In this document: positions 1 to 64,000 of the stretch, piece after piece
Layout: the number at the start of each line of letters is the position of its first letter
How positions within the stretch are numbered: position 1 is the first letter of the stretch
Assembly (NCBI RefSeq): GCF_014701235.1
Contig: NZ_AP022873.1
Span: 2,108,001 to 2,172,000 of the forward strand
Length of the DNA stretch: 64,000 nucleotides
Reading direction: 5' to 3'
From: Dissulfurispira thermophila
Lineage (GTDB): Bacteria; Nitrospirota; Thermodesulfovibrionia; Thermodesulfovibrionales; Dissulfurispiraceae
The notes under the pieces: model-generated
Told to the model about the DNA's origin: nothing
Databases searched by the model: none
The model's input: only the letters and a program-made list of their open reading frames with translations
Made by a program: the position numbers and the translations under genes

Positions 1-109
<109 letters not shown>

Positions 110-195
110 GTTTTCGTTAGAATTTGATTCTGGTTAAAATTTGTTTAGAGTTCACGCACACACTTATTTAGCAGTTTTCAAAGAACGAGATTGAT

Positions 196-225
196 ACTTT
201 ACCTTAAATACAAATTCTTTGTCAA
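196..225 (-). promoter_or_regulatory. Probable rRNA operon promoter
   Basis: On the minus strand a perfect -35 TTGACA (225-220) is followed after 18 bases by TAAAGT (201-196). Downstream, at about 190-165, is the leader motif GTTCTTTGAAAACTGC, which resembles a boxA antitermination element of rRNA leaders. It lies about 90 bases upstream of the mature 16S end. Confidence 0.55.
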
Positions 226-239
226 GCGTAATCAAAAAC

Positions 240-269
240 TTTACTTCAAACCCTTTTATCTGTTATAAA
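240..269 (+). promoter_or_regulatory. Probable tRNA-Val promoter
   Basis: TTTACT (240-245), an 18-base spacer and TATAAA (264-269) lie 19 bases before the tRNA. The -35 is weak and the -10 good. It diverges from the rRNA promoter. Confidence 0.4.
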
Positions 270-287
270 TACACGATATGCTTTAAT

Positions 288-362
288 GGGCGATTAGCTC
301 AGTGGGAGAGCGCTTCCTTCACACGGAAGAGGTCGTAGGTTCAATCCCTACATCGCCTACCA
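288..362 (+). tRNA. tRNA-Val (anticodon CAC)
   Basis: The cloverleaf folds fully: acceptor GGGCGAT/ATCGCCT, D arm GCTCAGTGGGAGAGC, anticodon stem CTTCC/GGAAG with loop TTCACAC (anticodon CAC), T arm GTAGG-TTCAATC-CCTAC, discriminator A and an encoded CCA (360-362). Position 1-72 is a G-U wobble. Confidence 0.95.
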
Positions 363-367
363 TTTAA

Positions 368-441
368 AAGAATTAGGTTAAGGTTGAGGTTAAGGTAAAG
401 TTTTAGGAACAAGTAATGTTAGCCTGAACCTTAATTTTTGG
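368..441. repeat. TTAAGG-type degenerate repeat, inverted arms
   Basis: AATTAGGTTAAGGTTGAGGT (370-389) is answered by CCTGAACCTTAATTTT near 423-438, so the stretch can fold as an imperfect hairpin. The same TTAAGG-like units recur between genes at about 9380, 11290, 17880, 41820, 47535 and 55850. Confidence 0.6.
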
Positions 442-452
442 GAGAATAAAAA

Positions 453-1772
453 ATGCATATCACGATTATCGGCACAGGCTATGTAGGTCTTGTAACAGGC
501 GCTTGCTTTTCAGAATTCGGCGTTTTCGTAACTTGCGTTGACAAAGATAAAAATAAGATAGAATCCTTAAAAAATGGCACCATTCCTTTTTATGAGCCGG
601 GGCTTGAAGATATTGTAAAAAGAAACTTCAAACAAGGCAGACTTAAATTTTCAACAGATATTGGAGAGGCGGTTGAAGAATCTCTTGTCATATTTATTGC
701 TGTTGGTACTCCTCCAAGGGGTGATGGTTCTGCAGACCTCAGTTATGTAGATAATGTTGCAGAAGAAATAGCAAATCATATCAAAAGCTATAAAGTCATC
801 GTTACAAAAAGCACTGTGCCGGTCGGAACTGGGGAGAGAATAAGAAAGATAATATCTGAACACCTTCAGCAAACACAAGCAATAAACACAGCAGATAATC
901 TCTTCGATGTAGTCTCAAATCCTGAATTTCTAAGAGAAGGTGCTGCAATAGAGGATTTTATGAGACCAAACAGGGTTGTCATAGGTGCTGAGAGCCAACA
1001 GGCAATAGCAATAATGAAAGACCTTTATAGACCTCTGTATTTGATAGAGACGCCATTTGTAATAACAAATATTAAAACTGCAGAGCTAATCAAATATGCA
1101 TCAAACTCATTCCTTGCAACAAAAATCTCATTTATCAATGAAATGGCAAATCTCTGCGAAAAGGTTGGTGCAGATGTCAATGTGGTTGCTAAAGGCATGG
1201 GGCTTGACAGGAGGATCGGACCAAAATTCCTCCATGCAGGGCCGGGCTTTGGCGGCTCGTGCTTTCCAAAAGATACAAAGGCATTACTGAGAATTGCATC
1301 TGAGCACAATGTAGAACTTGGAATCGTAGATGCTGCAATAAGAGCAAATGAAAGACAGATTACAGTGGTATCAGAGAAAATTAAAACTATGCTTAATGAC
1401 ATCAAAGGCAAAACAATCGCAATTTTAGGGCTTTCATTTAAACCAAACACAGATGATATAAGAGAAGCACCTGCAATATCAATCATCAAAAACTTATTAA
1501 ATGCCGGTGCAAATATCAGGGCATATGACCCTGTTGCAATGGAAAATACAAAAATAGTTTTCCCTGACATAACATATTGCAAAGATGCCTATGATGCATG
1601 TAGTAGCGCAGATGCTGTTGTGATTATCACAGAATGGAATCAGTTTAGAAATCTCGATTTAGAGAGGATCATGAAACTTTTGAAACAGCCGTATTTCTTT
1701 GACCTGAGAAATATATATGAGCCACAAAAAATGAAGGCACTTGGATTCAATTATTATTCTATAGGGCGATAG
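453..1772 (+). CDS. ugd: UDP-glucose 6-dehydrogenase
   Basis: Oxidises UDP-glucose to UDP-glucuronate with two NAD+, supplying precursor for capsule, exopolysaccharide or LPS sugars in the cytoplasm. The 439 residues match the family length. The N-terminal NAD-binding Rossmann motif GTGYVGLVTG is at residues 7-16. The catalytic-cysteine motif GPGFGGSCFPKD lies near residues 262-273, and the C-terminal UDP-binding domain is complete. GGGAG lies a few bases before the ATG. No polysaccharide genes surround it, so it is a lone copy between tRNA-Val and the accessory region. The symbol could equally be tuaD or hasB-like; the reaction is clear. Confidence 0.95.
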   Translation: MHITIIGTGYVGLVTGACFSEFGVFVTCVDKDKNKIESLKNGTIPFYEPGLEDIVKRNFKQGRLKFSTDIGEAVEESLVIFIAVGTPPRGDGSADLSYVDNVAEEIANHIKSYKVIVTKSTVPVGTGERIRKIISEHLQQTQAINTADNLFDVVSNPEFLREGAAIEDFMRPNRVVIGAESQQAIAIMKDLYRPLYLIETPFVITNIKTAELIKYASNSFLATKISFINEMANLCEKVGADVNVVAKGMGLDRRIGPKFLHAGPGFGGSCFPKDTKALLRIASEHNVELGIVDAAIRANERQITVVSEKIKTMLNDIKGKTIAILGLSFKPNTDDIREAPAISIIKNLLNAGANIRAYDPVAMENTKIVFPDITYCKDAYDACSSADAVVIITEWNQFRNLDLERIMKLLKQPYFFDLRNIYEPQKMKALGFNYYSIGR

Positions 1773-1781
1773 AAAAGCAAA

Positions 1782-1810
1782 TTGAAAATAGCAGCATAAT
1801 GTGATACGAT
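1782..1810 (+). promoter_or_regulatory. Sigma70-type promoter of the same design as the cassette promoters
   Basis: TTGAAA (1782-1787), a 17-base spacer and TACGAT (1805-1810), followed by TTTCAAAAGCC. The same -35, spacing and downstream sequence precede the paralogous gene at 7132, so the promoter and the gene were copied together. Confidence 0.5.
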
Positions 1811-1837
1811 ATTTTCAAAAGCCTTAGAGGGGATAAA

Positions 1838-2185
1838 ATGGCAGCAACACTTGAAGAAGAAGTTGCATATCTGAGAGGCAAGGTAGAGGAGCATTCAAAG
1901 GCATGGTCTGATTTAAAAGACATGATGATAAATCATGACGCAAAAATGATAGCCTTTGAGCAGAGAATTGACAGAAGATTTGAAGCCATTGACAGAAGAT
2001 TTGAAGCCATTGACAAAAGATTTGAAGCCATTGACAGAAGATTCGAAGCTGTTGACAGAAGATTCGAAGCCATTGACAGAAGATTCGAGGCACTGGATCA
2101 GAAATTCAGCAGATATTTCTTATGGATAATAGGGATTCAAGTGTCAGTCTTACTTGCTGTAATAGCTTCGATGTTAAGACACTGA
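1838..2185 (+). CDS. Tail-anchored heptad-repeat coiled-coil protein
   Basis: Function unknown. The 115 residues comprise a short N-terminal head (MAATLEEEVAYLRGKVEEHS), then seven or so near-identical 7-residue units (RFEAIDR, from about residue 45 to 88), then one C-terminal membrane helix (YFLWIIGIQVSVLLAVIASM). The repeat is encoded by 21-bp DNA units, so copy number can change by slippage. It is a close paralogue of the 100-residue protein at 7132, which has fewer units. It has its own promoter (1782-1810) and SD (AGAGGGG). Its stop overlaps the end of the opposite-strand TPR gene by 12 bases. The likely topology is a cytoplasmic rod with the C-terminus in the membrane. Confidence 0.75.
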   Translation: MAATLEEEVAYLRGKVEEHSKAWSDLKDMMINHDAKMIAFEQRIDRRFEAIDRRFEAIDKRFEAIDRRFEAVDRRFEAIDRRFEALDQKFSRYFLWIIGIQVSVLLAVIASMLRH

Positions 2186-2743
2186 TTTATTTGCAATTAT
2201 CTGCCTGAAACATTCAGAATTTCGGATATTATCATATGTCCTTGATGTCTTGATATATCTCCAGTTATTGTAGCCCTTTTCAATAGCCTTTTTTAGCCAT
2301 TTGCATGCCTCATCTGCATTATTTCTTGCTGCATAAAGCTCAGCCATACTGTTTAAGGCATAGATATTATCAGGACTCAGACTAAGGGATTTCTTAATAT
2401 CTCTTTCTGCATCATCGAGCATACCCATCAATATGTATGTAAAGCCTCTGTTATTATAAGCCATAGCGTTCTGAGGATTAAGTGCGATTGCCTTATTAAA
2501 ATCCTCAATAGAGCGATCAAAATATCCTATTTCTTGATAGGCATTTCCCCTGTTGATATATGCTGCCTCAAATGCAGGGTTTAATTCAATCGCCATGTTA
2601 AAATCAGCAATCGCATAATCATATCGTCCTTTTTTAAGATGAGCAATAGCCCTGTTGTTATATGCATGAAAATTATGCGGATCTTCTCTTATAATCCCTG
2701 TGTATTTTTCAATATTAAATTCGTATTTGAATTTTTTGCTCAT
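2174..2743 (-). CDS. Tetratricopeptide (TPR) repeat protein
   Basis: A 189-residue protein with about four TPR units in a row. Signatures such as AIADFNMAIELNP, SIEDFNKAIALNP and YNNRGFTY lie between residues 25 and 140. TPRs form helical scaffolds for protein-protein contacts; the partner is unknown. There is no signal peptide, so it is probably cytoplasmic. The ATG at 2743 is used here; an in-frame TTG at 2767 would add eight residues, and neither has a clear SD. It faces the coiled-coil gene at 1838 tail to tail. Confidence 0.8.
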   Translation of the reverse strand: MSKKFKYEFNIEKYTGIIREDPHNFHAYNNRAIAHLKKGRYDYAIADFNMAIELNPAFEAAYINRGNAYQEIGYFDRSIEDFNKAIALNPQNAMAYNNRGFTYILMGMLDDAERDIKKSLSLSPDNIYALNSMAELYAARNNADEACKWLKKAIEKGYNNWRYIKTSRTYDNIRNSECFRQIIANKSVS

Positions 2744-3081
2744 TAAATCAATATTACTACTCAACAAAGCAAACTGTCAAAAATTCTTTGTGCTGTCGCC
2801 AGTGTTCACACTGTGTTGTAAAATAGACACAATATCCCTTCAAACAGTTAAGCAATTAAGCAATTAAGAACTTAAAAGCACACCCCCAAAAATACCCTAT
2901 TTTCAAACCCTTAACTACCAGCTACTCAAACATCTTGCTATTTAATGAGTCTGGCATATTTGTTGCAATCTTAAGTTTTGGTTTTTTGTTCTTTGACAAC
3001 TTTTTTTTCTTGACAAATCAGGTTTAAGATGCTATAAAATCAGCATCCTGACATCACCAGCATATATATCAGCGATGATAA
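2744..3081. other. Non-coding spacer between the TPR gene and a gene remnant
   Basis: AT-rich sequence with short direct repeats (AAGCAATTAAGCAATTAAG at about 2850-2870) and homopolymer runs. No convincing ORF, tRNA or strong hairpin was seen. Confidence 0.5.
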
Positions 3082-3324
3082 AGAAGAAGAGAGATAAAAA
3101 GGCATCTTGACATTCAAGCGGAGAGATTTACGCATGAACTTAGCTTTGTCATAGACGAGATAAAGGCTACAGAGGAGAGATTAAATAGAAAAATTGAATC
3201 AGAAATAGTAGGATTAAGAAAAGAACTCAAACAGGAAATAAGGGAAGTCAGGCAGGAACTTATAGCGCATAGAGATAACACAGAAGTTCATACCCAAAGG
3301 GCTAAAATTAAAAAAGGGCTTTAA
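3082..3324 (+). pseudogene. Remnant of a small coiled-coil gene
   Basis: The frame is open from 3082 to the TAA at 3322-3324 and encodes about 80 charged residues with coiled-coil character (DIQAERFTHELSF, LRKELKQEIREVRQE, AHRDNTEVH). The DIQAER and AHRDNTE phrases resemble small coiled-coil hypothetical proteins I associate with Nitrospirota and deltaproteobacteria (from memory, not searched). No ATG is in frame and a stop lies directly upstream, so the 5' end appears lost. It ends 2 bases before the next gene. Confidence 0.4.
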
Positions 3325-3326
3325 AA

Positions 3327-4205
3327 ATGAACACAGCAGAAGAAAAAGAGACCACAAAAGTAGAAGTAGCACAGATAGACCCGCTTTTTTTTGTGGTGCG
3401 GGAATTAGACAGCATAAAAATAAGCACCAAAGAAGAATTTGACAAGGTTTACAAAGCAATTGACTCACTGCGGGCAGAAACAAAAGCTGAATTTGACAAA
3501 GTCTATAAGGAGTTTGACAAGGTATATAAAAAGTTTGATAATGTCGAAGAATCAATAAATAGCCTTAAAAGTGAAATCAAAGGTGAAATAAATAGCCTCA
3601 GAACTGAAACTAAAGATGAAATAAACAGCCTCAAAAATGAAATTAAAGATGAAATAAATAGCCTTAGAACTGAAACCAAAAGTGAGATAAACAGCCTCAA
3701 AAATGAAATTAAAGATGAAATAAATAGCCTTAGAACTGAAACCAAAAGTGAGATAAACAGCCTCAAAAATGAAATTAAAGATGAAATAAACAGCTTCAGA
3801 ACTGAAATTAAAGATGAAATAAATAGCCTCAGAACTGAAACCAAAAGTGAGATAAACAGCCTCAGAACTGAAACTAAAGATGAAATAAACAGCCTTAAAA
3901 ATGAAATTAAAAGTGAAATCAAAAGTGAAATAAATAGCCTTAGAACTGAAACCAAAGGTGAGATAAACAGCCTTAAAAATGAAATTAAAGATGAAATAAA
4001 TAGCTTCAGAAGTGAAACCAAAGGTGAGATAAACAACCTTAGAAATGAAATTAAAAGTGAAATCAAAAGTGAGATAAACAGCCTCAGAACTGAAATTAAA
4101 GATGACACAAAAGAGCTTCGCTCATTTATGATAAAGCTCACATTCAGCATGGCTGGACTTATAATAGCAGGAGTTGGTATATTATTCAGCATTATCAAAC
4201 CATAA
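3327..4205 (+). CDS. Long hendecad-repeat coiled-coil protein with C-terminal membrane helix
   Basis: Function unknown. The 292 residues fall into three parts. The head (residues 1-70) contains FDKVYK units. Then come roughly 16 copies of an 11-residue unit of the types EINSLRTETKD and EINSLKNEIKD (residues ~75-255). A C-terminal membrane helix (FSMAGLIIAGVGILFSII) follows. Eleven-residue periodicity is typical of right-handed or straight coiled coils. The DNA is a 33-bp tandem repeat. It shares the rod-plus-membrane-tail design with the proteins at 1838, 6584, 7132 and 8200, although the repeat sequences differ. The opposite strand is open only because the repeat lacks stops there. Confidence 0.7.
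   Translation: MNTAEEKETTKVEVAQIDPLFFVVRELDSIKISTKEEFDKVYKAIDSLRAETKAEFDKVYKEFDKVYKKFDNVEESINSLKSEIKGEINSLRTETKDEINSLKNEIKDEINSLRTETKSEINSLKNEIKDEINSLRTETKSEINSLKNEIKDEINSFRTEIKDEINSLRTETKSEINSLRTETKDEINSLKNEIKSEIKSEINSLRTETKGEINSLKNEIKDEINSFRSETKGEINNLRNEIKSEIKSEINSLRTEIKDDTKELRSFMIKLTFSMAGLIIAGVGILFSIIKP
3560..4110 (+). repeat. 33-bp tandem repeat within a coding sequence
   Basis: About 16 imperfect copies of a 33-bp unit (GAAATAAATAGCCTCAGAAC plus AGAAATTAAAGAT-like sequence) keep the reading frame. Two places carry a partial extra unit (AAAAGTGAAATC), shifting register by four residues. Blocks alternate LRTETK and LKNEIK types, which indicates duplication of 66-bp dimers. Confidence 0.85.
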
Positions 4206-4263
4206 AAAAGGAGGTGATGCCTGGAGGAAAGGTCAGGAAAAGACAAAAGGAGAGAAGTAAAGT

Positions 4264-4328
4264 TGTCATTGCGAGCGAGACAAAGCAATCTCAGCAGTGA
4301 GATCCTTCGCCAAAGCTCAAAATGACAA
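4264..4328. repeat. Palindromic dispersed repeat (TTGTCATTGCGAGC type)
   Basis: TTGTCATTGCGAGCGAGACA (4264-4283) and the 3' arm ending in AAAATGACAA (4319-4328) are inverted around AATCTCAGCAGTGAGAT. This is the widespread TCATTGCGAGC...GCAATGACA intergenic repeat class known from many bacterial genomes; here the right arm has decayed. It lies upstream of the porin gene. Confidence 0.65.
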
Positions 4329-4408
4329 GGCAGTTGAGAGCAAAATCCGCCCTTGGCGGAAAAACTGAACCAATCATTAAAACAGGATTGGGAAGTGGAG
4401 GAAGTTAA

Positions 4409-5806
4409 ATGAAAAAGTTTTTGGCAATCATTGCAAGCTTAGCATTAGTGCTCGGCTTTGCAGCAAGCGCATTTGCCATCCATGCTGAGATCCCATCAGA
4501 GACTCAGGCAATAGTGGCAAAAGGCAGCACCCAGATAACACTGGGCGGTCAATTGAGGGTAAGAGGTGAGATCCAGCAAAACACCTCTGATTTCTTTAGT
4601 GATAAATCAGACAGAAAATCATATTACGACCAGCGTGTAAGGCTCCGTCTGCAAGCTGATGTCACCAAAAACACAACAGGTGTGATTCATCTGGAAGGCG
4701 GTACAAACAAAGATGACAACTTTAAATGGGGCGATAATTCATCATCAGGCGCAAGCGGTATATACGCCACCGGTAATGCAAAGAAAAGCAGCTTATACAT
4801 CCTTGAGGCATGGATTCAGCACAAAGGCACAGGACTTCTTGGAATCCCTGCAGGCATAAAGGTTGGTCATATGCCTTTAAAACTCGGCAACGGTCTCTTC
4901 TTTGACCACAGCAAGTTTGGCGATGACGCAATCGTATTCTTTATGGACCCTATAAAGGAACTGCATATTGGACTGTTGACAGCCAAATTTGCTGACAATG
5001 TAGCCAGTGACACAGCTAACAACGACGCAGATGCATATGTTGGACTTATGGTTTACAAACCAAATAAGGACACCAACATCAGCTTCGATGTGACTTATGT
5101 TGATGACAAAAGGAGTAACGGTCTCGGCGGGATCACTTATGGGAATACACCAAATATTGTAAATATTCCAACACATCTCTGGAACTTTGGCTTAAGGGGT
5201 GATACAAACATCTCTGGTTTTGGGATATATGCTGATGTAGAACTCCAGAATGGTAAAATTGAATACGATAAAGTAGCAGGCCTCGACGAAACAAAACTGA
5301 GAGGTTATGCTTACATGGTAGGCTTGAACTATAAGCTTGACCCTGTGAAAGTTGAACTCGAATATGCATATGGTAGCGGTGATGATGATTCAAACGACAA
5401 CAAAAACAAAAATTTTGTAACATCACTCGGATCTGACAAACACTTTACATATGTATATGAATACCGCACAAAAAATGCACAAGGTACTCAATATGGTGGA
5501 CTCACCAATACCCAGTATGTAAAACTCGGATTATCGTCAAATCTTACAAAGGATCTCACTGGTGAAATCCAAGGCTACTGGTTGAGAGCCAGTAAGAAAT
5601 ACTCAGCAACTTATGACAGTAAGAATATCGGAACAGAAATAGATGCAAAAGTCAGCTACAAGATTGATAAGAACCTTGTATACTGGGTAGAAGGCGGCTA
5701 CCTCTGGGCTGGAAACTTCTGGAAAAACTTTACAGGCGATACATCAACAGCTAAGAAAGTTGACGACGCCTATGCAATCAGGCACGGAATTCAGCTCAGC
5801 TTCTAA
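4409..5806 (+). CDS. Outer-membrane beta-barrel porin
   Basis: A 465-residue outer-membrane channel. Residues 1-23 are a classical signal peptide (MKKFLAIIASLALVLGFAAS, cleavage after AFA). The rest alternates in beta-strand fashion (ITLGGQLRVRGEIQ, RVRLRLQADV), with many Tyr/Phe belt residues and a C-terminal strand ending in Phe (HGIQLSF), the signal for BAM insertion. The substrate cannot be told. GGAGG precedes the ATG by seven bases. A strong terminator follows at 5831-5860. The last 42 bases of this gene recur five more times within 2.8 kb downstream. Confidence 0.85.
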   Translation: MKKFLAIIASLALVLGFAASAFAIHAEIPSETQAIVAKGSTQITLGGQLRVRGEIQQNTSDFFSDKSDRKSYYDQRVRLRLQADVTKNTTGVIHLEGGTNKDDNFKWGDNSSSGASGIYATGNAKKSSLYILEAWIQHKGTGLLGIPAGIKVGHMPLKLGNGLFFDHSKFGDDAIVFFMDPIKELHIGLLTAKFADNVASDTANNDADAYVGLMVYKPNKDTNISFDVTYVDDKRSNGLGGITYGNTPNIVNIPTHLWNFGLRGDTNISGFGIYADVELQNGKIEYDKVAGLDETKLRGYAYMVGLNYKLDPVKVELEYAYGSGDDDSNDNKNKNFVTSLGSDKHFTYVYEYRTKNAQGTQYGGLTNTQYVKLGLSSNLTKDLTGEIQGYWLRASKKYSATYDSKNIGTEIDAKVSYKIDKNLVYWVEGGYLWAGNFWKNFTGDTSTAKKVDDAYAIRHGIQLSF

Positions 5807-5891
5807 TTGCTGAATATCTGAATCTCAAAAGGCGGCGGGCATTTGCCCGCCGCCTTTTTTGTTTGATTTTTAGTTTCTTGTCTACTATATT
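5765..5891 (+). repeat. Cassette junction R0: porin 3' end, terminator, promoter (127 bp, type I)
   Basis: Contains the true porin tail (codons for DAYAIRHGIQLSF and stop, 5765-5806), the GC-rich terminator (5831-5860), then TTGATT (5863-5868), 17 bases and TATATT (5886-5891). This is the parental form of the junction. The type I terminator region starts AATTG...TGAATCTCAAAAGGCGG. Confidence 0.8.
5831..5860 (+). terminator. Rho-independent terminator of the porin gene
   Basis: GGCGGCGGGC-ATTT-GCCCGCCGCC followed by six T, a perfect 10-bp stem. Confidence 0.9.
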
Positions 5892-5896
5892 TAAAT

Positions 5897-6094
5897 ATGG
5901 ATAGTTTAAATAGGGAAGCAATAAAAAAGGAACTTAAGGTAAATTTGGAAAAATTTAAGATAGCTGCCACTGTAACAACATTAATAACAGGAGGTTTGAT
6001 TGGACTTTTATTCAAGCAAGCTGATACAACTATGAAGGCAATACTTTTTATTGTAGGGGCAATAGCTGATTTGATTTTTGCTATTTATCTTTGA
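5897..6094 (+). CDS. Small two-helix membrane protein (cassette A, first gene)
   Basis: 65 residues of unknown function. A basic amphipathic start (MDSLNREAIKKELKVNLEKF) is followed by two membrane segments (about residues 24-40 and 46-65). The ATG falls only 5 bases after the promoter -10 element (5886-5891) and has no SD, so the mRNA would be leaderless or nearly so. A 31-residue membrane peptide follows after 52 bases. The same pairing of a ~65-residue two-helix protein with a 31-residue one-helix protein occurs in the cassette at 7595-7887. Confidence 0.6.
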   Translation: MDSLNREAIKKELKVNLEKFKIAATVTTLITGGLIGLLFKQADTTMKAILFIVGAIADLIFAIYL

Positions 6095-6146
6095 AAATTG
6101 GACAATTTGATTGAAAAATTATTAATCAGGTTAAGGGAGGCTTAAA

Positions 6147-6242
6147 GTGTTTGAGATAATCGGCTCTATAACTGTAGGAGTGTTGCTAATATTATTTGTT
6201 CTTGCATTTACTCATAACTTGATACTGAAAAAACAAAAATAG
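6147..6242 (+). CDS. 31-residue single-helix membrane peptide (cassette A, second gene)
   Basis: GTG start preceded by GGGAGG at a seven-base spacing. The peptide (MFEIIGSITVGVLLILFVLA, then FTHNLILKKQK) is one membrane helix with a basic C-terminus. It has exactly the same length as the peptide at 7792-7887 and similar layout, which supports both as real. Function unknown; toxin-like or regulatory membrane micropeptides have this shape, but nothing here proves it. Confidence 0.5.
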   Translation: MFEIIGSITVGVLLILFVLAFTHNLILKKQK

Positions 6243-6285
6243 TCGAGGAATAGATTGGACGGGTTGACAATCACATAGCAACCAA

Positions 6286-6431
6286 AATGCCTATGCAATC
6301 AGACACGGAATCACACTCAGCTTCTAAATCAGTGCGGAAGCTCTGAAGCGCAGAAGTCAAGGCGGTGAGTCACCATATAAATGGTGCCACCGCCTTTTTT
6401 GTTTGAAAATCATCTTAATTTCTGCTATGCT
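6286..6431 (+). repeat. Cassette junction R1 (146 bp, type II)
   Basis: A porin tail ghost (NAYAIRHGITLSF and stop, 6286-6327) with no gene in front of it is followed by a two-level hairpin terminator (AAGGCGGTG...CACCGCC, inner CACCAT/ATGGTG, T run; 6359-6400). TTGAAA (6403-6408), 17 bases and TATGCT (6426-6431) come next. Confidence 0.8.
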
Positions 6432-6457
6432 ATTTTTAAAAGCCCTTTGGAGGACAT

Positions 6458-6583
6458 ATGCCTACAACGCTTGAAGAAAGAGTCGCCTATCTTGAAGGCA
6501 AGGTCAAAGGATTAAGAAAAGGGGTGTGTAATATTTCTTTAAGCCCTTTGAAAAGTGCAGATATGACGAAGGAGGTTAAGTAA
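6458..6583 (+). CDS. 41-residue hybrid ORF (truncated heptad-protein start)
   Basis: Begins exactly like the heptad-repeat protein at 7132 (MPTTLEERVAYLEGKV) with the same SD (GGAGG) and promoter. After codon 16 it switches to unrelated sequence (KGLRKGVCNISLSPLKSADM), and its TAA abuts the ATG of the next gene (TAAATG). It is probably a recombination scar that supplies transcription and coupled translation to the gene at 6584. An almost identical copy is at 8074. Confidence 0.5.
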   Translation: MPTTLEERVAYLEGKVKGLRKGVCNISLSPLKSADMTKEVK

Positions 6584-6961
6584 ATGCCTGTAATAACCAT
6601 ACCAAAGGCATTGAGAGACAAGCTTGGAGATGAGGCAGCAGAGTCCTTTGCAGTGCTTCTTAAAGAAGTAGAGCATGAAGGCAGAAAAGACGCCCTTGTG
6701 CTGGCAGAGGAGAGATTTGAACGCAGGCTCTCTGAAGAAGTAGCATCACTAAGAGTAAAAATCAGTGAGGTAAAAGCAGAACTCGAAACTAAAATCAGTG
6801 AGGTAAAAGCAGAACTCGAAACTAAAATCAGTGAGGTAAAGGCTGAACTCGAAGCTAAAATCAGTGAGGTAAAGGTTGACATTATTAAGTGGATGTTTAT
6901 CTTCTGGGCTGGGCAGATAGTCGTATTGATAGCTATATTACAGATATTCTTCCGTAAATAA
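6584..6961 (+). CDS. Tail-anchored hendecad coiled-coil protein (cassette B)
   Basis: 125 residues. The N-terminal region (MPVITIPKALRDKLGDEAAE, residues 1-50) resembles the DUF1640/CCDC90-like group of short coiled-coil membrane proteins (a resemblance judged by eye). About four 11-residue units (KISEVKAELET) follow at residues 58-98, then a C-terminal membrane helix (FIFWAGQIVVLIAILQIFF). AAGGAGG lies upstream and start codon and preceding stop touch. Its stop TAA overlaps the porin tail ghost of junction R2. The copy at 8200 differs at only a couple of residues. Confidence 0.75.
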   Translation: MPVITIPKALRDKLGDEAAESFAVLLKEVEHEGRKDALVLAEERFERRLSEEVASLRVKISEVKAELETKISEVKAELETKISEVKAELEAKISEVKVDIIKWMFIFWAGQIVVLIAILQIFFRK

Positions 6962-7105
6962 TGCCTATGCAATCAGGCACGGAATTCAGCTCAGCTTCTA
7001 AATCAGTGCAGAAGCTCTGAAGAGCAGAAGTCAAGGCGGTGAGTCACCATATAAATGGTGCCACCGCCTTTTTTGTTTGAAAATCATCTTAATTTCTGCT
7101 ATGCT
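6960..7105 (+). repeat. Cassette junction R2 (146 bp, mosaic)
   Basis: Tail ghost NAYAIRHGIQLSF and stop (6960-7001) is type I in sequence. The terminator (7033-7074) and promoter (TTGAAA 7077-7082, 17 bases, TATGCT 7100-7105) are type II, so a crossover took place near the stop codon. Confidence 0.8.
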
Positions 7106-7131
7106 ATTTTCAAAAGCCCTTTGGAGGACAT

Positions 7132-7434
7132 ATGCCTACAACGCTTGAAGAAAGAGTCGCCTATCTTGAAGGCAAGGTCGAAGAGCACTCAAAGGTGTGG
7201 TCTGATTTGAAGGATATGATGATAAATCATGACTCAAAGATGATAGCCTTTGAGCAGCGAATTGACAGACGATTTGAGGCTATTGACAAACGATTTGAAG
7301 CTATTGACAGACGATTTGAGGCTATTGACAGAAGATTTGAAGCTATTGACCAGAAGTTCAGCAAATATTTCTTATGGATAATAGGTATTCAGGTATCAGT
7401 TTTACTTGCTGTAATAGCCTCAATGTTGAGGTAA
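7132..7434 (+). CDS. Tail-anchored heptad-repeat coiled-coil protein (cassette C)
   Basis: A 100-residue paralogue of the protein at 1838. It has the same head (MPTTLEERVAYLEGKVEEHS), five RFEAIDR-type heptads (residues ~45-75), and the same C-terminal helix (YFLWIIGIQVSVLLAVIASM). The promoter (7077-7105) and SD (GGAGG) are shared with the hybrid ORFs at 6458 and 8074. Function unknown. It ends 23 bases before the next porin tail ghost. Confidence 0.75.
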   Translation: MPTTLEERVAYLEGKVEEHSKVWSDLKDMMINHDSKMIAFEQRIDRRFEAIDKRFEAIDRRFEAIDRRFEAIDQKFSKYFLWIIGIQVSVLLAVIASMLR

Positions 7435-7457
7435 AGCGAGTAAAAGCAATCACAGAA

Positions 7458-7584
7458 GATGCCTATGCAATCAGGCACGGAATTCAGCTCAGCTTCTAAT
7501 TGTAAAAACAGTTGAATCTCAAAGGCGGGTTGAAAATGTAACTCGCCTTTTTTGATTGATTTTTCATATTTCCTGTGCTATCTT
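7458..7584 (+). repeat. Cassette junction R3 (127 bp, type I)
   Basis: Tail ghost DAYAIRHGIQLSF and stop (7458-7499) is identical at the protein level to the real porin end. A weaker terminator follows (GGCGGGTT...AACTCGCC plus T run, 7521-7553), then TTGATT (7556-7561), 17 bases and TATCTT (7579-7584). It has exactly the same total length as R0. Confidence 0.8.
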
Positions 7585-7594
7585 TAAATCAAAG

Positions 7595-7795
7595 ATGAGA
7601 CACTATAACAAGAAAGAGAAAACAGCAAATTGGCTGTTTAAAATTGCCGAATATGTGGCGATTGCGTTGGGAATTAATGCGTTGCTACCGAACAGTCCTT
7701 TAACCATTAAAAATGTCATTGCAGGAACTGTTATCCTTCTGACTATACTGGTGCTTGCTTTATGGATAACACCTGAAAAAAAGGAGGACCGATGA
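7595..7795 (+). CDS. Small two-helix membrane protein (cassette D, first gene)
   Basis: 66 residues starting MRHYNKKEKTANW, with two membrane segments (about residues 17-32 and 38-57). An upstream in-frame ATG at 7556 lies inside the promoter -35 and cannot be used. The chosen ATG is about four bases after the predicted transcription start, with no SD, so a near-leaderless mRNA is likely, as in cassette A. The stop overlaps the next ATG (ATGA), which implies coupling. Function unknown. Confidence 0.6.
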   Translation: MRHYNKKEKTANWLFKIAEYVAIALGINALLPNSPLTIKNVIAGTVILLTILVLALWITPEKKEDR

Positions 7796-7887
7796 ATTCT
7801 TTTATTCTTGTACTTATAGTGATTGTAGTTTTTGGGATTGGCGCTGGATTGTATTTCTATCTTTCAGAAAAAAAGCATCAGCATTAA
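7792..7887 (+). CDS. 31-residue single-helix membrane peptide (cassette D, second gene)
   Basis: MNSFILVLIVIVVFGIGAGL, then YFYLSEKKHQH: one membrane helix and a basic tail. AAGGAGG lies upstream, and the ATG overlaps the stop of the preceding gene. It has the same length as the peptide at 6147 and resembles the start of the ORF at 8809 (GxYFxxxxKK). Confidence 0.55.
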   Translation: MNSFILVLIVIVVFGIGAGLYFYLSEKKHQH

Positions 7888-7893
7888 GCAGAA

Positions 7894-8047
7894 GATGCCC
7901 ATGCAGTAAGACACGGAATCACACTCAGCTTCTAAATCAGTGCAGAAGCTCTGAAGAGCAGAATCGCAGAAGTCAAGGCGGTGAGTCACCATATAAATGG
8001 TGCCACCGCCTTTTTTGTTTGAAAATCATCTTAATTTCTGCTATGCT
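7894..8047 (+). repeat. Cassette junction R4 (154 bp, type II plus 8 bp)
   Basis: Tail ghost DAHAVRHGITLSF and stop (7894-7935), terminator (7975-8016), TTGAAA (8019-8024), 17 bases, TATGCT (8042-8047). It differs from R1 by an 8-bp duplication (GCAGAATC) before the terminator. Confidence 0.8.
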
Positions 8048-8073
8048 ATTTTCAAAAGCCCTTTGGAGGACAT

Positions 8074-8199
8074 ATGCCTACAACGCTTGAAGAAAGAGTC
8101 GCCTATCTTGAAGGCAAGGTCAAAGGATTAAGAAAAGGGGTGTGTAATATTTCTTTAAGCCCTTTGAAAAGTGCAGATATGACGAAGGAGGTTAAGTAA
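8074..8199 (+). CDS. 41-residue hybrid ORF, second copy
   Basis: Essentially identical to 6458-6583: the head of the heptad protein joined after codon 16 to the leader of the hendecad gene, with the TAA abutting the next ATG. The shared junction means it formed once and was then duplicated with its cassette. Confidence 0.5.
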   Translation: MPTTLEERVAYLEGKVKGLRKGVCNISLSPLKSADMTKEVK

Positions 8200-8577
8200 A
8201 TGCCTGTAATAACCATACCAAAGGCATTGAGAGACAAGCTTGGAGATGAGGCAGCAGAGTCCTTTGCAGTGCTTCTTAAAGAAGTAGAGCATGAAGGCAG
8301 AAAAGACGCCCTTGTGCTGGCAGAGGAGAGATTTGAACGCAGGCTCTCTGAAGAAGTAGCATCACTAAGAGTAAAAATCAGTGAGGTAAAAACTGAACTC
8401 GAAGCTAAAATCAGTGAGGTGAAAGCAGAACTCGAAACAAAAATCAGTGAGGTAAAGGCTGAACTCGAAGCTAAAATCAGTGAGGTAAAGGTTGACATTA
8501 TTAAGTGGATGTTTATCTTCTGGGCTGGGCAGATAGTCGTATTGATAGCTATATTACAGATATTCTTCCGTAAATAA
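8200..8577 (+). CDS. Tail-anchored hendecad coiled-coil protein (cassette E)
   Basis: A 125-residue near-identical duplicate of the gene at 6584. The differences sit in the 11-residue repeat (KTELEA against KAELET), while the head and the C-terminal membrane helix are unchanged. It has the same SD and the same overlap of its stop with the porin tail ghost of R5. This marks cassettes B and E as the product of a recent duplication, and the older differences between junctions show the array predates it. Confidence 0.75.
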   Translation: MPVITIPKALRDKLGDEAAESFAVLLKEVEHEGRKDALVLAEERFERRLSEEVASLRVKISEVKTELEAKISEVKAELETKISEVKAELEAKISEVKVDIIKWMFIFWAGQIVVLIAILQIFFRK

Positions 8578-8729
8578 TGCCCATGCAATCAGGCACGGAA
8601 TCACTCTCAGCTTCTAAATCAGTGCAGAAGCTCTGAAGAGCAGAATCGCAGAAGTCAAGGCGGTGAGTCACCATATAAATGGTGCCACCGCCTTTTTTGT
8701 TTGAAAAATACTTTTAGCTTTGCTATAGT
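8576..8729 (+). repeat. Cassette junction R5 (154 bp, last copy)
   Basis: Tail ghost NAHAIRHGITLSF and stop (8576-8617), type II terminator (8657-8698), TTGAAA (8701-8706), 17 bases and TATAGT (8724-8729). Sequence downstream of the -35 diverges from the other type II copies. Confidence 0.8.
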
Positions 8730-8808
8730 TAAATCAAGATAAAACCAGAAGTGATAAAGCGGATATGTTTTGTTTTTGCATACAAAATTGACCAAAATGG
8801 AGGTAATA

Positions 8809-8964
8809 ATGGATAACCTTACATTGTTGTTTATAATCGGTTCATTGATATTAATCGTGGTTGGTATTTACTTTCACTTTCGCGACAAAAAAACTTTCAC
8901 ATTAGTTACTTCTGTCTCAACAAACACGTTGCCTGAGCAGCAATGCCCTCGCCACGACCAATAA
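8809..8964 (+). CDS. 51-residue membrane peptide overlapping ispF (truncated cassette F)
   Basis: GGAGG precedes the ATG at 8809. Residues 1-28 (MDNLTLLFIIGSLILIVVGI, then YFHFRDKK) look like the 31-residue peptides at 6147 and 7792. After the KK the frame simply continues through antisense ispF sequence (TFTLVTSVSTNT onward), as if the gene had lost its stop when the array was truncated. Promoter R5 would drive it. Translation is plausible but unproven. Confidence 0.45.
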   Translation: MDNLTLLFIIGSLILIVVGIYFHFRDKKTFTLVTSVSTNTLPEQQCPRHDQ

Positions 8965-9376
8965 ATCCCATTCCCTCGTTTGTCTTTGCCTTGATATTTA
9001 GGATTGATTGAGAAATACCTGCTTGTGAAATAGCCTCTTTCATAGATTCTATATAAGGTGCAATCTTTGGTCTTTCTGTTATGACTATAGAGTCAATCCA
9101 GACAATCTCAAAGCCCTTTGATTTTGCAAGTTCAACGATATGTTTTAAAAGCATAATGCTTGAGGCATCTTTCCATTTGTTGTCTGTATCTGGAAAGTGT
9201 TTTCCAATATCGCCTTCACCTATTGCGCCTATAATTGCATCAATAATCGCATGACAGAGGACATCGCCGTCTGAATGCCCGAGCAGACCCTTCTCAAAAG
9301 GAATATCTATTCCTCCAAGAATGAGTTTCCTACCCTCAACAAGTCTATGTGAATCATAGCCAATGCCTATACGCAT
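8906..9376 (-). CDS. ispF: 2-C-methyl-D-erythritol 2,4-cyclodiphosphate synthase
   Basis: The fifth step of the MEP isoprenoid pathway: it cyclises CDP-methylerythritol 2-phosphate, releasing CMP. The 156 residues match the family. The metal-binding and family motifs are GIGYDSHRL at the start, GHSDGDVLCHAIIDA near residues 33-47 and TNEGMGFIGRGEGIA near the C-terminus. It works as a cytoplasmic trimer. It follows ispD in the same direction with a 72-base gap filled by a TTAAGG-type repeat hairpin. Confidence 0.97.
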   Translation of the reverse strand: MRIGIGYDSHRLVEGRKLILGGIDIPFEKGLLGHSDGDVLCHAIIDAIIGAIGEGDIGKHFPDTDNKWKDASSIMLLKHIVELAKSKGFEIVWIDSIVITERPKIAPYIESMKEAISQAGISQSILNIKAKTNEGMGFIGRGEGIAAQATCLLRQK

Positions 9377-9378
9377 AA

Positions 9379-9456
9379 AAATAGGTTGAGGTCAAGGTTA
9401 AGGAGGAGGAAAAAGTTTTCCCCAACCTCAACCTGTCTTTTCTTAACCTTAGCCTC
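9379..9456. repeat. TTAAGG-type repeat pair forming a hairpin
   Basis: ATAGGTTGAGGTCAAGGTTA (9381-9400) is inverted against CCCCAACCTCAACCTGTC and TTAACCTTAGCC (about 9420-9452). It fills the ispD-ispF spacer. Confidence 0.65.
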
Positions 9457-10174
9457 CTTTTAATAGTGCTTCGGCGATATCTATATCTTCTGGCGTGGTT
9501 ATCTTTATATTCCTGTATGAACCCATTATAATCTTAATCTTTCCGCCATATTGCTCAATCAAGGCAGCATCATCAGTAGCGTAATATCTATCAGCAGCAG
9601 CCTTTACATAAGCGTCTCTTATCTTTTCAAAGAAAAATACCTGTGGTGTCTGAATCGCCCACAGGACATTGCGGTTTAATGTATTTTTTACAATGACCTC
9701 CTCTTTCCCATGAGCCATGAGCGATGAGCCATGAACTTCTTTTATCGTATCCTTAACAGGCACACCAACCACAACACCGTCACAATCTTTTAACTCTTTA
9801 AGAGATTTTCTGACAATATCGCTTTCTATGAGAGGCCTTGCTCCATCATGTATGAGCACAACAGATGTTTTATCATCAACAGTCTTAATGCCATTGTAAA
9901 CAGAGTCCTGCCTCTCCTTGCCACCGGGCACTATGCGCTTTACCTTTGTGATATTATATTGCTCTACAAGGTCACCACACATTATCAAATCATTCTCTTT
10001 CAGCACAGGTACTATCTCTGTTATCTCCTCAACAGCCTGGAGCGCCTGAAGTGACCATATAATCAGTGGTTTTCCAAACAAGGAATAGAAAGGCTTGTTT
10101 TTTTCTTCACCAAATCTCTTTCCAAGCCCTGCAGCCGGGACTATGGCAACAACTCTATCTCTTTTAGTCTTCAT
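9449..10174 (-). CDS. ispD: 2-C-methyl-D-erythritol 4-phosphate cytidylyltransferase
   Basis: The third MEP step: it joins CTP and MEP to give CDP-ME. 241 residues. The nucleotide-binding loop AAGLGKRFG is at residues 14-22, with HDGARPL near residue 107 and GVPVKDTIK near 136. Directly after, residues ~145-155 (GSSLMAHGKEE) are encoded by a CATGAGCCATGAGC-type low-complexity repeat (9712-9742), a short insertion relative to typical enzymes. The catalytic parts look intact. Confidence 0.95.
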   Translation of the reverse strand: MKTKRDRVVAIVPAAGLGKRFGEEKNKPFYSLFGKPLIIWSLQALQAVEEITEIVPVLKENDLIMCGDLVEQYNITKVKRIVPGGKERQDSVYNGIKTVDDKTSVVLIHDGARPLIESDIVRKSLKELKDCDGVVVGVPVKDTIKEVHGSSLMAHGKEEVIVKNTLNRNVLWAIQTPQVFFFEKIRDAYVKAAADRYYATDDAALIEQYGGKIKIIMGSYRNIKITTPEDIDIAEALLKGG

Positions 10175-10283
10175 TGAGCTATCTCAGAGCAAAATTGAGC
10201 GATTTTAATCTAAAAATATATGCCAAAGCTTAAATGAATGCAGTCACTTTAAAACCCTGATAAAAAAGGAGTTCTATAAAACA

Positions 10284-11267
10284 CTACTCTTCTTCTTTCG
10301 GCTTGGCAAATATCATCCTTCCTGCTGTTGTCTGTAAAACGCTGGTAACTGTGACTTCCACATTCTTGCCTATAAGCTTTCGCCCATTTTCTATAACAAC
10401 CATTGTCCCATCATCGAGATATGCAACACCCTGATTGTATTCTTTGCCTTCTTTCACAACAAATAGACTAAGAGACTCTCCGGGTAATACCACTGGCTTA
10501 AGTACATTTGAAAGCTCATTTATATTCAGCACAGACACACCCTGAAGTTGTGCAACCTTGTTTAGATTAAAGTCATTTGTTATTACCTTTGCATTCATAA
10601 GCCTTGCAAGTGCCACAAGCTTTGCATCAACCTCTTTTATTTTAGGGAAGTCTTCTTCGACTATTCTGACATCAATATTAGACATCTTCTGTATCCTATG
10701 CAGTATATCGAGTCCTCTTCTTCCCTTTGTCCTTCTCATCGGGTCAGGAGAGTCTGCTATATACTGAAGTTCCTGAAGGATAAATTGTGGGATAATAAAT
10801 GTACCCTCCACAAATCCTGCCTCAATAACATCTGCAATACGGCCATCGATAATCACGCTTGTATCTAAAATCTTAAGGTCTTTTTCTAATTCCTGCCCTT
10901 TAAACAATCGCATGATTGCAGGAATTGTGAGATTTCTACCTCTATGAAGACCAACAAACATGCCACCATAGCCCAGAATTGCATTCATGATAAATGAAGA
11001 CAGCATACGACCTTCATCAGTAATAACATATCTAAGCGGCAGTAAAATCAGATTGGCAAAAATAAGGCCAATACTTAGTCCCAAAAGACCTCCAAAAATC
11101 GAACCAAAAGAGACCTTCCTCATCCTTGATTCTATGATTATCGAGATGATTCCAAAAAAAAGGCCTGCTATTAATCCCTCAGCCACAAAGCCATACTTAA
11201 TGCCATACAAATAACCTGCAAATATAAAAACTGTAACTATGGCAATCCTTGCAAAGATATTCAACAA
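10284..11267 (-). CDS. Membrane-anchored PIN-TRAM domain protein (YacL-like)
   Basis: 327 residues: about four N-terminal membrane helices (residues 1-110), then a PIN nuclease-like domain (LDTSVIIDGRIADVIEAGF, residues ~134-152, with acidic residues conserved), then a C-terminal TRAM domain (residues ~265-325). The family, YacL in Bacillus, is thought to bind or cut RNA; the substrate is unknown. The start is a TTG at 11267 with GGGAGG seven bases upstream. It lies 109 bases upstream of ispD. Confidence 0.85.
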   Translation of the reverse strand: MLNIFARIAIVTVFIFAGYLYGIKYGFVAEGLIAGLFFGIISIIIESRMRKVSFGSIFGGLLGLSIGLIFANLILLPLRYVITDEGRMLSSFIMNAILGYGGMFVGLHRGRNLTIPAIMRLFKGQELEKDLKILDTSVIIDGRIADVIEAGFVEGTFIIPQFILQELQYIADSPDPMRRTKGRRGLDILHRIQKMSNIDVRIVEEDFPKIKEVDAKLVALARLMNAKVITNDFNLNKVAQLQGVSVLNINELSNVLKPVVLPGESLSLFVVKEGKEYNQGVAYLDDGTMVVIENGRKLIGKNVEVTVTSVLQTTAGRMIFAKPKEEE

Positions 11268-11287
11268 TTTCTCACCTCCCTCACGAA

Positions 11288-11352
11288 TAGGTTAAGGTTA
11301 AGGTCAAGGAAAAATATAAACTTTTATCTTAACCTTAGCCTTAACCTTAACC
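11288..11352. repeat. TTAAGG-type inverted repeat
   Basis: AGGTTAAGGTTAAGGTCAAGG-like arm (11290-11310) and its mirror CCTTAGCCTTAACCTTAACC (11333-11352) flank 20 AT-rich bases. It lies between htrA and the PIN-TRAM gene and could act as a terminator-like hairpin. Confidence 0.7.
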
Positions 11353-11357
11353 TGTTT

Positions 11358-12815
11358 TTATTGCGGCGGCAGAGCAACATAAAACTTCTTGCCACTACGA
11401 TTTATAAACAATAAAACAGAATCTCCTGTCTTTATCTTTGATGTCATCTTGTTAAAATCACTCATATTATTAATCCTTTGACGGTCCATCTCCTGTATGA
11501 CATCCCCTTTTCGCAAACCTACATCCTCTGCAGATGAGCCATGTTCTATTTTAACAATAACCACGCCCTTCTCATCTCTGTCTATCCCAAGCTGTTTTGC
11601 AATGGCAGCATTTAAATCCATAACTGTTACCCCTGATAATGCACTTTCATTCATATCCGTACTCTGTAAAGAACTTGGAACCACATCGCTAAGGTCTGCA
11701 GGCAATTCCATTATTATTGCCCTGATGATTATCTCTTTGTCTCGTCTTAATATTTTCATCTCAACCTGTGAGCCAATCCTGCTCTGTGCAACCATATTTC
11801 TCAATGTAGCAACATCCCTTATCTTTTTGCCGTTAAATTCAAGGATAATATCTCCTCGTATAATGCCTGCCTTGTGTGCCGGGCTGTTTCTGGCAACATC
11901 ACTGACAAGAGCACCCTCGGATTGCTTGAGTCCAAACTTTTGGGCAATTTCAGGCGTAATCTCCTGGATTGTTATGCCAAGCCATCCTCTTGTTACCTTG
12001 CCCTGTTTTATTAATTGATCCATAACAATACGGACCATATTGCTCGGGACAGCAAATCCAATTCCTTGATACCCACCTGTCTTAGAAAATATTGCTGTAT
12101 TAATTCCAATCAATTCACCCTTAATATTTACCAGTGGTCCTCCTGAATTTCCAGGATTTATTGCAGCATCTGTCTGTATAAAATTCTCATAATCTGTAAT
12201 ACCAATATCTGCCCTTCCGACTGCACTGATAATGCCCATTGTCACAGTATGGCTCAGACCAAATGGATTTCCTATGGCAAGGACGAATTCTCCAACCTGA
12301 AGTTTATCTGAGTCCCCCCATGGAATCATAGGGAGTCCCTTTGCATCTATCTTGATAATGGCAATGTCTGTCTTGGGATCTGAACCAACAATCTTTGCCT
12401 TAAAGCTCTTTTTATCTATCAGGAGAACCTTTATCTCATCTGCTTGCTCAACTACATGGTTGTTTGTAACTATATATCCATCTGATGAGACAATAACCCC
12501 TGAGCCAAGACTTTGCTCCTTCCATTTTCTTCCTCTACCATCAGGGAATGGATAAAGGAAGTCAAAAAAATCATCAAATGGAGATGGCTGCCTTTTCACC
12601 ACCTTCATGCTCGAGATATTGACAACCGACGGAGATACTGCCTTTACAATATCAGAGAATGCACGACTCGTCTCCTCTATCTGTTTTGGCACACGAGGAG
12701 TAAATGGTGTATATGGCTGGACAACTGCCTTACTGAGCAAATAATAAGTAATCCCACCAAGCAGAAACCCTATAAGGAGTATAATGATTACCCATATAAA
12801 ACTTTTCTTCATCAT
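11358..12815 (-). CDS. degP: HtrA/DegP-family serine protease
   Basis: A periplasmic quality-control protease of 485 residues. An N-terminal membrane anchor (FIWVIIILLIGFLLGGITYY) precedes a trypsin-like domain with His in NNHVVEQ, Asp in KTDIAIIKID and Ser in GNSGGPL. Two PDZ domains follow (from about residues 290 and 395). The anchor is uncleaved in appearance, as in DegS-like or membrane-tethered HtrA. Substrates are misfolded envelope proteins. It sits 7 bases downstream of selB, in the same direction, so the two are probably cotranscribed. Confidence 0.93.
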   Translation of the reverse strand: MMKKSFIWVIIILLIGFLLGGITYYLLSKAVVQPYTPFTPRVPKQIEETSRAFSDIVKAVSPSVVNISSMKVVKRQPSPFDDFFDFLYPFPDGRGRKWKEQSLGSGVIVSSDGYIVTNNHVVEQADEIKVLLIDKKSFKAKIVGSDPKTDIAIIKIDAKGLPMIPWGDSDKLQVGEFVLAIGNPFGLSHTVTMGIISAVGRADIGITDYENFIQTDAAINPGNSGGPLVNIKGELIGINTAIFSKTGGYQGIGFAVPSNMVRIVMDQLIKQGKVTRGWLGITIQEITPEIAQKFGLKQSEGALVSDVARNSPAHKAGIIRGDIILEFNGKKIRDVATLRNMVAQSRIGSQVEMKILRRDKEIIIRAIIMELPADLSDVVPSSLQSTDMNESALSGVTVMDLNAAIAKQLGIDRDEKGVVIVKIEHGSSAEDVGLRKGDVIQEMDRQRINNMSDFNKMTSKIKTGDSVLLFINRSGKKFYVALPPQ

Positions 12816-12822
12816 CTTCAGC

Positions 12823-14715
12823 CTATTTTAACATGAATTTCCTTATATCCCCAACCCTCAGTGTAATCCTGCTCGAATCAAGATATTCAAGCAAAGGAAG
12901 GGCATACTTTCTGGAAGTTCCAAGCATATCTCTAAATTCAGCTACTGTCATTTCTTTATTTTTTGCATAGAAGTCTTTTAGCAATTCGAGCATCTTATCA
13001 TAATGTTCTTTTGTTATATACATTGAGTCATTAATCCTGACTACAGCACCCTCTTTTGCAAGCAGCTTCAGCATGTCTAAAATCTCCTTCTCTGAAATAG
13101 ACAATTTCTGAGCAAGTTCAGATTTTATGGGAGGTTGAAATCCTCCACTGCTTAGAATAGCAAGGATTTTAGTTTTAACTCCTCTATCTGCCTGTGCAAG
13201 AGATGGCTTGAAATCCCTGAGCCTTAATGTCTCCTTTTCTATGACAATGCTGTCTATGATTGTAATGAGATTCGAAAATCTCGATGTAGAAAATGGCATC
13301 TTTGCCCTTAATTCTTCTTTTGAAATACCTGATTTAAGTGGATTTTCTTTATGAAACCGAATGAGATTAGATATGACCTCATTTTTAAATAACTCGAAGC
13401 TATCTTTATGAAAAAGAATACCCTGACTTTTTATAAGTCTTCCCTCCTTTACAAGACCTTGTATTGCTGAGTTTATCTCTGGCATATCTGATAACACCCA
13501 GCCCTCGATTTCAGAAATAGTGCATCCGTTAAGATGTGCCTTTCTCACTTTTACTTCTATCTTATCTTTGATATTACCTTGCTCAATAGTTATAAGGTCA
13601 TTTATTCCCTCTTTTTTCTTTCTCCTTACAGGGTGCGGATCAAGTATCTCTCCACCACCTATTGTCTCAAGAGGTGAAAATCTCCTGATTATATACCTGT
13701 CTGCTGAAAGCACTACAACAGGCTCATTGAGTCTGAATTGGCAATAGCATGACTCCCCTGCACTTATCTCATCCTTGTCATAGAGTATAATCCTTGCAAC
13801 AGTCTCAGCAGTGCCTGAGTAAAAGTGCACAAGACTTCTGTTTTTTAGTGTAGGTGCATCTGAAAGCAAATCTACCTTTGCATCTATCACCCTTGTAGGA
13901 ACAAATCTATCAGGAACAACAACCACATCTCCTCGTCTCAGGGATTCCCTCTCAACACCTTGAAGATTAATCCCTATCCTCTGTCCTGCATATGCTCTTT
14001 CAACGCTCCTGCCGTGACTCTGCAGGCCTCTCACCTTTGATGTTATTTTCGAAGGTAGTATTTCCACAGGTGCATCAAGAGATATAGTCCCTGACAAAGC
14101 AGTACCTGTCACCACTGTGCCAAAACCCTTCAGTGTAAAAACCCTATCTATTGGGAGCCTGAATAGTCCTTCTGTTAATTTAGGCTTTACATTTAATACT
14201 GCATCTCTTATCACTTCCTTCAGCAAATCTATATTCATACCTGTTTTCGAAGACACAGGAACAATAACTGCATCTTCAAGGAATGTGCCCTTTACAAATC
14301 CCCTTATATCATCTGTTATAAGACTAAGCCAATCAGCATCCACAAGGTCTGCCTTTGTTATCGCTATAATGCCTGTCTTGATTTTCAGTAGTTTGCATAT
14401 AGATAAATGCTCTCTTGTTTGCGGCATAATTCCTTCATCAGCAGCAATAACCATTAAGACAATATCAATACCTCCAGCACCTGCGAGCATATTTTTTATA
14501 AGTCGCTCATGTCCTGGCACATCCACAATCCCAACAGCAAGGCCATCAGGATAAAAAAGGTTTGCAAAACCTAAATCAATGGTAATGCCTCTTTCCTTTT
14601 CTTCCTTCAATCTATCAGGGTCTATACCTGTGAGGGCTTTCACAAGAGAGCTCTTGCCGTGGTCAATATGGCCGGCAGTTCCTAATATCACGTTTTTCAT
14701 TTGCTCATAGCTCAT
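12823..14715 (-). CDS. selB: Selenocysteine-specific elongation factor
   Basis: A GTPase that delivers Sec-tRNA(Sec) to UGA codons preceding a SECIS hairpin. 630 residues. The G1 motif GHIDHGKSS is at residues ~15-23, with [12 protein letters not shown] (G3) and TKADLVD (G4). EF-Tu-like domains II and III follow, and the C-terminal half carries winged-helix repeats that bind SECIS RNA. The ATG overlaps the hisH stop (ATGA); a second ATG 15 bases on ([13 protein letters not shown]) is the more usual SelB start. No selA, selD or tRNA-Sec is in the window, but fdhD at 45 kb fits a genome with selenoprotein formate dehydrogenase. Confidence 0.95.
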
Positions 14716-15332
14716 ATCTGAACAAATTCATTAAAGCCTTTGAGGATTTTCAGCCCAAGTTCCTGACTCTTTTCTGGGTGAAATTGTGTTGCAAATATAT
14801 TGTCCTTCCAGACTATAGAGGTAAACTCTATACCATATTCAGTTACACCTGCAACAATGCCTTTATCATCAGGGACAACATAATAAGAATGCACAAAGTA
14901 AAAATATGCATTGTCCTGTATTTCATTAAATACAGGTGGTTTTTTGACAAATTTTACTGTATTCCAGCCCATGTGTGGAATCTTCAAATCAGAACCGGCA
15001 CCAAATCTGAATTTGACAACCCTTCCCTTGAACACATCCAGTCCTCTGCATATACCGAACTCTTCAGACTCGGTAAACAATATCTGCAGTCCGAGACATA
15101 TGCCCAGATATGGTTTGCCTTTCTGTATTTCTTTTACAATTGTATCAAGGAGCTTAAGATTATCAAGGTTTTTAATGCAATCCCTGAATGCACCAACACC
15201 TGGCAGTACTATGCCTTTTGCATCAGTGATAATCTTTGCATCAGATGTAACCCTTACATCAGCGCCAACCTTTATAAATCCCTTTTCAACGCTTCTGATA
15301 TTACCCATTCCATAGTCAACAATAGCAATCAT
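14712..15332 (-). CDS. hisH: Imidazole glycerol phosphate synthase, glutaminase subunit
   Basis: Releases ammonia from glutamine and passes it to HisF for the fifth step of histidine synthesis. 206 residues, full length. The class I glutaminase nucleophile is Cys in LGICLGLQ (residue ~79); the His-Glu pair is in QFHPEKS near residue 186. PGVGAFRD is the oxyanion region. No other his gene is near. The stop overlaps the selB ATG by 4 bases. Confidence 0.95.
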   Translation of the reverse strand: MIAIVDYGMGNIRSVEKGFIKVGADVRVTSDAKIITDAKGIVLPGVGAFRDCIKNLDNLKLLDTIVKEIQKGKPYLGICLGLQILFTESEEFGICRGLDVFKGRVVKFRFGAGSDLKIPHMGWNTVKFVKKPPVFNEIQDNAYFYFVHSYYVVPDDKGIVAGVTEYGIEFTSIVWKDNIFATQFHPEKSQELGLKILKGFNEFVQI

Positions 15333-15393
15333 AACTTTTATTTTACCACAATCAGCAGCAGCAATTGCTGTAATCTATTTATCATATTTTTTA

Positions 15394-17868
15394 TTACCAT
15401 ACCCAAAACAACCTTTTCACATTCATAAGTTCGTCGCTTAATGTCTTTGCCTCCACAAATTGAAAATCCCTCCATGTCTTGACTCTAATCCTTCCATCCG
15501 ATGATTCATGAATGCCTATTGCACCATCAACATCTGTCCTATATACTCGGGCATCAAACAGCATATCAAGTGTTTCAACATGTGGATGACCATAAGTATT
15601 TTTTCTGCCAACACTAATTACTGCTATTTCAGGAGAGACTGCTTTGAAAAACATTTCTGATGCAGATGAACGGCTACCATGATGCGGGACCTTCATGACA
15701 TTACTTTTGAGATATTCTCCAAGATAAAGCAAATCTTCCTCTGCTTCTTCCCCAATGTCGCCTGTAAAAAGAAAAGAATTTCTATATCCCTGAATCCTTA
15801 AGACAATACAATCATTATTCTCTTCATTGCCTGTCGAATGCATTGTGTAAAAACCATCATAAGGATGAAGAACAGTAATTTTGTATCCTTCGCCTTCGAT
15901 AATATCGCCGCGTTGAAGTTTTCTATGAATTGTAGCTTCATTTATATAATCAAAAAAATCATCAGGATAAATAAGCCTGCTGTTATCCCAGACTTCACGG
16001 ACTTTAAAATCCCTCAAAAGACGCCGTATTCCGCCGGCATGGTCAGATTGTCCATGAGATAAAATAATTGCTTCGACATTTTTTATTCCCCTATATTTCA
16101 AAAATTCACCTGTCTGAAATCCCTTCCTGCCAGTATCTATAACAATTGTCTTTTTATCAGGAAGTTCAACCACTGCAGAATCTCCCTGCCCCACATCAAG
16201 ATAAGTGATGCTTATTCCACTGGGTTCAAGAAGTTTGATGCCAGTGTAAAAAACAATCGGAACAATTGCAATACCAATCGGAATGGCTATAGGCAATATT
16301 TCTGCCATTCCTGTCCCAAAAAGTCTTCGACTTTTTGGGGACCCTATTTGCCTATTTTGCATTTTGACAATTACATAAACCAAAACTCCAATATAAAACA
16401 TAATAAGCAGTATGAAAGGGAATGCCGGAATCTTTATATCAACAAAGTTCCATTGTGCTATATGTTTTATTACATCAAGGACAAAATTTGTAATCACACC
16501 AATAAACCTCGATAGCGGAAAAACGCCTGATATAAGAAAAACAAATGATGACAAAATAGATAAAGGAAGAATAATAAATCCGATAAACGGTGTGATCATA
16601 AGATTTGTGATAGGTGATATTAAAGAAACATAATGAAAATAATAGGCAACAAGTGGTGCAGTTCCAATACTTGCAGCGAGAGATATTTTGAGAGCAGAAG
16701 AGCAGTATCGCACCATGCGCCGAGCACCGAGAGATAGGCGTCGGGCATCAAGAGCCTGACGCTCTGCTGCTGTTCTGTCCTTTTGCTCTGCAACTAAGCC
16801 TATACATAATACAGCAATGAAAGAAAGCTGAAATGATAAGTCAAGTATTGAATCAGGCTGGATCAGGATTATCACAATCGCTGCAAAAAGCAATGTATTA
16901 AGCCAAAATCCCTTTCTATAAATCAGGAGGCTGAAAAGAAAAAGTGTAATCATAATGAATGCCCTTATAGATGGTATGCTCATGTCAGATATGCCAAGAT
17001 ATGCAATCATAAATGGAATGCTCAAAACTGCGGCTATCTGTGAAGGAGTAATATAAAGCGTTAATCTGACAAGCACATTATGTGGCAATATCTTTACAAA
17101 AAATCTGAAAAAATTAAATAAAACAAGCCACAACAAACCAAAATGTGTCCCTGATATGCTCAGTATATGCGCAAGCCCTGTAGCATTGAATGCATCTCTT
17201 GTATTTTTTGAAATCAGACTTCGCTCACCTGTTATTATAGACATTAAAAACGATGCAGATTCAGGAGAAAGATTCCCTTTCATAAAACCATCGAGCCGCA
17301 TCCTCAACCTTTCAAAAAATCCTGTCTGATTACTGCCTATCTCTTTAACTTCAATAGCATATCCTGTAAGCAAGCTATAAGCAACGCCGGGATTTAAAGA
17401 ATATGCATCTTTTGGAATCTGTGCTTTTATGTCATATACCTTGTCCCTTTCTGCCCCAAAAAATCTCTGACTTTTTGGCTCCCCCTTTTGCAATGGCTCA
17501 TTACTTATCAATCGAATTTCTTTTAAGTTTTCTGGAGATTTGACTTTTATTCGATAAGAAAAACCTGAATAATCAGCATTGAATATAGTAGTCTCTTGCA
17601 CATCTGAAGCCACTATGCCCTGTAATTGAATAGTCTCACCAGCAATATTAGAAGGAGATAACTGTGGGACATATCTCATCTTTGCATAATAGAATCCTGA
17701 AACTGCAATAATAGCAATGATAAAAATATGATAGCCTGTCTGTTTTCTGAATTTTAAAAAAGACATTAGGAGTATCAATATCAGGGATATAAAAATACTC
17801 AAAAAAGGGAAAAATCTATAAACATAAAAAAGTGTGGTGCCATAAATAAATGAGATAAAATAGCTCAT
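15394..17868 (-). CDS. comEC: ComEC/Rec2-type DNA uptake channel
   Basis: An inner-membrane channel that carries single-stranded DNA into the cell during natural transformation. 824 residues: N-terminal OB-like region, the competence domain with many helices (residues ~200-510), then a metallo-beta-lactamase domain (SHGQSDHAGG, HHGSRSS) that may process DNA. Three stretches look inserted by dispersed repeats. Two are GTCCCAAAAA palindromes (residues ~130-138 and ~509-518); the third is an Arg/Ala-rich loop (residues ~363-393). All stay in frame in loops, so the gene is probably functional. Type IV pilus motors are present in the window (42-45 kb), as transformation would need. Confidence 0.92.
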   Translation of the reverse strand: MSYFISFIYGTTLFYVYRFFPFLSIFISLILILLMSFLKFRKQTGYHIFIIAIIAVSGFYYAKMRYVPQLSPSNIAGETIQLQGIVASDVQETTIFNADYSGFSYRIKVKSPENLKEIRLISNEPLQKGEPKSQRFFGAERDKVYDIKAQIPKDAYSLNPGVAYSLLTGYAIEVKEIGSNQTGFFERLRMRLDGFMKGNLSPESASFLMSIITGERSLISKNTRDAFNATGLAHILSISGTHFGLLWLVLFNFFRFFVKILPHNVLVRLTLYITPSQIAAVLSIPFMIAYLGISDMSIPSIRAFIMITLFLFSLLIYRKGFWLNTLLFAAIVIILIQPDSILDLSFQLSFIAVLCIGLVAEQKDRTAAERQALDARRLSLGARRMVRYCSSALKISLAASIGTAPLVAYYFHYVSLISPITNLMITPFIGFIILPLSILSSFVFLISGVFPLSRFIGVITNFVLDVIKHIAQWNFVDIKIPAFPFILLIMFYIGVLVYVIVKMQNRQIGSPKSRRLFGTGMAEILPIAIPIGIAIVPIVFYTGIKLLEPSGISITYLDVGQGDSAVVELPDKKTIVIDTGRKGFQTGEFLKYRGIKNVEAIILSHGQSDHAGGIRRLLRDFKVREVWDNSRLIYPDDFFDYINEATIHRKLQRGDIIEGEGYKITVLHPYDGFYTMHSTGNEENNDCIVLRIQGYRNSFLFTGDIGEEAEEDLLYLGEYLKSNVMKVPHHGSRSSASEMFFKAVSPEIAVISVGRKNTYGHPHVETLDMLFDARVYRTDVDGAIGIHESSDGRIRVKTWRDFQFVEAKTLSDELMNVKRLFWVW
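16313..16342. repeat. In-frame palindromic element, copy 1 (in comEC)
   Basis: GTCCCAAAAAGTC-TTC-GACTTTTTGGGGAC: a 13-bp stem with a three-base loop. On the coding strand it reads SPKSRRLFGTG. Confidence 0.8.
16688..16785. repeat. Low-complexity repeat inside comEC
   Basis: GC-richer than its surroundings, with GCGCCGAGCACCGAGAG and GCCTGACGCTCTGCTGCT units. It encodes the Arg/Ala-rich segment between membrane helices (KDRTAAERQALDARRL and onward). It looks like inserted dispersed repeat. Confidence 0.5.
17453..17479. repeat. In-frame palindromic element, copy 2 (in comEC)
   Basis: GCCCCAAAAAATC-TCT-GACTTTTTGGC, coding for EPKSQRFFGAE on the minus strand, in the same orientation and frame as copy 1. 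Confidence 0.75.
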
Positions 17869-17876
17869 AAATGTTA

Positions 17877-17900
17877 AAGGTTGAGGTTACGGTTAAGGTT
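17877..17900. repeat. TTAAGG-type repeat, single arm
   Basis: AAAGGTTGAGGTTACGGTTA followed by AGGTTA between glmM and comEC. Confidence 0.5.
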
Positions 17901-19275
17901 AAAAACCCCTGACACTATTCTGTATCACTTCTGCTATATCTTCTGCCACTTCTTTTGCCATCTTACCATCCTCCGCCTCTACCATAACCCTTATCTTTGG
18001 CTCTGTTCCTGACGGTCTTACAAGAATCCTCCCTTTGTCACCAAGTTTCCTGGTTGCATGCTCAATAACCTTTGTTATTTCAGGAGATTCCTTAATGTCC
18101 TTACCTTTAACCCTTTCCCCTGAAACATGAACATTCAGAAGTACCTGTGGATAAAGCTCTATATCTGATGTCAACTCCGAGATTAGCCTATTTTTTTTCC
18201 TCATGAGATACAGCACCTGAAGGGCAGTAACAGGACCATCTCCCGTGGTATTATAGTCAAAAAATATTATATGCCCTGATTGTTCACCACCAAAGTTATA
18301 GCCTCCTTTTTTCATCTCCTCTACGACATATCTGTCTCCAACCTTTGTCCTTATTAATTTTATGCCCTTTAATGACAGGTACCTCTCAATCCCTAAATTT
18401 GTCATAACAGTTGCAACAACACCATTACCCTTGAGTTTGCCCTCTTTTTTCATTTCAGGTGCCCACATCCCCAGTATCATATCACCATCCACTGCATTGC
18501 CTTTCTCATCTACAAAGAGTGTCCTGTCTGCATCACCGTCATGCGCTATACCTATATGCGCATTATTCTTCTTTACAGCATCAACAAGACAATCTATATG
18601 TAGTGAGCCACAGTTGTCATTTATATTAATGCCATCAGGCCTGTCATTTATTGATATTACCTCTGCGCCAAGCTCCCTTAAAAGTATAGGGGTAACCTTA
18701 TAGGCAGCACCATTTGCAGTATCCACAACTACTCTTAAGCCTTCAAGATCTATTTCCCTTGGTATTGTTGATTTTATATATTCTATATATCTCCCTACTG
18801 CATCATCGAGTCTATATGCCTTACCAACCTTTTCATTAGTTGGCCTTTTGGCTGGAAAGTCCTCATCTGCTACAAGTTGTTCGATTTTTCCTTCAATATC
18901 GCCAGACAGCTTAAAACCTGCTGATGAAAATATCTTAATGCCGTTATCTCCAAATGGATTGTGAGAGGCTGAAATTACAATCCCTGCATCGAGCCTTAAC
19001 GTGCGCGTCAGAAAGGCTATGCCAGGAGTCGGTATTGGCCCAACGAGTGTAACATTCATTCCCATAGAGCATATACCAGATGTTAGGGCACTCTCTATCA
19101 TATAGCCTGAAAGTCGTGTATCTTTGCCTATCAACACCATATTCCTTCCGTGATCGTCCTTTAGCACAGAGGCAACCGCCATGCCTATCCTCAAAACATT
19201 TTCAGGTGTCATCGGAGACTTGTTCACCCTGCCTCTTATCCCATCTGTGCCAAATAATCTTATACCATGGCTCAT
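17899..19275 (-). CDS. glmM: Phosphoglucosamine mutase
   Basis: Interconverts glucosamine-6-phosphate and glucosamine-1-phosphate on the way to UDP-GlcNAc for peptidoglycan and lipid A. 458 residues, a normal length. The phosphoserine loop GIVISASHNPFGDNG is near residue 97-111, the metal loop DGDADRT near 243, the sugar loop GEQSGH near 327, and the phosphate loop RPSGTEPKIR near 423. The ATG overlaps the stop of the upstream cdaR-like gene. The order cdaA-cdaR-glmM is conserved widely; c-di-AMP synthesis and cell-wall precursor supply are linked. Confidence 0.96.
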   Translation of the reverse strand: MSHGIRLFGTDGIRGRVNKSPMTPENVLRIGMAVASVLKDDHGRNMVLIGKDTRLSGYMIESALTSGICSMGMNVTLVGPIPTPGIAFLTRTLRLDAGIVISASHNPFGDNGIKIFSSAGFKLSGDIEGKIEQLVADEDFPAKRPTNEKVGKAYRLDDAVGRYIEYIKSTIPREIDLEGLRVVVDTANGAAYKVTPILLRELGAEVISINDRPDGININDNCGSLHIDCLVDAVKKNNAHIGIAHDGDADRTLFVDEKGNAVDGDMILGMWAPEMKKEGKLKGNGVVATVMTNLGIERYLSLKGIKLIRTKVGDRYVVEEMKKGGYNFGGEQSGHIIFFDYNTTGDGPVTALQVLYLMRKKNRLISELTSDIELYPQVLLNVHVSGERVKGKDIKESPEITKVIEHATRKLGDKGRILVRPSGTEPKIRVMVEAEDGKMAKEVAEDIAEVIQNSVRGF

Positions 19276-19925
19276 TTTCCGATTCTCCTGATACTAATTT
19301 TTACGGTCACATCTGATACCTTTGTTCTTATATTCTTACCGTTTGTATTAATCTTGACAGTCTGCATCATATCAGCATCCACACCTGTGACATCTATAGG
19401 TTCTGTCCGCAATAAAGAAATCCTTGCTATTTCTGTTTTTGCACCCTCTATTTCTACATGAGAAGGCTTTACATCTATAGATTTTATTACATATCCCTTT
19501 TCAGGTGAACCAGTTATATACGGCTTAACAGAAACTGTCTTTGAGATAGATTCATCCAGCACAACCTTTACACTAACCGGCTCTATTCTCTGAACTTTTA
19601 TGGTCCTTGGTATAATTACATTGTCTTTATCAAAATAATACACTGCCTCGCCTTTTTTTGCACCTGACATATCAATAATAACCCTTACATCCATTGGTCT
19701 TAAAGTCTTTAAAAGCCTCTCATGTCCACTTATACTCAAACCAACCTTTTTAATGCTTTGTCTTAGAATTTCTAAACCCACTGGTACATTCTTAAACTCA
19801 AGCGGAACATCAATAGCCATCTCTGACTGCCCGCGATATGTAACAAAAAACCAGAGGGACATAGCAAGAGCCACTGATAATATCTTTAAGCCTATATCGC
19901 TGAATATGCCTCTTTTCTTTGTCAT
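19272..19925 (-). CDS. cdaR: YbbR-domain protein, CdaA regulator
   Basis: A 217-residue protein with one N-terminal membrane helix (IGLKILSVALAMSLWFFVTY) and about two YbbR-like beta-rich domains outside the membrane (VPLEFKNVPVGLEI and VSVKPYITGSPEKGYVI). In Firmicutes the homologue binds and modulates the diadenylate cyclase CdaA. It overlaps both neighbours by 4 bases (ATGA), so cdaA-cdaR-glmM is one transcript. Some homologues have four YbbR repeats; this one is short. Confidence 0.85.
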   Translation of the reverse strand: MTKKRGIFSDIGLKILSVALAMSLWFFVTYRGQSEMAIDVPLEFKNVPVGLEILRQSIKKVGLSISGHERLLKTLRPMDVRVIIDMSGAKKGEAVYYFDKDNVIIPRTIKVQRIEPVSVKVVLDESISKTVSVKPYITGSPEKGYVIKSIDVKPSHVEIEGAKTEIARISLLRTEPIDVTGVDADMMQTVKINTNGKNIRTKVSDVTVKISIRRIGK

Positions 19926-20749
19926 CTGTTTTCAGAACCTCTGCGTCCCAAAAAATCTTGCGATTTTTTTGGGACCCCTACTGTCTTTTTTGATTCCGTA
20001 AACAGGTCTGTCAGTATATCCCTCAATGTCCCCATATCAATATGTGTTTGGAGCTTGCCATGGATTGCCACAGATATGGTGCCTGTCTCTTCAGAAACTA
20101 TAATAGCAACTGCGTCTGTCTCTTCTGTAACTCCAATACCTGCCCGATGTCGTGTTCCAAGTGTCTTACTCACATCTGCACCGAGTGTAATAGGCAAAAA
20201 ACAACCTGCTGCAACAACCCTATTTCCACGAATTACAACTGCGCCATCATGTATTGGAGAAGTAGGGTGAAATATGCTTAAAAGTAGTTCCTTCGTAACC
20301 TTTGCATCAAGTGGAGTGCCTATCTCTACATAATCCTTGAGGCTCACATCTCTTTCAAGAACTATCAATGCACCTATCTTTCTATTTGCCAGTCCAACAG
20401 ATACCTTTACTATCTCTTCGAGAGATTTTAGCTCCTCTGCAGATGTAAAACCTTGCAGAAATGATGACTCTCCCATGTGTGCAAGTGCCCTTCTTATTTC
20501 AGGCTGAAAAAGAATTATAAGCACTATTACTACCTGTGACCAAAAGCTCTGGATAATCCAGTCTATTGTATAAAGCTGAAGATACCTCGAAAAGAAAGAT
20601 GCTATCAGGAGGATTCCAAGACCTGCAAGCATCTGTGCAGCCTTTGTGCCCTTAATGATAAGAAGTATTCTATAGGAGATTATCGAGACAATAATTATAT
20701 CAAGTAAATCCTGCCATCTAATTTGTCTCAATAAGTCTAACAAAAACAT
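19922..20749 (-). CDS. cdaA: Diadenylate cyclase (c-di-AMP synthase)
   Basis: Makes c-di-AMP from two ATP. 275 residues: three N-terminal membrane helices (residues ~10-80), then the DAC domain with the catalytic motifs IHDGAVVIRG and GTRHRAGIGVTE. The last ~20 residues (VGVPKKSQDFLGRRGSENR) come from a GTCCCAAAAA palindrome plus added codons, beyond the conserved domain. c-di-AMP controls potassium transport and wall homeostasis in the groups where it has been studied. Confidence 0.93.
   Translation of the reverse strand: MFLLDLLRQIRWQDLLDIIIVSIISYRILLIIKGTKAAQMLAGLGILLIASFFSRYLQLYTIDWIIQSFWSQVVIVLIILFQPEIRRALAHMGESSFLQGFTSAEELKSLEEIVKVSVGLANRKIGALIVLERDVSLKDYVEIGTPLDAKVTKELLLSIFHPTSPIHDGAVVIRGNRVVAAGCFLPITLGADVSKTLGTRHRAGIGVTEETDAVAIIVSEETGTISVAIHGKLQTHIDMGTLRDILTDLFTESKKTVGVPKKSQDFLGRRGSENR
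19945..19975. repeat. In-frame palindromic element, copy 3 (in cdaA)
   Basis: GTCCCAAAAAATC-TTGC-GATTTTTTTGGGAC. The coding strand reads VPKKSQDFLGR. It has the same orientation and starting frame as the comEC copies. Confidence 0.8.
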
Positions 20750-20794
20750 CCCCTCGCTAAATGAAATTGATGTGATTAATTATAACACAGGATA

Positions 20795-20930
20795 TGCCAT
20801 AGGCTGAAGGCTAAAGGCTGAAGAATTTAGATTCATCTATATTTAGTGAGCAGTAAGCAGTTCTTAACTGTTCACTTTATCTGTTTGTCTGTTGTCTGAC
20901 TTCTGTTGTCTGTCTTATAACTACAGGCCC
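20795..20930. repeat. Cluster of GGCTGAAGGC-like and CAGAAGACAG-like repeats
   Basis: AGGCTGAAGGCTAAAGGCTGAAG (20800-20823, shown here in part) and CTGTTTGTCTGTTGTCTGAC with continuation (20880-20915). The same units occur at 21690, 23290, 29222, 61600 and 62535-62640. Confidence 0.55.
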
Positions 20931-21098
20931 CTGTAGTCTCTTGCCTGCAGGCATTTTCTCTATGCTTATGCCCTCGGGTCTCCAAAATTTGTTGAAGTAT
21001 TTATCGCTCTTTAATTTAACTGCAAACTCATCCCAGTTTTTCAAAAGTCTCTCCCTGTCAAAATAAATAGCATTGCGGGAAACCAGATAGGATACCAA
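20877..21098 (-). pseudogene. Out-of-frame fragment following the PhnD-like gene
   Basis: A 73-codon frame overlapping the 3' end of the gene at 21041 in another frame. It contains IYFDRERLLKNWDEFAVKLK and FNKFWRPEGISIEKMPAG, which read like real protein, but there is no plausible start or SD. The C-terminus (RQTTEVRQQTNR) is repeat-derived. It may be the frameshifted end of the upstream gene or the tail of another deleted gene. Confidence 0.4.
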
Positions 21099-21766
21099 GT
21101 GCCTTTACTCATGGCTCCAACATCGTAATCTCCTATCAGCACAGAAAGAGCAACCCTATCTTCTTGCTGGAGAAAATCAACACTGCTAAAATCCTTTATT
21201 TTTAAATTCACATCATTAAGCATTGCAAGTGGTATAAGATAACTGAATGATGACTGTTTATTGCCGAGTGCAAGTCTTTTACCTTTTAGATCTGCCGCCT
21301 TCTCTATAGCGCTGCCATCCTTCACAACCAGCACGCTCCTCGAGGCAGCGCCTTCTTTGCCAATAGGCATGACAAGAGGGGCCACTTTATTTTTATACCG
21401 TGCCTTGACCTCGCAATATGTAGCAGGATCTAAACAGGCCATATGCACCAGACCATTTCCTATCTCATAGATTGCTGTTTCATAATCTCTTGCAACCTTA
21501 ATAATTACAGGCCTTTTAAGAACATTTTCGAGGTAATACCTTAAAGGAACAAATCTTTCATACATTGCACCTGCACTTTCAACGGGAAGAATAGACAGTA
21601 TTATCGGAGAGGCATTAAAATTCTGAGGAGTATATCGAGGCTTATCATTTGCATTAGAATCCGATAGGTTGTTCTGGTTGGAACAAGAAAAAAGACAGAA
21701 AACAGAGAACAGAAAACAGAGAACAGGAAAAACCTTGTGCTGAACTTGATTCAGTAATGAGTTCAT
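21041..21766 (-). CDS. PhnD-like periplasmic substrate-binding lipoprotein, probably truncated
   Basis: 241 residues resembling the PhnD/phosphonate-binding superfamily. The mature part contains SAGAMYERFVPLRYYLE, a basic-aromatic stretch, and LADLKGKRLALGNKQSSFSY-type hinge motifs. It ends early (typical ~290-310 residues) just after DYDVGAMSKG, where a second frame takes over. The signal peptide (residues ~10-28, VFPVLCFLFSVFCLFSC, lipobox Cys) is encoded by tandem TTCTCTGTTTTCTG units, a dispersed repeat. No transporter genes are adjacent. Activity is doubtful. Confidence 0.6.
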   Translation of the reverse strand: MNSLLNQVQHKVFPVLCFLFSVFCLFSCSNQNNLSDSNANDKPRYTPQNFNASPIILSILPVESAGAMYERFVPLRYYLENVLKRPVIIKVARDYETAIYEIGNGLVHMACLDPATYCEVKARYKNKVAPLVMPIGKEGAASRSVLVVKDGSAIEKAADLKGKRLALGNKQSSFSYLIPLAMLNDVNLKIKDFSSVDFLQQEDRVALSVLIGDYDVGAMSKGTWYPIWFPAMLFILTGRDF

Positions 21767-22392
21767 AGCACCAATTCATCTATAAACATGTTTTCTCTTT
21801 TTTCACGGCCTATTGTTGTTTCAGGGCCGTGTCCTGGCAATACCCTTGTGTTTTCAGGTAAAGACATCAATCTCTTAAAAGACTCCCTAAGTTTGTTAAT
21901 ATCACCACCATAAAAATCAGTCCTTCCAACAGAGCCTGCAAAAATGGTGTCACCTGTTACAACAATGCCTTCACTGTAAAGACATATGCTGCCCGGGCTG
22001 TGGCCGGGCGTGTGAAATACTTTAAAACTCATATCCTCAACCGTAATATCCTCTCCATCTTTTACCAAGACATCGGGATCTGGCAATGGTTCAAGGTCAT
22101 ATCCCCAAAATGCTGCCATATCTTTTGCAGCACTGTATATCACAAGCTCGTCTTTATGAATTATAACCTTCGCATCTGTCTCTTTTTTCAAGTCGCTCAC
22201 TGCTCCAACATGATCAAAGTGTCCATGTGTGCAGATTATATATTTGACAATAAAATCTTTGCTCTTAATGATATCTATTATTCTATCAGGCTCATCACCG
22301 GGGTCAACAACGATAGCCTTTTTAGAAATATCATCTGCAACAATAAAACAGTTAACTTCAAGGGGGCCGACCACTATACTTTTAATAAGCAT
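21763..22392 (-). CDS. Metallo-beta-lactamase-fold hydrolase (glyoxalase II-like)
   Basis: 209 residues with the zinc ligands in THGHFDHVG (residues ~55-63), further His in FHTPGHSPGS and GDTIFAGSVGR, and a C-terminal GHGPET. This is the short GloB/YcbL subfamily that hydrolyses thioesters such as S-lactoylglutathione-like compounds or persulfides; the exact substrate cannot be read. GGAGG precedes the ATG. It follows murJ with 11 overlapping bases and overlaps the next gene by 4. Confidence 0.88.
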   Translation of the reverse strand: MLIKSIVVGPLEVNCFIVADDISKKAIVVDPGDEPDRIIDIIKSKDFIVKYIICTHGHFDHVGAVSDLKKETDAKVIIHKDELVIYSAAKDMAAFWGYDLEPLPDPDVLVKDGEDITVEDMSFKVFHTPGHSPGSICLYSEGIVVTGDTIFAGSVGRTDFYGGDINKLRESFKRLMSLPENTRVLPGHGPETTIGREKRENMFIDELVL

Positions 22393-23995
22393 ATCTCCTC
22401 CTCCTTAGTTTCTCTTTCACCTTTTTTATAATATAACCTATCTCCTCATTTTTTAGTAAATATGACAGTAGCATATATACTAATCCGCAGATTATTATTG
22501 CTGTGCCGAGATGTGCTGCCTTCTTAAGCCCATATCCGCTTAATGACCATATTTCACTCCTTGTGATAAACCAACCAACACCCCCCATTACTAAAGATGC
22601 AGCAAGTGTTTTCCCGAAAGAGCTTGCTATCCTTTTTGTTCCTATGCCTCCAAGCTTTTTCCTCAGGAAATAAAATAACAAAATAAAATTACAACTGGAT
22701 GCAATAGCATTGGCAAAGGCAAGGCCGTTATGTTTCATAGGACTTATCAAAAGAAGGCTTATTATCACATTCGTTATCATTGTAGCAGCAGCAACCTTAA
22801 CAGGCGTCCTCGTGTCCTGCATGGAATAAAAGGTTGCAGTGATAACCCTGACTCCTACAATAGCCCATATTCCGAGGGAATAGAATATAAGGGCATCGGA
22901 TGTACCAATGGTGGCAGCATATCCAAACTTGCCCCTTTGGAAAAGAGTGCTTACAATAGGCACATTCAATGCGATAAGACCAACCATAGCAGGCACTGTA
23001 ATAAAAAACAAGAGGCGCAGTGCAAAGGAAAAATCTTCCTTTACCTTTTCCATTTCCCCTTTCACAGAATGCTCTGAAAGGGCAGGAAGCACTGCCATTC
23101 CCATTGCAACACCGAATATCCCGACGGGGAAGTGAATCAATCTCATGGAGTAATACAGATAGGTTATGCTTCCCTCAGGGAGATATGAGGCGAGGATTGT
23201 GCTTATAAAAATATTAATCTGTGCAACTGCAAGCCCCGCTGTAGAGGGAATTATAAGAAGTCCTATCCTCTTCAAACCAGGATGCCAGAAAGACAGTGAT
23301 GTCTTCTGTCCTCTGTCTTCTGCCCTCTGTCTTCTGAATAGCGAATATCCTTGCTTAAAGAATGATGGAATCTGAATTAAAAACTGCACAAGTCCACCTA
23401 TTGTCACACCTATTGCAACAGCAATAATTGGATTTGTAAATTGCATTGATAGAGTCAGGACACAAACAATAATCACAATATTGAGTGTCGCGGGAGCAAG
23501 TGCAGGCACAAAAAAAACACCCCTTGTATTTAAAGCACCCATTGTCATTGCAGCGAGGCTGATAAACAGAAGAAATGGAAACATTATTCTTGTTAAAAGA
23601 ACAGTATTAGAAAACTTTTCAGGCTCTTTTAAAAACCCTGGAGCAATTGCAGATACAATAGCAGGTGCAAAGATTATCCCAAAGATGCAGATTATCCCTA
23701 CAAAAATGAGTATAAATATAAATGCTGCCTTTACAAGTCTGTTGGCTTCATCTTTGCCGTGCTTTGTCTGATATTCTGTTACTACAGGTATAAAAGCAGA
23801 TGACATTGAGCCTTCTGCAAAAAGCTCTCTCAGGAGATTTGGAATCCTGAAAGCAACAAAAAAAACATCAGCAGAGGCAGTTGCACCAAAATATCGTGCA
23901 AGTATCATATCCTTTACATAGCCGAGTATCCGACTAATAAAGGTTGCTATGGACATCAATCCAGCAGCCCTTGCTATTTTCCCCTTTGCACTCAT
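22382..23995 (-). CDS. murJ: Lipid II flippase MurJ
   Basis: Flips lipid II across the inner membrane for peptidoglycan assembly. About 537 residues and 13-14 membrane helices. The N-terminal family signature (RAAGLMSIATFISRILGYVK) and the GSMSSAFIPV motif are visible. The ATG at 23995 is one base after the dedA stop (TAAAATG) and is preferred to a TTG at 24034. A cytoplasmic loop (residues ~219-236, RRQRAEDRGQKTS) is encoded by a CTTCTGTCCTCTGTCTTCTG repeat (23289-23340), an in-frame insertion. The rest appears intact. Confidence 0.95.
   Translation of the reverse strand: MSAKGKIARAAGLMSIATFISRILGYVKDMILARYFGATASADVFFVAFRIPNLLRELFAEGSMSSAFIPVVTEYQTKHGKDEANRLVKAAFIFILIFVGIICIFGIIFAPAIVSAIAPGFLKEPEKFSNTVLLTRIMFPFLLFISLAAMTMGALNTRGVFFVPALAPATLNIVIIVCVLTLSMQFTNPIIAVAIGVTIGGLVQFLIQIPSFFKQGYSLFRRQRAEDRGQKTSLSFWHPGLKRIGLLIIPSTAGLAVAQINIFISTILASYLPEGSITYLYYSMRLIHFPVGIFGVAMGMAVLPALSEHSVKGEMEKVKEDFSFALRLLFFITVPAMVGLIALNVPIVSTLFQRGKFGYAATIGTSDALIFYSLGIWAIVGVRVITATFYSMQDTRTPVKVAAATMITNVIISLLLISPMKHNGLAFANAIASSCNFILLFYFLRKKLGGIGTKRIASSFGKTLAASLVMGGVGWFITRSEIWSLSGYGLKKAAHLGTAIIICGLVYMLLSYLLKNEEIGYIIKKVKEKLRRRRYAY
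23289..23340. repeat. CAGAGGACAGAAGA-type repeat within murJ
   Basis: Four tandem units of CTTCTGTCCTCTGT/CTTCTGCCCTCTGT. The same core (CAGAGGACAGAA) occurs in the 16S V1 region at 1-45. Confidence 0.7.
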
Positions 23996-23996
23996 T

Positions 23997-24638
23997 TTAC
24001 GAAGCCCTATATCGATGTCGCAAAAATTCAACAAGTCCGGGCATTATAGAGATGAGAATAATCGCCAGAATAACAATGCTGAAGTTCTGTTTTACAATCG
24101 GGATATTTCCAAAGAAGTATCCTGAAAATATACAGGTGCTCACCCATGATGTCCCACCCAATATGTCATAGCTGATGAATTTCGAATATGTCATCCTTCC
24201 TATTCCTGCAACAAAGGGCGCAAATGTGCGAACTATGGGAACAAATCTGGCGATAATAATAGTCTTGCCTCCATACTTTTCATAAAATCGATGAGTACGT
24301 TCAAGGTGCTTTTTATTGAGAAATCTGACATTTTCCTTATGGAATATTCTTGGACCTAAAAAATATCCTATCCAGTAATTCGTGGTATTTCCCAGCATAG
24401 CCGCTGATATGAGAAGAACAAACAATATTGCAATATCAAGTGCGCCAATTGCTGCAAAAGTGCCGGCAGCAAACAAGAGGGAATCTCCCGGAAGAAAAGG
24501 TGTAACAACAAGCCCTGTCTCACAAAAAATGATCAAAAAGAGTATTGCATAGGTTAAAACTCCGTAATTTTGAATAATCATACTGAGATGTTTATCAAGG
24601 TGCAAGAATATATCAATAAAATAGGCTATAAAATCCAC
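23997..24638 (-). CDS. DedA-family membrane protein
   Basis: 213 residues with about five membrane segments and the DedA signatures [17 protein letters not shown] (residues ~41-57) and [36 protein letters not shown] (residues ~105-145). DedA/VTT proteins are thought to be proton-coupled lipid transporters, recycling undecaprenyl phosphate or scrambling phospholipids. The adjacency to murJ suits a role in the lipid-carrier cycle. Confidence 0.9.
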
Positions 24639-24640
24639 TA

Positions 24641-25423
24641 TTAATCCTTTAATTTACTGTTTTTAAGGTATTTTCTGAAAAATTCTATTGTGCTTTCCAT
24701 GCTGTCATTTGCTGCATCGTCATCTCTCTGCGGAGGTCTGTCGTATCTGTGTTCAGCATTAATATATATCCTCATCTCATATGGCACTTTTTTTTCATCA
24801 AGCAGTAAGGCTGTAGTAATCGCATGCCGCGCTGAAACCACAGAATCTTGAGAGCCGTGAAGTATCAATACAGGGGAACTCGACTTATTAAAAATATCGT
24901 CAAAACGGTACTTTAAATCAAGCCCCTTGCCACCACCTGTAAAAGCGCCATAATATGATACTCCTGCCTTTACCTTTCCTTTTGCAGACAATATCATAGA
25001 CCAATAGCCACCCATTGAAAATCCAACTGCTCCTATAGCATCTGATTTTACCTTTGGATGTTTTTTAAAATATTCGATTACATCACTTAAATCATTGAAA
25101 ATATCTTCAGCATATTTTGTAGTAGCCAGATGTCTTGTATTATGTGAAAGATTATAGGCATCAAAATAATATGGGATAACACAGACATACCCATAAGAAG
25201 TTAATTGACGGGCAAAATTAATATCTCCGTCCTGCACACCTCCGCTTGTGTGAAGCACAAGCACACATGGAAAAGGGCCATCGCCTTTTGGGACCATAAC
25301 AAGAACATGCATGCTCTTCTTTGCACCGAGACCATAGACAATCGTCTTTTCAATTGCAAATGCATAGGTTTCAAAAAATAACAAAAGGCTTAAAATCAAT
25401 AAAATCTTTCTGCTCAGCCTCAT
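24641..25423 (-). CDS. Secreted dienelactone-hydrolase-like alpha/beta hydrolase
   Basis: 260 residues. A signal peptide (residues 1-23, ending TYAFA) precedes an alpha/beta hydrolase domain with the Ser elbow GFSMGGYW (residues ~136-143), Asp in HGSQDSVV and His in NAEHRYD. Substrate unknown; the export signal sets it apart from catabolic dienelactone hydrolases. The stop and start overlap prmC by 4 bases, and dedA follows after 2 bases. Confidence 0.85.
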
Positions 25424-26271
25424 TTTTTCCTCCCTATAAATATTCTCTTTACCCCTGAATAGTCCTTTATAAAAATAACATTTCTGAAGTTAGCATTCAT
25501 AGCTATATTTTTCACATCATCTGCCTGATTATATCCTATCTCAAGAATAATTATGCCATTTTCTTTGAGAAATTTTGGTGCATTTTTTAATATCATCCTG
25601 TAAAAGTCCAGCCCGTCTGCACCGCCGTCAAGGGCATCAATAGGCTCATAATCTTTTATCTCCTTCTGTAAGCTCTGAATATCATCGGTTTTTATATAAG
25701 GTGGATTTGAGACTATACAATCAAATACCATATTGTCAACAGGTTTAAATAGGTCGCCTTTTATGAAATGGACATTCTTTATATTATTTTCTACTGCATT
25801 TCGAACTGCATACTCAATGGCAGTGTTTGATTTGTCAATTCCATATACATCTGCATCTGGAAAGTGCTTTGCAAGTGTAATGGCAATGCACCCGCTTCCA
25901 GTACAGAGGTCTAAAACCGTGAACTTGGGGGTGAATGTCATGAACTCCTCTAATTGTTTAATCGCTTCTTCCACAAGCAATTCAGTCTCTGGCCTCGGGA
26001 TTAGAACTCCTCTGCCCACATTGATTTTCAATCCGTAAAAATTGACATGTCCGATAATGTATTGAAGTGGCTCTCCCCCGGCAAGTCTTGATGTAAGCGC
26101 ATCTATTTGCTTTGATGTTGCTTCTGATATTTCCAAGTCGCCGGAATAAAGTTTAGACTTGCTGATATGGAGTGTTTCTGTTATAAGGATCTCAGCATCT
26201 TTTACAGCATCTTCAATGCCTTTAGACCCAAGAAAGGCCGAAATCTCTTTTAATTTATTAATGGCATTCAT
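25420..26271 (-). CDS. prmC: Release factor glutamine methyltransferase
   Basis: Methylates the glutamine of the GGQ motif of release factors RF1/RF2 with S-adenosylmethionine. 283 residues, full length. The SAM motif DLCTGSGCIAI is at residues ~118-128 and the catalytic NPPY is in IVSNPPYIKT (~183-192). Its substrate RF1 is encoded by prfA 0.6 kb upstream in the same orientation; a transposase remnant has come between them. Confidence 0.95.
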   Translation of the reverse strand: MNAINKLKEISAFLGSKGIEDAVKDAEILITETLHISKSKLYSGDLEISEATSKQIDALTSRLAGGEPLQYIIGHVNFYGLKINVGRGVLIPRPETELLVEEAIKQLEEFMTFTPKFTVLDLCTGSGCIAITLAKHFPDADVYGIDKSNTAIEYAVRNAVENNIKNVHFIKGDLFKPVDNMVFDCIVSNPPYIKTDDIQSLQKEIKDYEPIDALDGGADGLDFYRMILKNAPKFLKENGIIILEIGYNQADDVKNIAMNANFRNVIFIKDYSGVKRIFIGRKK

Positions 26272-26298
26272 TTTTATGATTTTTGCCTTGACCTTAAT

Positions 26299-26328
26299 CC
26301 GTAATGAAAATTTCTAATTACGGATTAT
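26299..26328. repeat. Inverted repeat (AATCCGTAAT/ATTACGGATT)
   Basis: Arms of 10 bp around GAAAATTTCTA, extended by TTGACCTTAATCC on the left. Similar CGTAATC units occur at about 42165-42180. Confidence 0.5.
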
Positions 26329-26395
26329 GACTTTGACTATCCCGCTCTTGATTTTTATAATTTATCATAATGTTGAATAAACTTAAAAGGGAATA

Positions 26396-26863
26396 TTAGA
26401 TGGAGTAAGCATCTTTTTTTCTGTGATGAAGTTTAGGCTGCATATCGAATGTATTCCTCTTGTCGTTTCTACCTTTTGATACTAATACCCTCTGACTGAA
26501 ACAAGCCCCTACCTTACATTCCATCCATTCTTTGCTCTTTCTGTCGTTTACTCCCGTGCCATCTACTTGTATATAATAAACATCAGCAGTCTCTTTAATA
26601 TCACTTTGTCCTATCCCTTCAGCCTCGTTAAATATCTTAAATCGTCTATCTTCCTCCCATTGCTCTATCCTTTTGCCTTCCTCTATAGACATCCTATGTA
26701 TCTTGTTGCGTGAAACCTCTAATAAGGAAATTATAATCCGTATACCGGTAAGAAAGGCACAAAAGATCCATTTAAGAAATAATGGTGTTTGCATGAAATC
26801 AGTAGATGAATTCGGAGAGAGGATTGTACGAATTGATGAAGAAATATTCCCGGAAATCATCAT
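26396..26863 (-). pseudogene. Transposase remnant (UPF0236/ISLre2-like)
   Basis: A 155-codon frame whose middle and end (VYYIQVDGTGVNDRKSKEWM, then ECKVGACFSQ) match the DGTGV...K...V core of UPF0236/ISLre2-type transposases, judged by eye. The N-terminal part is a jumble and the frame stops well short of the ~400+ residues of such enzymes. No terminal inverted repeats were found. It lies between prmC and prfA, which normally adjoin. Confidence 0.45.
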
Positions 26864-26886
26864 CCCCAGCAGAAAGGTAACAGAAA

Positions 26887-27948
26887 TTACAACTCCTTCA
26901 GCCTCTCTGCCTGATAATGAGTGATTAGCGCATCTATTATATCATCGAGATCTCCTTCGAGCACTTGTTCGAGCTTATGGAGTGTTAAACCAATCCTATG
27001 GTCAGTTACCCTGTTTTGAGGATAATTATATGTCCTTATCCTTTCACTTCTGTCACCAGTGCCAACCTGCGTCTTTCTTTCCATGGCTCGCTCTTTTTCT
27101 TTTTTCTCTATCTCCAGCTCAAGGAGCCTTGAACGCAGAACCTTCATTGCCTTTTCCCTGTTTTTTATCTGAGACCTTTCATCCTGACATTGCACAACCA
27201 TACCTGTTGGTATATGTGTAATTCTTACAGCAGAATATGTTGTATTCACACCTTGCCCCCCTGGACCTGATGCACAAAATGTATCGATTCTGAGATCCTT
27301 TTCTTCTATCTTAATATCCACCTCGTCTGCCTCGGGAAGAACCGCTACAGTCGCTGCTGATGTGTGTATCCTTCCTGAGGCCTCTGTAACAGGAACTCTC
27401 TGCACTCTATGCACACCGCTTTCGTATTTTAGCCTGCTATACGCACCCTTTCCTGTAATATTAGCGATAACTTCTTTTAATCCTCCAAGTCCTGTTGGGC
27501 TGGAATCAATTACTTCTATTTTCCATCGTCTTGCTTCAGCATATTTTGCATACATTCTGAAAAGTGCTGCACCAAATAGTGCTGCCTCTTCTCCACCTGT
27601 CCCAGCCCTGATTTCTAAAATTACATTCCTCTCATCTCTCGGGTCTTTTGGAAGGAGCATTATCTTGAGTTCATCCTCTATGACAGGCTTCTTCTTTTTA
27701 AGCTCCTCCATCTCCTCCTGTGCAAGAGCTCTTAAGTCTCCATCTCCGCTTTTTAGTATTTCTTCTGCATCTGTAAGGTCAGCTAATAATTTTTTGTATT
27801 CCCTTATCTTTTCAACAATTGGCATTAGCTCTGCTTGCTCTTTAGAATACTTCTGATATGTCTGTGCATTAGACAATACATCAGGATTACTAAGAGCAGC
27901 GGTTATCTCTTCATATTTTTCTTCTATTGCAAGCAACTTCTCTAACAT
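26887..27948 (-). CDS. prfA: Peptide chain release factor 1
   Basis: Recognises UAA and UAG and triggers peptide release. 353 residues. The GGQ motif is in [12 protein letters not shown] (residues ~227-238); the PxT stop-codon region is at [13 protein letters not shown] (~186-198, PVT). The whole length is present. The 5' end overlaps the DUF1385 gene by 7 bases. RF1, not RF2, is needed where UGA is reserved in part for selenocysteine. Confidence 0.97.
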
Positions 27949-28859
27949 TCAGTGCAGACCTCTTTATTTGCATCTATCTTTAAAACCTCCTTCATAGCAG
28001 ATATTGCAACTTCAATCTGTGGCTCATCAGGCTCCCTGACAGTCATTCTCTGCAACAAAAGACCGGGAAGGACAAATAATCCTATTATCGGGTTGTTCTT
28101 CATTTTTGCAGAAAATCTGAGAACCTCGTATGAGACCCCTGCTATGACAGGTATAAGGACAATCCTCGATACAAGTTTATGTAAAAATGACCAGTCTTTT
28201 GGAATTACAAGGAATACCATTATGCTGATTACCATTACTATCAATAAAAAACTGGTGCCACATCTTGGATGATAAGGTTTATATTTTTTTGCATTTTCAA
28301 TAGTGAGGTCTTCTCCAGCTTCATAAGCATAGATAACTTTATGTTCAGCACCGTGATATTGATATATTCGCCTCATTTCTTTCCAGAGACCTATAGAAAA
28401 AATATATAGAAAAAATATTCCTACACGAAGTAGTCCATCAACAAGGTTAAAAAATAGTGAGTTGTTAGAAACACCCTTTACCACATTACCTATCAGGGTT
28501 GTCAGAAAGAGCGGAAGAAATTTGAAAAGCACTATTGCAAGGGCAATAGCAAGACCTATAGATATTGCCACCCCCAGTCCACTAACTGGACTTTCTCCTT
28601 TTTGTGCATCATTTGCGTTATCAGCATCTTGATACGCTATACTTGCTGAAAATTCTATTGCCTTTACTCCTACTAAAATGGCATGGAAAAGCCCTACTAC
28701 ACCCCTGATAAAAGGCAGCTTTAAAAAAGGAGGTGCTGCCTTTGTCTTGACTGTTTTTAAATTTATACATCCATTTGGATGCCTTACAGCAACACTCCAG
28801 CCTGCAGGAGACTTCATCATAACACCTTCTATTACTGCCTGACCACCTATGTTTTTCAT
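27942..28859 (-). CDS. DUF1385 (YqhQ-like) membrane protein
   Basis: 305 residues with the family start [14 protein letters not shown] (residues 5-18), about four to five membrane helices between residues 50 and 240, and the motif [13 protein letters not shown] (residues ~168-180). Function unknown in bacteria. Its place next to prfA and rpmE is a common arrangement (from memory). Confidence 0.9.
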
Positions 28860-28928
28860 GTTTTCTCCAATAAAAAAGGATTAGAATTCAGACCAATCCC
28901 AAAATCCTAATCCCCAATACCTAACTTG

Positions 28929-29129
28929 CTATTTATTAGCGTATTTTTTCTTAAACTTCTCCACCCTTCCTTCTGCATCTACAAGTTTTTGCTTTCCTGT
29001 AAAAAATGGATGGCATTTAGAGCATATATCAACACGAATATTGTTCTTTGTTGACCTTGTAGTAAATGTTTCTCCACATGCGCATGTAACCTTTGCTTCT
29101 TTATAATTTGGATGAATCCCCTCTTTCAA
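28929..29129 (-). CDS. rpmE: 50S ribosomal protein L31
   Basis: 66 residues of the zinc-binding (C+) type: CACG near residue 16 and CSKCHPFF near residue 37 supply the four cysteines. The start codon is TTG at 29129, with AGGAGG seven bases before it; no ATG is available in frame. C+ L31 can act as a zinc store in some bacteria. Confidence 0.95.
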
Positions 29130-29214
29130 CTTAAACCTCCTGAAATGAAATTTAGGGTTTTATTTTACAAGATATGTCGAATCTTTAGCAAGTTCACTAC
29201 TACCTGTCTTTCTA

Positions 29215-29425
29215 AACCTTAAAAGAACAGAGAACAGAAACCAGACAACAGACTTTCACAAAATGGTGAAGGGGTTAATAGATGAAGAGGTAAAGGATTT
29301 AAAAGTGTCAGAGTGTCAAAGTGCTAAAGCTTTCACCACTTCACCGACATTCACCGATTCACCTAATAAAAGTCTGTCCTCTTTTATTAGGGTTTTAAAG
29401 GGACTCCGTCCCTTTAAGCTCGGTT
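29215..29425. repeat. Intergenic patchwork of degenerate repeats
   Basis: The spacer between rpmE and hppA holds AACAGAGAACAGAAACCAGA (29227-29246) and GGTGAAGGGGTTAATAGATG (29265-29284), matched by inverted CTTTCACCACTTCACCGAC (29330-29348). A short hairpin AAAGGGACTCCGTCCCTTT (29397-29415) follows. No gene was seen. Confidence 0.55.
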
Positions 29426-29426
29426 A

Positions 29427-29461
29427 AATAAAAATGCCGACAGGATATATCCTGTCGGCAT
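29427..29461 (-). terminator. Terminator of the apr-qmo-hppA transcript
   Basis: ATGCCGACAGGATATATCCT plus GTCGGCAT (29434-29461) is a perfect 28-base palindrome 16 bases past the hppA stop. On the minus strand it is followed by TTTTATTT. Confidence 0.85.
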
Positions 29462-29476
29462 TTGATCCTTTAAAAG

Positions 29477-31513
29477 CTACTTTATAAGCGGAACAATAAG
29501 CAGTGCTACAATGTTAACAACCTTAATCATGGGGTTGATTGCAGGGCCCGCAGTGTCTTTATATGGATCGCCTACTGTATCACCTGTAACCGCTGCCTTG
29601 TGTGCATCTGACTTCTTCCCACCATATGCACCGTCTTCAATAAACTTCTTTGCATTGTCCCATGCACCACCACCGCTTGTCATTGCAATTGCCTGAAAGA
29701 GCCCTGTGACGATGCTACCAATAAGAACACCTCCAAGGGCTTCCTTTCCTATAAGCAATCCAACTATAATTGGTGCAACAACAGGAATGAGTGCTGGAAT
29801 CATCATCTGTTTGATTGCACCCTTTGTAACTATATCAACGCATGTCCCATATTCAGGTTTTGCTTTTCCTTCCATGATGCCCGGTATCTCTCTGAATTGT
29901 CTCCTGACCTCTTCGACAACTCCTCCGGCTGCCTTTCCAACAGCCTCCATAAGAAGAGAACCAAAATAGTATGGAAGGAGACCACCAATAAAGAGACCTA
30001 CAAGAACTTTTGGATCTGACAAATCAAATGCAATTGTCCCGCCAAATGACCTTGAGTATTCTGCAAAAAGAACAAGTGCTGCAAGTCCTGCAGAACCTAT
30101 TGCATATCCTTTTGTAACTGCCTTTGTTGTGTTACCAACTGCATCAAGAGGGTCTGTAACTGCCCTGACACTGTCAGGAAGTTCTGCCATTTCAGCTATG
30201 CCGCCGGCATTGTCAGTAATAGGACCATATGAGTCAATTGCAACAACAATACCTGTCATGGAAAGCATTGCAACAGCAGAAAGTGCTATTGCAAAAAGTC
30301 CACCACCAGCATTGCCTGTAAATCCACCCCCAAGTGTATATGCCCACAGGATTGCACCTGATATAACAAGGGCTGGGAGTCCTGTTGACTTCATGCTGAC
30401 TGCAAGCCCTGCTATAACATTTGTTCCGTGTCCTGTCTGGCTTGCTGCTGCTATGTGTTTAACAGGATTAAAGCTCTTTGATGTAAAGTACTCTGTAATC
30501 ATAACTATCAGACCTGTGAGTATGAGTCCGATAATCGCTGTTGTAAATACACCTGTTGCTGTAAATACTGGTTCAACACCGTCAATGCCAAGGAACCACT
30601 TTGATGCAAAATAAAAGGCTATTGCTGCAAGTATTCCAGATACTGCAAGTCCTTTATAGAGCGCGCCCATGATATACTGGCTTTTACCAAGTTTCACAAA
30701 ATATGTTCCTATGATGGACGCAATAATCGAAATGCCACCAATTAAAAGTGGAAATTCTACCCACAAGCTCTGAGAACCATAAACTGTCTTTGCAAGAAGC
30801 ATTGCTGCAACAAGTGTAACTGTGTATGTCTCATAAAGGTCGGCTGCCATACCAGCGCAGTCGCCAACATTATCGCCAACATTATCTGCGATAACTGCAG
30901 GGTTTCTTGGGTCATCCTCAGGTATCCCAGCCTCAACTTTACCAACAAGGTCTGCACCAACATCAGCAGCCTTTGTATAAATACCACCTGCAATACGAGC
31001 AAAGACACTCATAAGAGAACATCCAAAACCAAGACCTACGAGGGCATGGAATGCCTCCTCACCAGCAGCCTGCTTTGCTATGAGATAGTAGCCTGCAATA
31101 CCAAGCAATCCAAGTCCGACAACCATAATTCCTGTGACAGACCCTCCCTTGAATGCTACTGTTAATGCTGCCTGAATTCCCTTCTTTGCAGCCTCTGTTG
31201 TCCTGACATTTGCCCTGACAGTGACCATCATGCCTATATAGCCTGCAAGGGCAGAACCGACTGCACCAATAATAAATCCTATTGATGTCCACACGCCGAG
31301 ATAAAGCAGCACAATAGCAAGAATAACTCCAACTATTGCAACTGTCTTATATTCCCTTCTGAGGAAGGCTGTTGCACCTTCTTTAATCGCATCAGATATC
31401 TGTCTCATGCGTTCTGTTCCAGCATCTTGCTTTGAAACCCATGCAGCAGTAAACAGGGCATATAACACACCCAGACCACCGCACAATAGAGCAAATACAA
31501 TTATTGAACTCAT
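29477..31513 (-). CDS. hppA: Membrane-bound proton-translocating pyrophosphatase
   Basis: Hydrolyses PPi and pumps protons outward. 678 residues and about 16 membrane helices. The catalytic loops are [20 protein letters not shown] (residues ~187-206), [17 protein letters not shown] and [17 protein letters not shown] near the C-terminus. The sequence GNTTKA (with Lys) marks the K+-independent subclass; K+-dependent enzymes have Ala there. It sits right after qmoC: Sat makes PPi when it activates sulfate, so this enzyme both pulls that reaction and saves its energy. AGGAGG precedes the ATG. A strong terminator follows. Confidence 0.96.
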
Positions 31514-31652
31514 TTGTCCTCTCTCCTCCTTACTTTAAAATTTTTGTTACTTCACTCCTATTCAAGATACTCAAAAACAAACTGTTTTTTTTTGCTTCAC
31601 CTCCTTAAGTGTCAAAGGATCATATCTTTTTATTTTCTAAGCCTGCTGCCTC

Positions 31653-32771
31653 TTAATCTCTCTTTGAGTATTTTGCAAATACCATTGCAGTAGCCCTATA
31701 AACCATATGTGCCATTTTCGAGAATGGTGCATATGCAAAAAGGAAAAAGACAAATACCAGATGCGTAAAATATGTTGGATATGCAAGTATTGCAATATTT
31801 GCGAGCCTGAATAGTTCAGAAAGGATACCTGTTACAACAATTGCATATACCACTGTTATGAAAAGCCAGTCAAAGTAGCTGCCTTTCCCAGCCTTATCAG
31901 CATTTTTTAAACGATTCCCTGTAACAAGGGTTATCCCATAAAGTAATGCAAGTGCACTCGCATTGCCCAACAATTTCAGCGGGTCATACAGCGGATATGG
32001 CGAATCATAATGAAACCCATATAAATATACAATCGCCCATGTTGTTGTTATAGCAAGTCCAACAAATGCATAAAACACCAGAAGATGCGCTGTTTTTCTG
32101 TCCTTTGTTACATTACATTTTTCGAATCTCTTGTGGGCAAGTATCTCTGTAATCGTCTCCTTTATGCTGTCTGTTATATTTCCTTGAACATTCACACCAG
32201 CACTCATATCCGACCAATATTTCTTTATGCCAACAACAAAACATATCAGGGCGAAAAATGCAGCCGCACCAAATGTGACATCTATCTGAGGAAATACAGG
32301 CATAAATTTGGAATAGACAATGCCTCCGTCTTCACCCCTCGGAATAGCAGAAAAATCAAGATAGCCTTTTGGCACTATATAGGAGAGAAACAGTAAGACA
32401 GGTATGGCAAAGAGTATCAGGAGATATTTAGGATTGCCAACCATACTGGACAAAGGGGTTGGCGAGTAGTGCTCAATTGCCAATTTTCTCACTGCACCGA
32501 GCACCTCTCCAGGCTTTGCACCCCTTGGACAATTGGCTGTACAGTCGCTGCACTGATGACATAGCCAGATATCAGGATTGCTTATGAGCTTATCCCTCAC
32601 GCCCCATTGAGCATACATCATTTCTTTTCTTGGAAATGGTTTATTGTCAGGTGTTACATTGCACACAACAGTGCATGTTGAGCACTGATAACACTTTTTT
32701 AAATCCTCACCTCCAGAGGATAGAATATCTTTAACAAATTTCAAATCTGGACTTATTACCTGTTCCGCCAT
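31653..32771 (-). CDS. qmoC: QmoC, membrane subunit of the quinone-interacting oxidoreductase
   Basis: 372 residues. The N-terminal half is HdrC-like with two cysteine clusters for [4Fe-4S] (CYQCSTCTVVC at ~27-37, CHQCSDCTANCPRG at ~71-84). The C-terminal half has about six membrane helices of the HdrE/NarI cytochrome b type. It takes electrons from menaquinol and passes them to QmoAB, which reduces AprBA. AGGAGG lies before the ATG. It is 49 bases downstream of qmoB and 139 bases upstream of hppA. Confidence 0.94.
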   Translation of the reverse strand: MAEQVISPDLKFVKDILSSGGEDLKKCYQCSTCTVVCNVTPDNKPFPRKEMMYAQWGVRDKLISNPDIWLCHQCSDCTANCPRGAKPGEVLGAVRKLAIEHYSPTPLSSMVGNPKYLLILFAIPVLLFLSYIVPKGYLDFSAIPRGEDGGIVYSKFMPVFPQIDVTFGAAAFFALICFVVGIKKYWSDMSAGVNVQGNITDSIKETITEILAHKRFEKCNVTKDRKTAHLLVFYAFVGLAITTTWAIVYLYGFHYDSPYPLYDPLKLLGNASALALLYGITLVTGNRLKNADKAGKGSYFDWLFITVVYAIVVTGILSELFRLANIAILAYPTYFTHLVFVFFLFAYAPFSKMAHMVYRATAMVFAKYSKRD

Positions 32772-32820
32772 CTATATTTCCTCCTTAAAATTAATAATCC
32801 CTAAACCCTAATCCCTGTCT

Positions 32821-34971
32821 TTAGAATCCTTTGAATGGATTAGGTCCTATTTCTTTGACTCTCTCAACAAAGTCGCCAATAATCTTAGGAATATTATCAT
32901 ATTCATCTATTGCAAGCTGAACCATCTGAACCCTTTCTGCCTCAAGCTGCAGTCTGCCAAGTGTTTCCTGAACTTTTCCAAGCCTGTAATTTGCAAGCTC
33001 ACTTCCCTTTGCAAAATGACACTGATAGTTCTCTCCGAATTTACAGCCCAGAAGAAGCATTCCATCAACTCCTCTTGAAAGTGCATCTGCAATCCATACA
33101 AGGTTTGTGGAGCCAAGGCACCTGAGTTGTATAAACCTTACTGATGGGTCAAGTTTCGTCTGTTTCAATGCTGCTGTATCAATTGCAGGATATGCATCAT
33201 TTTCGCAAGCAAGGACAATTATCCTCGGTTTATCATCATCCGCCGGGACAGAGACATTTTTCATCATCGAACCTATCATGTCAACATGATAGTCTTTGAA
33301 AGAAACTATTCTTTCAGGGCATGCACCCATACATGTTGCACATCTTCTGCATCTGCCGGGTTTATAGAATGGAGTGCCTTTTTCATCTTCGTCTATAGCG
33401 CCAAATGGACACTCCTCTGTACATCTCTTACACGCTGTACACCTCTGCATGAACGGGTCAGGATATGTCATATCCCACGCCCTCGGATGAACTGCTATGC
33501 CTTTAGCAACATGCTCTGCAGCCTGTATTGCCTTGAGTGCTGCTCCTGTTGCATCCTCCTGAGCCTCTGACATATTCATAGGTTGTCTCACACAACCAGC
33601 TGCATAAACACCTGTCCTCCTCGTCTCATATTGGAAACAGATGAAATTAGAATCTGCAAAACCGTCAAATAGTTCTAAATCAGGAAGACCAGGTCCTTGT
33701 CTGTACTGCAGATTAAGTATCGGGTCATCAACTGTTGCAGGCACAATACCAGTTGCAAGAACAACAAGGTCAGCCTCTATCTTTATTTTTTCACCAAGCA
33801 GGCTATTTTCCATTTCAACATAGAGATTTCCATTTTCAGCTTTAGTTACACCTGTTACCTCTCCTTTTGTCATCATCACACCGGGGTCATTTTGTGCTGC
33901 CTTATAGTAATATTCAAGCCTTCCAGGTGTTCTTATGTCTTTATAAAGTATCATTGCTGTTGCATCTTTATTTTGAGTAACATATTTTGCCTGTTTTAGA
34001 GATGTAACACAACACATAGCTGAACAATAAGGAAGGTGATTCGGGTCCCTCTGCCCAGCACATTGAATAAATGCAACCTTTTTAGCCTCTTTGCCGTCTG
34101 ACGGCCTTATTATCTTGCCACTGTTATTCTTTGCAATCTCTTCAAGTTCTATATTAGTAACGACATCTTTTGAAACACCATAGCCTAAATGTTCAAGCTT
34201 TGTAGCATCATATGGTCTCCAACCGGCTGCAAGAACTATAGTGCCTATTTTCACAACCTCTTCAGCACCATTTGCAGATATGGTAACATCATATGCCCCT
34301 GGCTGACCATCTGTCTTTTCAACTTTTGCGGACTTATAAACCTTTATATTTGGGTGGCCCTCCACAGCCTTTATTGTATTTGATATATCAGAATCAACAA
34401 TAAGCGGCTCTGAATATTCTCCAGTTGCGGTTGGAACAACCTTATATAATTTATTAGCAAACCCACCTAACTGAGGTTCTTTTTCAACGAGAAATACCTG
34501 ATACCCAGCATCTGCTGCCTGAAGTGCTGCTGTCATTCCTGCAATACCGCCACCAATAACAAGAATGGTCTTTACTGTCTCCATCATATACGGCTCGGGC
34601 AAGTCCCCTTTCTGTGCTTTAATAACATGCATCTTCACATAGTCTTCTGCTGCAAGCTGTGCATTCTCTTTGTTGTCTTGCATCCAGACTGCAAGTTCTC
34701 TTAAAGGCGCTCTTTCAACAATGCATCCGGGAAAATCGAATTCTTCATATTTGATCCTTGGAGAGCATGCAGCAATAACTACAGTGTTAACACCTTCATT
34801 TTTAATGTCATTGTTTATAAGTTCTACGCCTTCTTTACCGCAGAGGGCAAAATGGGATTTGACCACAGGAACCCTCAAGGCATTTTTTGCTATATTACTG
34901 AGCTTCTCTACATCAATAGATTCTCCGATTGAGCATCCTGTGCATATATAAAGTCCTATATTTTTGTCCAT
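32821..34971 (-). CDS. qmoB: QmoB, HdrA-like flavoprotein with MvhD-like domain
   Basis: 716 residues. FAD-binding GGGIAGMTAALQAAD is near residue 140. Two [4Fe-4S] motifs (CTACKRCTEECPFGA, CRRCATCMGACPER) lie around residues 510-555, and a C-terminal MvhD/FlpD-like domain holds Cys in RCLGSTN and GCKFGENYQCHF. It forms the soluble part of Qmo with QmoA and may take part in electron confurcation. It starts 6 bases after qmoA with its own SD (GGAGG). Confidence 0.94.
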   Translation of the reverse strand: MDKNIGLYICTGCSIGESIDVEKLSNIAKNALRVPVVKSHFALCGKEGVELINNDIKNEGVNTVVIAACSPRIKYEEFDFPGCIVERAPLRELAVWMQDNKENAQLAAEDYVKMHVIKAQKGDLPEPYMMETVKTILVIGGGIAGMTAALQAADAGYQVFLVEKEPQLGGFANKLYKVVPTATGEYSEPLIVDSDISNTIKAVEGHPNIKVYKSAKVEKTDGQPGAYDVTISANGAEEVVKIGTIVLAAGWRPYDATKLEHLGYGVSKDVVTNIELEEIAKNNSGKIIRPSDGKEAKKVAFIQCAGQRDPNHLPYCSAMCCVTSLKQAKYVTQNKDATAMILYKDIRTPGRLEYYYKAAQNDPGVMMTKGEVTGVTKAENGNLYVEMENSLLGEKIKIEADLVVLATGIVPATVDDPILNLQYRQGPGLPDLELFDGFADSNFICFQYETRRTGVYAAGCVRQPMNMSEAQEDATGAALKAIQAAEHVAKGIAVHPRAWDMTYPDPFMQRCTACKRCTEECPFGAIDEDEKGTPFYKPGRCRRCATCMGACPERIVSFKDYHVDMIGSMMKNVSVPADDDKPRIIVLACENDAYPAIDTAALKQTKLDPSVRFIQLRCLGSTNLVWIADALSRGVDGMLLLGCKFGENYQCHFAKGSELANYRLGKVQETLGRLQLEAERVQMVQLAIDEYDNIPKIIGDFVERVKEIGPNPFKGF

Positions 34972-34977
34972 TTTCGA

Positions 34978-36222
34978 TTACCTCCCCTTTCCTGCTGAAA
35001 TTGCCTTCAATGCCGCACTTGTAGAATCCTGAGCTGATCTGGCAACATCCATAGGGTTTTTTGTGCAGCCAGCAGAGTAAATCCCTGTAACAGGCAATGC
35101 AAAACCATTTTCATTATATTTGACACCAGCAATCTTTTTGGATGCACCTGATGGCTCCATTCCTGTTGCTAAAACAACCATATCAAACTTCATCTTCACC
35201 TTATTCCCTGTAAGCATGTCTTCTGCTGTAACAACAACATCATCAGACCCTTCATCCTGTATAATATCTGCAACCTTACCTTTTATAAATGTTACATTCG
35301 CATCTTCTTTGACCTTCCAGTAAAACTTCTCATACTTGCCGGGTGTTCTAATGTCTATGTAAAAGATCGTTGCCTTTGATTCAGGATTTTGCTCTCTGAT
35401 ATATGTTGTTTGTTTCAGCGAAGCAAGACAACATATATATGAACAGAATGGAAGATGATTTTCGTCTCTGCTTCCAGCACATTGTACAAATGCAATATTT
35501 TGTACAGGCTTTCCATCAGAAGGTCTTAATATCTTTCCTGATGTTGGACCTGTAGGCGAGGCAAGCCTTTCCATCATCATATTGGTGATGACATTCTTTA
35601 CCTTGCCAAAACCAAGCAAACTTAGTTTATTTGCATCATAAGGATTCCATCCTGTAGCTACAACTATAGAGCCTACAGTAAAGGACATTGTCTCAGGCTT
35701 CATATCTAAGTCTATTGCATTATACTTACATGCCTCCTTGCAAGCCTTCCCGCAGTCAGCCTTACAATAATTAGAATCAATAACATACTTCTGAGGAAAT
35801 GCCTGATTAAAGGGAAGGTATGCTGCCCTTGTCTTATCCATGCCAAAGTTGTATTCATTAGGCCTTTCCGCTGGACAAGCCTGAGCACATGCATCACAGG
35901 CAACACAATTGTCATTTACATATCTTGGATTAACTTTTACTGTTACATTATAATTTCCAGGACCACCACTTATACTGTCAACCTCTGCCATTGTGTAAAA
36001 AGAAATATTTGCATTGGTCTTGATCCTCCTGAAATTAATCTCAAGGCCGCAGATTGGCGGACAGAGTTTGGGAAAATATTTGTTAAGCTGAGCAACTCTA
36101 CCACCCAAATATGGATTTTTTTCTATCACCACAACTTCAGCGCCTGTCTCTGCTGCATCAACAGCAGTTGTTAGCCCGCTAAAGCCGCCGCCTATAACCA
36201 GTACCCGATTAATATCTGGCAT
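34978..36222 (-). CDS. qmoA: QmoA, HdrA-like flavoprotein
   Basis: 414 residues. FAD fold GGGFSGLTTAVDAAE is at residues 11-25. Iron-sulfur cysteines are in NCVACDACAQACP (~104-116) and in the unusual spacing CKADCGKACKEACKYNAI (~153-170). Homologous to the first part of HdrA and of QmoB. It passes electrons to APS reductase. AAGGAGG precedes the ATG. A 138-base gap with a perfect hairpin separates it from aprA. Confidence 0.94.
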   Translation of the reverse strand: MPDINRVLVIGGGFSGLTTAVDAAETGAEVVVIEKNPYLGGRVAQLNKYFPKLCPPICGLEINFRRIKTNANISFYTMAEVDSISGGPGNYNVTVKVNPRYVNDNCVACDACAQACPAERPNEYNFGMDKTRAAYLPFNQAFPQKYVIDSNYCKADCGKACKEACKYNAIDLDMKPETMSFTVGSIVVATGWNPYDANKLSLLGFGKVKNVITNMMMERLASPTGPTSGKILRPSDGKPVQNIAFVQCAGSRDENHLPFCSYICCLASLKQTTYIREQNPESKATIFYIDIRTPGKYEKFYWKVKEDANVTFIKGKVADIIQDEGSDDVVVTAEDMLTGNKVKMKFDMVVLATGMEPSGASKKIAGVKYNENGFALPVTGIYSAGCTKNPMDVARSAQDSTSAALKAISAGKGR

Positions 36223-36244
36223 ATCTTTCCTCCTTAACCATTAA

Positions 36245-36350
36245 TGAGTGAATCAATAAATGGGTATATCAGAAAACATGTTTACCTTCTTATTACCCAT
36301 CAACTCATCCACTCATAAATTTCTGGGAGGGGTAACTACCCCTCCCAGAA
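36245..36350 (-). terminator. Hairpin and inverted repeats between aprA and qmoA
   Basis: TTCTGGGAGGGGTA-AC-TACCCCTCCCAGAA (36321-36350) is a perfect 14-bp stem 10 bases past the aprA stop, but only three T follow on the minus strand. Next come imperfect arms ATGAGTG...AATGGGTA and TACCCATC...CCACTCAT (36245-36316). More likely a partial terminator or a 3'-end stabiliser, setting AprBA above Qmo, than a full stop. Confidence 0.55.
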
Positions 36351-36359
36351 TTGCTCTAA

Positions 36360-38339
36360 TTAGTCTGGAATAATCTGAACATATGGAACCTTTTTTAGCT
36401 CCCAAGTGTTCTTTTCTGCATCGTATCTTGAGTTGACAAAGCACTTCCAGTTTTTATCATCAATTGCAAGGAAATCTCCCCTATAGTAGTAACCAGGATA
36501 CCTTGATTCTTCCCTGAAGAGGATATGTCTTGCATGTGCCTCAACAGAAAGGATCCTGTGGAAGTTCTCCCATGCCCTCATAAGCTCATGGAGATTAGCT
36601 GCTGCACTCCTTGCTGCATCCTCTTTGAGTAATTCGAGCTGTTTTAAGCCTTCTTCGAGCATTGTCTTTGAGGTCATGTACCATGTGGAGATGCCGCCAA
36701 AGTACTCATCAGCAATCTTCTGCAGTCTTGCCTGAAGCATATGGGGTCTGATGTAATGTGGATTTGTATAAGGATCTGTAGAGAATGTCTTATACTTCTC
36801 ATAGATCTCGTACGGAGCATAAAGCTCTGCTGCTATAGCCTCTGGGGTTTCTTTGATAGTTGGCTTATAATCAGCATGATCAAGTATAAAGGCGATTGCT
36901 GCCTTTGCTGCTATTCTACCTTCTGCATGAGAGCCAGAGGAGAATTTATGTCCTGATGCACCAACAATATCACCCATCATAAAGAGACCGGGAACTGTTG
37001 ACATCCTATTGTATCCCCATGAATAGTGTTCCGGGGTTCCTGGTATGTCGCCAGGTCCGCTGCACCAGAATCCTGCACAACCTGCGTGTGAACCAAGCAG
37101 ATAAGGCTCTGTTGGCATGATTTCTGAAGGCTCCTTATCAGGCTCGACATTTTTGCATGCCCATAGACCTGCTTGACCAATACACATGTCAAGGAAGTCT
37201 TCCCATGCCTCTGCTTCGAGATGTTTAATCCTCTTGGCATCCATTGTCTTTGCAAGTTCCTGCATTGCTGTATGTGTATTCATCAGGATTGGACCTTTTC
37301 CTTCTTTCATGTCCAACATCATCATATGGTTCCTGATAGCTGTGCCAAGTTTTTCTGCATATGGGCTATAAAGCTTCTTTGTCTCCTCAAGCCTTGTAGC
37401 ACAATAGTCCTCGCCAAGTGCATTTGTTGCCTTTGCTTTGAAAAAGAGGAACCATGCACCAACAGGTCCATATCCATCCTTGAATCTTGCAGGGACAAAC
37501 CTGTTTTCCATCATTGTCAACTCTGCGCCTGCCTGCATGCCAAGGGCATACCCTGACCCTGCATTCCATACAGGATACCATGCCCTTCCCTGTCCTTCTC
37601 TTGTTGACCTTGGCCTGAATACATTAACTGCACCACCAGCACCAAGCAGTATTGCCTTTGCCTTAAATATATATATCTTGTTTTCTCTGACGCTAAATCC
37701 TGCTGCTGCTGCAACCCTCTTAGGGTCATTTGCGTCATGATAGAGTTTTACTATAAAGACCCTTTCAAAGTGATTTTGTGCAACGCCTGTTGCCTGTCTA
37801 TTAATTTCCAGCGCCTTCTTTGCAGCCTCTGCAACTATGACCTTGTAAGACTCACCATTAATCATTATCTGCCATTTACCTGACCTTACAGGGACGCCAC
37901 CATCTTTAAGCATTGCCTTCCCTGCATCCCTTGCCTGAAATCCATCGAGTGAGAATCCATCATCACCCTTCTTCCATATCGGAAGTCCCCACTCCTCAAA
38001 GAGATGAACAGAATTGTCAACATGCCTACCAAGGTCATAAACAAGGTCTTCCCTGATTATGCCCATAAGGTCGCCTCTGACATATCTCACATAGTCTTCA
38101 ACTTTATTTTCGCCAATATAAGTATTGATTGCTGAAAGCCCCATTGCAACAGCACCACTTCTGTCTGTTGCTGCCTTATCAACCATCGTAACCTTAAGTC
38201 CTTTTGGATTTGCCCAGCGAACTGCTTCAAAGGCTGCGCCACATGCTGACATGCCTCCACCGATAATGAGAAGGTCTGTCTCAATCTCCACCACAGGGGG
38301 CTTTTCGCAGTACGAAAATGTACAGGTTTCTTTTTCCAT
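36360..38339 (-). CDS. aprA: Adenylylsulfate (APS) reductase, alpha subunit
   Basis: The FAD subunit that reduces APS to sulfite and AMP in the cytoplasm. 659 residues, as in known sulfate reducers. FAD motif IIGGGMSACGAAFEA at ~25-39; RSGAVAMGLSAIN near 62-74; KFSSGSHAEGRIAAKAAIAF near 475. Conserved Trp/Arg positions for APS binding are in the expected regions. AAGGAGG precedes the ATG; it is 16 bases downstream of aprB. Confidence 0.97.
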   Translation of the reverse strand: MEKETCTFSYCEKPPVVEIETDLLIIGGGMSACGAAFEAVRWANPKGLKVTMVDKAATDRSGAVAMGLSAINTYIGENKVEDYVRYVRGDLMGIIREDLVYDLGRHVDNSVHLFEEWGLPIWKKGDDGFSLDGFQARDAGKAMLKDGGVPVRSGKWQIMINGESYKVIVAEAAKKALEINRQATGVAQNHFERVFIVKLYHDANDPKRVAAAAGFSVRENKIYIFKAKAILLGAGGAVNVFRPRSTREGQGRAWYPVWNAGSGYALGMQAGAELTMMENRFVPARFKDGYGPVGAWFLFFKAKATNALGEDYCATRLEETKKLYSPYAEKLGTAIRNHMMMLDMKEGKGPILMNTHTAMQELAKTMDAKRIKHLEAEAWEDFLDMCIGQAGLWACKNVEPDKEPSEIMPTEPYLLGSHAGCAGFWCSGPGDIPGTPEHYSWGYNRMSTVPGLFMMGDIVGASGHKFSSGSHAEGRIAAKAAIAFILDHADYKPTIKETPEAIAAELYAPYEIYEKYKTFSTDPYTNPHYIRPHMLQARLQKIADEYFGGISTWYMTSKTMLEEGLKQLELLKEDAARSAAANLHELMRAWENFHRILSVEAHARHILFREESRYPGYYYRGDFLAIDDKNWKCFVNSRYDAEKNTWELKKVPYVQIIPD

Positions 38340-38355
38340 TGTTATCCCTCCTTAA

Positions 38356-38775
38356 TTATTGTTTTCTGGCTTCATAGTTGAAGTAGCCAGGCTGTTTAAT
38401 TTTTGAATAATCTGGCTCAGGCAATCCCTTGTATGGATCGATAGAGCCCTCTGGGGTTGTCCTAATAGGAAATTTGAATCTCTTGAGGGATCCATTCCTA
38501 AACTTAATTGTCCACATAATAGAATCTGTTCCTCTCATTGGGATAACATTACCTCCCAGAGGATTGAAGTCCTGATAACCCCTGACTTCGATTGCCTGCT
38601 GAGGGCATATCTTCACACAGTTGTAGCACTCCCAGCACTGATCTGGCTCCTGATTATATGCCTTCATGATGTCCCTGTTAAGGGTCATGAGGTCATTCGG
38701 ACAGATATACTGACATGCAGTCTTGTCCTGAGCCTTGCATCCGTCACACTTCTCAGTAATTACATAGCTTGGCAT
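38356..38775 (-). CDS. aprB: APS reductase, beta subunit
   Basis: 139 residues carrying two [4Fe-4S] clusters: CDGCKAQDKTACQYICP (residues ~10-26) and CWECYNCVKICPQQA (~47-61). It takes electrons from Qmo and hands them to the FAD in AprA. The C-terminal extension wraps AprA in known structures and is present here. GGAGG precedes the ATG. Confidence 0.96.
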   Translation of the reverse strand: MPSYVITEKCDGCKAQDKTACQYICPNDLMTLNRDIMKAYNQEPDQCWECYNCVKICPQQAIEVRGYQDFNPLGGNVIPMRGTDSIMWTIKFRNGSLKRFKFPIRTTPEGSIDPYKGLPEPDYSKIKQPGYFNYEARKQ

Positions 38776-38799
38776 AACATAACCTCCTTTGGTTTTTAA

Positions 38800-38975
38800 T
38801 TAAGCATCGATTTATGATGCCCTCTGTCTGTTATCAACACACAGTAAACAGCAAAATTTCAAAAGCCAAAATTATAGGCTTCACACCCCCTTTCGTTAAA
38901 AAAGCTATAGGTTATAGGTCATAGGCTATAGGTCTTCTTTTATAATTATTGCCTACAGCACATTGCCTACTACCT
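38800..38975. repeat. Intergenic repeats between sat and aprB
   Basis: GCTATAGGTTATAGGTCATA followed by GGCTATAGGTC (38902-38934), plus TTGCCTACAGCACATTGCCTAC (38948-38969, in part) and CTCTGTCTGTTATC (38822-38835). These are simple direct repeats of the kind that litter this genome; a promoter for aprB could be hidden here, but none is clear. Confidence 0.45.
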
Positions 38976-38984
38976 TTTGTTTAT

Positions 38985-40199
38985 TTATGCGCCCTCTGCA
39001 AACTTATGGAGTTTGACCTCCACCTTTTCTGTCAATCCTTCGTAATACTCTCTTAATATCTTAAGAACCTCTGGCCTGCTGAAGTGGTCTGGAACATCTT
39101 CTCCTTCTGAAAGCATCTTTCTTAATTTTGTTCCACTGAGGATTAACCTGTCTTCTTTTCCGTGTGGACATGTTCTCATTGAAGCCATGCCATCACACTT
39201 ATGGCAATAGAAAGTCCAGTCAATCTTAAGAGGCTTTGTCTCAAGTGCACCAGCAGGTATTTCATCAAATATCTTCTGAGCATCAAATGGACCGTAATAT
39301 TCACCAACACCTGCATGATCTCTTCCTACAATAAGATGGCTACAGCCATAGTTCTGCCTGAAGAGTGCGTGTAAAAGCGCCTCTCTTGGTCCTGCATATC
39401 TCATATCAAGAGGATAGCCACCAACTGTTATAGTATCTTTAACATAATAATGCTCAATAAGAACATCTATTGCCTTCTGTCTTACATCAGCAGGAATGTC
39501 GCCGGGTTTTAACTTTCCTAAAAGCATGTGGATAAATACTCCATCACATGTCTCGATGGCAATTTTTGTGAGATATTCGTGGGAACGGTGCATAGGGTTT
39601 CTTGTCTGGAATGCTGCAACTGTGCTCCAACCTTTTTCTTCAAAAATCTTTCTTGTTTCTGCAGGCCTAAGATAGATTCCAGGATATTCCTTTGGAAATG
39701 CTCCCTCGCTGAGGACCTTTACAGGACCGGCAAGATTTACATCTGCCTGTTTCATTACCATTACAACACCCGGATGCTCCATATCAGTGGTCCTGAATAC
39801 CTGTTTGCATTCATATTCTTTATCTATCTTGTATTTTTCCGTAACCTTCATTGTTGCCATTATCTCGCCTGTTTCTTCTGAGACAAGGGCAATCTCTTCG
39901 TTCTTTTTTATACTATCTGCCTGTCCTTCTGTTGTAGACACTGTTATAGGAATTGGCCAGAAAGTACCGTCTGCCATTTTGTACTCAGCACATACACCTT
40001 TCCAGTCATCATGTCCCATGAATCCTGTAAGAGGAGAAAACCCTCCTATGCCCATCATTATAAGGTCTCCTGCCTCACGGGATGTAATTCTCACCTGTGT
40101 GAGGGTCTTCGCTTTTTTTCTCTCTTCTTCAAGCTCAGTGCCTGTCAATAAGAGAGGAATTAATTTTTTCTGTTTTCCATGCGGATTTACTAAAGCCAT
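38985..40199 (-). CDS. sat: Sulfate adenylyltransferase (ATP sulfurylase)
   Basis: Activates sulfate with ATP to APS and PPi, the first step of dissimilatory sulfate reduction. 404 residues of the dissimilatory homo-oligomeric type. The ATP motif [11 protein letters not shown] is at ~199-209 and GRDHAGVG near 291; a zinc-ribbon-like [16 protein letters not shown] is near 335-350. AGGAGG precedes the ATG. It lies 49 bases downstream of adk and 209 bases upstream of aprB. Confidence 0.97.
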
Positions 40200-40248
40200 C
40201 TTAATCCTCCTGTTTTGTTTTTTATCTCAAGTTATAGACTTGGTAATC

Positions 40249-40899
40249 CTATTTAAGTCCGAGCACATCACAAACCTTTTTAAATATATCTTCTATACTG
40301 CCTGTGCCTGCCACTGACTTCAAAATACCCTTGCCCTTATAATAATCAATAAGGGGCGCTGTCTGTGCATTGTAAACCTCAAGCCTCTTTTTTATTGTCT
40401 CTTCTTTATCATCATCCCTCTGAAAAAGCTCGCCTCCACATTTGTCACATACACCCTCTTTTTTAGGTGGATTGAAATAAATATTATACATCTGACCACA
40501 TGCCTTACATGTCCTTCTGCCTGTGAGCCTTTTCATAAGGTCATCAAATGGAACATCAACACTAAGTGCTGCAGTCAATGGCATACCGAGGGAGTTAAGC
40601 ATATTATCCAACGCCTCTGCTTGTTTTGTATTCCTTGGAAAACCATCAAGGATAAATCCCTTTTTGCAGTCGTCCTGTTTAAGCCTTTCCTCAACCATCC
40701 CTAAAACAACACTATCAGGGACAAGTTCGCCTTTGTCCATATAGGACTTTGCCTCTTTCCCAAGCGATGTTCCAGCAGCTACTGCTGCCCTTAAAAGATC
40801 ACCAGTGGAAATTTGTGGGATACCATATTTTTCAACAAGTATTTTTGCCTGTGTACCTTTTCCGGCACCAGGGGCACCAAGAAGAACCAATCTCATAGA
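40249..40899 (-). CDS. adk: Adenylate kinase
   Basis: AMP + ATP to 2 ADP. 216 residues from the ATG at 40899 (GGAGG nine bases before it; the frame upstream to 40947 is not needed). P-loop GAPGAGKGTQ at 7-16; LID domain with four Cys (CKACGQMY, CDKCG) that bind zinc. Here it stands directly before sat: APS reductase releases AMP, and this enzyme returns it to the ADP pool. This makes its place in the sulfate cluster functionally sensible. Confidence 0.96.
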   Translation of the reverse strand, partial: SMRLVLLGAPGAGKGTQAKILVEKYGIPQISTGDLLRAAVAAGTSLGKEAKSYMDKGELVPDSVVLGMVEERLKQDDCKKGFILDGFPRNTKQAEALDNMLNSLGMPLTAALSVDVPFDDLMKRLTGRRTCKACGQMYNIYFNPPKKEGVCDKCGGELFQRDDDKEETIKKRLEVYNAQTAPLIDYYKGKGILKSVAGTGSIEDIFKKVCDVLGLK

Positions 40900-40987
40900 A
40901 GAACCTCCGAATTGAAGAAATTTTGAAAAACGATATAACTTAATCAAAGAGACAATTTAATTCAAGTTTAAAATTATAATCATTACA

Positions 40988-41599
40988 TTAAATTTCCTTA
41001 TATTCAGAATAATGAATCTTCATAATATATTCCTTAAGCATCGAGATCGCTTTTCCTCTGTGGCTCAAAGCATCTTTTTCTTCAGGAGGCATCTCAGCAA
41101 AGGTCTCATTATAACCTACAGGATAGAATACTGGGTCATATCCAAAACCTATCCTTCCCTTTGGTTCTCTGCTAATTCTCCCCTCTGCAAAGCCGAAAAA
41201 TGTCTCTGTCCTACCATCAGGATAAGCAACAGCAATACAGCACACAAACCTGGCACCCCTATTCTCATCAGGAACATCCTTCATCTCTTCAAGAAGCTTT
41301 CTGATATTAGCAATGTCATCAGCACCCTCACCTGCATACCTTGCAGACCTGACCCCAGGGTCCCCATTCAGTGCATATACCTCAAGACCCGAATCATCAG
41401 CAACGGCAATCTTATTCGTACACATTGCTACTAATAGTGCCTTCTTAACAGCATTGCCTTCAAAGGTATCTGCATCTTCTTCCACTTCAGGACAGGTTGG
41501 GAAATCATCCATGGTTAATATGTTTATATTCATCCCCTCGAGTATCCTTCTTATTTCCTCGACCTTTTTTTTATTTCTTGTTGCAAGAACTATATCCAT
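40988..41599 (-). CDS. rdgB: XTP/dITP diphosphatase (RdgB/HAM1)
   Basis: Removes PPi from non-canonical purine triphosphates (XTP, ITP, dITP). About 203 residues from the ATG at 41599 (GAGGATAATA before it). Family motifs are VLATRNKKKVEE at the N-terminus, DDSGLEVYALNGDPGVRSAR (~67-86) and GFGYDPVFYP (~148-157). First gene of the minus-strand run that continues into adk and sat. Confidence 0.95.
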   Translation of the reverse strand: MDIVLATRNKKKVEEIRRILEGMNINILTMDDFPTCPEVEEDADTFEGNAVKKALLVAMCTNKIAVADDSGLEVYALNGDPGVRSARYAGEGADDIANIRKLLEEMKDVPDENRGARFVCCIAVAYPDGRTETFFGFAEGRISREPKGRIGFGYDPVFYPVGYNETFAEMPPEEKDALSHRGKAISMLKEYIMKIHYSEYKEI

Positions 41600-41716
41600 T
41601 ATTATCCTCAAAAAAAACAGGTTAAGATAGCACTATCACAGGTCATGCGTCAAGAGTAACGCCTTCGGGAAAAGTGAAGTTGACAACTTTCAAAACATTC
41701 AGGTAAGCTAACAATC

Positions 41717-41793
<77 letters not shown>

Positions 41794-41814
41794 ATAGGCA
41801 TCCCTTAATAAAGT

Positions 41815-41868
41815 CAGGTTGAGGAAAGCCAGGTTGAGGTCAAGGTTTAAGGTTGAGATTTAAAAATA
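41815..41868. repeat. TTAAGG-type repeat
   Basis: GTCAGGTTGAGGAAAGCCAG and AGGTTGAGGTCAAGGTTTAA units between the two tRNA genes. Confidence 0.5.
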
Positions 41869-42031
41869 TGAAGCCTTGAGATCTGTCTGAAATCTAATCA
41901 CCACTCCATTTAGGAATTCACAACATCATGCATTACACAATATTTGCTTACAAACTTGTGGACAATAGGATTGTTTCATGAATATAAATATTCGGTTGAA
42001 GGAGAAATCGGTAAAAAGGGTAGCGTAAAAA

Positions 42032-42107
42032 TGGTGGGCAGTGAGAGAATCGAACTCCCGACACGAGGCTTTTCAGGCCTCTGCTCTACCGACTGAGCTA
42101 ACTGCCC
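42032..42107 (-). tRNA. tRNA-Phe (anticodon GAA)
   Basis: Acceptor GGGCAGT/ACTGCCC, D arm GCTCAGTCGGTAGAGC, anticodon stem GAGGC/GCCTC with loop CTGAAAA (GAA), T arm CGGGAGTTCGATTCTCTC-like, encoded CCA at 42034-42032. Confidence 0.95.
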
Positions 42108-42254
42108 TTAACATCAGTAACGAGTCTATAGTAACAAGTAATGAGATATTAATTCAAGACCATAACCCGTAATCGTAATCATGGATAGCAAACGCTTGAC
42201 TCTTGACGCATATTGAAATTTGACTTAAATCGTTTTTTTGCAGTATTTTAGATA

Positions 42255-44000
42255 ATGACTGTTGGGACATCCTTATTAGGACAGCTTTTATTAAAAGCAA
42301 AACTCATAACAGAAGACCAATTAAACGAAGCGCTTCGCATCCAGAGACTCGAAGGCAAAAGACTTGGCTCTGTACTTCTGAAATTAGGCTATTTAAACGA
42401 AGAAAGCCTCATCACATTTTTAAGCAGGCAGTATAATGCACCTGCAATTAATCTTTCTGACCATAAAATTGATACCTCCTTGCTGAAACTCATCCCTTAT
42501 GAAACAGCAAAAAGATACCAACTCATCCCTATCTCAAAAGATGGGGCAGGGTTAAGAATAGCCATAGCAGATCCTTCTAACAACTTGGCAATAGATGATG
42601 TTAGATTTCTGTCAGGAATGAAGGTGTTAGTGCATGTAGCTGCAGAGTCTGCCATTATGGAAGCCATAGAAAAGTATTACCCGAAAAAAGAGGCAAAGGT
42701 TGTACTGCGCGGACGCAAAGGTGATGGGAAAGATGTTATGGAGATAGAGGACCTCAACAAGGTGATAGGCAGTGCACTTGAAGATATAACTGTCATTGAG
42801 GAAAAAGAAGACAAAGAAGCACCAAAAGAAGTAGATGCACCTATAGTAAAACTTGTCAATGGCATATTAATGAATGCCATAAGATCCCGTGCAAGTGATA
42901 TACACATAGAGCCTTCAGAAGATATTCTCAGGGTCAGATACAGAATAGACGGCGTGCTTCAACCCGTTTTAAAACTCCCTGTAAAGATGAAAAATGCAAT
43001 TACATCGAGGATAAAAATAATGTCGCATCTCGACATATCCGAAAGAAGGCTGCCACAAGATGGAAGGATAAAACTCAAATTCGGAGACGACAGGGAGATA
43101 GATTTCAGGGTCTCTACACTGCCAACATTATTTGGTGAAAAGGTCGTAATGAGGATTCTTGACAAGTCAAATTTACAGCTTGAGTTATCAAAGCTGGGAT
43201 TTGATGAACAACAGCTTATGGACTTTTATGATGCTATAGAGAAACCATACGGTATGATACTTGTGACAGGTCCAACAGGGAGCGGTAAGACAACAACCCT
43301 GTACTCTGCTTTGTCACATTTAAACAAACCGGGTGTAAACATCATGACAGCAGAGGACCCTGTTGAATATAATTTTTTTGGCATAAATCAGGTTCACATA
43401 CGGGAAGACATAGGGCTAACATTTGCTGCTGCATTAAGGGCATTTTTAAGGCAAGACCCCGATATTATACTGGTGGGTGAGATAAGAGATTTTGAGACAG
43501 CAGAAATTGCAATAAAGGCAGCACTTACAGGACATCTCGTTTTAAGCACCCTCCATACAAATGATGCACCAAGCACTATAGCAAGACTTATAAACATGGG
43601 GATAGAGCCAATAATGGTCTCTTCATCTGTCATTTTAATAGTAGCACAGAGACTTGCAAGAAAAATATGCGAAAATTGCAAAGAACAAGAGCATATATCA
43701 GAGACAACTCTTTTAAAGGCAGGTTTTTCTCCTGATATAGTAAAAGATGTTAAATGTTATATGGGAAAAGGTTGTCCTGAATGTAACAACACAGGATATA
43801 AAGGCAGGATAGCCATTCATGAGATCATGCCGATAAAGGATGAATTAAAGGAAATGATACTTCAAGGCGCACCTGCTGCAGATATAAAAAAAGAAGCAGT
43901 CCGTCTTGGTATGTCAACACTCAGGCAGAGTGGATTGAAAAAGGTAATAAATGGTATAACAACTATAGAAGAGGTTCTGAGAGTAACATTTGAGGACTGA
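42255..44000 (+). CDS. pilB: Type IV pilus extension ATPase PilB
   Basis: A hexameric ATPase that powers pilin assembly, at the cytoplasmic face of the inner membrane. 581 residues. N-terminal MshEN domain (LLGQLLLKAKLITEDQLNEA). Core: Walker A GPTGSGKTTT near 338, Asp box and Walker B ILVGEIRDFETAE near 410, and a zinc tetra-cysteine CENCKE...CPECNNTGYKGR near 473-518. A T2SS GspE is the alternative; the pilT gene 3 bases downstream favours PilB. Confidence 0.93.
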   Translation: MTVGTSLLGQLLLKAKLITEDQLNEALRIQRLEGKRLGSVLLKLGYLNEESLITFLSRQYNAPAINLSDHKIDTSLLKLIPYETAKRYQLIPISKDGAGLRIAIADPSNNLAIDDVRFLSGMKVLVHVAAESAIMEAIEKYYPKKEAKVVLRGRKGDGKDVMEIEDLNKVIGSALEDITVIEEKEDKEAPKEVDAPIVKLVNGILMNAIRSRASDIHIEPSEDILRVRYRIDGVLQPVLKLPVKMKNAITSRIKIMSHLDISERRLPQDGRIKLKFGDDREIDFRVSTLPTLFGEKVVMRILDKSNLQLELSKLGFDEQQLMDFYDAIEKPYGMILVTGPTGSGKTTTLYSALSHLNKPGVNIMTAEDPVEYNFFGINQVHIREDIGLTFAAALRAFLRQDPDIILVGEIRDFETAEIAIKAALTGHLVLSTLHTNDAPSTIARLINMGIEPIMVSSSVILIVAQRLARKICENCKEQEHISETTLLKAGFSPDIVKDVKCYMGKGCPECNNTGYKGRIAIHEIMPIKDELKEMILQGAPAADIKKEAVRLGMSTLRQSGLKKVINGITTIEEVLRVTFED

Positions 44001-44003
44001 AAG

Positions 44004-45083
44004 ATGGCGTCACTATTTGATTTATTAAAATTAATGATTCAAAAAGGCGCATCGGACCTTCATATAACAACAGGTAGTCCGCCAAGACTGCGCATGGCTG
44101 GAAGGCTTATTAATGTTGAAGGCCATCTGCCTTTAACACCAGAAGATACAAAAGAACTCTGCTATAGCATCATGACAGATTCTCAAAAACATAAATTCGA
44201 AGAAAATAATGAACTTGATCTTTCATTCGGTGTAAAAGGTCTAAGCAGATTCAGGGCAAATATATTTATTCAGAGGGGGGCAGTTGCAGGTGCATTCAGG
44301 GCAATACCCTTTTCGATTAAAACATTTCAGGAACTTGGACTGCCTGATGTAGTAGAGGAACTCTGCAAAAGGCCAAACGGACTTATACTCGTCACTGGAC
44401 CTACAGGAAGTGGAAAATCTACTACATTAGCAACAATGATAGATAGGATAAACTCTGAGAAGGAATTGCACATTGTAACAATTGAAGACCCTATAGAGTT
44501 TTTGCACACTCATAAAAAATGTCTCGTAAATCAGAGAGAAGTAAACTCTGACACATTATCTTTTAAAAATGCCCTTAAATATCTTCTCAGGCAGGACCCT
44601 GATGTCGTGTTGATAGGTGAAATGCGAGACCTCGAGACCATAGAGTCTGCTATAACAACTGCAGAAACAGGACACTTAACATTTGCAACCCTACATACTA
44701 ACTCTGCCATTCAAACAATCAATAGAATAATAGATGTATTTCCTCCACACCAGCAAGAACAGATAAGGACACAATTATCTTTTGTGCTTGAAGGCATAAT
44801 CTCACAAAAATTGCTGACAAGACAGGATGGGCAAGGAAGAGTGCTTGCCCTTGAAATCCTTGTGCCGACCCCAGCAATAAGAAATCTTATAAGAGAAGAT
44901 AAACTCCATCAGATATACTCCATGATGCAGACAGGACAGACTCGTTCGGGAATGCAGACAATGAATCAATCGCTCTATGAACTCTATATTAAAGGATTAA
45001 TAACTCAGGAAGATGCTGTAAACCACTCTCCAGTGCCAGAAGAGATGATGCAGATGCTCCAGAAGGGAGCAAGACTCAGATAA
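44004..45083 (+). CDS. pilT: Type IV pilus retraction ATPase PilT
   Basis: A retraction motor. 359 residues. Walker A GPTGSGKSTTLA near 133; Walker B VVLIGEMRDLETIESA near 204; the PilT-specific AIRNLIREDKLHQIYSMMQT (~291-310) is present. It follows pilB after 3 bases. Twitching and DNA uptake with ComEC are the likely uses. The 3' end overlaps fdhD on the other strand by 8 bases. Confidence 0.94.
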   Translation: MASLFDLLKLMIQKGASDLHITTGSPPRLRMAGRLINVEGHLPLTPEDTKELCYSIMTDSQKHKFEENNELDLSFGVKGLSRFRANIFIQRGAVAGAFRAIPFSIKTFQELGLPDVVEELCKRPNGLILVTGPTGSGKSTTLATMIDRINSEKELHIVTIEDPIEFLHTHKKCLVNQREVNSDTLSFKNALKYLLRQDPDVVLIGEMRDLETIESAITTAETGHLTFATLHTNSAIQTINRIIDVFPPHQQEQIRTQLSFVLEGIISQKLLTRQDGQGRVLALEILVPTPAIRNLIREDKLHQIYSMMQTGQTRSGMQTMNQSLYELYIKGLITQEDAVNHSPVPEEMMQMLQKGARLR

Positions 45084-45834
45084 TCCTCTGCGGATTTGTG
45101 TAGACATTTAATCTATCTGCCCTTATAAAGCCAACTACAGTTACACCGCCTTTTTCAGCAATATCAACCGCGAGGCTTGTAGGAGATGTCCTGCTTGCAA
45201 CGACAGGTATTCCCCATTTAGCACATTTTGAGACGATCTCTGATGAAAGCCTTCCGCTTGCAAGCATTATCTTCCCTTCAAATGGGATATTCTCAAGGAT
45301 TGCATAGCCTATGACTTTATCAACTGCATTGTGCCTGCCGATATCCTCTGCAAGGCAAAAGATCTCATTGCCGTCGCTTAATCCGGCACTGTGTACACAT
45401 CCTGTCATTTTATATAATTCTGATGCATTCTGAAATCTTCTGAATAACTCTTTCAAGGCAGAAGTCTTTATTCGAAATTGGTCATCTATTTTTTGAATAG
45501 TCAATCTTTTTGGAAATGTTATACCGCCAATACATCCTGATGTGATTACAGCACCATTTGTAGAAACCTCTCCTTCGGCAGGAATATCAACCAATATATC
45601 CTCTCCATACTCTATAGACATCCTCTCTGCACACCAACTGCCATTTATAATGTTCTCTGTCATAAACATGCCAACAACAAGCTCCCTTATCATAATAGGC
45701 GTGCAGTAAAAGCTTAAAACCTCTTTGCCATTAACAAAAACCCTGAGCCTTTTTTCAACAGCTATGAGGTCTTCTCTTTCTTCAAGAGACTCGCTATTGC
45801 TTCTGTATATCTTTCGTTTTATAAAAGCTTCCAT
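45076..45834 (-). CDS. fdhD: Formate dehydrogenase accessory sulfurtransferase FdhD
   Basis: Transfers sulfur from IscS to the bis-MGD cofactor of formate dehydrogenase. 252 residues. The family core shows TSGCIGGITFP (~95-105), GCVHSAGL and AEDIGRHNAVDKVIGYA (~157-173). It implies a molybdenum or tungsten formate dehydrogenase in the genome. The NuoG-like protein at 47584 has the right fold but not the active-site residue, so the client is probably elsewhere. 33 bases downstream of the GAF gene. Confidence 0.93.
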   Translation of the reverse strand: MEAFIKRKIYRSNSESLEEREDLIAVEKRLRVFVNGKEVLSFYCTPIMIRELVVGMFMTENIINGSWCAERMSIEYGEDILVDIPAEGEVSTNGAVITSGCIGGITFPKRLTIQKIDDQFRIKTSALKELFRRFQNASELYKMTGCVHSAGLSDGNEIFCLAEDIGRHNAVDKVIGYAILENIPFEGKIMLASGRLSSEIVSKCAKWGIPVVASRTSPTSLAVDIAEKGGVTVVGFIRADRLNVYTNPQRII

Positions 45835-45867
45835 TGTATTAGTAAATAAGTAAATGGGTTCACTGAT

Positions 45868-47439
45868 TTACATGGAGAGTTGTTCATACATCTTTGCATT
45901 TTCTATTGCAGTGCCGCACACCTCTGCAAGTGATGCTGAAAATGCAATGTCCTCTTCTGTAAAATGGCGCGGCCTGTCTGTAAGGAGTCTCAAGACTCCT
46001 ATCACCTTTCCCCTCGCAATTATTGGGAGTGTGAGTATGCTCTTTATACCTTCCTCCATCGCCTCTTTTTGATAATGAACTCTTGGGTCTGTGCTAACAT
46101 CATAAATAGCAACAGGTCTTGTCTGAAGAGCCTCCCTCACATTTTCTTCTGTATCAACAGGCCCCCGCCCGAGGTATTTCTCGCTAAGACCATAAGCTGC
46201 TGCCAGTTCCAGCTTCTGCCCTGTTACATCAAGCAATCTTATTGTAGCAGCTTTAAGGTTCATTACCTCGGGCAGTTTTCTGACTATAAGACTAAGCACT
46301 TCTTTTAGTCTTAATGTAGAACTCACTGCCTTTGTCACTTCTTCAAAGACCCTTAGATACTCCTTTGCTCGAGAGACAGTTGTTTCAAATGTCCTTGCAT
46401 TCACTATAGCAATAGCTGCTTGTTCTGCTATTGCGGCCATAAATTTCAGATCTTCATCTTTATATTTTACAGGCTCGGCAGTATACATCCTCAAGACCCC
46501 AATTACCTCTTTTTTGAACTTAACAGGTATTGACAATATGCTCCTTATACCCTCTTGCTCAGCATCTTTGCGGTATCGTGCATCAGAATCAGATGTAATA
46601 TCATAGATAGATACAGCCTTGCCCTCCATAGCATCTGCGATACTCTTGTCATATTCAACAGGCCCTTTATTTACATATCTATCGCTTAGTCCATAGTATG
46701 CAGCCACCTCCAGTTTTTGTGTCTCTTTATTTAAAAGCCTTAGCATACTCGCCTTCACATTCATTACCTTCACAGCATTGGTCACAATGAGGTTCAATAC
46801 TTCGTTTAAAGAAAGGCTCGCACTTATTGCCTTGCAGATATTCTGATAACTCTCGAGATAAACCTTTTTTTCAAATATCTTATCTGCGCAATCAGGGCAC
46901 ATGCCGTGTGTAAACACACCAAATCCTTCTTCAGTAAGATGTTTTTCTATCTGTTCCCATGAGTCTTCACTCACTTTTATTTTTTTGCACCAAGCACATA
47001 TCGGAATCAATCTTTCTCTTCTCAACTTTTTTATATGCGACTCAACTGCAGAAAATACCCTTGTGTTGTCCCTCAAGACACAAACTGCACCAATTATCTT
47101 ATTACCCCTTGCTACAGGAGATGCCTGTTCTTCTATGTATATTTTTTCTTTGTCTTTATTTGTAAGGAACAGACTCTTGACATGTGTTTTAGATGATTGC
47201 AAACATAAAATAGCTGGATATTCATAGGAAGGCAATCTAATACCTACCTCGTCTTCAAATAAAAGCACTTCATCGCAGGTTTTTCCAATCACATCCTGAG
47301 CAGGATATCCTGTAAGGACTTCTGCTCCCTTATTCCAATATTCTATCTTTCTGTTATTATTAACATAGTAAACCCCATCTGAAATACTGTCAAGAATATT
47401 TAAATAAATATTTCGAAACATTTTATTATTATATATCAA
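45868..47439 (-). CDS. PAS-zinc ribbon-GAF-GAF sensory protein without output domain
   Basis: 523 residues: PAS (residues ~8-130, ISDGVYYVNNNRKIEYWNKG), a CxxC/CxxC zinc-ribbon-like linker (CAWCKKI...MCPDCADKI, ~149-186), GAF1 (~200-340) and GAF2 (~365-520). The two GAF domains are clear copies of each other (ATIRLLDVTGQKLELAAAYG and MLRLLNKETQKLEVAAYYG). No kinase, cyclase or DNA-binding part, so it must signal by contact. It stands between the NuoG-like gene and fdhD, same direction, so it may report redox or gas state to this oxidoreductase cluster. Confidence 0.8.
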   Translation of the reverse strand: MIYNNKMFRNIYLNILDSISDGVYYVNNNRKIEYWNKGAEVLTGYPAQDVIGKTCDEVLLFEDEVGIRLPSYEYPAILCLQSSKTHVKSLFLTNKDKEKIYIEEQASPVARGNKIIGAVCVLRDNTRVFSAVESHIKKLRRERLIPICAWCKKIKVSEDSWEQIEKHLTEEGFGVFTHGMCPDCADKIFEKKVYLESYQNICKAISASLSLNEVLNLIVTNAVKVMNVKASMLRLLNKETQKLEVAAYYGLSDRYVNKGPVEYDKSIADAMEGKAVSIYDITSDSDARYRKDAEQEGIRSILSIPVKFKKEVIGVLRMYTAEPVKYKDEDLKFMAAIAEQAAIAIVNARTFETTVSRAKEYLRVFEEVTKAVSSTLRLKEVLSLIVRKLPEVMNLKAATIRLLDVTGQKLELAAAYGLSEKYLGRGPVDTEENVREALQTRPVAIYDVSTDPRVHYQKEAMEEGIKSILTLPIIARGKVIGVLRLLTDRPRHFTEEDIAFSASLAEVCGTAIENAKMYEQLSM

Positions 47440-47529
47440 GAAATCATTTTTTACTGCTGATTAATAGAAATATAAGTTTTTTTACTTTGAATACATTGGA
47501 TTTGAGTTGCGAGTAAAGCGTTGGGAGTC

Positions 47530-47568
47530 GAGCATAATGTTAAGGTTAAGGCTAAGGTTGAGGAAACG
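47530..47568. repeat. TTAAGG-type repeat
   Basis: ATGTTAAGGTTAAGGCTAAG and GTTGAGG just past the NuoG-like stop, in the 144-base gap before the GAF gene. Confidence 0.5.
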
Positions 47569-47583
47569 CTCGACTCTCTATGC

Positions 47584-50043
47584 TTATGCTGCCTCTATTT
47601 TTACTGCCACAAGTGGTAATCCACCGTTCAGAGAAGGATATGTAAGTGCATTAACTCTTGCATGAGCAAAATGCAAAGGGGCAAAAACAGTGCCTTCAGG
47701 CACCTCATCAGAAAGCATTGCCTTCAGATAAACCTCTCCTCTCCTTGATCTGACCTTTACAAACATATCGTCTTGGATATTGTATCTTTTAGCATCTTTT
47801 GTGTTTATCTGCAGATATGCATCAGATACTACAGAATCGAGGTTTTTTGAAAGTACAGATAGCGCACCTGAGTGCTGAAGAATATTTGCAGTAACAAGAA
47901 ACATCGGATATTCATCACTTACACTCTCCATAACCTCATGAGAAACAGGGTTGAATGATGGACAAACCTCTTTTGTCCCACCTTTGACAACCATATCTGC
48001 AATTGTTGCCCTTATATCCATTAAATCCTTCAATCCAATATCTTTATTCATCACCCTTGCAAGATTCCTAAATATCTTCCAATCAGGTATAGATTGTCCT
48101 GTCTCAGATATAAGTTTTGGCACTCTCTGAACATCACCTGTAGCAGCCATAAATGTCCCTTCTTTTTCTGACCAACTACATGCAGGGAGTACAACATCTG
48201 CAAGCCTTGCAGTCTCAGTAAGAAAAATATCCTGCACTATCAATAATTCAAGCCCATTTAGTGTCCTCTCGACCTTTGACACATCCTGAAAGGTTACAAG
48301 CGGATTCTCTCCCATTATATAAAGAGCCTTCACAGTGTCTGGCTCGTAAAATATCTCATAGGCATTCTTCCCATCACCAAGAGGTCTAATCCCTACCATC
48401 CACATGCCTAATGTATTTGAAAACTCAGCAGGTATCTGTACAGCATCAGGACCATCGCCCATAAGAAGAGCAAGGTTTAAAGCTGCAAGAAGCGTATTTA
48501 TACTCTTTGTGTTTTCAGATGCATTAGATGTTAATGCAATAAGCCTCTTTTTAGAAGAAACAAAAGACCGTGCAAGAGTTATAACCTCATCTTCAGATAC
48601 ACCTGTAATCTTGGAAACTGCTGATGGTGTATATTCCTTCAGACTGTTTGCAAATACATCAAAATCCTTTATTGTAAAAGCCCTATCCTTTTCATATAAA
48701 CCCTCATCGATTATAACTTTAGCAATACCACTTAAAAGCACTGTGCCAGACCCAGGCTGTATCCTTAACCACTGGGTGCTGTTCCTTGCGAGCTTTGTCT
48801 CTTTCGTATCTGCAACTATTAGTGCTGCACCATCATTTTTTGCTTTAATAAAATTCAATCCCCATACAGGAAGGGTAGATGTTATGTCAGATTCAACAAC
48901 AAATATGAGATCTGCTTTCAAAGGGGCATCCCACTTTATAATAGGTAAAATGTCCGTGCCAAATGCCTTCTCCATAGCCTTCTGCGCCTTTGCATAACCA
49001 AATCGAGCTGCAGAATCTATATTATCTGTGCCGATAATATCCCTCATGAATTTCTGGAGCATATAGTTATCTTCCATTGAGCATCTCTGGGAGCCAATAG
49101 CACCGATAGCCGAGGCTCCGTATTTTTCTTTGATGGATTCAAGTTTTTCTGCTATATATCTAAGGGCATCTTCCCATGATACAGGAGACAGTTTTCCATC
49201 CTTTTTAATCATTGGTGTTGTGAGCCTGTTTTCAGAATATATGTAATCAAATCCAAACCTACCTTTACTACAAAGATTCCCTTCGTTTATCCCCACATCT
49301 TCCTTCCCCCTTGCCCTTATTATCCTTCCTTCTCTGATACTCACATTTGTTGTGCAACCACAACCGCAATAGGGACATATAGTAGCATACTCATCCATAT
49401 ACCAAACCCTCGATTTAAATCTGTATGGCTTTGCACCAAGCGCACCAACAGGGCATGCATCTATACACTGACCGCAAAACTCACAATTCAATGTTTCTTC
49501 AAATGCCGGACTCACCTTTGTCTTAAATCCCCTTCCTATGAGGTTTATAGCACCCACACCCTGATGCTCAGCACAGACCCTCACACACTTTCCACAGAGA
49601 ATGCATCTATTTGGATTTCTTTCTACAATAGGCGCATCTATTCTCTCAGGGTCATGCTTTCTTTCAGCAAAAAACCTTGACTGCGATGGTCCATATTTAA
49701 AAGCAAGGTCCTGAAGATCACACTCTCCAGCCTTGTCACATATAGGGCAGTCAAGTGGGTGATGAACGAGAAGGAGTTCAAGGACGAGTTTCCTTGCCTT
49801 TGCAAGCTTTGGTGTCTCTGTTTGTACAACCATACCCTCGGCAACAGGGGTTGAACATGCAGCAAAAAGCCTCGGCTGTCCTTCAACTTCCACAACACAA
49901 AGCCTGCAACCACCATAAGGCTTTAGTCTTTTGTCATAGCACATATTAGGTATATAAATACCATTTTTCTGTGCCGCCTGAAGGATAGTTGTTCCTGGTT
50001 CAACTTTTATGTTTTTCCCATTTATTGTTAGTTCCACTGGCAT
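47584..50043 (-). CDS. NuoG/formate dehydrogenase-like iron-sulfur molybdopterin-fold subunit
   Basis: 819 residues: [2Fe-2S] ferredoxin domain (CYDKRLKPYGGCRLC, ~34-48), the His-Cys3 segment (HHPLDCPICDKAGEC, ~95-109), two [4Fe-4S] clusters (CILCGKCVRVC, CEFCGQCIDACPVGA, ~147-205), an FdhA-type [4Fe-4S] (CPYCGCGC ~225), then the full molybdopterin oxidoreductase fold and its C-terminal dinucleotide-binding domain. Where formate dehydrogenases have Sec/Cys-His, this reads SAARFGYAKA, so catalysis on formate looks lost. It is probably an electron-wiring subunit like NuoG. Follows NuoF after 14 bases. Confidence 0.82.
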   Translation of the reverse strand: MPVELTINGKNIKVEPGTTILQAAQKNGIYIPNMCYDKRLKPYGGCRLCVVEVEGQPRLFAACSTPVAEGMVVQTETPKLAKARKLVLELLLVHHPLDCPICDKAGECDLQDLAFKYGPSQSRFFAERKHDPERIDAPIVERNPNRCILCGKCVRVCAEHQGVGAINLIGRGFKTKVSPAFEETLNCEFCGQCIDACPVGALGAKPYRFKSRVWYMDEYATICPYCGCGCTTNVSIREGRIIRARGKEDVGINEGNLCSKGRFGFDYIYSENRLTTPMIKKDGKLSPVSWEDALRYIAEKLESIKEKYGASAIGAIGSQRCSMEDNYMLQKFMRDIIGTDNIDSAARFGYAKAQKAMEKAFGTDILPIIKWDAPLKADLIFVVESDITSTLPVWGLNFIKAKNDGAALIVADTKETKLARNSTQWLRIQPGSGTVLLSGIAKVIIDEGLYEKDRAFTIKDFDVFANSLKEYTPSAVSKITGVSEDEVITLARSFVSSKKRLIALTSNASENTKSINTLLAALNLALLMGDGPDAVQIPAEFSNTLGMWMVGIRPLGDGKNAYEIFYEPDTVKALYIMGENPLVTFQDVSKVERTLNGLELLIVQDIFLTETARLADVVLPACSWSEKEGTFMAATGDVQRVPKLISETGQSIPDWKIFRNLARVMNKDIGLKDLMDIRATIADMVVKGGTKEVCPSFNPVSHEVMESVSDEYPMFLVTANILQHSGALSVLSKNLDSVVSDAYLQINTKDAKRYNIQDDMFVKVRSRRGEVYLKAMLSDEVPEGTVFAPLHFAHARVNALTYPSLNGGLPLVAVKIEAA

Positions 50044-50057
50044 ATTTTATTCCTCCT

Positions 50058-51944
50058 TTATTCTTCTTTTCCGGCAAGCACAGCCGTATGCATCTCTCTC
50101 AAGATTTCCTGTGCAGGCATATCTGGTGCAAGTATCTCTCTGTAACTCCTTGGCCCTATCTTTACTGAATCAAATTTGCACGCCTCATAGCATGATCGAC
50201 ATTGTATGCAGAGTTGTTGATTTATGCGATGTGGAACCTTTTTTTCTCCTGATATTGCATTTTGTGGACAGACTCTTTTGCATGCACCACATGCCTTGCA
50301 TTTTTCCTCATCTATGTAAAATGTACATAGTTCTTTGCACACACCTGTCTTACACCATTTTTCTTGTATATGGGATTCATATTCATCCCTGAAATATTTT
50401 ATTGTTGTAAGCACTGGATTAGGCGCTGTCTGACCGAGACCGCAAAGGGATGTTGCAATTATGTCTCTGGACATATCTTCAAGAAGTTCTATGTCTCCAT
50501 CCCTCCCTCTTCCTTCTGTTATATTTGTCAACATATCAAGCATAACAGTCGTTCCGATTCTACAGGGAGGACATTTACCACATGACTCCTCTGCTGTAAA
50601 TTCAAGAAAAAACTTTGCAACACTCACCATGCAGTTAAGGTCATTCATAACAACCATACCGCCTGACCCAACAATTGCTCCTGTCTTGACAATATCTTCA
50701 TATGTTACAGGTGTATCGAGTAGATGTTCAGGGATACAACCACCTGACGGACCACCAAGTTGAACAGCCTTGAACTTCCTTCCCTTTGGAATACCTCCTC
50801 CAATATCGTATATTATCTTCCTGAGAGGAATTCCCATAGGGACCTCTATAAGCCCAATATTATTTATTGCACCGCTCAGTGCAAAGACCTTTGTGCCTGT
50901 AGATTTTTCTGTGCCGAGACTTCTATACCACTCGCCGCCATTCAATATTATCTGAGGAATATTTGCATATGTCTCAACATTGTTAAGCACTGTTGGTTTT
51001 GCCCATAATCCTTTTTGTGCTGGGAATGGTGGTCTTGGTATAGGCATTCCTCTTTTTCCCTCTATTGACCTCATAAGTGCGGTTTCTTCACCGCACACAA
51101 ATGCACCCGCACCCTGATATATTTCTATATCAAGATTAAAGCCTGTGCCTAATATATCATTCCCAAGCAGACCATATTCCTTTGCCTGTTTTATAGCGAG
51201 CTGCAGTCTATGTACTGCAAGTGGATATTCTGCCCTCACATATATATAACCTTTGTTTGCGCCTATTGCCTTTGCCCCTATAATCATGCCCTCAAGGACA
51301 ACATGAGGATCTGCCTCCATAATGCTCCTGTCCATAAATGCACCGGGGTCCCCTTCGTCACCATTGCACAGGATATATTTCTGGTCACCCTTTACTTTAG
51401 AGCAAAACTCCCATTTTAGTCCTGTAGGAAATCCAGCTCCACCCCTACCTCTGAGTCCTGATTTTTTAACCTCATCTATTATCTGCTCAGGGGTCATTTC
51501 TGTTAATGCCTTTGCAGCAGCCTGATACCCATCTCTCGCTATGTACTCTTCTATCTTTTCAGGGTCTATAAGGCCTTTATTCCTCAATGCCCTGAGGACC
51601 TGAAGACTGAAAAATGGTATGTCTCTCATTAAAGGTATTGTCTGCTTCTTAACAGGCTCCTTATACATGAGCCTCTCAACAGGCCTTCCCTTTATGAAGT
51701 GCTCTTCAACAATTATAGGGATATCTTTTACAGTCACTTTTTCATAAAATATATCTTCAGGATAGACAGTCATAACAGGTCCCTGAGCACAAAAACCATT
51801 ACATCCTGTAAGAACAACATTTATTTCGTTTTGAAGCCCTTTGTTTTTGAGTTCTTCATCAAGTGCATTTTTTACCTTTAAACTGCCTCCTGCTATACAG
51901 CCTGTGCCTCCGCACAACATAACACTCGCACGATACCTTTCCAT
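50058..51944 (-). CDS. NuoF/HndC/HydB-like flavoprotein (NAD(P)H-binding)
   Basis: 628 residues: N-terminal thioredoxin-like [2Fe-2S] (CGGTGCIAGG...CNGFCAQGP), the NuoF core with FMN and NADH sites (GRGGAGFPTGLKW ~170-182, GEETALMRSIEG), a [4Fe-4S] (SCGKCPPCRIGT), and two C-terminal ferredoxin clusters (CKACGACKRVCPQNA, CIQCRSCYEACKFD). This domain order is that of the beta subunit of electron-bifurcating [FeFe] hydrogenases and of HndC. It most likely exchanges electrons between NAD(P)H and ferredoxin. No hydrogenase large subunit is in the window. Confidence 0.9.
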   Translation of the reverse strand: MERYRASVMLCGGTGCIAGGSLKVKNALDEELKNKGLQNEINVVLTGCNGFCAQGPVMTVYPEDIFYEKVTVKDIPIIVEEHFIKGRPVERLMYKEPVKKQTIPLMRDIPFFSLQVLRALRNKGLIDPEKIEEYIARDGYQAAAKALTEMTPEQIIDEVKKSGLRGRGGAGFPTGLKWEFCSKVKGDQKYILCNGDEGDPGAFMDRSIMEADPHVVLEGMIIGAKAIGANKGYIYVRAEYPLAVHRLQLAIKQAKEYGLLGNDILGTGFNLDIEIYQGAGAFVCGEETALMRSIEGKRGMPIPRPPFPAQKGLWAKPTVLNNVETYANIPQIILNGGEWYRSLGTEKSTGTKVFALSGAINNIGLIEVPMGIPLRKIIYDIGGGIPKGRKFKAVQLGGPSGGCIPEHLLDTPVTYEDIVKTGAIVGSGGMVVMNDLNCMVSVAKFFLEFTAEESCGKCPPCRIGTTVMLDMLTNITEGRGRDGDIELLEDMSRDIIATSLCGLGQTAPNPVLTTIKYFRDEYESHIQEKWCKTGVCKELCTFYIDEEKCKACGACKRVCPQNAISGEKKVPHRINQQLCIQCRSCYEACKFDSVKIGPRSYREILAPDMPAQEILREMHTAVLAGKEE

Positions 51945-51952
51945 CTCTCCTC

Positions 51953-52336
51953 CTAATATGCTGTTTCGCTGCCCACAACAAGGGCAAGATCTTCAACAGG
52001 TTTGCCTCCTATTACATGCTCTTTAAATATCCTTTTAATCTTATCTTCATTGAGATAGACATACTTCACAGGGGCCTCGTTTATCACCTCAACTGTTGCC
52101 ATTGGCTCTTTACTGCAAAGCCCTGCACATCCAGATGTTGTAACTATTACATCTTTTACATTGTTTTTAGTCATTTCATCAAGAAGTGCTTCCATCACTT
52201 TTCGTGCGCCAGCAGCAATACCGCATGTGCCCATATGAATTGTTACCTTTGCCCTGTAGCCTCCTTCTCTCAATGTGAGTGATGCCTTATAATCTTCCTT
52301 GATCTTTTTTAAGTCATCAACTGTTAATCTTGGCAT
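51953..52336 (-). CDS. Thioredoxin-like [2Fe-2S] ferredoxin (HndB-like)
   Basis: 127 residues with the ligand pattern GTCGIAAGA and SGCAGLCSKEP (residues ~32-80). It matches the small HndB type subunits found between NuoE- and NuoF-like genes in hydrogenase operons. It starts 15 bases after the fused NuoE gene and ends 8 bases before the NuoF-like gene. Likely an electron carrier within the complex. Confidence 0.87.
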   Translation of the reverse strand: MPRLTVDDLKKIKEDYKASLTLREGGYRAKVTIHMGTCGIAAGARKVMEALLDEMTKNNVKDVIVTTSGCAGLCSKEPMATVEVINEAPVKYVYLNEDKIKRIFKEHVIGGKPVEDLALVVGSETAY

Positions 52337-52351
52337 AAATTCCTCCTAAAA

Positions 52352-53212
52352 TTATTCATATTCCTTTAAAAGCTCCAGAGCTTTTACGGGATTGACAGAT
52401 CCGTGTGTGTTTTTATCAATAACAACAACAGGTGCAAGCCCGCAGGCACCAAGACATCTTACTGTTTCGAGAGAAAACTTTTTATCTGCTGTTATCCCAC
52501 CAATATCAACATTGAGACCTTCACTGAACTTTTTTACTATCTCTTCAGCACCCTTAACATAACATGCTGTTCCGAGGCATACCCTGATATTGTGTTTGCC
52601 CTTTGGCTTCATTGTAAAAAATGAATAGAAAGAAACAACTCCGTGAACCTCGCTTACAGGTATTCTTAAGCCCTTTGATATATGCCTCTGGACAACAGGC
52701 GGCAGGTAACCAACAAGTTCTTGTGCTTCCTGTAAAACAGGTATAAGGCTCCCAGGCTTATTCTTATATCTATCTATAATTTCATCAAGCCTTGCAGCCA
52801 CATCTTCTGTATAATCCTCAACCTGAGGTTCGGGTGTAACACCCCTTTTCTTTAACTCAATTGCATTATTCGTTACCTCGATGAGATGGGTTGGAGAAAA
52901 TGGTTTCGGAAGATAATCTATTATCCTCAGACTCAGTGCCTCTTTAATGCTTTCCTGAGACGGATAACCTGTTATTACCACTATGTTTATATCTGGATTC
53001 TTTGCCCTCACCAGTCTCATAAACTCTATGCCATCCATTTCTGGCATCTTGATATCAGTGATTATGAGATCATATAAATTCCTATCAAGTAAGGACAGTG
53101 CATCTTTTGCAGATGTTGCAGTGTCAACCCCGTATCCCTCGGGCGACAGAATCCTCTCGCAACTTTTCAGGACAATCTGTTCGTCATCAACCACAAGGAT
53201 ATTTCCTTTCAT
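52352..53212 (-). CDS. Response-regulator receiver fused to NuoE/HndA-type [2Fe-2S] subunit
   Basis: 286 residues in two domains. Residues 1-120 form a complete CheY-like receiver: acidic pair in VVDDEQ, phospho-acceptor Asp in ITDIKMPEMDG (~54), Thr in VVITGYPS and Lys in YLPKPFSP. Residues ~135-286 are a full NuoE/HndA domain with thioredoxin-like [2Fe-2S] cysteines (CLGTACYVKG, CLGACGLAP). The frame is continuous, so the fusion is real on this sequence. It suggests that phosphorylation gates or assembles the diaphorase. Usual NuoE proteins (~160 residues) lack a receiver. It is 12 bases downstream of another receiver fusion. Confidence 0.92.
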   Translation of the reverse strand: MKGNILVVDDEQIVLKSCERILSPEGYGVDTATSAKDALSLLDRNLYDLIITDIKMPEMDGIEFMRLVRAKNPDINIVVITGYPSQESIKEALSLRIIDYLPKPFSPTHLIEVTNNAIELKKRGVTPEPQVEDYTEDVAARLDEIIDRYKNKPGSLIPVLQEAQELVGYLPPVVQRHISKGLRIPVSEVHGVVSFYSFFTMKPKGKHNIRVCLGTACYVKGAEEIVKKFSEGLNVDIGGITADKKFSLETVRCLGACGLAPVVVIDKNTHGSVNPVKALELLKEYE

Positions 53213-53224
53213 CCTTTATCCTCC

Positions 53225-53989
53225 TTATGTAGTTATTGGATTAATCTTAATAAGCCATAAAAACCATCCTTCACACAGGTGATTCTTCAATAGAGAACAT
53301 ATAGCATCATTAGCATGACCGTTGATCGCCTGTACCGCCCCTGTCATTGGAGCCTTTATATCATAAATATGTCCTTCACCTGAAAGCAGCCTTGCAAAAG
53401 GTTCCCCTGCCACAACTGCCTTAATATCTGTCATCATGTCCACATATAGTAACTGCCCGCTCGCAAGAAAGTGTCTTACATCTACTCCTATTTCCCACCA
53501 CCCGTCTTTTATTGGTCGTGCCCATGTGCCATCTTTATAATAAATTGTAAGACTATCCATCTCTGATGCAGGCACAACATAATTCCTGAATTGATCAATA
53601 TAAGCCTTTCGAAGTATCCACCCCCTTTTATCAAAAACCTTTCTTGCAACATTCATTATAAAATTAGGGGTAAAGGGCTTCTCAAGATATTCGAAGGCTC
53701 CAAGCCTTATAGATTCCTTTGCATCCTCCAGTGATGGATAACCTGTAACAACAACAACATCTGTCTTTGGTTGTACAGTCTTTGTTTCTTGCACAACCTT
53801 AAGACCGTACACATCAGGAAGCCTGATGTCTGTGATAACAAGATCGAATTCCTCTTTTGAAACCTTCCTAATTGCACTTTCTCCGTCTTCTACAGTAAAT
53901 ACAGTAAAGCCTTCTGCACCCAGTATCCTCTTACAGCTAAGGCATATAACAGGGTCATCGTCAACAACAAGTATCCTCTGTTTCTCCAT
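53225..53989 (-). CDS. Response-regulator receiver fused to a GcvH-like (lipoyl-fold) domain
   Basis: 254 residues. Receiver at 1-120 with VVDDDP, Asp in ITDIRLPDVYG (~53), VVVTGYPS and YLEKPFTP. The C-terminal part (~150-254) follows the H-protein of glycine cleavage: IGVDVRHFLASGQLLYVDM, GEPFARLLSG, YDIKAPMTGAVQAIN, GWFLWLIKI. The lipoyl-lysine position (ESVKA in GcvH) is Gly here (SGEGH), so it should not carry lipoate. First gene after a sigma54-type promoter; strong SD (GGAAGGGGGG). Role unknown, likely regulatory for the downstream complex. Confidence 0.85.
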   Translation of the reverse strand: MEKQRILVVDDDPVICLSCKRILGAEGFTVFTVEDGESAIRKVSKEEFDLVITDIRLPDVYGLKVVQETKTVQPKTDVVVVTGYPSLEDAKESIRLGAFEYLEKPFTPNFIMNVARKVFDKRGWILRKAYIDQFRNYVVPASEMDSLTIYYKDGTWARPIKDGWWEIGVDVRHFLASGQLLYVDMMTDIKAVVAGEPFARLLSGEGHIYDIKAPMTGAVQAINGHANDAICSLLKNHLCEGWFLWLIKINPITT

Positions 53990-53999
53990 AATACCCCCC

Positions 54000-54385
54000 T
54001 TCCTAAAGTTGTAATTAGATACCGTGCAATATCAATGCCAGAAAATAAAAATCAAAATCTGTCATATTTTACACCTAAAGGCATAAAAAAGTGTATATTT
54101 TTTTAATACATATAGGAGCAGTGTATTTTAACTACAAAATAGCCTAAAAGACTTAAAAACAAGCCATTAAGGGCATATAAAATAGAGATGTATACTTTTT
54201 TCAGACAGTATTATAATAAATAGCGATCGTAACTGTACTCCAAATGCCCTTTGGGCTATATCGCCGAAGACGGAAGGGGTGACAGCAGCTAATGTAATAA
54301 AAATAATTCCTTGCATTAAGATTCCTTGTAGTAAGTCAATCCAGCGATATGGATATGCCTTCGAAGTGAATAACAAAGTTTTAGA
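54000..54385. other. Intergenic region with sigma54-type promoter and putative activator sites
   Basis: AT-rich. It holds the promoter at 54025-54040 and, 50-100 bases upstream of it, the dyads TGTAT-N9-ATACA (54092-54110) and TGTA-N7-TACA (54122-54136). The 69-codon minus-strand frame at 54167-54376 has no SD and is not called. Confidence 0.45.
54025..54040 (-). promoter_or_regulatory. Sigma54 (-24/-12) promoter of the receiver-NuoEFG operon
   Basis: Minus strand TGGCAT (54040-54035), five bases, TTGCA (54029-54025): this fits TGGCAC-N5-TTGCW with one mismatch and correct spacing. The predicted start is near 54015, about 25 bases before the first ATG. An NtrC-type activator is encoded at 56100-57500. 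Confidence 0.65.
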
Positions 54386-54904
54386 CTAATTATCTTCTTT
54401 TGATTTGTCCCCGTCAAAAAGCATTCTTTCAATCTCGGGTTTGAGTTTTATCCTTACTATCACTTTATTGTTTTTAATCCTGTAATCGACATCAAGGACA
54501 TCCGAAGTACCAAAAGCAAGAGGTTGATATAACGGTCTAATCTCGTATCCGATAATATTGTCTTTGTAGTCTAAAATCTTGCTTATCTGATAATAGAGAA
54601 ATAGACTGTGCCAGCTTATAAACCTCTCTGTTTCCTCCAGTGCTTCATCGGCAGGAACACCCTTCTTTATCTTATAGTCAAATTCAGGTGCATAAGGCTC
54701 AAAGCTGTAGTCATCTCCTTCAATGTCGAGAATTGCTATAGTTTCAATATCATTTGAATATTTGCTGCCATAAAGTATGAGGGTGAAAGAACCCTTAATA
54801 TCCGTATCTCTTACACCTTCTGTCTTCAGATAATTGCCAGCAGCGCAGGAACTCAGGAGGACAATGCATGAGACAAGCAATAAGATGTATGCAATCCTTT
54901 TCAT
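54386..54904 (-). CDS. Putative lipoprotein
   Basis: About 172 residues from the ATG at 54904. Lipoprotein signal MKRIAYILLLVSCIVLLSSC with Cys at residue 20. The mature part has GSFTLILYGSKYSNDIETIA and a beta-rich C-terminal half (YEIRPLYQPLAFG, VLDVDYRIKNNKVIVRIKL). No family recognised. It stands alone between the NuoEFG operon and yihY (opposite strand). Confidence 0.75.
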   Translation of the reverse strand: MKRIAYILLLVSCIVLLSSCAAGNYLKTEGVRDTDIKGSFTLILYGSKYSNDIETIAILDIEGDDYSFEPYAPEFDYKIKKGVPADEALEETERFISWHSLFLYYQISKILDYKDNIIGYEIRPLYQPLAFGTSDVLDVDYRIKNNKVIVRIKLKPEIERMLFDGDKSKEDN

Positions 54905-54957
54905 ATTAAAATAATACCACACTTACACACTGCCAACAATCCATGATCAGTAACCTG

Positions 54958-54974
54958 AAATTACCGATAGAAAA
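54958..54974. repeat. Solo copy of the MITE-like terminal motif
   Basis: AAATTACCGATAGAAAA matches the 17-bp terminal block of the element at 61500-61843 at 15 of 17 bases. Confidence 0.4.
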
Positions 54975-55030
54975 TGGTAAAGAAGTTAATAGATATTGTA
55001 GACAATTTATTCTGTTATAATTAGAGACAA

Positions 55031-55843
55031 ATGCGACATATAAAGGTAGTACTCAGAAGCTTTGTAGATTTCTTCAGGGATGGCGGGCTAATGCTTGCTG
55101 GGTCAATATCTTATTTTACAATGATGGCAATCATCCCATTCTGTCTCCTGCTCGTAACAATATTCGGATATTTTCTCGGTGGTAATGAAGAACTGCTCAA
55201 ATTTTTTTCAGCAAAACTCGTGGGTTTCTTCCCAAAAATCACTCATGAGATAACCAATGAACTAAGAAAAATTATATCCTATAAAGGAATAGGGCAGTTT
55301 ACAGTAATCCTCTATGCTGTACTGTCCTACCAACTCTTTTCATCCCTCGAAACAGCAATAAATGTGATATTTAAAATAAAGGTGAAAAGACATTTTATAA
55401 TTTCCATTATCCTTTCTCTATTTGTAATCACCCTGATAATTGCCTTTATCCTTGTCTCCTTTGGTGCGACAGCCGCAATCTCGATGCTCAAGACACTTCA
55501 GGATTTTTTCCCTGATGTAAAGATTGGGAAGATAACAGGCTTTATAATAAAATTTGTCGTGCCATTGATACTGGTATTTCTGACGGTAGCCACACTCTAC
55601 ACATTCCTCCCGAAAAAAAGAATAAGACTCGGCTGCGCATTATCAGGGGCGTTATTTACAGCAATCCTTCTTGAAATAGCAAAACACATCTTCACCCTTT
55701 ATGTTGTAAAGGTTGCAAAATTAGGAACCATATATGGTCCACTTTCGGCATTTGTGATATTCCTCCTATGGGTCTTTTATTCGTCATGTATATTTCTTAT
55801 TGGCGCAGAGATTGTTCGTAACCTTGAGGATGCAAGGAAGTAA
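55031..55843 (+). CDS. YihY/BrkB-family inner-membrane protein
   Basis: 270 residues with about six membrane helices. The family signatures are GGLMLAGSISYFTMMAIIPF (~18-37), YGPLSAFVIFLLWVFYSSCI (~236-255) and the GAEIV near the end. Formerly annotated as RNase BN, it is now regarded as a membrane protein of unclear, perhaps transport-related, role. It stands alone on the plus strand. Confidence 0.88.
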   Translation: MRHIKVVLRSFVDFFRDGGLMLAGSISYFTMMAIIPFCLLLVTIFGYFLGGNEELLKFFSAKLVGFFPKITHEITNELRKIISYKGIGQFTVILYAVLSYQLFSSLETAINVIFKIKVKRHFIISIILSLFVITLIIAFILVSFGATAAISMLKTLQDFFPDVKIGKITGFIIKFVVPLILVFLTVATLYTFLPKKRIRLGCALSGALFTAILLEIAKHIFTLYVVKVAKLGTIYGPLSAFVIFLLWVFYSSCIFLIGAEIVRNLEDARK

Positions 55844-55864
55844 TAAATACAAGGTTAAGGCAGT

Positions 55865-56059
55865 CTATCTGATAATGTTTGTATGATTTTTACCCTTTTC
55901 CTCGTATTTCAAGCACTCTATTGTAGAGGCTTTGTAAACTTCATCAGACGGCATATTCTTTGTCTTGAATCCCATAGCCCTGCATCCATAAGGAAAGCCT
56001 TTGTCCCATGTGATATAGAAATGTTTGCATTTAAAACAATCGATTTTTCCCTGTTCCAT
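55865..56059 (-). CDS. Small four-cysteine protein, probably metal-binding
   Basis: 64 residues: CFKCKHFYITWDKGFPYGCR (~8-27), MGFKTKNMPSDEV, and IECLKYE with the fourth Cys near 49. The CKHFYITWD...PYGCxAMGFK pattern recurs in short conserved hypothetical proteins I recall from sulfate reducers and related anaerobes. Four cysteines suit a zinc or iron site. It follows the NtrC-type gene by 40 bases and may be its last cistron. Confidence 0.7.
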   Translation of the reverse strand: MEQGKIDCFKCKHFYITWDKGFPYGCRAMGFKTKNMPSDEVYKASTIECLKYEEKGKNHTNIIR

Positions 56060-56099
56060 ATAAATCTTAACAGCATGACAGATATGTCTTGCTGTATCA

Positions 56100-57500
56100 C
56101 TAATCAGACTTTCCTTTTGAGATATTGTATTTCTTTAAAAGCGCATGGAAATTTGGCCTCTGCATGCCTACCTCTGCAGCAGCCCTTGTAATATTCCAGT
56201 CGTTTCGCCTGAGTGCAGCAATGAGAAAGCCCTTTTCTATCTCTTCTATGGATTTTGTTCTGATATTCTTTTTCTTTAGTTTTAATTCATCCAGCGTCAT
56301 AGGGATTTCTATCTCTTCCTCATAGCCTATAGGTATCATTATATGCTCGGGTCTGAGCATTCTGCCTTCGCACACTATTACTGCCCTATGAATCACATTT
56401 TCAAGCTCCCTTACATTGCCGGGCCAGTCATTGGCAATAAGCTGACGCATGGCCTCTGCAGAAATATGTGGGACATCCCTCCCAACTTCTTTGCTATATT
56501 TATGGAGGAAATAGTATGCAAGGGCAGGAATATCTTCCTTTCTATTTCTTAAAGGAGGGACATTGATAGGAAATACATTCAGCCTATAAAAAAAATCCTC
56601 CCTGAATTTTCCCTGTTTAACCATTTCCGAAAGATCTCTGTTGGTTGCTGCTATAAATCTTATGTCAATCTTCACTATCTTTTTACTTCCAACAGGTCTA
56701 AACTCCTTTTCTTGTAATACCCTTAAAAGCTTCATCTGCATAGATAGAGGGAGATTGCTTATTTCATCAAGGAATACTGTTCCTCCATTAGCTGTTTCTA
56801 AAACACCTTTTTCTGTTGTAACAGCACTTGTAAATGAGCCTTTTATATGGCCAAACAACTCTGATTCCATAAGATTTTCGGGTATAGTGCCACAGTCAAC
56901 CACTATAAATGGCTGTTCCTTCCTTGCGCTATTATAATGTATAGCCCTTGCAACAAGTTCTTTTCCAGTGCCACTCTCACCTGTTATCAGCACAGTGCTA
57001 CCTGTAGATGAAACAGTGGCTATTAACTTGAATACCTTCTGCATCTCCCTTGATGTTCCAATAATATTGTCTAAACTATAAAGGGCATTGATTTCCTGTC
57101 TAAGCCTTATATTCTCGATTTTAAGTCTCTTTTTTTCAAGGCATCGTTCAACAGAATTCAGAAGTACCTCGGGCGTGAAAGGCTTTTCTATAAAATCATA
57201 TGCGCCATATTTAAGGGCATCCACTGCTGTTTTTACTGTCCCATATCCTGTGATTATTATTACCTCTGTTTCTGGCCATTCCTCTTTAATTTTTTTCAAA
57301 AGGTCTATCCCTGTTGTATCAGGCATAACAAGGTCTGCAAGCACAAGGTCGAATGCCTCATTCTGAAGCTTTTTTACTGCTTCACTTCCATTCCTTGCGG
57401 TCTGAAGATTATACCCATAAGGCGAAAGTATCCTTACACAACTCTTTCTCACAATATCTTCATCATCAACAATAAGTATGCCCGGTGTAATCAATGTCAT
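56100..57500 (-). CDS. NtrC-family sigma54-dependent response regulator
   Basis: 466 residues: receiver (1-120, Asp in VLADLVMPDTTG), AAA+ domain (Walker A GESGTGKELVARAIH ~170, Walker B GGTVFLDEIS ~235), and a C-terminal Fis-type helix-turn-helix (NITRAAAEVGMQRPNFHALL). The sigma54-contact loop reads GSFTSA, not the consensus GAFTGA: the Thr and Phe are kept, two small residues differ. It is 2 bases downstream of the single receiver gene. The sigma54 promoter at 54025-54040 is a likely target. Confidence 0.93.
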   Translation of the reverse strand: MTLITPGILIVDDEDIVRKSCVRILSPYGYNLQTARNGSEAVKKLQNEAFDLVLADLVMPDTTGIDLLKKIKEEWPETEVIIITGYGTVKTAVDALKYGAYDFIEKPFTPEVLLNSVERCLEKKRLKIENIRLRQEINALYSLDNIIGTSREMQKVFKLIATVSSTGSTVLITGESGTGKELVARAIHYNSARKEQPFIVVDCGTIPENLMESELFGHIKGSFTSAVTTEKGVLETANGGTVFLDEISNLPLSMQMKLLRVLQEKEFRPVGSKKIVKIDIRFIAATNRDLSEMVKQGKFREDFFYRLNVFPINVPPLRNRKEDIPALAYYFLHKYSKEVGRDVPHISAEAMRQLIANDWPGNVRELENVIHRAVIVCEGRMLRPEHIMIPIGYEEEIEIPMTLDELKLKKKNIRTKSIEEIEKGFLIAALRRNDWNITRAAAEVGMQRPNFHALLKKYNISKGKSD

Positions 57501-57502
57501 CG

Positions 57503-57874
57503 CTACAACTCTTGCTCAAGCACCTCTTTTACTCTTTCAATTAATGTATCAGGCGTAAAAGGTTTTTCGAGATAATGGGCAGCCCCTGATGATATTGAAT
57601 CAACTATATGCTCGATGGTATCATAGCCTGTCATTATCATTACCTTCTGATCAGGGTGTTGCCTTTTGATATTTACCAATACTTCTATACCGTCTATGCC
57701 TGGCATCTTTAGGTCTACAAGCACAAGGTCATATTGTGAGTTTTTAAAAAATTCAAGCCCTTCTTTGCCTGATGCAGCAATATCAACTACATATCCTTCG
57801 GGCTCGAGTGTCCTCTTGCAACTGATTCGCACAATATCTTCGTCATCTATCACAAGTATTCTTCCCTTGTCCAT
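57503..57874 (-). CDS. Single-domain response regulator (CheY-like)
   Basis: 123 residues, receiver only. Asp in LVDLKMPGIDG (~53), VIDDED, MTGYDT, LEKPFTP. No output domain, so it is a phosphate shuttle or a partner that acts by binding. It is closely similar to the receivers of the genes at 52352, 53225 and 56100 (shared IVRxSCxRxLxPEGYxVD start), which look like a local duplication family. Confidence 0.92.
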   Translation of the reverse strand: MDKGRILVIDDEDIVRISCKRTLEPEGYVVDIAASGKEGLEFFKNSQYDLVLVDLKMPGIDGIEVLVNIKRQHPDQKVMIMTGYDTIEHIVDSISSGAAHYLEKPFTPDTLIERVKEVLEQEL

Positions 57875-57888
57875 TTATGCCTCCTATC

Positions 57889-58434
57889 CTAATTTTCCCC
57901 TTTCAATGCACTATTTATATCCTCTCTTATCAAATTTAAAACATCAGGCAAATTAATAGGAACATCACCTAATTCTCTTTTAAGCTCCTCTGTTTCAAGT
58001 TTATAATAAAAATCATTCTTCTTAAAGGAAAATAAAAAATCTATCTCTGGATGGCCACCTATTAGCACTGCCATTGTAGCACCTATATCACCCAATGGCT
58101 TCATATCTATGTGGCTGTGCTGAAATTCTGCTGTAATAACAGTTCCTTTGCCTTGCTCTGATTCTACAGAAAAATTACCATTGCATTCATTAGTAGCCTG
58201 TGCAAGAAGAGGTATGCCAAGACCAAATTTTTTCCTTCTAACTGCCTTTGTCGAAAAAAATGGGTCATTAACCATCTTTATCGTATTTTCATCCATCCCC
58301 TTTCCATCATCAATTATCTTAAGTATAAATCTGTCATTAGCCTCATTAATGATAACCCGAATTTCCACCCTTTTAGCACCAGCATCTATCGAATTCTCTG
58401 CGATGTCCAGTATGTGAAGTGAAATATCTTCCAT
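57889..58434 (-). CDS. HATPase-domain protein (histidine kinase-like ATPase)
   Basis: About 181 residues from the ATG at 58434, which overlaps the PHP stop by one base (TAATG). N box in LDIAENSIDAGAKRV (~9-23), G1 box DDGKGMDE, GLGIPLLAQA (G2). It has no phospho-acceptor His or sensor domain. Homologues sit beside DRTGG and PHP genes in [FeFe]-hydrogenase operons of clostridia (from memory). Its partner may be the receivers downstream. Confidence 0.86.
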   Translation of the reverse strand: MEDISLHILDIAENSIDAGAKRVEIRVIINEANDRFILKIIDDGKGMDENTIKMVNDPFFSTKAVRRKKFGLGIPLLAQATNECNGNFSVESEQGKGTVITAEFQHSHIDMKPLGDIGATMAVLIGGHPEIDFLFSFKKNDFYYKLETEELKRELGDVPINLPDVLNLIREDINSALKGEN

Positions 58435-59183
58435 TAATCCATATCCTCGGTATTCCACTCTATTTTTCGCATTCCCTTAAATGCCATTTTTATTTCATCA
58501 AATGTTAGTTCATCAAGAAAAAATGATACTGTCCTTCTACCTAAGTCAGCAAGATGATGGGCATCAGATGATGTTATCCATGGAATTGTTTTATATCCTC
58601 CAAACACTGATTCAGCCCTCTGTCTTTTTGTATTATATGAGATTTCGAGGGCATCAAATGCAATATCACCAGGAATAAATCCAAATTGAGAGACAACACT
58701 GAAAATCTCCTTATCTATATGACTTGCTATAGCAATACCTCCAATAGAATGAATAGTATCAACAATCTCTTTAAGAGAAAGGATTGTAGCACTAAAGAGA
58801 ATCCTTTTATTAAACCTTAAAACTTCATCATTTTCATTAACCACAACCTGATAGCCAATCACCCTTTCATCATTTATACCATTCGGGAGGTGCCTGTAAA
58901 CAATCTCCTGCATTCCCATAACTTTATCTACCGAGTCGAATATAGCAAGCACATGGGCCTCTTCTTGCGATGTAATTTCCATTGAAGGCAAAACCATTAT
59001 CCCTTTTTTCATAGCTATCTTAACAGCAATTTCTGCATTCTCTGCTGAGTTGTGGTCTGATATAGCTATTACATCAATCCCTTTCTTGACTGCAGTGTCT
59101 ATTATACGGAGAGGTGTCATATCTAATTCAGCGCATGGAGATAGACAGGTGTGAATATGCAGATCTGCAATGAATCGCTTCAT
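58434..59183 (-). CDS. PHP-domain phosphoesterase
   Basis: 249 residues. Metal ligands in ADLHIHTCLSPC (~5-16), ISDHNSAE (~40), SMEITSQEEAHV (~67) and SSDAHH (~215). PHP proteins are metal-dependent phosphoesterases; this branch is of unknown substrate and occurs with redox-enzyme operons. It could remove a phosphate or nucleotide signal used by the neighbouring ATPases. Confidence 0.88.
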   Translation of the reverse strand: MKRFIADLHIHTCLSPCAELDMTPLRIIDTAVKKGIDVIAISDHNSAENAEIAVKIAMKKGIMVLPSMEITSQEEAHVLAIFDSVDKVMGMQEIVYRHLPNGINDERVIGYQVVVNENDEVLRFNKRILFSATILSLKEIVDTIHSIGGIAIASHIDKEIFSVVSQFGFIPGDIAFDALEISYNTKRQRAESVFGGYKTIPWITSSDAHHLADLGRRTVSFFLDELTFDEIKMAFKGMRKIEWNTEDMD

Positions 59184-59187
59184 TTAC

Positions 59188-59526
59188 TCATTCACTTCTT
59201 AAGATATTATAAAGCAATCCTGCTATCTCAAATGTTGTCTTTGAAGTGGTTAAAATAGTTATATTTTCCGATTCAGCCTTTTTCACCGTATCAGTCTCAG
59301 GAAGTCTGCCATTTGTTATAACTATGCAAGAAAGACCTTTTATTACTGCAACAGCCACTATGTTTGGATGTGTCTGGAGGGTTATCCATAATTCACCATC
59401 TTTACTGTGAGCCATTACATCCGAAAGAAGATCACTTATGTAGCACCCTGTTACATACTTATGCATATCACCGCTCACCCTTATATCTAATCCTATTTTT
59501 TCAATAATATCACTGACCTTGAGCAT
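59188..59526 (-). CDS. DRTGG-like ligand-binding domain protein (first copy)
   Basis: 112 residues of alpha/beta fold: CYISDLLSDVMAHSKDGELW, THPNIVAVAVIKGLSCIVIT, STKLS-like TTSKTTFEIAGLLY. It resembles the DRTGG domain (related to CBS-pair linked and phosphotransacetylase N-domains) that binds a small ligand. Tightly packed: 1 base from the ATPase gene upstream and 4 from PHP. Confidence 0.75.
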   Translation of the reverse strand: MLKVSDIIEKIGLDIRVSGDMHKYVTGCYISDLLSDVMAHSKDGELWITLQTHPNIVAVAVIKGLSCIVITNGRLPETDTVKKAESENITILTTSKTTFEIAGLLYNILRSE

Positions 59527-59527
59527 A

Positions 59528-59953
59528 TCAATCCTTTCTCATATATATAACTATTTCGAGGGTTGTCCCCTCACCCACAACAGAATCTATCTTGAATCTA
59601 TCTGCATTTTTCTTTATATTAGGCAGTCCCATGCCCGCGCCCCATCCCATCTCCCTTACCCAATCAGGAGCTGTTGAATATCCTTCCTGCATTGCCAGTT
59701 CAATATCCTCTATACCTGGTCCCATATCTGTTAATATTATCCTTATTTCTCCATTGTTAACAACATAGTGCATTGTTCCTGCCACTGCATGTATTATGAT
59801 ATTCATCTCTGCCTCAAATGCAGCAATTGATGCTCGTCTAATAATATCTTGTGACACTCCCAGCTTTGACAGGGTGCTCTTTAATTCGCTCGAGGCAGCA
59901 CCTGCATTCGTAAAATCTCCTCCCATAAGTTGAAAACAACCCTCTACATTCAT
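59528..59953 (-). CDS. RsbW/SpoIIAB-like serine-kinase-type ATPase
   Basis: About 141 residues from the ATG at 59953 (GGAGG before it; TAATG overlap with the upstream stop). HATPase motifs: AFEAEMNIIIHAVAG (N box), ILTDMGPGIEDIELAM (G1), GMGLPNIKKNADRF (G2). Anti-sigma-factor kinases of this kind phosphorylate Ser/Thr of antagonists; no STAS protein is nearby, so the target is open. It sits between the two DRTGG-like genes. Confidence 0.83.
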   Translation of the reverse strand: MNVEGCFQLMGGDFTNAGAASSELKSTLSKLGVSQDIIRRASIAAFEAEMNIIIHAVAGTMHYVVNNGEIRIILTDMGPGIEDIELAMQEGYSTAPDWVREMGWGAGMGLPNIKKNADRFKIDSVVGEGTTLEIVIYMRKD

Positions 59954-60303
59954 TACTCCTCCAGACAACTCCTCAACCCTCCGACATAAAGCATCCCACA
60001 TACTGTAAATGCAGGCAGATGCGTTACCATCAATGCAATGTTTTTTTCTTTTGCAAGCTCTATCATATCCTTCTCCATCTTCTTTCCAAGCACCATAAGA
60101 ACAGCAGCAATATCTGCTATCTCTGCTGTCCTAATTACCTGGGTCTGATTCAAGGCAGTCACAAGCAAAGCACCTTTCGCTGCAAATCTGAGCACATCAC
60201 TCATAAGATCTGAACTGCAAACTGATACTATGTCTATAGAATCAGCCTTGCCTTTAACAATTATTTCTCCATCGATCAGTCCTGCTATGTCTTTGAGTTT
60301 CAT
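59953..60303 (-). CDS. DRTGG-like ligand-binding domain protein (second copy)
   Basis: About 116 residues from the ATG at 60303 (AGGA upstream; a TTG at 60309 is possible). Same fold as 59188: CSSDLMSDVLRFAAKGALLV, TQVIRTAEIADIAAVLMVLG, HLPAFTVCGMLYVGGL. It follows the histidine kinase after 2 bases and overlaps the ATPase gene by one base. The two copies differ enough to suggest distinct ligands or a heterodimer. Confidence 0.75.
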   Translation of the reverse strand: MKLKDIAGLIDGEIIVKGKADSIDIVSVCSSDLMSDVLRFAAKGALLVTALNQTQVIRTAEIADIAAVLMVLGKKMEKDMIELAKEKNIALMVTHLPAFTVCGMLYVGGLRSCLEE

Positions 60304-60305
60304 AT

Positions 60306-61439
60306 TCAATTCCTATCTGTTTTGACTACAGGCAGACGAATAAAAAAGCTTGCTCCACGGCCCTGCTCACTTTTCACAAAAATCTGTCCATCGTGTTTTT
60401 TGATAATGCCATAGCTCACAGCAAGCCCTAATCCTGTACCTTTCCCAGCAGGCTTTGTTGTAAAGAAAGGTTCAAATATCCTGCCCTTAATGTCTTCGGG
60501 AATACCCGGACCTGTGTCAGTAAATTCAATCTCAACAAATCTGCTATCTCCATCTGTTATCATTCTCGATGCAATAGTTATCTTGCCTTTTTCTTCCATT
60601 GCATCTGCTGCATTTATAAGAAGATTGAGAAATACCTGCTGAATCTGATTGGGATCTACACTTACAGCAGGAATAGTTTTATCAAGTTGCACATCAAAGA
60701 CAATATTGTAAAATTTTGCCTGATTCCTTACCATTGACAATATATTTTCTATCAATGTATTTATGTCAATATCTGCCTTTTCAGATGCAGTCTTTCTCGA
60801 AAAACCTAAAAGCCCTCGTACAATCTTAGAACACCTCTCTGCCTGGTCTATGATGACCTTCAAATCTTCTGCATCCTGCGTATTTTCCGGGGGTATGCGT
60901 TTCATCATTAAGTGTGCAAATGTAACTATACCTGTTAAAGGGCTATTCAATTCGTGAGCAACACCTGCAGCCATTCTGCCGAGGGATGCAAGCTTCTCAG
61001 CATTTATCAGTTGTTCCTGCGCCTTTACTATCTCTGCTGTCTTTTTCTGCACCTCTTCTTCAAGGCTCTTTGTCCAGTTCTCCATCTTGTCTCTGTACTG
61101 TCTGAGTTCCTCCACCATTAAATTAAAGGAGTTAGCCAGCATTCCTATCTCGTCTTTTGTCTTAAGATTAATCCTGTAATCCATATCTCCCTGAGATAGC
61201 TTGTTCATTCCATCAACCAAAAATGATAATGGCTTTGTGACAAGATTATAAAGGATTATGCATAAAAGGAAGGATATCGTAATAACAAAAAAGCCACCAT
61301 AAAACAACACGACCCCGAGTTTAATGTCAGGGTTTTGCTTGATAAATACATAAGCAAAAACAAGACCAACAATAAGCATCATTGCGCCTATTGCCAATAT
61401 AAGTTTGCCTGTAAGGGAATTCAGGGATTTTTTTTGCAT
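60306..61439 (-). CDS. Membrane sensor histidine kinase (HAMP type)
   Basis: 377 residues: two membrane helices (~12-33 and ~42-64) with almost no periplasmic loop, HAMP (~65-118), coiled coil, phospho-acceptor HELNSPLTGI (~156), then HATPase with N box NLLINAADAME, G1 DTGPGIPED, G2 GKGTGLGLAVSYGII. The short loop suggests sensing inside the membrane or through partners. First gene of the operon; the receivers at 57503, 56100, 53225 and 52352 are candidate partners. Confidence 0.92.
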   Translation of the reverse strand: MQKKSLNSLTGKLILAIGAMMLIVGLVFAYVFIKQNPDIKLGVVLFYGGFFVITISFLLCIILYNLVTKPLSFLVDGMNKLSQGDMDYRINLKTKDEIGMLANSFNLMVEELRQYRDKMENWTKSLEEEVQKKTAEIVKAQEQLINAEKLASLGRMAAGVAHELNSPLTGIVTFAHLMMKRIPPENTQDAEDLKVIIDQAERCSKIVRGLLGFSRKTASEKADIDINTLIENILSMVRNQAKFYNIVFDVQLDKTIPAVSVDPNQIQQVFLNLLINAADAMEEKGKITIASRMITDGDSRFVEIEFTDTGPGIPEDIKGRIFEPFFTTKPAGKGTGLGLAVSYGIIKKHDGQIFVKSEQGRGASFFIRLPVVKTDRN

Positions 61440-61499
61440 TATTAATCATACCCCTACAGGCAGCATGTAGTCAATAAATGGATAGCAAGCACTTGCCTA

Positions 61500-61843
61500 A
61501 AATTGCCGATAGAAATAGAAAACTATTTTTGTAAGTTTAGATGGCAGACACTATCCGCCTTCGGCGATTTTTTAAAATTCAAAATTCAAAATTCAAATAG
61601 CTGAAGATTAGGCTGAAGGCTAAAGATAAAATCCAATCTTAAATTTTAAATCTTAAATCTTAAATTTTAAACCTTCAACCTTGAATCGCCGAAGGCGTTA
61701 TCCCCTTCACCCCTTCACCTCTTCACCCCTTAAGCCTAATTACCTCATATACACTTGAACCAACGCTTTTTAAAGGCTTTGAGCAGTGTCTGCCATCTAA
61801 TTAAAAGTGTTTCCATCTATCACTTCATTTCTATCGGCAATTT
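61500..61843. repeat. MITE-like nested inverted-repeat element
   Basis: A 344-bp element with ends AAATTGCCGATAGAAAT (61500-61516) and its exact complement (61827-61843). Inner blocks TTAGATGGCAGACACT (61537-61552) pair with 61785-61800, and CGCCTTCGGCGATT (61556-61569) with 61684-61697. The centre is AT-rich AAATTC/TTAAAT units, GGCTGAAGGC, and CCCCTTCACC repeats. No ORF. It fills the whole gap between the kinase and pal. Confidence 0.65.
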
Positions 61844-61921
61844 CGAGACTTGTAAGGATGTTGCATAGAAATACAATATCTGCTAAATTACAGAATAAAT
61901 TAAACATTTGCGGAGGTAAAT

Positions 61922-62509
61922 ATGAAACGCACATATATTTCAATTCTTATTATCCTTGCTATTATTATGATAAGTGGATGCGCTCAGAGGAAGATAGCTG
62001 GAGCCCCTGAACAGCCTACTGAGCAGCCTAATATAACAAAAACAGAAGATAGAAAAACTACAACTGATACAGCTATTACAAAAGAGCCCATGAGAGAATC
62101 TATTACTGAAAAACAGATAGCAAAGACACAGCCCTCCGAGGCACAGCCTTCAGTAAAAGAACTTCAAACACAAATTCAGGATATCCACTTTGACTTCGAC
62201 AGATACGACATAAGAGAGGATGCAAAACCTATATTAAAAGAGGTATCAACAATACTTTTGAAAAATAAGAATATAAAGGTAATCATAGAAGGACACTGTG
62301 ATGAAAGAGGCACTAATGAATACAACCTTGGTCTCGGAGACAGAAGGGCAAACTCTACAAAAGAATACCTTATATCGCTCGGCATCCCATCAAGCAAAAT
62401 TGAAACTATAAGCTATGGTGAAGAAAAACCAATCTGCACAAAACAAACAGAAGAGTGTTGGGCAAAAAATAGAAGGGCACATTTTGTATTTATTGAGGAG
62501 GGACGATGA
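61922..62509 (+). CDS. pal: Peptidoglycan-associated lipoprotein (Pal/OmpA domain)
   Basis: 195 residues. Lipoprotein signal MKRTYISILIILAIIMISGC (Cys20), a Thr/Pro/Lys-rich linker (~25-85), then an OmpA domain: IHFDFDRYDIREDAKPIL, IEGHCDERGTNEYNLGLGDR, NRRAHFVF. The Asp and Arg that hold diaminopimelate are present. It links the outer membrane to peptidoglycan with Tol-TolB. GGAGG precedes the ATG; it overlaps cpoB by 4 bases. Confidence 0.93.
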   Translation: MKRTYISILIILAIIMISGCAQRKIAGAPEQPTEQPNITKTEDRKTTTDTAITKEPMRESITEKQIAKTQPSEAQPSVKELQTQIQDIHFDFDRYDIREDAKPILKEVSTILLKNKNIKVIIEGHCDERGTNEYNLGLGDRRANSTKEYLISLGIPSSKIETISYGEEKPICTKQTEECWAKNRRAHFVFIEEGR

Positions 62510-63522
62510 TGAGACAGATCACGGATTTTTATAAGGACAGAAGTCAGAAGTTAGACCTTAAAAGTGTCAAGGGGTCAGCCTTCAGCCTTAAGCCTTCAGC
62601 CTTAAGCCTATTCTCTATCTTCTGTCTTCTGGTTTTATCTGGATGTGCATCTACATCCGACGTAGAGAATCTAAAAAACAGTGTCACAAATATTCAAGTA
62701 GAATCTATAAATCAGAAAAAAGAAATTGCCCAGATAAAGACAGACATCTCTAATATATTAAAAGACATAACAACCCTTAAAGAGTATTCCCTAAGTGCAA
62801 TGAAAGAAAGCCAGTCATCTATTTTAACCCAGACATCTGATTTATCCAAAGAACTGCAGGCGCTAAAAGGTCGTTTTGATGAAAATAAGTATTTTATGGA
62901 TAAAACTGTAAAGGACATGCTCGCGGAAAGAGAACTACAGCAAGCCAAAATGACAGCCCTCGAAAATGAATTAAAAGAATTAAAATCAAAGATCAGCAGT
63001 TTGTCATCAGAAAATAAAGAGGCACCTCCAGCGCAACAAGATCATAAGGATACAGGAACATCGCAACCTGATGCAAAAGACCAGAAGGCTGTAAATACAA
63101 CTGATCCCCAGAAACTGTACGATGATGCCCAAATAGACTTCAAAGAAAAACGATTTGCAGATGCAAGACAAAAATTCGAAAAATTCTCAAAAGACTTTCC
63201 AAAACATTTACTAACACCAAACTCTTTTTTCTGGATTGGAGAATCTTACTATGCTGATAAAAAATATGAAGATGCCATACTTGCATATGAGACATTTCTT
63301 AAAAAATATCCGAAGCATGAAAAAACAAAAGGTGCTATGCTGAAACAGGCATTCGCCTTTGTAGAGATAGGTGACAAAAAAACAGGTAAGGTCTTACTCG
63401 AAAAGGTAATAGAAAAATATCCAAACTCTCACGAAGCAGAGCTTGCAGAAAAAAAGATTGCAGAACTGCTCTCTAAAAACAATGCTGGGACTAAAAGTAG
63501 TACAAAGAAAAGGAAAAAGTAG
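62506..63522 (+). CDS. cpoB: CpoB/YbgF-like TPR lipoprotein
   Basis: 338 residues. Coiled coil (~55-170, DVENLKNSVTNIQVESINQK), a Gln/Asp linker, then a Tol-Pal-system YbgF TPR domain (~200-320: LYDDAQIDFKEKRFADARQK, FFWIGESYYADKKYEDAI). In E. coli it coordinates peptidoglycan synthesis with outer-membrane constriction. Odd: the N-terminus is long, with the lipobox LSGC at residue 47. Residues ~11-45 are encoded by GACAGAAGTCAGAAG, CAGCCTTCAGCCTTAAGCC and CTTCTGTCTTCTG repeats. A later start with a good SD was not found. Confidence 0.88.
   Translation: MMRQITDFYKDRSQKLDLKSVKGSAFSLKPSALSLFSIFCLLVLSGCASTSDVENLKNSVTNIQVESINQKKEIAQIKTDISNILKDITTLKEYSLSAMKESQSSILTQTSDLSKELQALKGRFDENKYFMDKTVKDMLAERELQQAKMTALENELKELKSKISSLSSENKEAPPAQQDHKDTGTSQPDAKDQKAVNTTDPQKLYDDAQIDFKEKRFADARQKFEKFSKDFPKHLLTPNSFFWIGESYYADKKYEDAILAYETFLKKYPKHEKTKGAMLKQAFAFVEIGDKKTGKVLLEKVIEKYPNSHEAELAEKKIAELLSKNNAGTKSSTKKRKK
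62535..62640. repeat. Dispersed repeats encoding the cpoB signal peptide
   Basis: GACAGAAGTCAGAAG (62536-62550), CAGCCTTCAGCCTTAAGCCT with a second CAGCCTTAAGCC (62576-62610), and TATCTTCTGTCTTCTGG (62619-62635). The same units occur between genes at about 20800 and 61610. Confidence 0.65.
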
Positions 63523-63529
63523 TAATTAA

Positions 63530-64000
63530 ATGAACCTGATAAAAGACAAATACGATCGCATTATCGATTACATGCGTATATCTATCATAGATCGATGCAA
63601 TCTCAGATGCATCTATTGCATGCCTTCTGAAGGCATAAAACCTATCGAACATAAAGATATTCTCAGTTATGAAGAGATTATCAGGATAGTAAGGATTGGT
63701 GCTGCACTTGGAGTAAGAAAGATAAGACTTACAGGCGGAGAACCCTTAGTAAGAAAAGGGCTAACTTATTTGGTCTCATCAATAAATGGCATAAAAGGTA
63801 TAGAGGATATAAGCCTCACAACAAATGGTCTTTTACTTAAAAAATATGCCCGCTCTCTTGCATCAGCAGGATTAAAGAGAGTCAATGTAAGTCTCGACTC
63901 TCTTCGTCCTGATAGATACAGAGAAATAACAAGGGGAGGAAATATAAATGATGTGCTCGAAGGAATTTATGAATCAGAAACAGTAGGACTCATTCCAATC
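63530..64000 (+). CDS. moaA: GTP 3',8-cyclase MoaA (5' part, cut by the window end)
   Basis: The first 157 codons. A radical SAM enzyme of molybdenum cofactor synthesis that rearranges GTP. Cluster motif CNLRCIYCMPSEG (~24-36), GGEPLVRKG (~71-79) and TTNGLLL (~97) are in place; the C-terminal second cluster lies beyond the window. Molybdopterin supply fits fdhD and the NuoG-like fold here. The ATG is 7 bases after the cpoB stop. Confidence 0.95.
   Translation, partial: MNLIKDKYDRIIDYMRISIIDRCNLRCIYCMPSEGIKPIEHKDILSYEEIIRIVRIGAALGVRKIRLTGGEPLVRKGLTYLVSSINGIKGIEDISLTTNGLLLKKYARSLASAGLKRVNVSLDSLRPDRYREITRGGNINDVLEGIYESETVGLIPI

Follow-up and report, generated by a model that had tools for sequence, protein, structure and literature searches.

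Six copies of a porin 3' end separate small genes

The 64,000-nucleotide stretch of Dissulfurispira thermophila DNA analysed here (the window; genome G000) carries a porin gene followed by small genes that are separated by copies of the porin's own 3' end, and the locus raises the question of how such an array could be built. Each of six repeats, R1 to R6, comprises the last ~42 nt of the porin, a UTR, a terminator and a promoter (Table 1). A pattern search placed the 39-nt tail cores at 5768, 6289, 6963, 7461, 7897 and 8579, 3 nt inside the repeat starts of an initial annotation, and, measured from those starts through the last base of the -10 hexamer, the repeats span exactly 127 bp (R1, R4), 146 bp (R2, R3) or 154 bp (R5, R6), in agreement with the six places and three exact lengths that had been reported. 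With up to 3 mismatches, the core had no further copy in the rest of the single 2,370,875-bp contig, and neither had a control pattern. All six junctions matched TTGAWW-N17-TATNNT; the R6 promoter sequence has diverged from the remaining type II junctions. Likeness among the copies does not stop at the promoter but reaches roughly the start codon (R1 with cassette A and R4 with cassette B, 77% identity over the first 133 columns), which bears out the description of the promoter as part of the repeat. Terminator-like sites numbered 8, compared to 2.7 in shuffled sequence; on the + strand the scanner called R1 and R4 only, and the type II hairpins, which have an interrupted stem, were called by eye. 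Rfam gave no match within 4200-9600.

Table 1. Features of the porin-associated array in the window
Feature	Position	Strand	Details
Full porin gene, Alginate_exp-type barrel, 465 aa, tail source	4409..5806	+	PF13372 E=4e-13
R1: porin 3' end, type I terminator, promoter	5765..5891	+	127 bp
Cassette A two-helix membrane ORF, 65 aa	5897..6094	+	homologue directly 3' of porin in G001
Cassette A 31-aa membrane ORF, GTG start	6147..6242	+	84% DNA identity to G001 over 174 nt including ORF
R2: tail, type II UTR/terminator, promoter	6286..6431	+	146 bp
41-aa ORF heading CC1 cassette	6458..6583	+	start common with CC2
CC1: coiled coil and C-terminal membrane helix, 125 aa	6584..6961	+	NF047472 LA_3696_Nterm 63.5 bits, cut-off 32
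R3: tail matching own porin exactly (39/39), type II UTR/terminator, mosaic	6960..7105	+	146 bp
CC2: coiled coil and membrane helix, 100 aa	7132..7434	+
R4: tail matching own porin exactly (39/39), type I UTR/terminator, promoter	7458..7584	+	127 bp
Cassette B two-helix membrane ORF, 66 aa	7595..7795	+
Cassette B 31-aa membrane ORF, overlaps preceding stop	7792..7887	+
R5: tail, type II UTR/terminator, promoter	7894..8047	+	154 bp
Second 41-aa ORF, same as that at 6458	8074..8199	+
CC1': copy of CC1, 125 aa	8200..8577	+
R6: tail, type II UTR/terminator	8576..8729	+	154 bp
Last membrane ORF, 51 aa, runs into 3' end of ispF	8809..8964	+
Gene at right edge of array, an ispF homologue (named by eye)	8906..9376	-	74-91% identity in seven relatives compared

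The unit R5-CC1' is 97.4% identical to the unit R2-CC1 over 684 columns. The coiled coil and helix of CC1 were assigned by eye; the 41-aa ORF at 6458..6583 is perhaps a truncated CC2-type gene, and the last membrane ORF is probably truncated as well. Family profile scans returned nothing above cut-off for CC2 or for the 31-aa and 41-aa ORFs, and no match for the two-helix ORF of cassette B. A query of 6270-8770 found no match in a plasmid collection, and viral contigs yielded three distant coiled-coil relatives. Porin relatives were present in 36 of 40 genomes; a porin search of the collection genome_contigs retrieved two, one of them a contig of G002. Because the module stop codons come before the tails, we rejected the tail as a translated fusion; an ORF at 7374-7499 that ends in a tail overlies CC2 and was taken as chance. 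The initial annotation had also linked type I junctions to the two-helix pair, which holds in the window (n=2), but the homologous pair of G001 follows a type II-like terminator; a strict type I/type II rule is not supported.

As a background control, 590 ORFs of at least 150 aa (from the window, L027, L029-L063, L095-L134 and L196-L209) were searched for same-strand copies of their 3' ends. At E<=1e-10, such copies turned up only for three porins (those of the window, G004 and G295), for two antisense ORFs on the window repeats and for one L196 gene, which ends on a tail copy. Weaker matches (E 2e-6 to 4e-5) came from five further genes; of the three inspected, two were simple repeats and one was a cassette relic. 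On this control we rejected chance repeats as the cause of the array; assembly error as its sole cause was rejected given the same architecture in other genomes.

Relatives carry tails, single cassettes and empty sites

The array is not a lone oddity of one genome, as relatives carry similar tails. The sample comprised one genome per species, most in many contigs. Pattern scans of two overlapping sets, 176 genomes from the order and 395 from the phylum, detected clustered extra tails in five genomes (G000, G002, G004, G139 and G295). In these, a copy of the final ~42 nt of the porin stands behind modules, mostly together with UTR and terminator; the copies of G002 and G295 and the last copy of G139 lack the terminator. 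Single pattern hits in G173, G006:C57 and G066 were not shown to be porins, and the G173 frame is not one. A blast search using the last 60 nt of the porin detected tail copies in 4 of 73 porin loci, with one hit in total in the reversed control; G017, G038 and G047 were left out of it for too little downstream sequence, and G022, whose porin is cut by a contig end, was left out of all tail work. Tails away from full porin genes, together with other cassette content, had been anticipated for relatives, and both were found in G002, G004, G139 and G295; in none of these does a full porin stand at every tail.

The arrays of G004 and G139 are built on their own porin ends, whereas G002 and G295, the latter from another order, have one cassette and tail each. 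The G004 cassettes are toxin-antitoxin genes, and HicA, UPF0175/DUF3368 and VapB/PIN occur among the cassettes of other genomes (including HicBA and PIN-type modules), so the original description of the cassettes as specifically small envelope genes proved too narrow. HicB of G004, G139 and G016 had no Pfam match at 0.01; its name comes from the adjacent gene or from resemblance to G132/G295, in which HicB_lk itself scored below cut-off. By eye, cassettes A and B appear akin to a two-helix gene of G139, though they are absent from the 27 matches of that gene.

Across genomes, differing small modules fill the space between the porin and the next larger gene. The porin-ispF interval is differently filled in G000, G001, G002, G004 and G015 and empty in G046, a congener of cassette-bearing G015; the porin-deoA interval is filled in G139 and empty in its congeners G036, G138 and G140 (flank genes named by eye). 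A module common to G139 and G144 has one difference in 299 nt, compared to 72% identity over the 85 columns before it, and the two porins are only 56-58% identical. Many porin loci hold a small module without a tail (for example G008, G015, G016, G034 and G132), and the tail is therefore not needed for capture. Of note, direct repeats flank some similar modules elsewhere: of 49 loci, 17 gave a hit at E<=1e-3, and the reversed control gave 0. Four of the 17 are array loci, and we did not count this result as support.

Mosaic junctions from two porin-end types

Comparing 12 non-porin tails with 11 porins, and leaving out a G004 junction without coding tail, the own genome's porin was closest for eight, tied for one, and another porin was closest for three. 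Within the window, four of the five copied junctions were closest to the porin end of another species, G001. Among 84 porin ends, R2 was closest to G001 (79%, 91 bits; own porin 54 bits), as were R5 (75%) and R6 (73%), and R4 was closest to its own porin (91 bits). The four G001-like junctions join a G001-type UTR/terminator to differing tails, in R3 to an exact own tail, which places breakpoints inside the tail. The window junctions are mosaics built from two porin-end types. The G001 porin is 84% identical to that of G015, from another genus, and 61-63% to those of congeners, and the proteins encoded on either side of it share 77-90% identity with those of G000; porin alleles conflict with genus.

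A locus that may supply its own homology arms

We consider it somewhat better than an even chance that the locus resembles a minimal mobile element in which copied porin 3' ends serve as homology arms for RecA-type recombination. A module would land behind the porin terminator, having its own promoter and being insulated from the porin transcript. A porin 3' end would then be joined behind it, probably by a rare microhomology-type event on uptake of DNA from another porin locus. Two direct repeats of 40-150 bp would now bracket the module, and relatives have this sequence in the equivalent place. RecA-type recombination between the copies could duplicate the unit or delete it as a circle, which could insert into another porin end, and porin tail plus right flank could mediate cassette exchange between species. 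Gene conversion with the resident porin would make tails like that porin, and the terminator would separate the transcript of each unit from its neighbours. The cassette content, toxin-antitoxin and small membrane or coiled-coil genes, would be what such a site collects and not one pathway. A ComEC-type protein encoded at 15397-17868 is a possible DNA-uptake part, which does not show competence. Assembly and shuffling by recombination at porin ends, as the initial annotation had it, gains from the tails in relatives, the empty and filled sites within a genus, the tails closest to their own porin, the near-identical G139/G144 module, the recurrent module/tail joints described below, the mosaics, the unit duplication and the conflict between allele and genus; the recombination itself we infer from these patterns. 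Several points weigh against it. Homology does not account for how a module first acquired a tail, and RecA would have only a short stretch of 40-150 bp, mismatches included, to work on. Few of the 73 loci have tail copies, many have a module and no tail, and direct repeats also occur around some similar modules at other loci.

The protein-sensible variation of the tails, some of which match porins of other species, and the presence of two porin loci in some genomes of the order would also suit relics of whole porins, left when tandem porin duplications with genes between them were deleted down to the last strand and terminator. We regard this as unlikely: in the blast alignments, the porin coding part of a copy runs to about 50 nt at most, and a query limited to the last 60 nt reported no longer relic downstream in the 73 loci. 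Tandem duplication plus selection for the terminator alone, the porin's being the nearest for incoming genes, has less in its favour still. R2-CC1/R5-CC1' is a plain duplication, and three G004 copies break off sharply at a common 3' position immediately beyond the terminator (+83/84); the 40-nt coding tail, the foreign type II ends and the terminator-less tails are left unaccounted for. The same G004 copies, whose 5' ends differ (-34, -21, +15), would fit insertion of reverse-transcribed 3' ends of porin mRNA behind modules. Such a border is particular to G004, however, as likeness continues through the promoter in G000 and G139, and copies are confined to the porin locus in one orientation, making an RNA route very improbable.

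Module/tail joints that recur among genomes would suit a site-specific recombinase (integron integrase, XerCD or other) supplied in trans, with the tail/terminator as its attachment site: by eye, coiled-coil genes meet the tail immediately after their stop codon in G000, G002 and G139, and HicA genes meet it no more than about 20 nt from the stop in G004, G139 and G295. IntI-type integrases exceeded the curated cut-off in five of eight genomes examined (G001, G004, G015, G034, G295), yet in none of the tail-bearing G000, G002 and G139; the best TIGR02249 match of G000 reached 119 bits against a cut-off of 265. On either strand of 5700-8964, RYYYAAC..GTTRRRY pairs (spacer 25-120) numbered 0, compared to a mean of 0.7 in shuffles, and tails vary between genomes, mostly tracking the local porin. 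Lacking both attC-like pairs and an IntI above cut-off in G000, the array was rejected as an integron, and we hold a recombinase in trans to be improbable. As the initial annotation stated for integrases, and here for tyrosine recombinases, the window has no PF00589 match (the three of G000 lie elsewhere); no mobility family exceeded its cut-off among the array ORFs scanned with family profiles. There is a similarly small chance that porin 3' end and terminator form a true capture site, an integron-like platform without integron parts, at which modules are recurrently joined, possibly with enzyme assistance, at preferred borders; porin-side borders lie mostly at -34 to -49, across several families and two orders.

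Comparison with known systems

In integron cassette arrays, a fixed site is followed by small genes, among them toxin-antitoxin pairs, and each unit is an ORF with a repeated 3' site. The porin array shares this layout, but its units have their own promoter and terminator, with no attC-like pairs in the array and no integrase above cut-off in G000. Closest to the homology-arm reading favoured above are minimal mobile elements, in which a pair of conserved genes encloses whole-gene cassettes (Saunders and Snyder 2002; Snyder et al. 2007, via PMC3082526, PMC3388099). As there, different whole-gene cassettes lie between the same two genes in different genomes, here porin-ispF and porin-deoA, and there is no own mobility gene. 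Incorporation of minimal mobile elements is credited to homologous recombination, a route that the mosaic junctions, the porin alleles in conflict with genus and the near-identical G139/G144 module would fit here. Unlike there, every cassette is followed by a copied piece of one flank, the porin 3' end with its terminator, and the resulting multi-cassette arrays contain homology of their own; the portions of PMC3082526 and PMC3388099 on these elements do not mention such repeats. Orphan cdiA-CT/cdiI and rhs arrays also place small modules, each with a fragment of a surface-protein gene, behind that gene; according to the relevant part of PMC3150448, the modules are nearly identical between strains, and recombination at the conserved fragment is proposed. 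There a VENN-region fragment is fused to the toxin, whereas here the fragment is the 3' end, behind the module and outside its protein; tails follow the module stop codon, and an in-frame toxin fragment with immunity gene was not found. The pdif (dif) modules of Acinetobacter are likewise small modules without their own recombinase, shuffled by host machinery; those modules use XerC/XerD sites (PMC12907356, among others).

Most gene-shuffling platforms are known by their recombinase. The locus suggests that homology alone can turn a core gene's repeated 3' end into a gene-collecting platform: where a copied porin end and stop signal separate small genes, ordinary recombination can probably insert, duplicate and exchange them with no dedicated enzyme. 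Toxin-antitoxin and orphan small membrane genes would travel through such a platform. Its signature, a core gene's last codons and terminator copied without the gene, is searchable, and the growth of recombinase-free cassettes, such as minimal mobile elements, into arrays becomes a testable question.

A porin 3' end recurs at a single array

The initial annotation had proposed a cassette array built on copied porin 3' ends without a recombinase, and the six repeats on which it drew, together with their junction lengths, were borne out (Table). A 39-nt core of the tail, the copy of the porin's last ~42 nt, matched six times in the whole single-contig genome (2,370,875 bp), every time at this array, and a control pattern gave no match. 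Tail, UTR and terminator are common to the copies, and a weaker similarity extends through the promoter to roughly the start codon; all six junctions contain a TTGAWW-N17-TATNNT promoter. As a background control, the 3' ends of 590 ORFs (≥150 aa; window and fetched loci), each taken as its final 45 nt with the 60 nt that follow, were searched for same-strand recurrence within 6 kb. At E≤1e-10, the only porins with copies were those of the window, L035 (genome G004) and L196 (G295), and the only non-porins were two antisense ORFs on the window's repeats and one L196 gene whose 3' end falls on a tail copy. Five other genes gave weak matches (E 2e-6 to 4e-5; three inspected). The G139 porin, interrupted by a contig end, was too short for this control; the single G002 tail lay below its threshold, yet reached E 2e-4 when the porin end was blasted against its downstream DNA.

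Positions of junctions and related features
Feature	Sequence	Position	Terminator	Start to -10 (bp)
R1	window	5765	type I	127
R2	window	6286	type II	146
R3	window	6960	type II	146
R4	window	7458	type I	127
R5	window	7894	type II	154
R6	window	8576-8729	type II	154
292-aa coiled-coil protein	window	3327-4205
Coiled-coil gene between direct copies	L203 (G003:C124)	~3460-4060
Palindrome	L027	near 6155-6205
Decayed tail	L029 (G001)	2830-2861
hicA end	L035 (G004)	5987-6033
hicA-like stretch	L035 (G004)	7595-7640

Tail copies mark a fixed site in relatives

A porin search gave matches in 36 of 40 relatives. Related genomes, where the initial annotation had suggested looking for the tail, indeed held clustered extra copies: among 176 genomes of the order these occurred in Dissulfurispira thermophila itself (G000), G002, G004 and G139, with any match to the tail pattern in 61. 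Across the phylum (395 genomes, a set overlapping the 176), 64 genomes had any match and G295 also had clustered extra copies. Both G011 matches lie on full porins; the second G006 match and the single G066 and G173 matches may not be porins. Blasting porin ends against their own downstream DNA revealed tail-spanning copies at 4 of 73 loci (69 genomes), again those of G000, G002, G004 and G139; at the other loci, matches sit after the stop codon and resemble dispersed repeats. Overall, a single match arose in the reversed control.

The cassettes themselves vary. G002 has a single coiled-coil cassette followed by a terminator-less tail extending into ispF, and G001 has one cassette, a homologue of the window's two-helix cassette A, followed by what by eye is a decayed tail, which adjoins ispF just where the terminal G002 tail does. 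In G004, the genome's own porin end is present in three additional copies, of which one lacks the coding tail, and the array includes UPF0175 and DUF3368 proteins, an ORF that fits no family with confidence, HicA with a HicB-like partner, DUF2283, and VapB with PIN. At the right flank of this array, a stretch at the 3' end of ispF is 79% like the hicA end (47 columns), as if, to judge by sequence, a HicBA cassette had formerly adjoined ispF. G139, from another family, has a tail behind each of its modules: an unknown pair, HicBA, and a two-helix pair (DUF6722, marginally under cut-off) accompanied by a coiled-coil gene. The final tail adjoins deoA. In G295 (other order, same class), HicBA is followed by a tail and an unrelated gene. 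Sites are empty in G036, G138 and G140 as against G139, and in G046 as against G015. Flanking genes (ispF, ispD, deoA, hemL) were named by eye. At the sequence level, these comparisons establish a fixed site whose content varies and which is empty in some genomes, as well as repeated porin ends.

Junctions are mosaics of resident and foreign porin ends

The type I terminator is of the same kind as that of the resident porin. The type II junctions are not of this kind; among 84 porin 3' ends, that of the congener G001 is closest (73-79% identity), although its porin is only 61% identical to the window's. R2 scored 91 bits against the G001 end versus 54 against its own porin, and the type II hairpin centre ACCATATAAATGGTG matched G001 alone among porin ends with three mismatches allowed. 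R3 joins the resident porin's exact tail (39/39) to a type II UTR, which in R2 and R5 is attached to other tails; breakpoints therefore fall inside the tail. Over 684 columns, the unit R2-CC1 (CC, coiled-coil gene) and R5-CC1' share 97.4% identity, and R3-CC2 matches R2-CC1 at 96% across its first 224 nt, showing that duplication of units has taken place. In G004, three copies stop sharply at +83/84, directly after the T-run (+79), and four unrelated sequences follow, whereas in G000 and G139 similarity continues into the promoter. Upstream of the porin, the window also encodes a 292-aa coiled-coil protein with a C-terminal membrane helix, composed of 33-nt repeats of the same length as those of CC1.

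When 12 non-porin tails were compared with 11 porins, the own porin was closest for eight and tied for one, and another genome's porin was closer for three (G000 R2 and R5, and G002). For whole junctions against the 84 porin ends, the own porin was best for five of nine copies (G000 R4, G139 R2 and R3, G004 R3, G295) and G001 for four (G000 R2, R3, R5 and R6). These counts indicate that the tails have in part been homogenised with the resident porin and are otherwise foreign. The type II junctions may be remnants of an earlier porin allele at this locus, or a G001-like donor may have brought them in along with cassettes.

The porins themselves do not follow genus boundaries. The G001 porin shares 84% identity with its G015 homologue, from another genus, but 61-63% with those of its congeners G000 and G002, though the proteins flanking it are 77-90% identical to their G000 counterparts. 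The G046 porin is 42% identical to that of its congener G015 and 58% to that of G034, from another family. Alleles at odds with genus at a conserved locus suggest exchange of a surface protein.

Modules also occur away from porins

From the start codon, the two-helix pairs of G139 and G144 differ at one position in 299 nt; the preceding 85 columns are 72% identical, and the porins 56-58% (measured on 143 aa of that of G139). In G034, from another family, this pair is 90% identical. The two-helix gene matched in 17 of 176 genomes, with 24 of 27 matches not at the porin, and the coiled-coil gene in at least 37. Of 30 coiled-coil loci, three have the tail, all at porin arrays; at the other 27 it was absent (≥8 mismatches of 24) from the 160 nt around the first in-frame stop. 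G003, a member of the window's genus, has a gene of this coiled-coil family (L203 and L163) between hemL-like and cytochrome-like neighbours; on either side of it lie two 82-bp direct copies (98.8% identical) of a palindrome that has TTGAGCGATT at its ends. Direct-repeat flanking is thus not limited to porin ends. By eye, L027 contains a palindrome related to this element.

Toxin-antitoxin-like genes directly follow the porin without a tail at several loci: an Arc/FitA-like gene plus a PIN-like one (below cut-off) in G008, a HicB-like gene in G040 and a YoeB-like gene in G095. In G131 (L138, L153, L157-L161), the two-helix gene matches seven times, by eye sometimes near toxin-antitoxin-like genes. 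REP-associated tyrosine transposase look-alikes, seen by eye only, follow the porin in G030 and G041 (L033, L107), that of G030 adjoining short repeats.

Recombination and known systems

Sequence comparison establishes mosaic junctions, duplicated units, porin alleles at odds with genus, and a module that is nearly the same in two species. The agent would be RecA-type recombination acting at the repeated porin ends, a tail having first been joined by a rare non-homologous event, and module capture would exceed chance. A ComEC-type gene ~6 kb past ispF weakly supports this mechanism. This genome was tested for integron membership, with a negative outcome. IntI-type integrases above cut-off occurred in five of eight genomes examined, and modules may originate from integrons.

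Searches on the arrangement, its neighbours and DUF6722 brought up no paper describing the arrangement among the leading matches in the open-licence literature (titles and abstract starts). In the excerpted source, orphan cdiA-CT arrays place fragments behind a surface-protein gene, recalling the window array, but have no copied 3' end and terminator behind each cassette (PMC3150448). Among named systems the nearest is the Neisseria minimal mobile element, defined by two conserved genes that enclose different whole-gene cassettes, which homologous recombination incorporates (PMC3082526). As portrayed there, it too does not have the copied 3' end and terminator that the window array carries behind each cassette (PMC3082526). 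The mechanism that would act at this array is already known.

Follow-up and report, generated by a model that had tools for sequence, protein, structure and literature searches.

In the stretch of Dissulfurispira thermophila DNA analyzed here (64,000 nt, referred to as the window), a functional-looking response regulator receiver domain is fused to BfuC, the NuoE/HydC-type [2Fe-2S] subunit of an enzyme whose gene set is of the Bfu type. Judging from sequence comparisons, this fusion, termed RR-BfuC, is real, extends across a class of sulfur-cycling bacteria, and has essentially a single origin. Its most likely role, to which we assign a probability of roughly 0.45, would be that of a phosphorylation switch acting on the Bfu enzyme through the receiver on BfuC.

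Domain architecture of RR-BfuC

An earlier, sequence-only reading of the region had described a full receiver, with all phosphorylation residues, in one frame with a full NuoE domain, and both the Pfam assignments and the individual residues agree with this description; its coordinates proved correct, with the ORF located on the minus strand (Table 1). The start codon of RR-BfuC is an ATG at 53212, preceded by a good Shine-Dalgarno sequence (AAGGAGG), the stop lies at 52352, and the plus strand of the same region is full of stop codons. The phosphorylation set of the receiver is present in its entirety, comprising the acidic pair D9 and D10, the phosphoacceptor D53 (codon 53054-53056, minus strand), T81 at the Thr/Ser position, and K103, as are the cluster ligands C212, C217, C253, and C257.

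The structure predicted by AlphaFold2 for RR-BfuC alone (mean pLDDT 87) consists of a receiver fold followed by a NuoE/HydC-type fold. In a Foldseek comparison, the second half matched HydC of HydABCSL and HydABC (7t2r_C, 7q4v_C, and 8a6t_C), but NuoE and FdsG were also among its matches. As indicated by a pTM of 0.51 and the lower pLDDT of the linker region, the orientation of the receiver relative to the NuoE domain is not fixed in this model.

Table 1. Features of the RR-BfuC operon and its surroundings, with positions given for the window.
Feature	Position	Strand	Basis
BfuA (NuoG/FdhA-like) with five cluster sites and no FDH catalytic Cys/Sec	47584..50043	-	Pfam, alignment
BfuB (NuoF/HydB-type), N-terminal [2Fe-2S] and C-terminal 2x[4Fe-4S] domains	50058..51944	-	Pfam, bit scores, ligands
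Small thioredoxin-like ferredoxin (HndB-like), ligands H34/C38/C70/C74	51953..52336	-	next gene in 53/76 loci
RR-BfuC (receiver-NuoE fusion), 286 aa	52352..53212	-	ORF, Pfam, genome search, conservation
NuoE/HydC [2Fe-2S] domain of RR-BfuC, residues 143-285	52358..52786	-	Pfam 2Fe-2S_thioredx (E 2.8e-49); Foldseek to 7t2r_C
Receiver domain of RR-BfuC, residues 5-113	52874..53200	-	Pfam Response_reg (E 1.4e-29); conservation
Receiver-GcvH-like fusion, opening the operon	53225..53989	-	Pfam, neighbor survey, alignment
Sigma-54 (-24/-12) promoter-like site TGGCATTGATATTGCA	54025..54040	-	51 nt 5' of the operon
NtrC-type sigma-54 activator with receiver	56100..57500	-	domains
CheY-like single receiver	57503..57874	-	Pfam
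HATPase (histidine-kinase-like ATPase domain)	57889..58458	-	Pfam, neighbor survey
PHP-domain protein	58434..59183	-	Pfam, neighbor survey
DRTGG-domain protein 1	59188..59526	-	domains
Anti-sigma-factor-like ATPase	59528..60001	-	domains
DRTGG-domain protein 2	59953..60309	-	domains
Histidine kinase (HAMP-HisKA-HATPase), candidate phosphodonor	60306..61439	-	domains

Conservation of the fusion in Nitrospirota

Two concerns had accompanied the sequence-only reading, namely that a frameshift in the assembly might join two separate genes and that the fusion might be absent in all relatives. Neither holds. A search of 296 sampled genomes of the phylum Nitrospirota revealed the same full-length, one-frame fusion in at least 75 of them, at 43-93% identity and with conserved linker length, and the host genome is a single contig of 2,370,875 bp. 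The union of two genes by an assembly or gene-calling artifact was therefore rejected, its probability being negligible.

From the relatives, 76 fusion loci were fetched, resulting in an alignment of 77 sequences. Asp53 is kept in 74 of these and the four cluster cysteines in all 77, while the complete D9/D10/D53/[ST]81/K103 set is found in 73. Pairwise identity among the fusions averages 56% in the receiver and 64% in NuoE and falls to 23% in the linker, and dN/dS relative to near relatives is about 0.005-0.05 in the receiver and NuoE halves alike, where dS was computable. Three relatives (L041, L042, and L043) have lost Asp53 but retain the fusion, which points to a role of the receiver without phosphorylation, at least there. 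In addition, one genome (G207) encodes a second receiver-NuoE copy (L213, 6404-7219, plus strand) that has lost the C-terminal [2Fe-2S] half and carries Glu at the Asp position; this copy is probably a decayed paralog.

Identity of the enzyme

The gene following the fusion encodes a small ferredoxin or NuoF/BfuB in 74 of the 76 loci, and the partner genes of RR-BfuC constitute a BfuABC-type (HydABC-like) set, suggesting a soluble NADH/ferredoxin oxidoreductase of the bifurcating or confurcating kind, with bifurcation assigned by homology. The neighboring genes agree with the initial proposal of a diaphorase or bifurcating enzyme in that the NuoE domain adjoins a NuoF-like gene and belongs to an enzyme of bifurcating type. 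BfuB (628 aa) contains the Complex1_51K FMN domain (Pfam) and scores 857 bits against HydB of the bifurcating NiFe-hydrogenase HydABCSL, compared to 397 bits against complex I; its assignable B1-B5 Cys/His residues are invariant in 71 sequences, except for C11/C16 at 85%. In BfuA, the ligands for five clusters are invariant or nearly so in the relatives, and the formate dehydrogenase (FDH) motif ARVCHS reads ARFGYA, with Gly349 in 66/66 and Tyr or Phe350 in 65/66 sequences. Since the partner set is of the Bfu type, the subunit that bears the receiver is BfuC, and it is the movement of BfuC that has been proposed to gate bifurcation.

The small ferredoxin displays a conserved His-x3-Cys...Cys-x3-Cys pattern, in which His is found in most copies from Nitrospirota and those related to them and Gly in others, and a 3Cys-1His ligation of its [2Fe-2S] cluster is possible.

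Other enzyme identities were considered and rejected. A formate dehydrogenase was suggested by an FdhD gene in the vicinity and by a high score against an FDH profile, but the catalytic Cys/Sec with its adjacent His is absent in all relatives. The NADH module of complex I does not apply, as the complex I of the host is encoded elsewhere (L057) with a plain 423-aa NuoF, whereas BfuB has Bfu extensions. An [FeFe] hydrogenase of the HydABC/HndABCD type was dismissed because the H-cluster domain is absent from the subunit; no Fe_hyd_lg_C domain was found anywhere in the host genome, which therefore encodes no [FeFe] hydrogenase. Apart from complex I, the genome harbors NuoE-bearing sets at L055, adjoining genes that we take to resemble an acetyl-CoA-pathway cluster, and at L056, an FDH-like set at about 1.18 Mb whose FDH-like subunit is split, being broken at the Sec position. 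We infer that the latter subunit is a selenoprotein, and the FdhD near the Bfu operon may serve this set.

Origin and distribution of the fusion

In a tree of 183 NuoE domains, the 90 fused ones group in one cluster (support 84/97), which includes two unfused rows, one cut off by a contig end (L212) and the other on a very long branch (L182). The receiver halves of RR-BfuC form one clade as well (97) when compared to the receivers found in the receiver-GcvH, NtrC, and CheY proteins that these clusters encode, indicating that the two domains travelled together. These trees argue for essentially one origin of the fusion, inside Nitrospirota. The labels of the relatives, e.g., a Thermodesulfovibrionales MAG, place the clade in Thermodesulfovibrionia, and a fusion event early in this class, with the whole class carrying the fusion, appears to be the best explanation.

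Among the matches listed, no receiver-NuoE fusion was found in 67 sampled loci outside the clade. The nearest NuoE proteins in other Nitrospirota lineages, Desulfobacterota, and Bacillota are unfused, and their operons often encode DRTGG, anti-sigma-like ATPase, DRTGG, PHP, and HATPase proteins beside NuoE, the small ferredoxin, and NuoF. As unfused NuoE thus occurs in comparable operons elsewhere, the receiver was most likely added once to a pre-existing operon type. A fusion labelled Deferribacteres (L124) was rejected as a case from outside the phylum, because it is 84% identical to a Nitrospirota sequence; it most likely stems from a mislabelled MAG. A plasmid search returned NuoE-only matches and no fusion, and no description of the fusion was found in the open-access literature searched. 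An unfused analog is seen in a Desulfobacteraceae locus (L171, 2391-3676, plus strand), where a separate CheY-type receiver gene lies directly upstream of NuoE.

Probable gene-level control of the operon

The sequence-only reading had envisaged control at the level of the enzyme and not of the gene. The second part of this claim is contradicted by the promoter-like site ahead of the operon and the adjoining NtrC-type activator (Table 1), together with RpoN, which is encoded in the host genome. When sites with at most one mismatch within 250 bp upstream were counted, sigma-54-like sites were found in 22 of 76 loci of the relatives, compared to a mean of 0.17 in the control, for which random stretches of the same loci were used. 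With this arrangement, gene-level control of the Bfu operon appears very likely to be present as well, alongside any enzyme-level control.

Within the cluster, four receivers would compete for the kinase at 60306, and the histidine kinase lies inside the fetched flanks in 31 of the 76 loci. The receiver-GcvH gene (53225-53989) is located directly upstream of the fusion in about two thirds of the loci; it usually opens the operon, its product lacks a conserved Lys in the lipoyl region, and none of the 56 sequences deviates in the phosphorylation residues. The cassette encoding the DRTGG, anti-sigma-like ATPase, DRTGG, PHP, and HATPase proteins (57889-60309, minus strand) occurs beside HydABC/Bfu-type genes in Nitrospirota, Desulfobacterota, and Bacillota (L131-L197), and no description of it was found in the open-access literature.

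A proposed phosphorylation switch and competing explanations

According to the reading that we favor, a histidine kinase of the neighboring cassette (best candidate 60306-61439) would phosphorylate Asp53, and the phosphorylated receiver would shift its contacts with BfuB/BfuC, thereby altering the mobility of the BfuC [2Fe-2S] domain. This mobility would constitute the gate between FMN and the ferredoxin branch, as proposed for HydABC-type enzymes. While such a switch could tune or stop the enzyme quickly, the NtrC-type regulator would set the amount of enzyme via the sigma-54 promoter. Phosphorylation by the kinase, the gating effect, and the direction of that effect are what we infer here. 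In the cryo-EM analysis of HydABCSL, the main motion involves the HydC [2Fe-2S] domain and, coupled to it, the C-terminal domain of HydB; movement of HydC was proposed to gate the low-potential electron (PMC8880783), while in T. maritima the HydC cluster was given an important role in bifurcation (PMC9499530). A receiver tied to the gating subunit would thus be well placed to alter the gate upon phosphorylation. The more far-reaching version, in which bifurcation is gated by phosphorylation so that a kinase directly sets flux or branching, fixed in a whole bacterial class, is put forward tentatively.

The kept phosphorylation residues are what a phosphorylation-controlled enzyme subunit would be expected to show, and the completeness and co-conservation of both domains, with a receiver dN/dS well below 0.1, likewise speak for a switch. 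Against it count the loss of Asp53 in three relatives, the unfixed orientation of the model, which thus offers no contact surface, and the NtrC transcriptional control, which would already supply two-component regulation. The three fused relatives that retain the domain without the phosphoacceptor would instead suit a receiver that serves as an interaction module, anchoring the Bfu enzyme to a partner, while phosphorylation would do no more than modulate assembly. This partner could be the receiver-GcvH protein, in keeping with its gene lying directly upstream in about two thirds of the loci, a second protomer, or another redox complex, comparable to the situation in mycobacteria, where complex I carries the receiver protein MSMEG_2064 as an additional subunit bound to it (PMC9274095; PMC11522691). 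However, a receiver that only docks would have no need of every phosphorylation residue, yet 73 of the 77 sequences retain the full set, and we regard this explanation as less likely than the switch.

It is also conceivable that information flows in the reverse direction, with the receiver taking up or losing phosphate at a rate that varies with the redox state or the assembly of the BfuC [2Fe-2S] subunit. In this way, the enzyme would drain phosphate from a shared kinase or return it, and so signal to NtrC and to the sigma-54 promoter in front of its own genes. While the grouping of NtrC, CheY, receiver-GcvH, and receiver-NuoE with one histidine kinase is consistent with this, and the sigma-54 site of the operon makes such a feedback loop anatomically possible, the fetched flanks of many fusion-bearing relatives lack NtrC and the kinase, and we consider a reporter of this kind less likely still.

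Comparison with known systems

The BfuABC/HydABC family (Acetomicrobium mobile HydABCSL, Thermotoga HydABC, and Nfn-Bfu; PMC9304861, PMC8880783, PMC9499530) served as reference for comparison. Like its members, the enzyme has a BfuB with extra N- and C-terminal cluster domains, a four-Cys BfuC, and a BfuA with complex I-type Fe-S domains, and the operon layout matches loci of Bacillota and Desulfobacterota. In contrast to them, it carries a receiver on BfuC, the molybdopterin-fold domain of its BfuA is devoid of the FDH Cys/Sec, and the genome lacks an [FeFe] hydrogenase. The Bfu family is defined by a conserved BfuBC core and comprises 17 clades without an assigned function, and the main text describing it makes no mention of receivers (PMC9304861).

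The closest precedent is Rv3143/MSMEG_2064, an orphan response regulator that is bound to mycobacterial complex I and was proposed to be a modulator (PMC9274095; PMC11522691), since there, too, a CheY-like receiver is physically tied to an NADH dehydrogenase-type enzyme. However, Rv3143/MSMEG_2064 is a separate protein on a membrane complex, where most of its crosslinks are to NuoD, whereas the receiver described here is covalently attached to NuoE/BfuC and encoded in a Bfu-type operon without a membrane subunit. Similarities extend to the NAD-dependent FDH FdsABG of R. capsulatus and C. necator, with its NuoE/NuoF/FdhA-like subunits, and an FdhD gene lies nearby here; yet the FDH catalytic Cys/Sec and the adjacent His are absent in the fusion relatives, and NuoF has Bfu extensions. 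Response regulators of the CheB type have an enzymatic output and combine an N-terminal receiver with a C-terminal non-DNA-binding domain, as does RR-BfuC, but where these have a self-contained enzyme as output, RR-BfuC has a subunit that transfers electrons within a redox enzyme of several subunits.

Electron bifurcation determines how much energy anaerobes have at their disposal, and in the open-access literature searched we found no post-translational switch that acts directly on a bifurcating enzyme. As the subunit proposed to be the gate bears a conserved receiver, the question of a bifurcation switch is open to direct test by point mutation and phosphomimic, and the fusion offers a natural way of asking whether bifurcation is indeed controlled by movement of the BfuC [2Fe-2S] domain. 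Furthermore, the mycobacterial complex I case, in which the receiver is a bound subunit, gains a covalent counterpart from an unrelated phylum. If the phosphorylation switch is true, a sensor kinase could in principle restrain not only the gene but also the activity of the enzyme.

Elsewhere in the window, QmoABC-, AprAB-, and Sat-like genes are found in one stretch (31653-40199, minus strand); taken as QmoABC/AprAB/Sat, they mark the host as a sulfur-cycling anaerobe. Finally, a pair of 125-aa coiled-coil ORFs (6584-6961 and 8200-8577, plus strand), almost identical to each other and containing internal repeats, lie approximately 1.6 kb apart.
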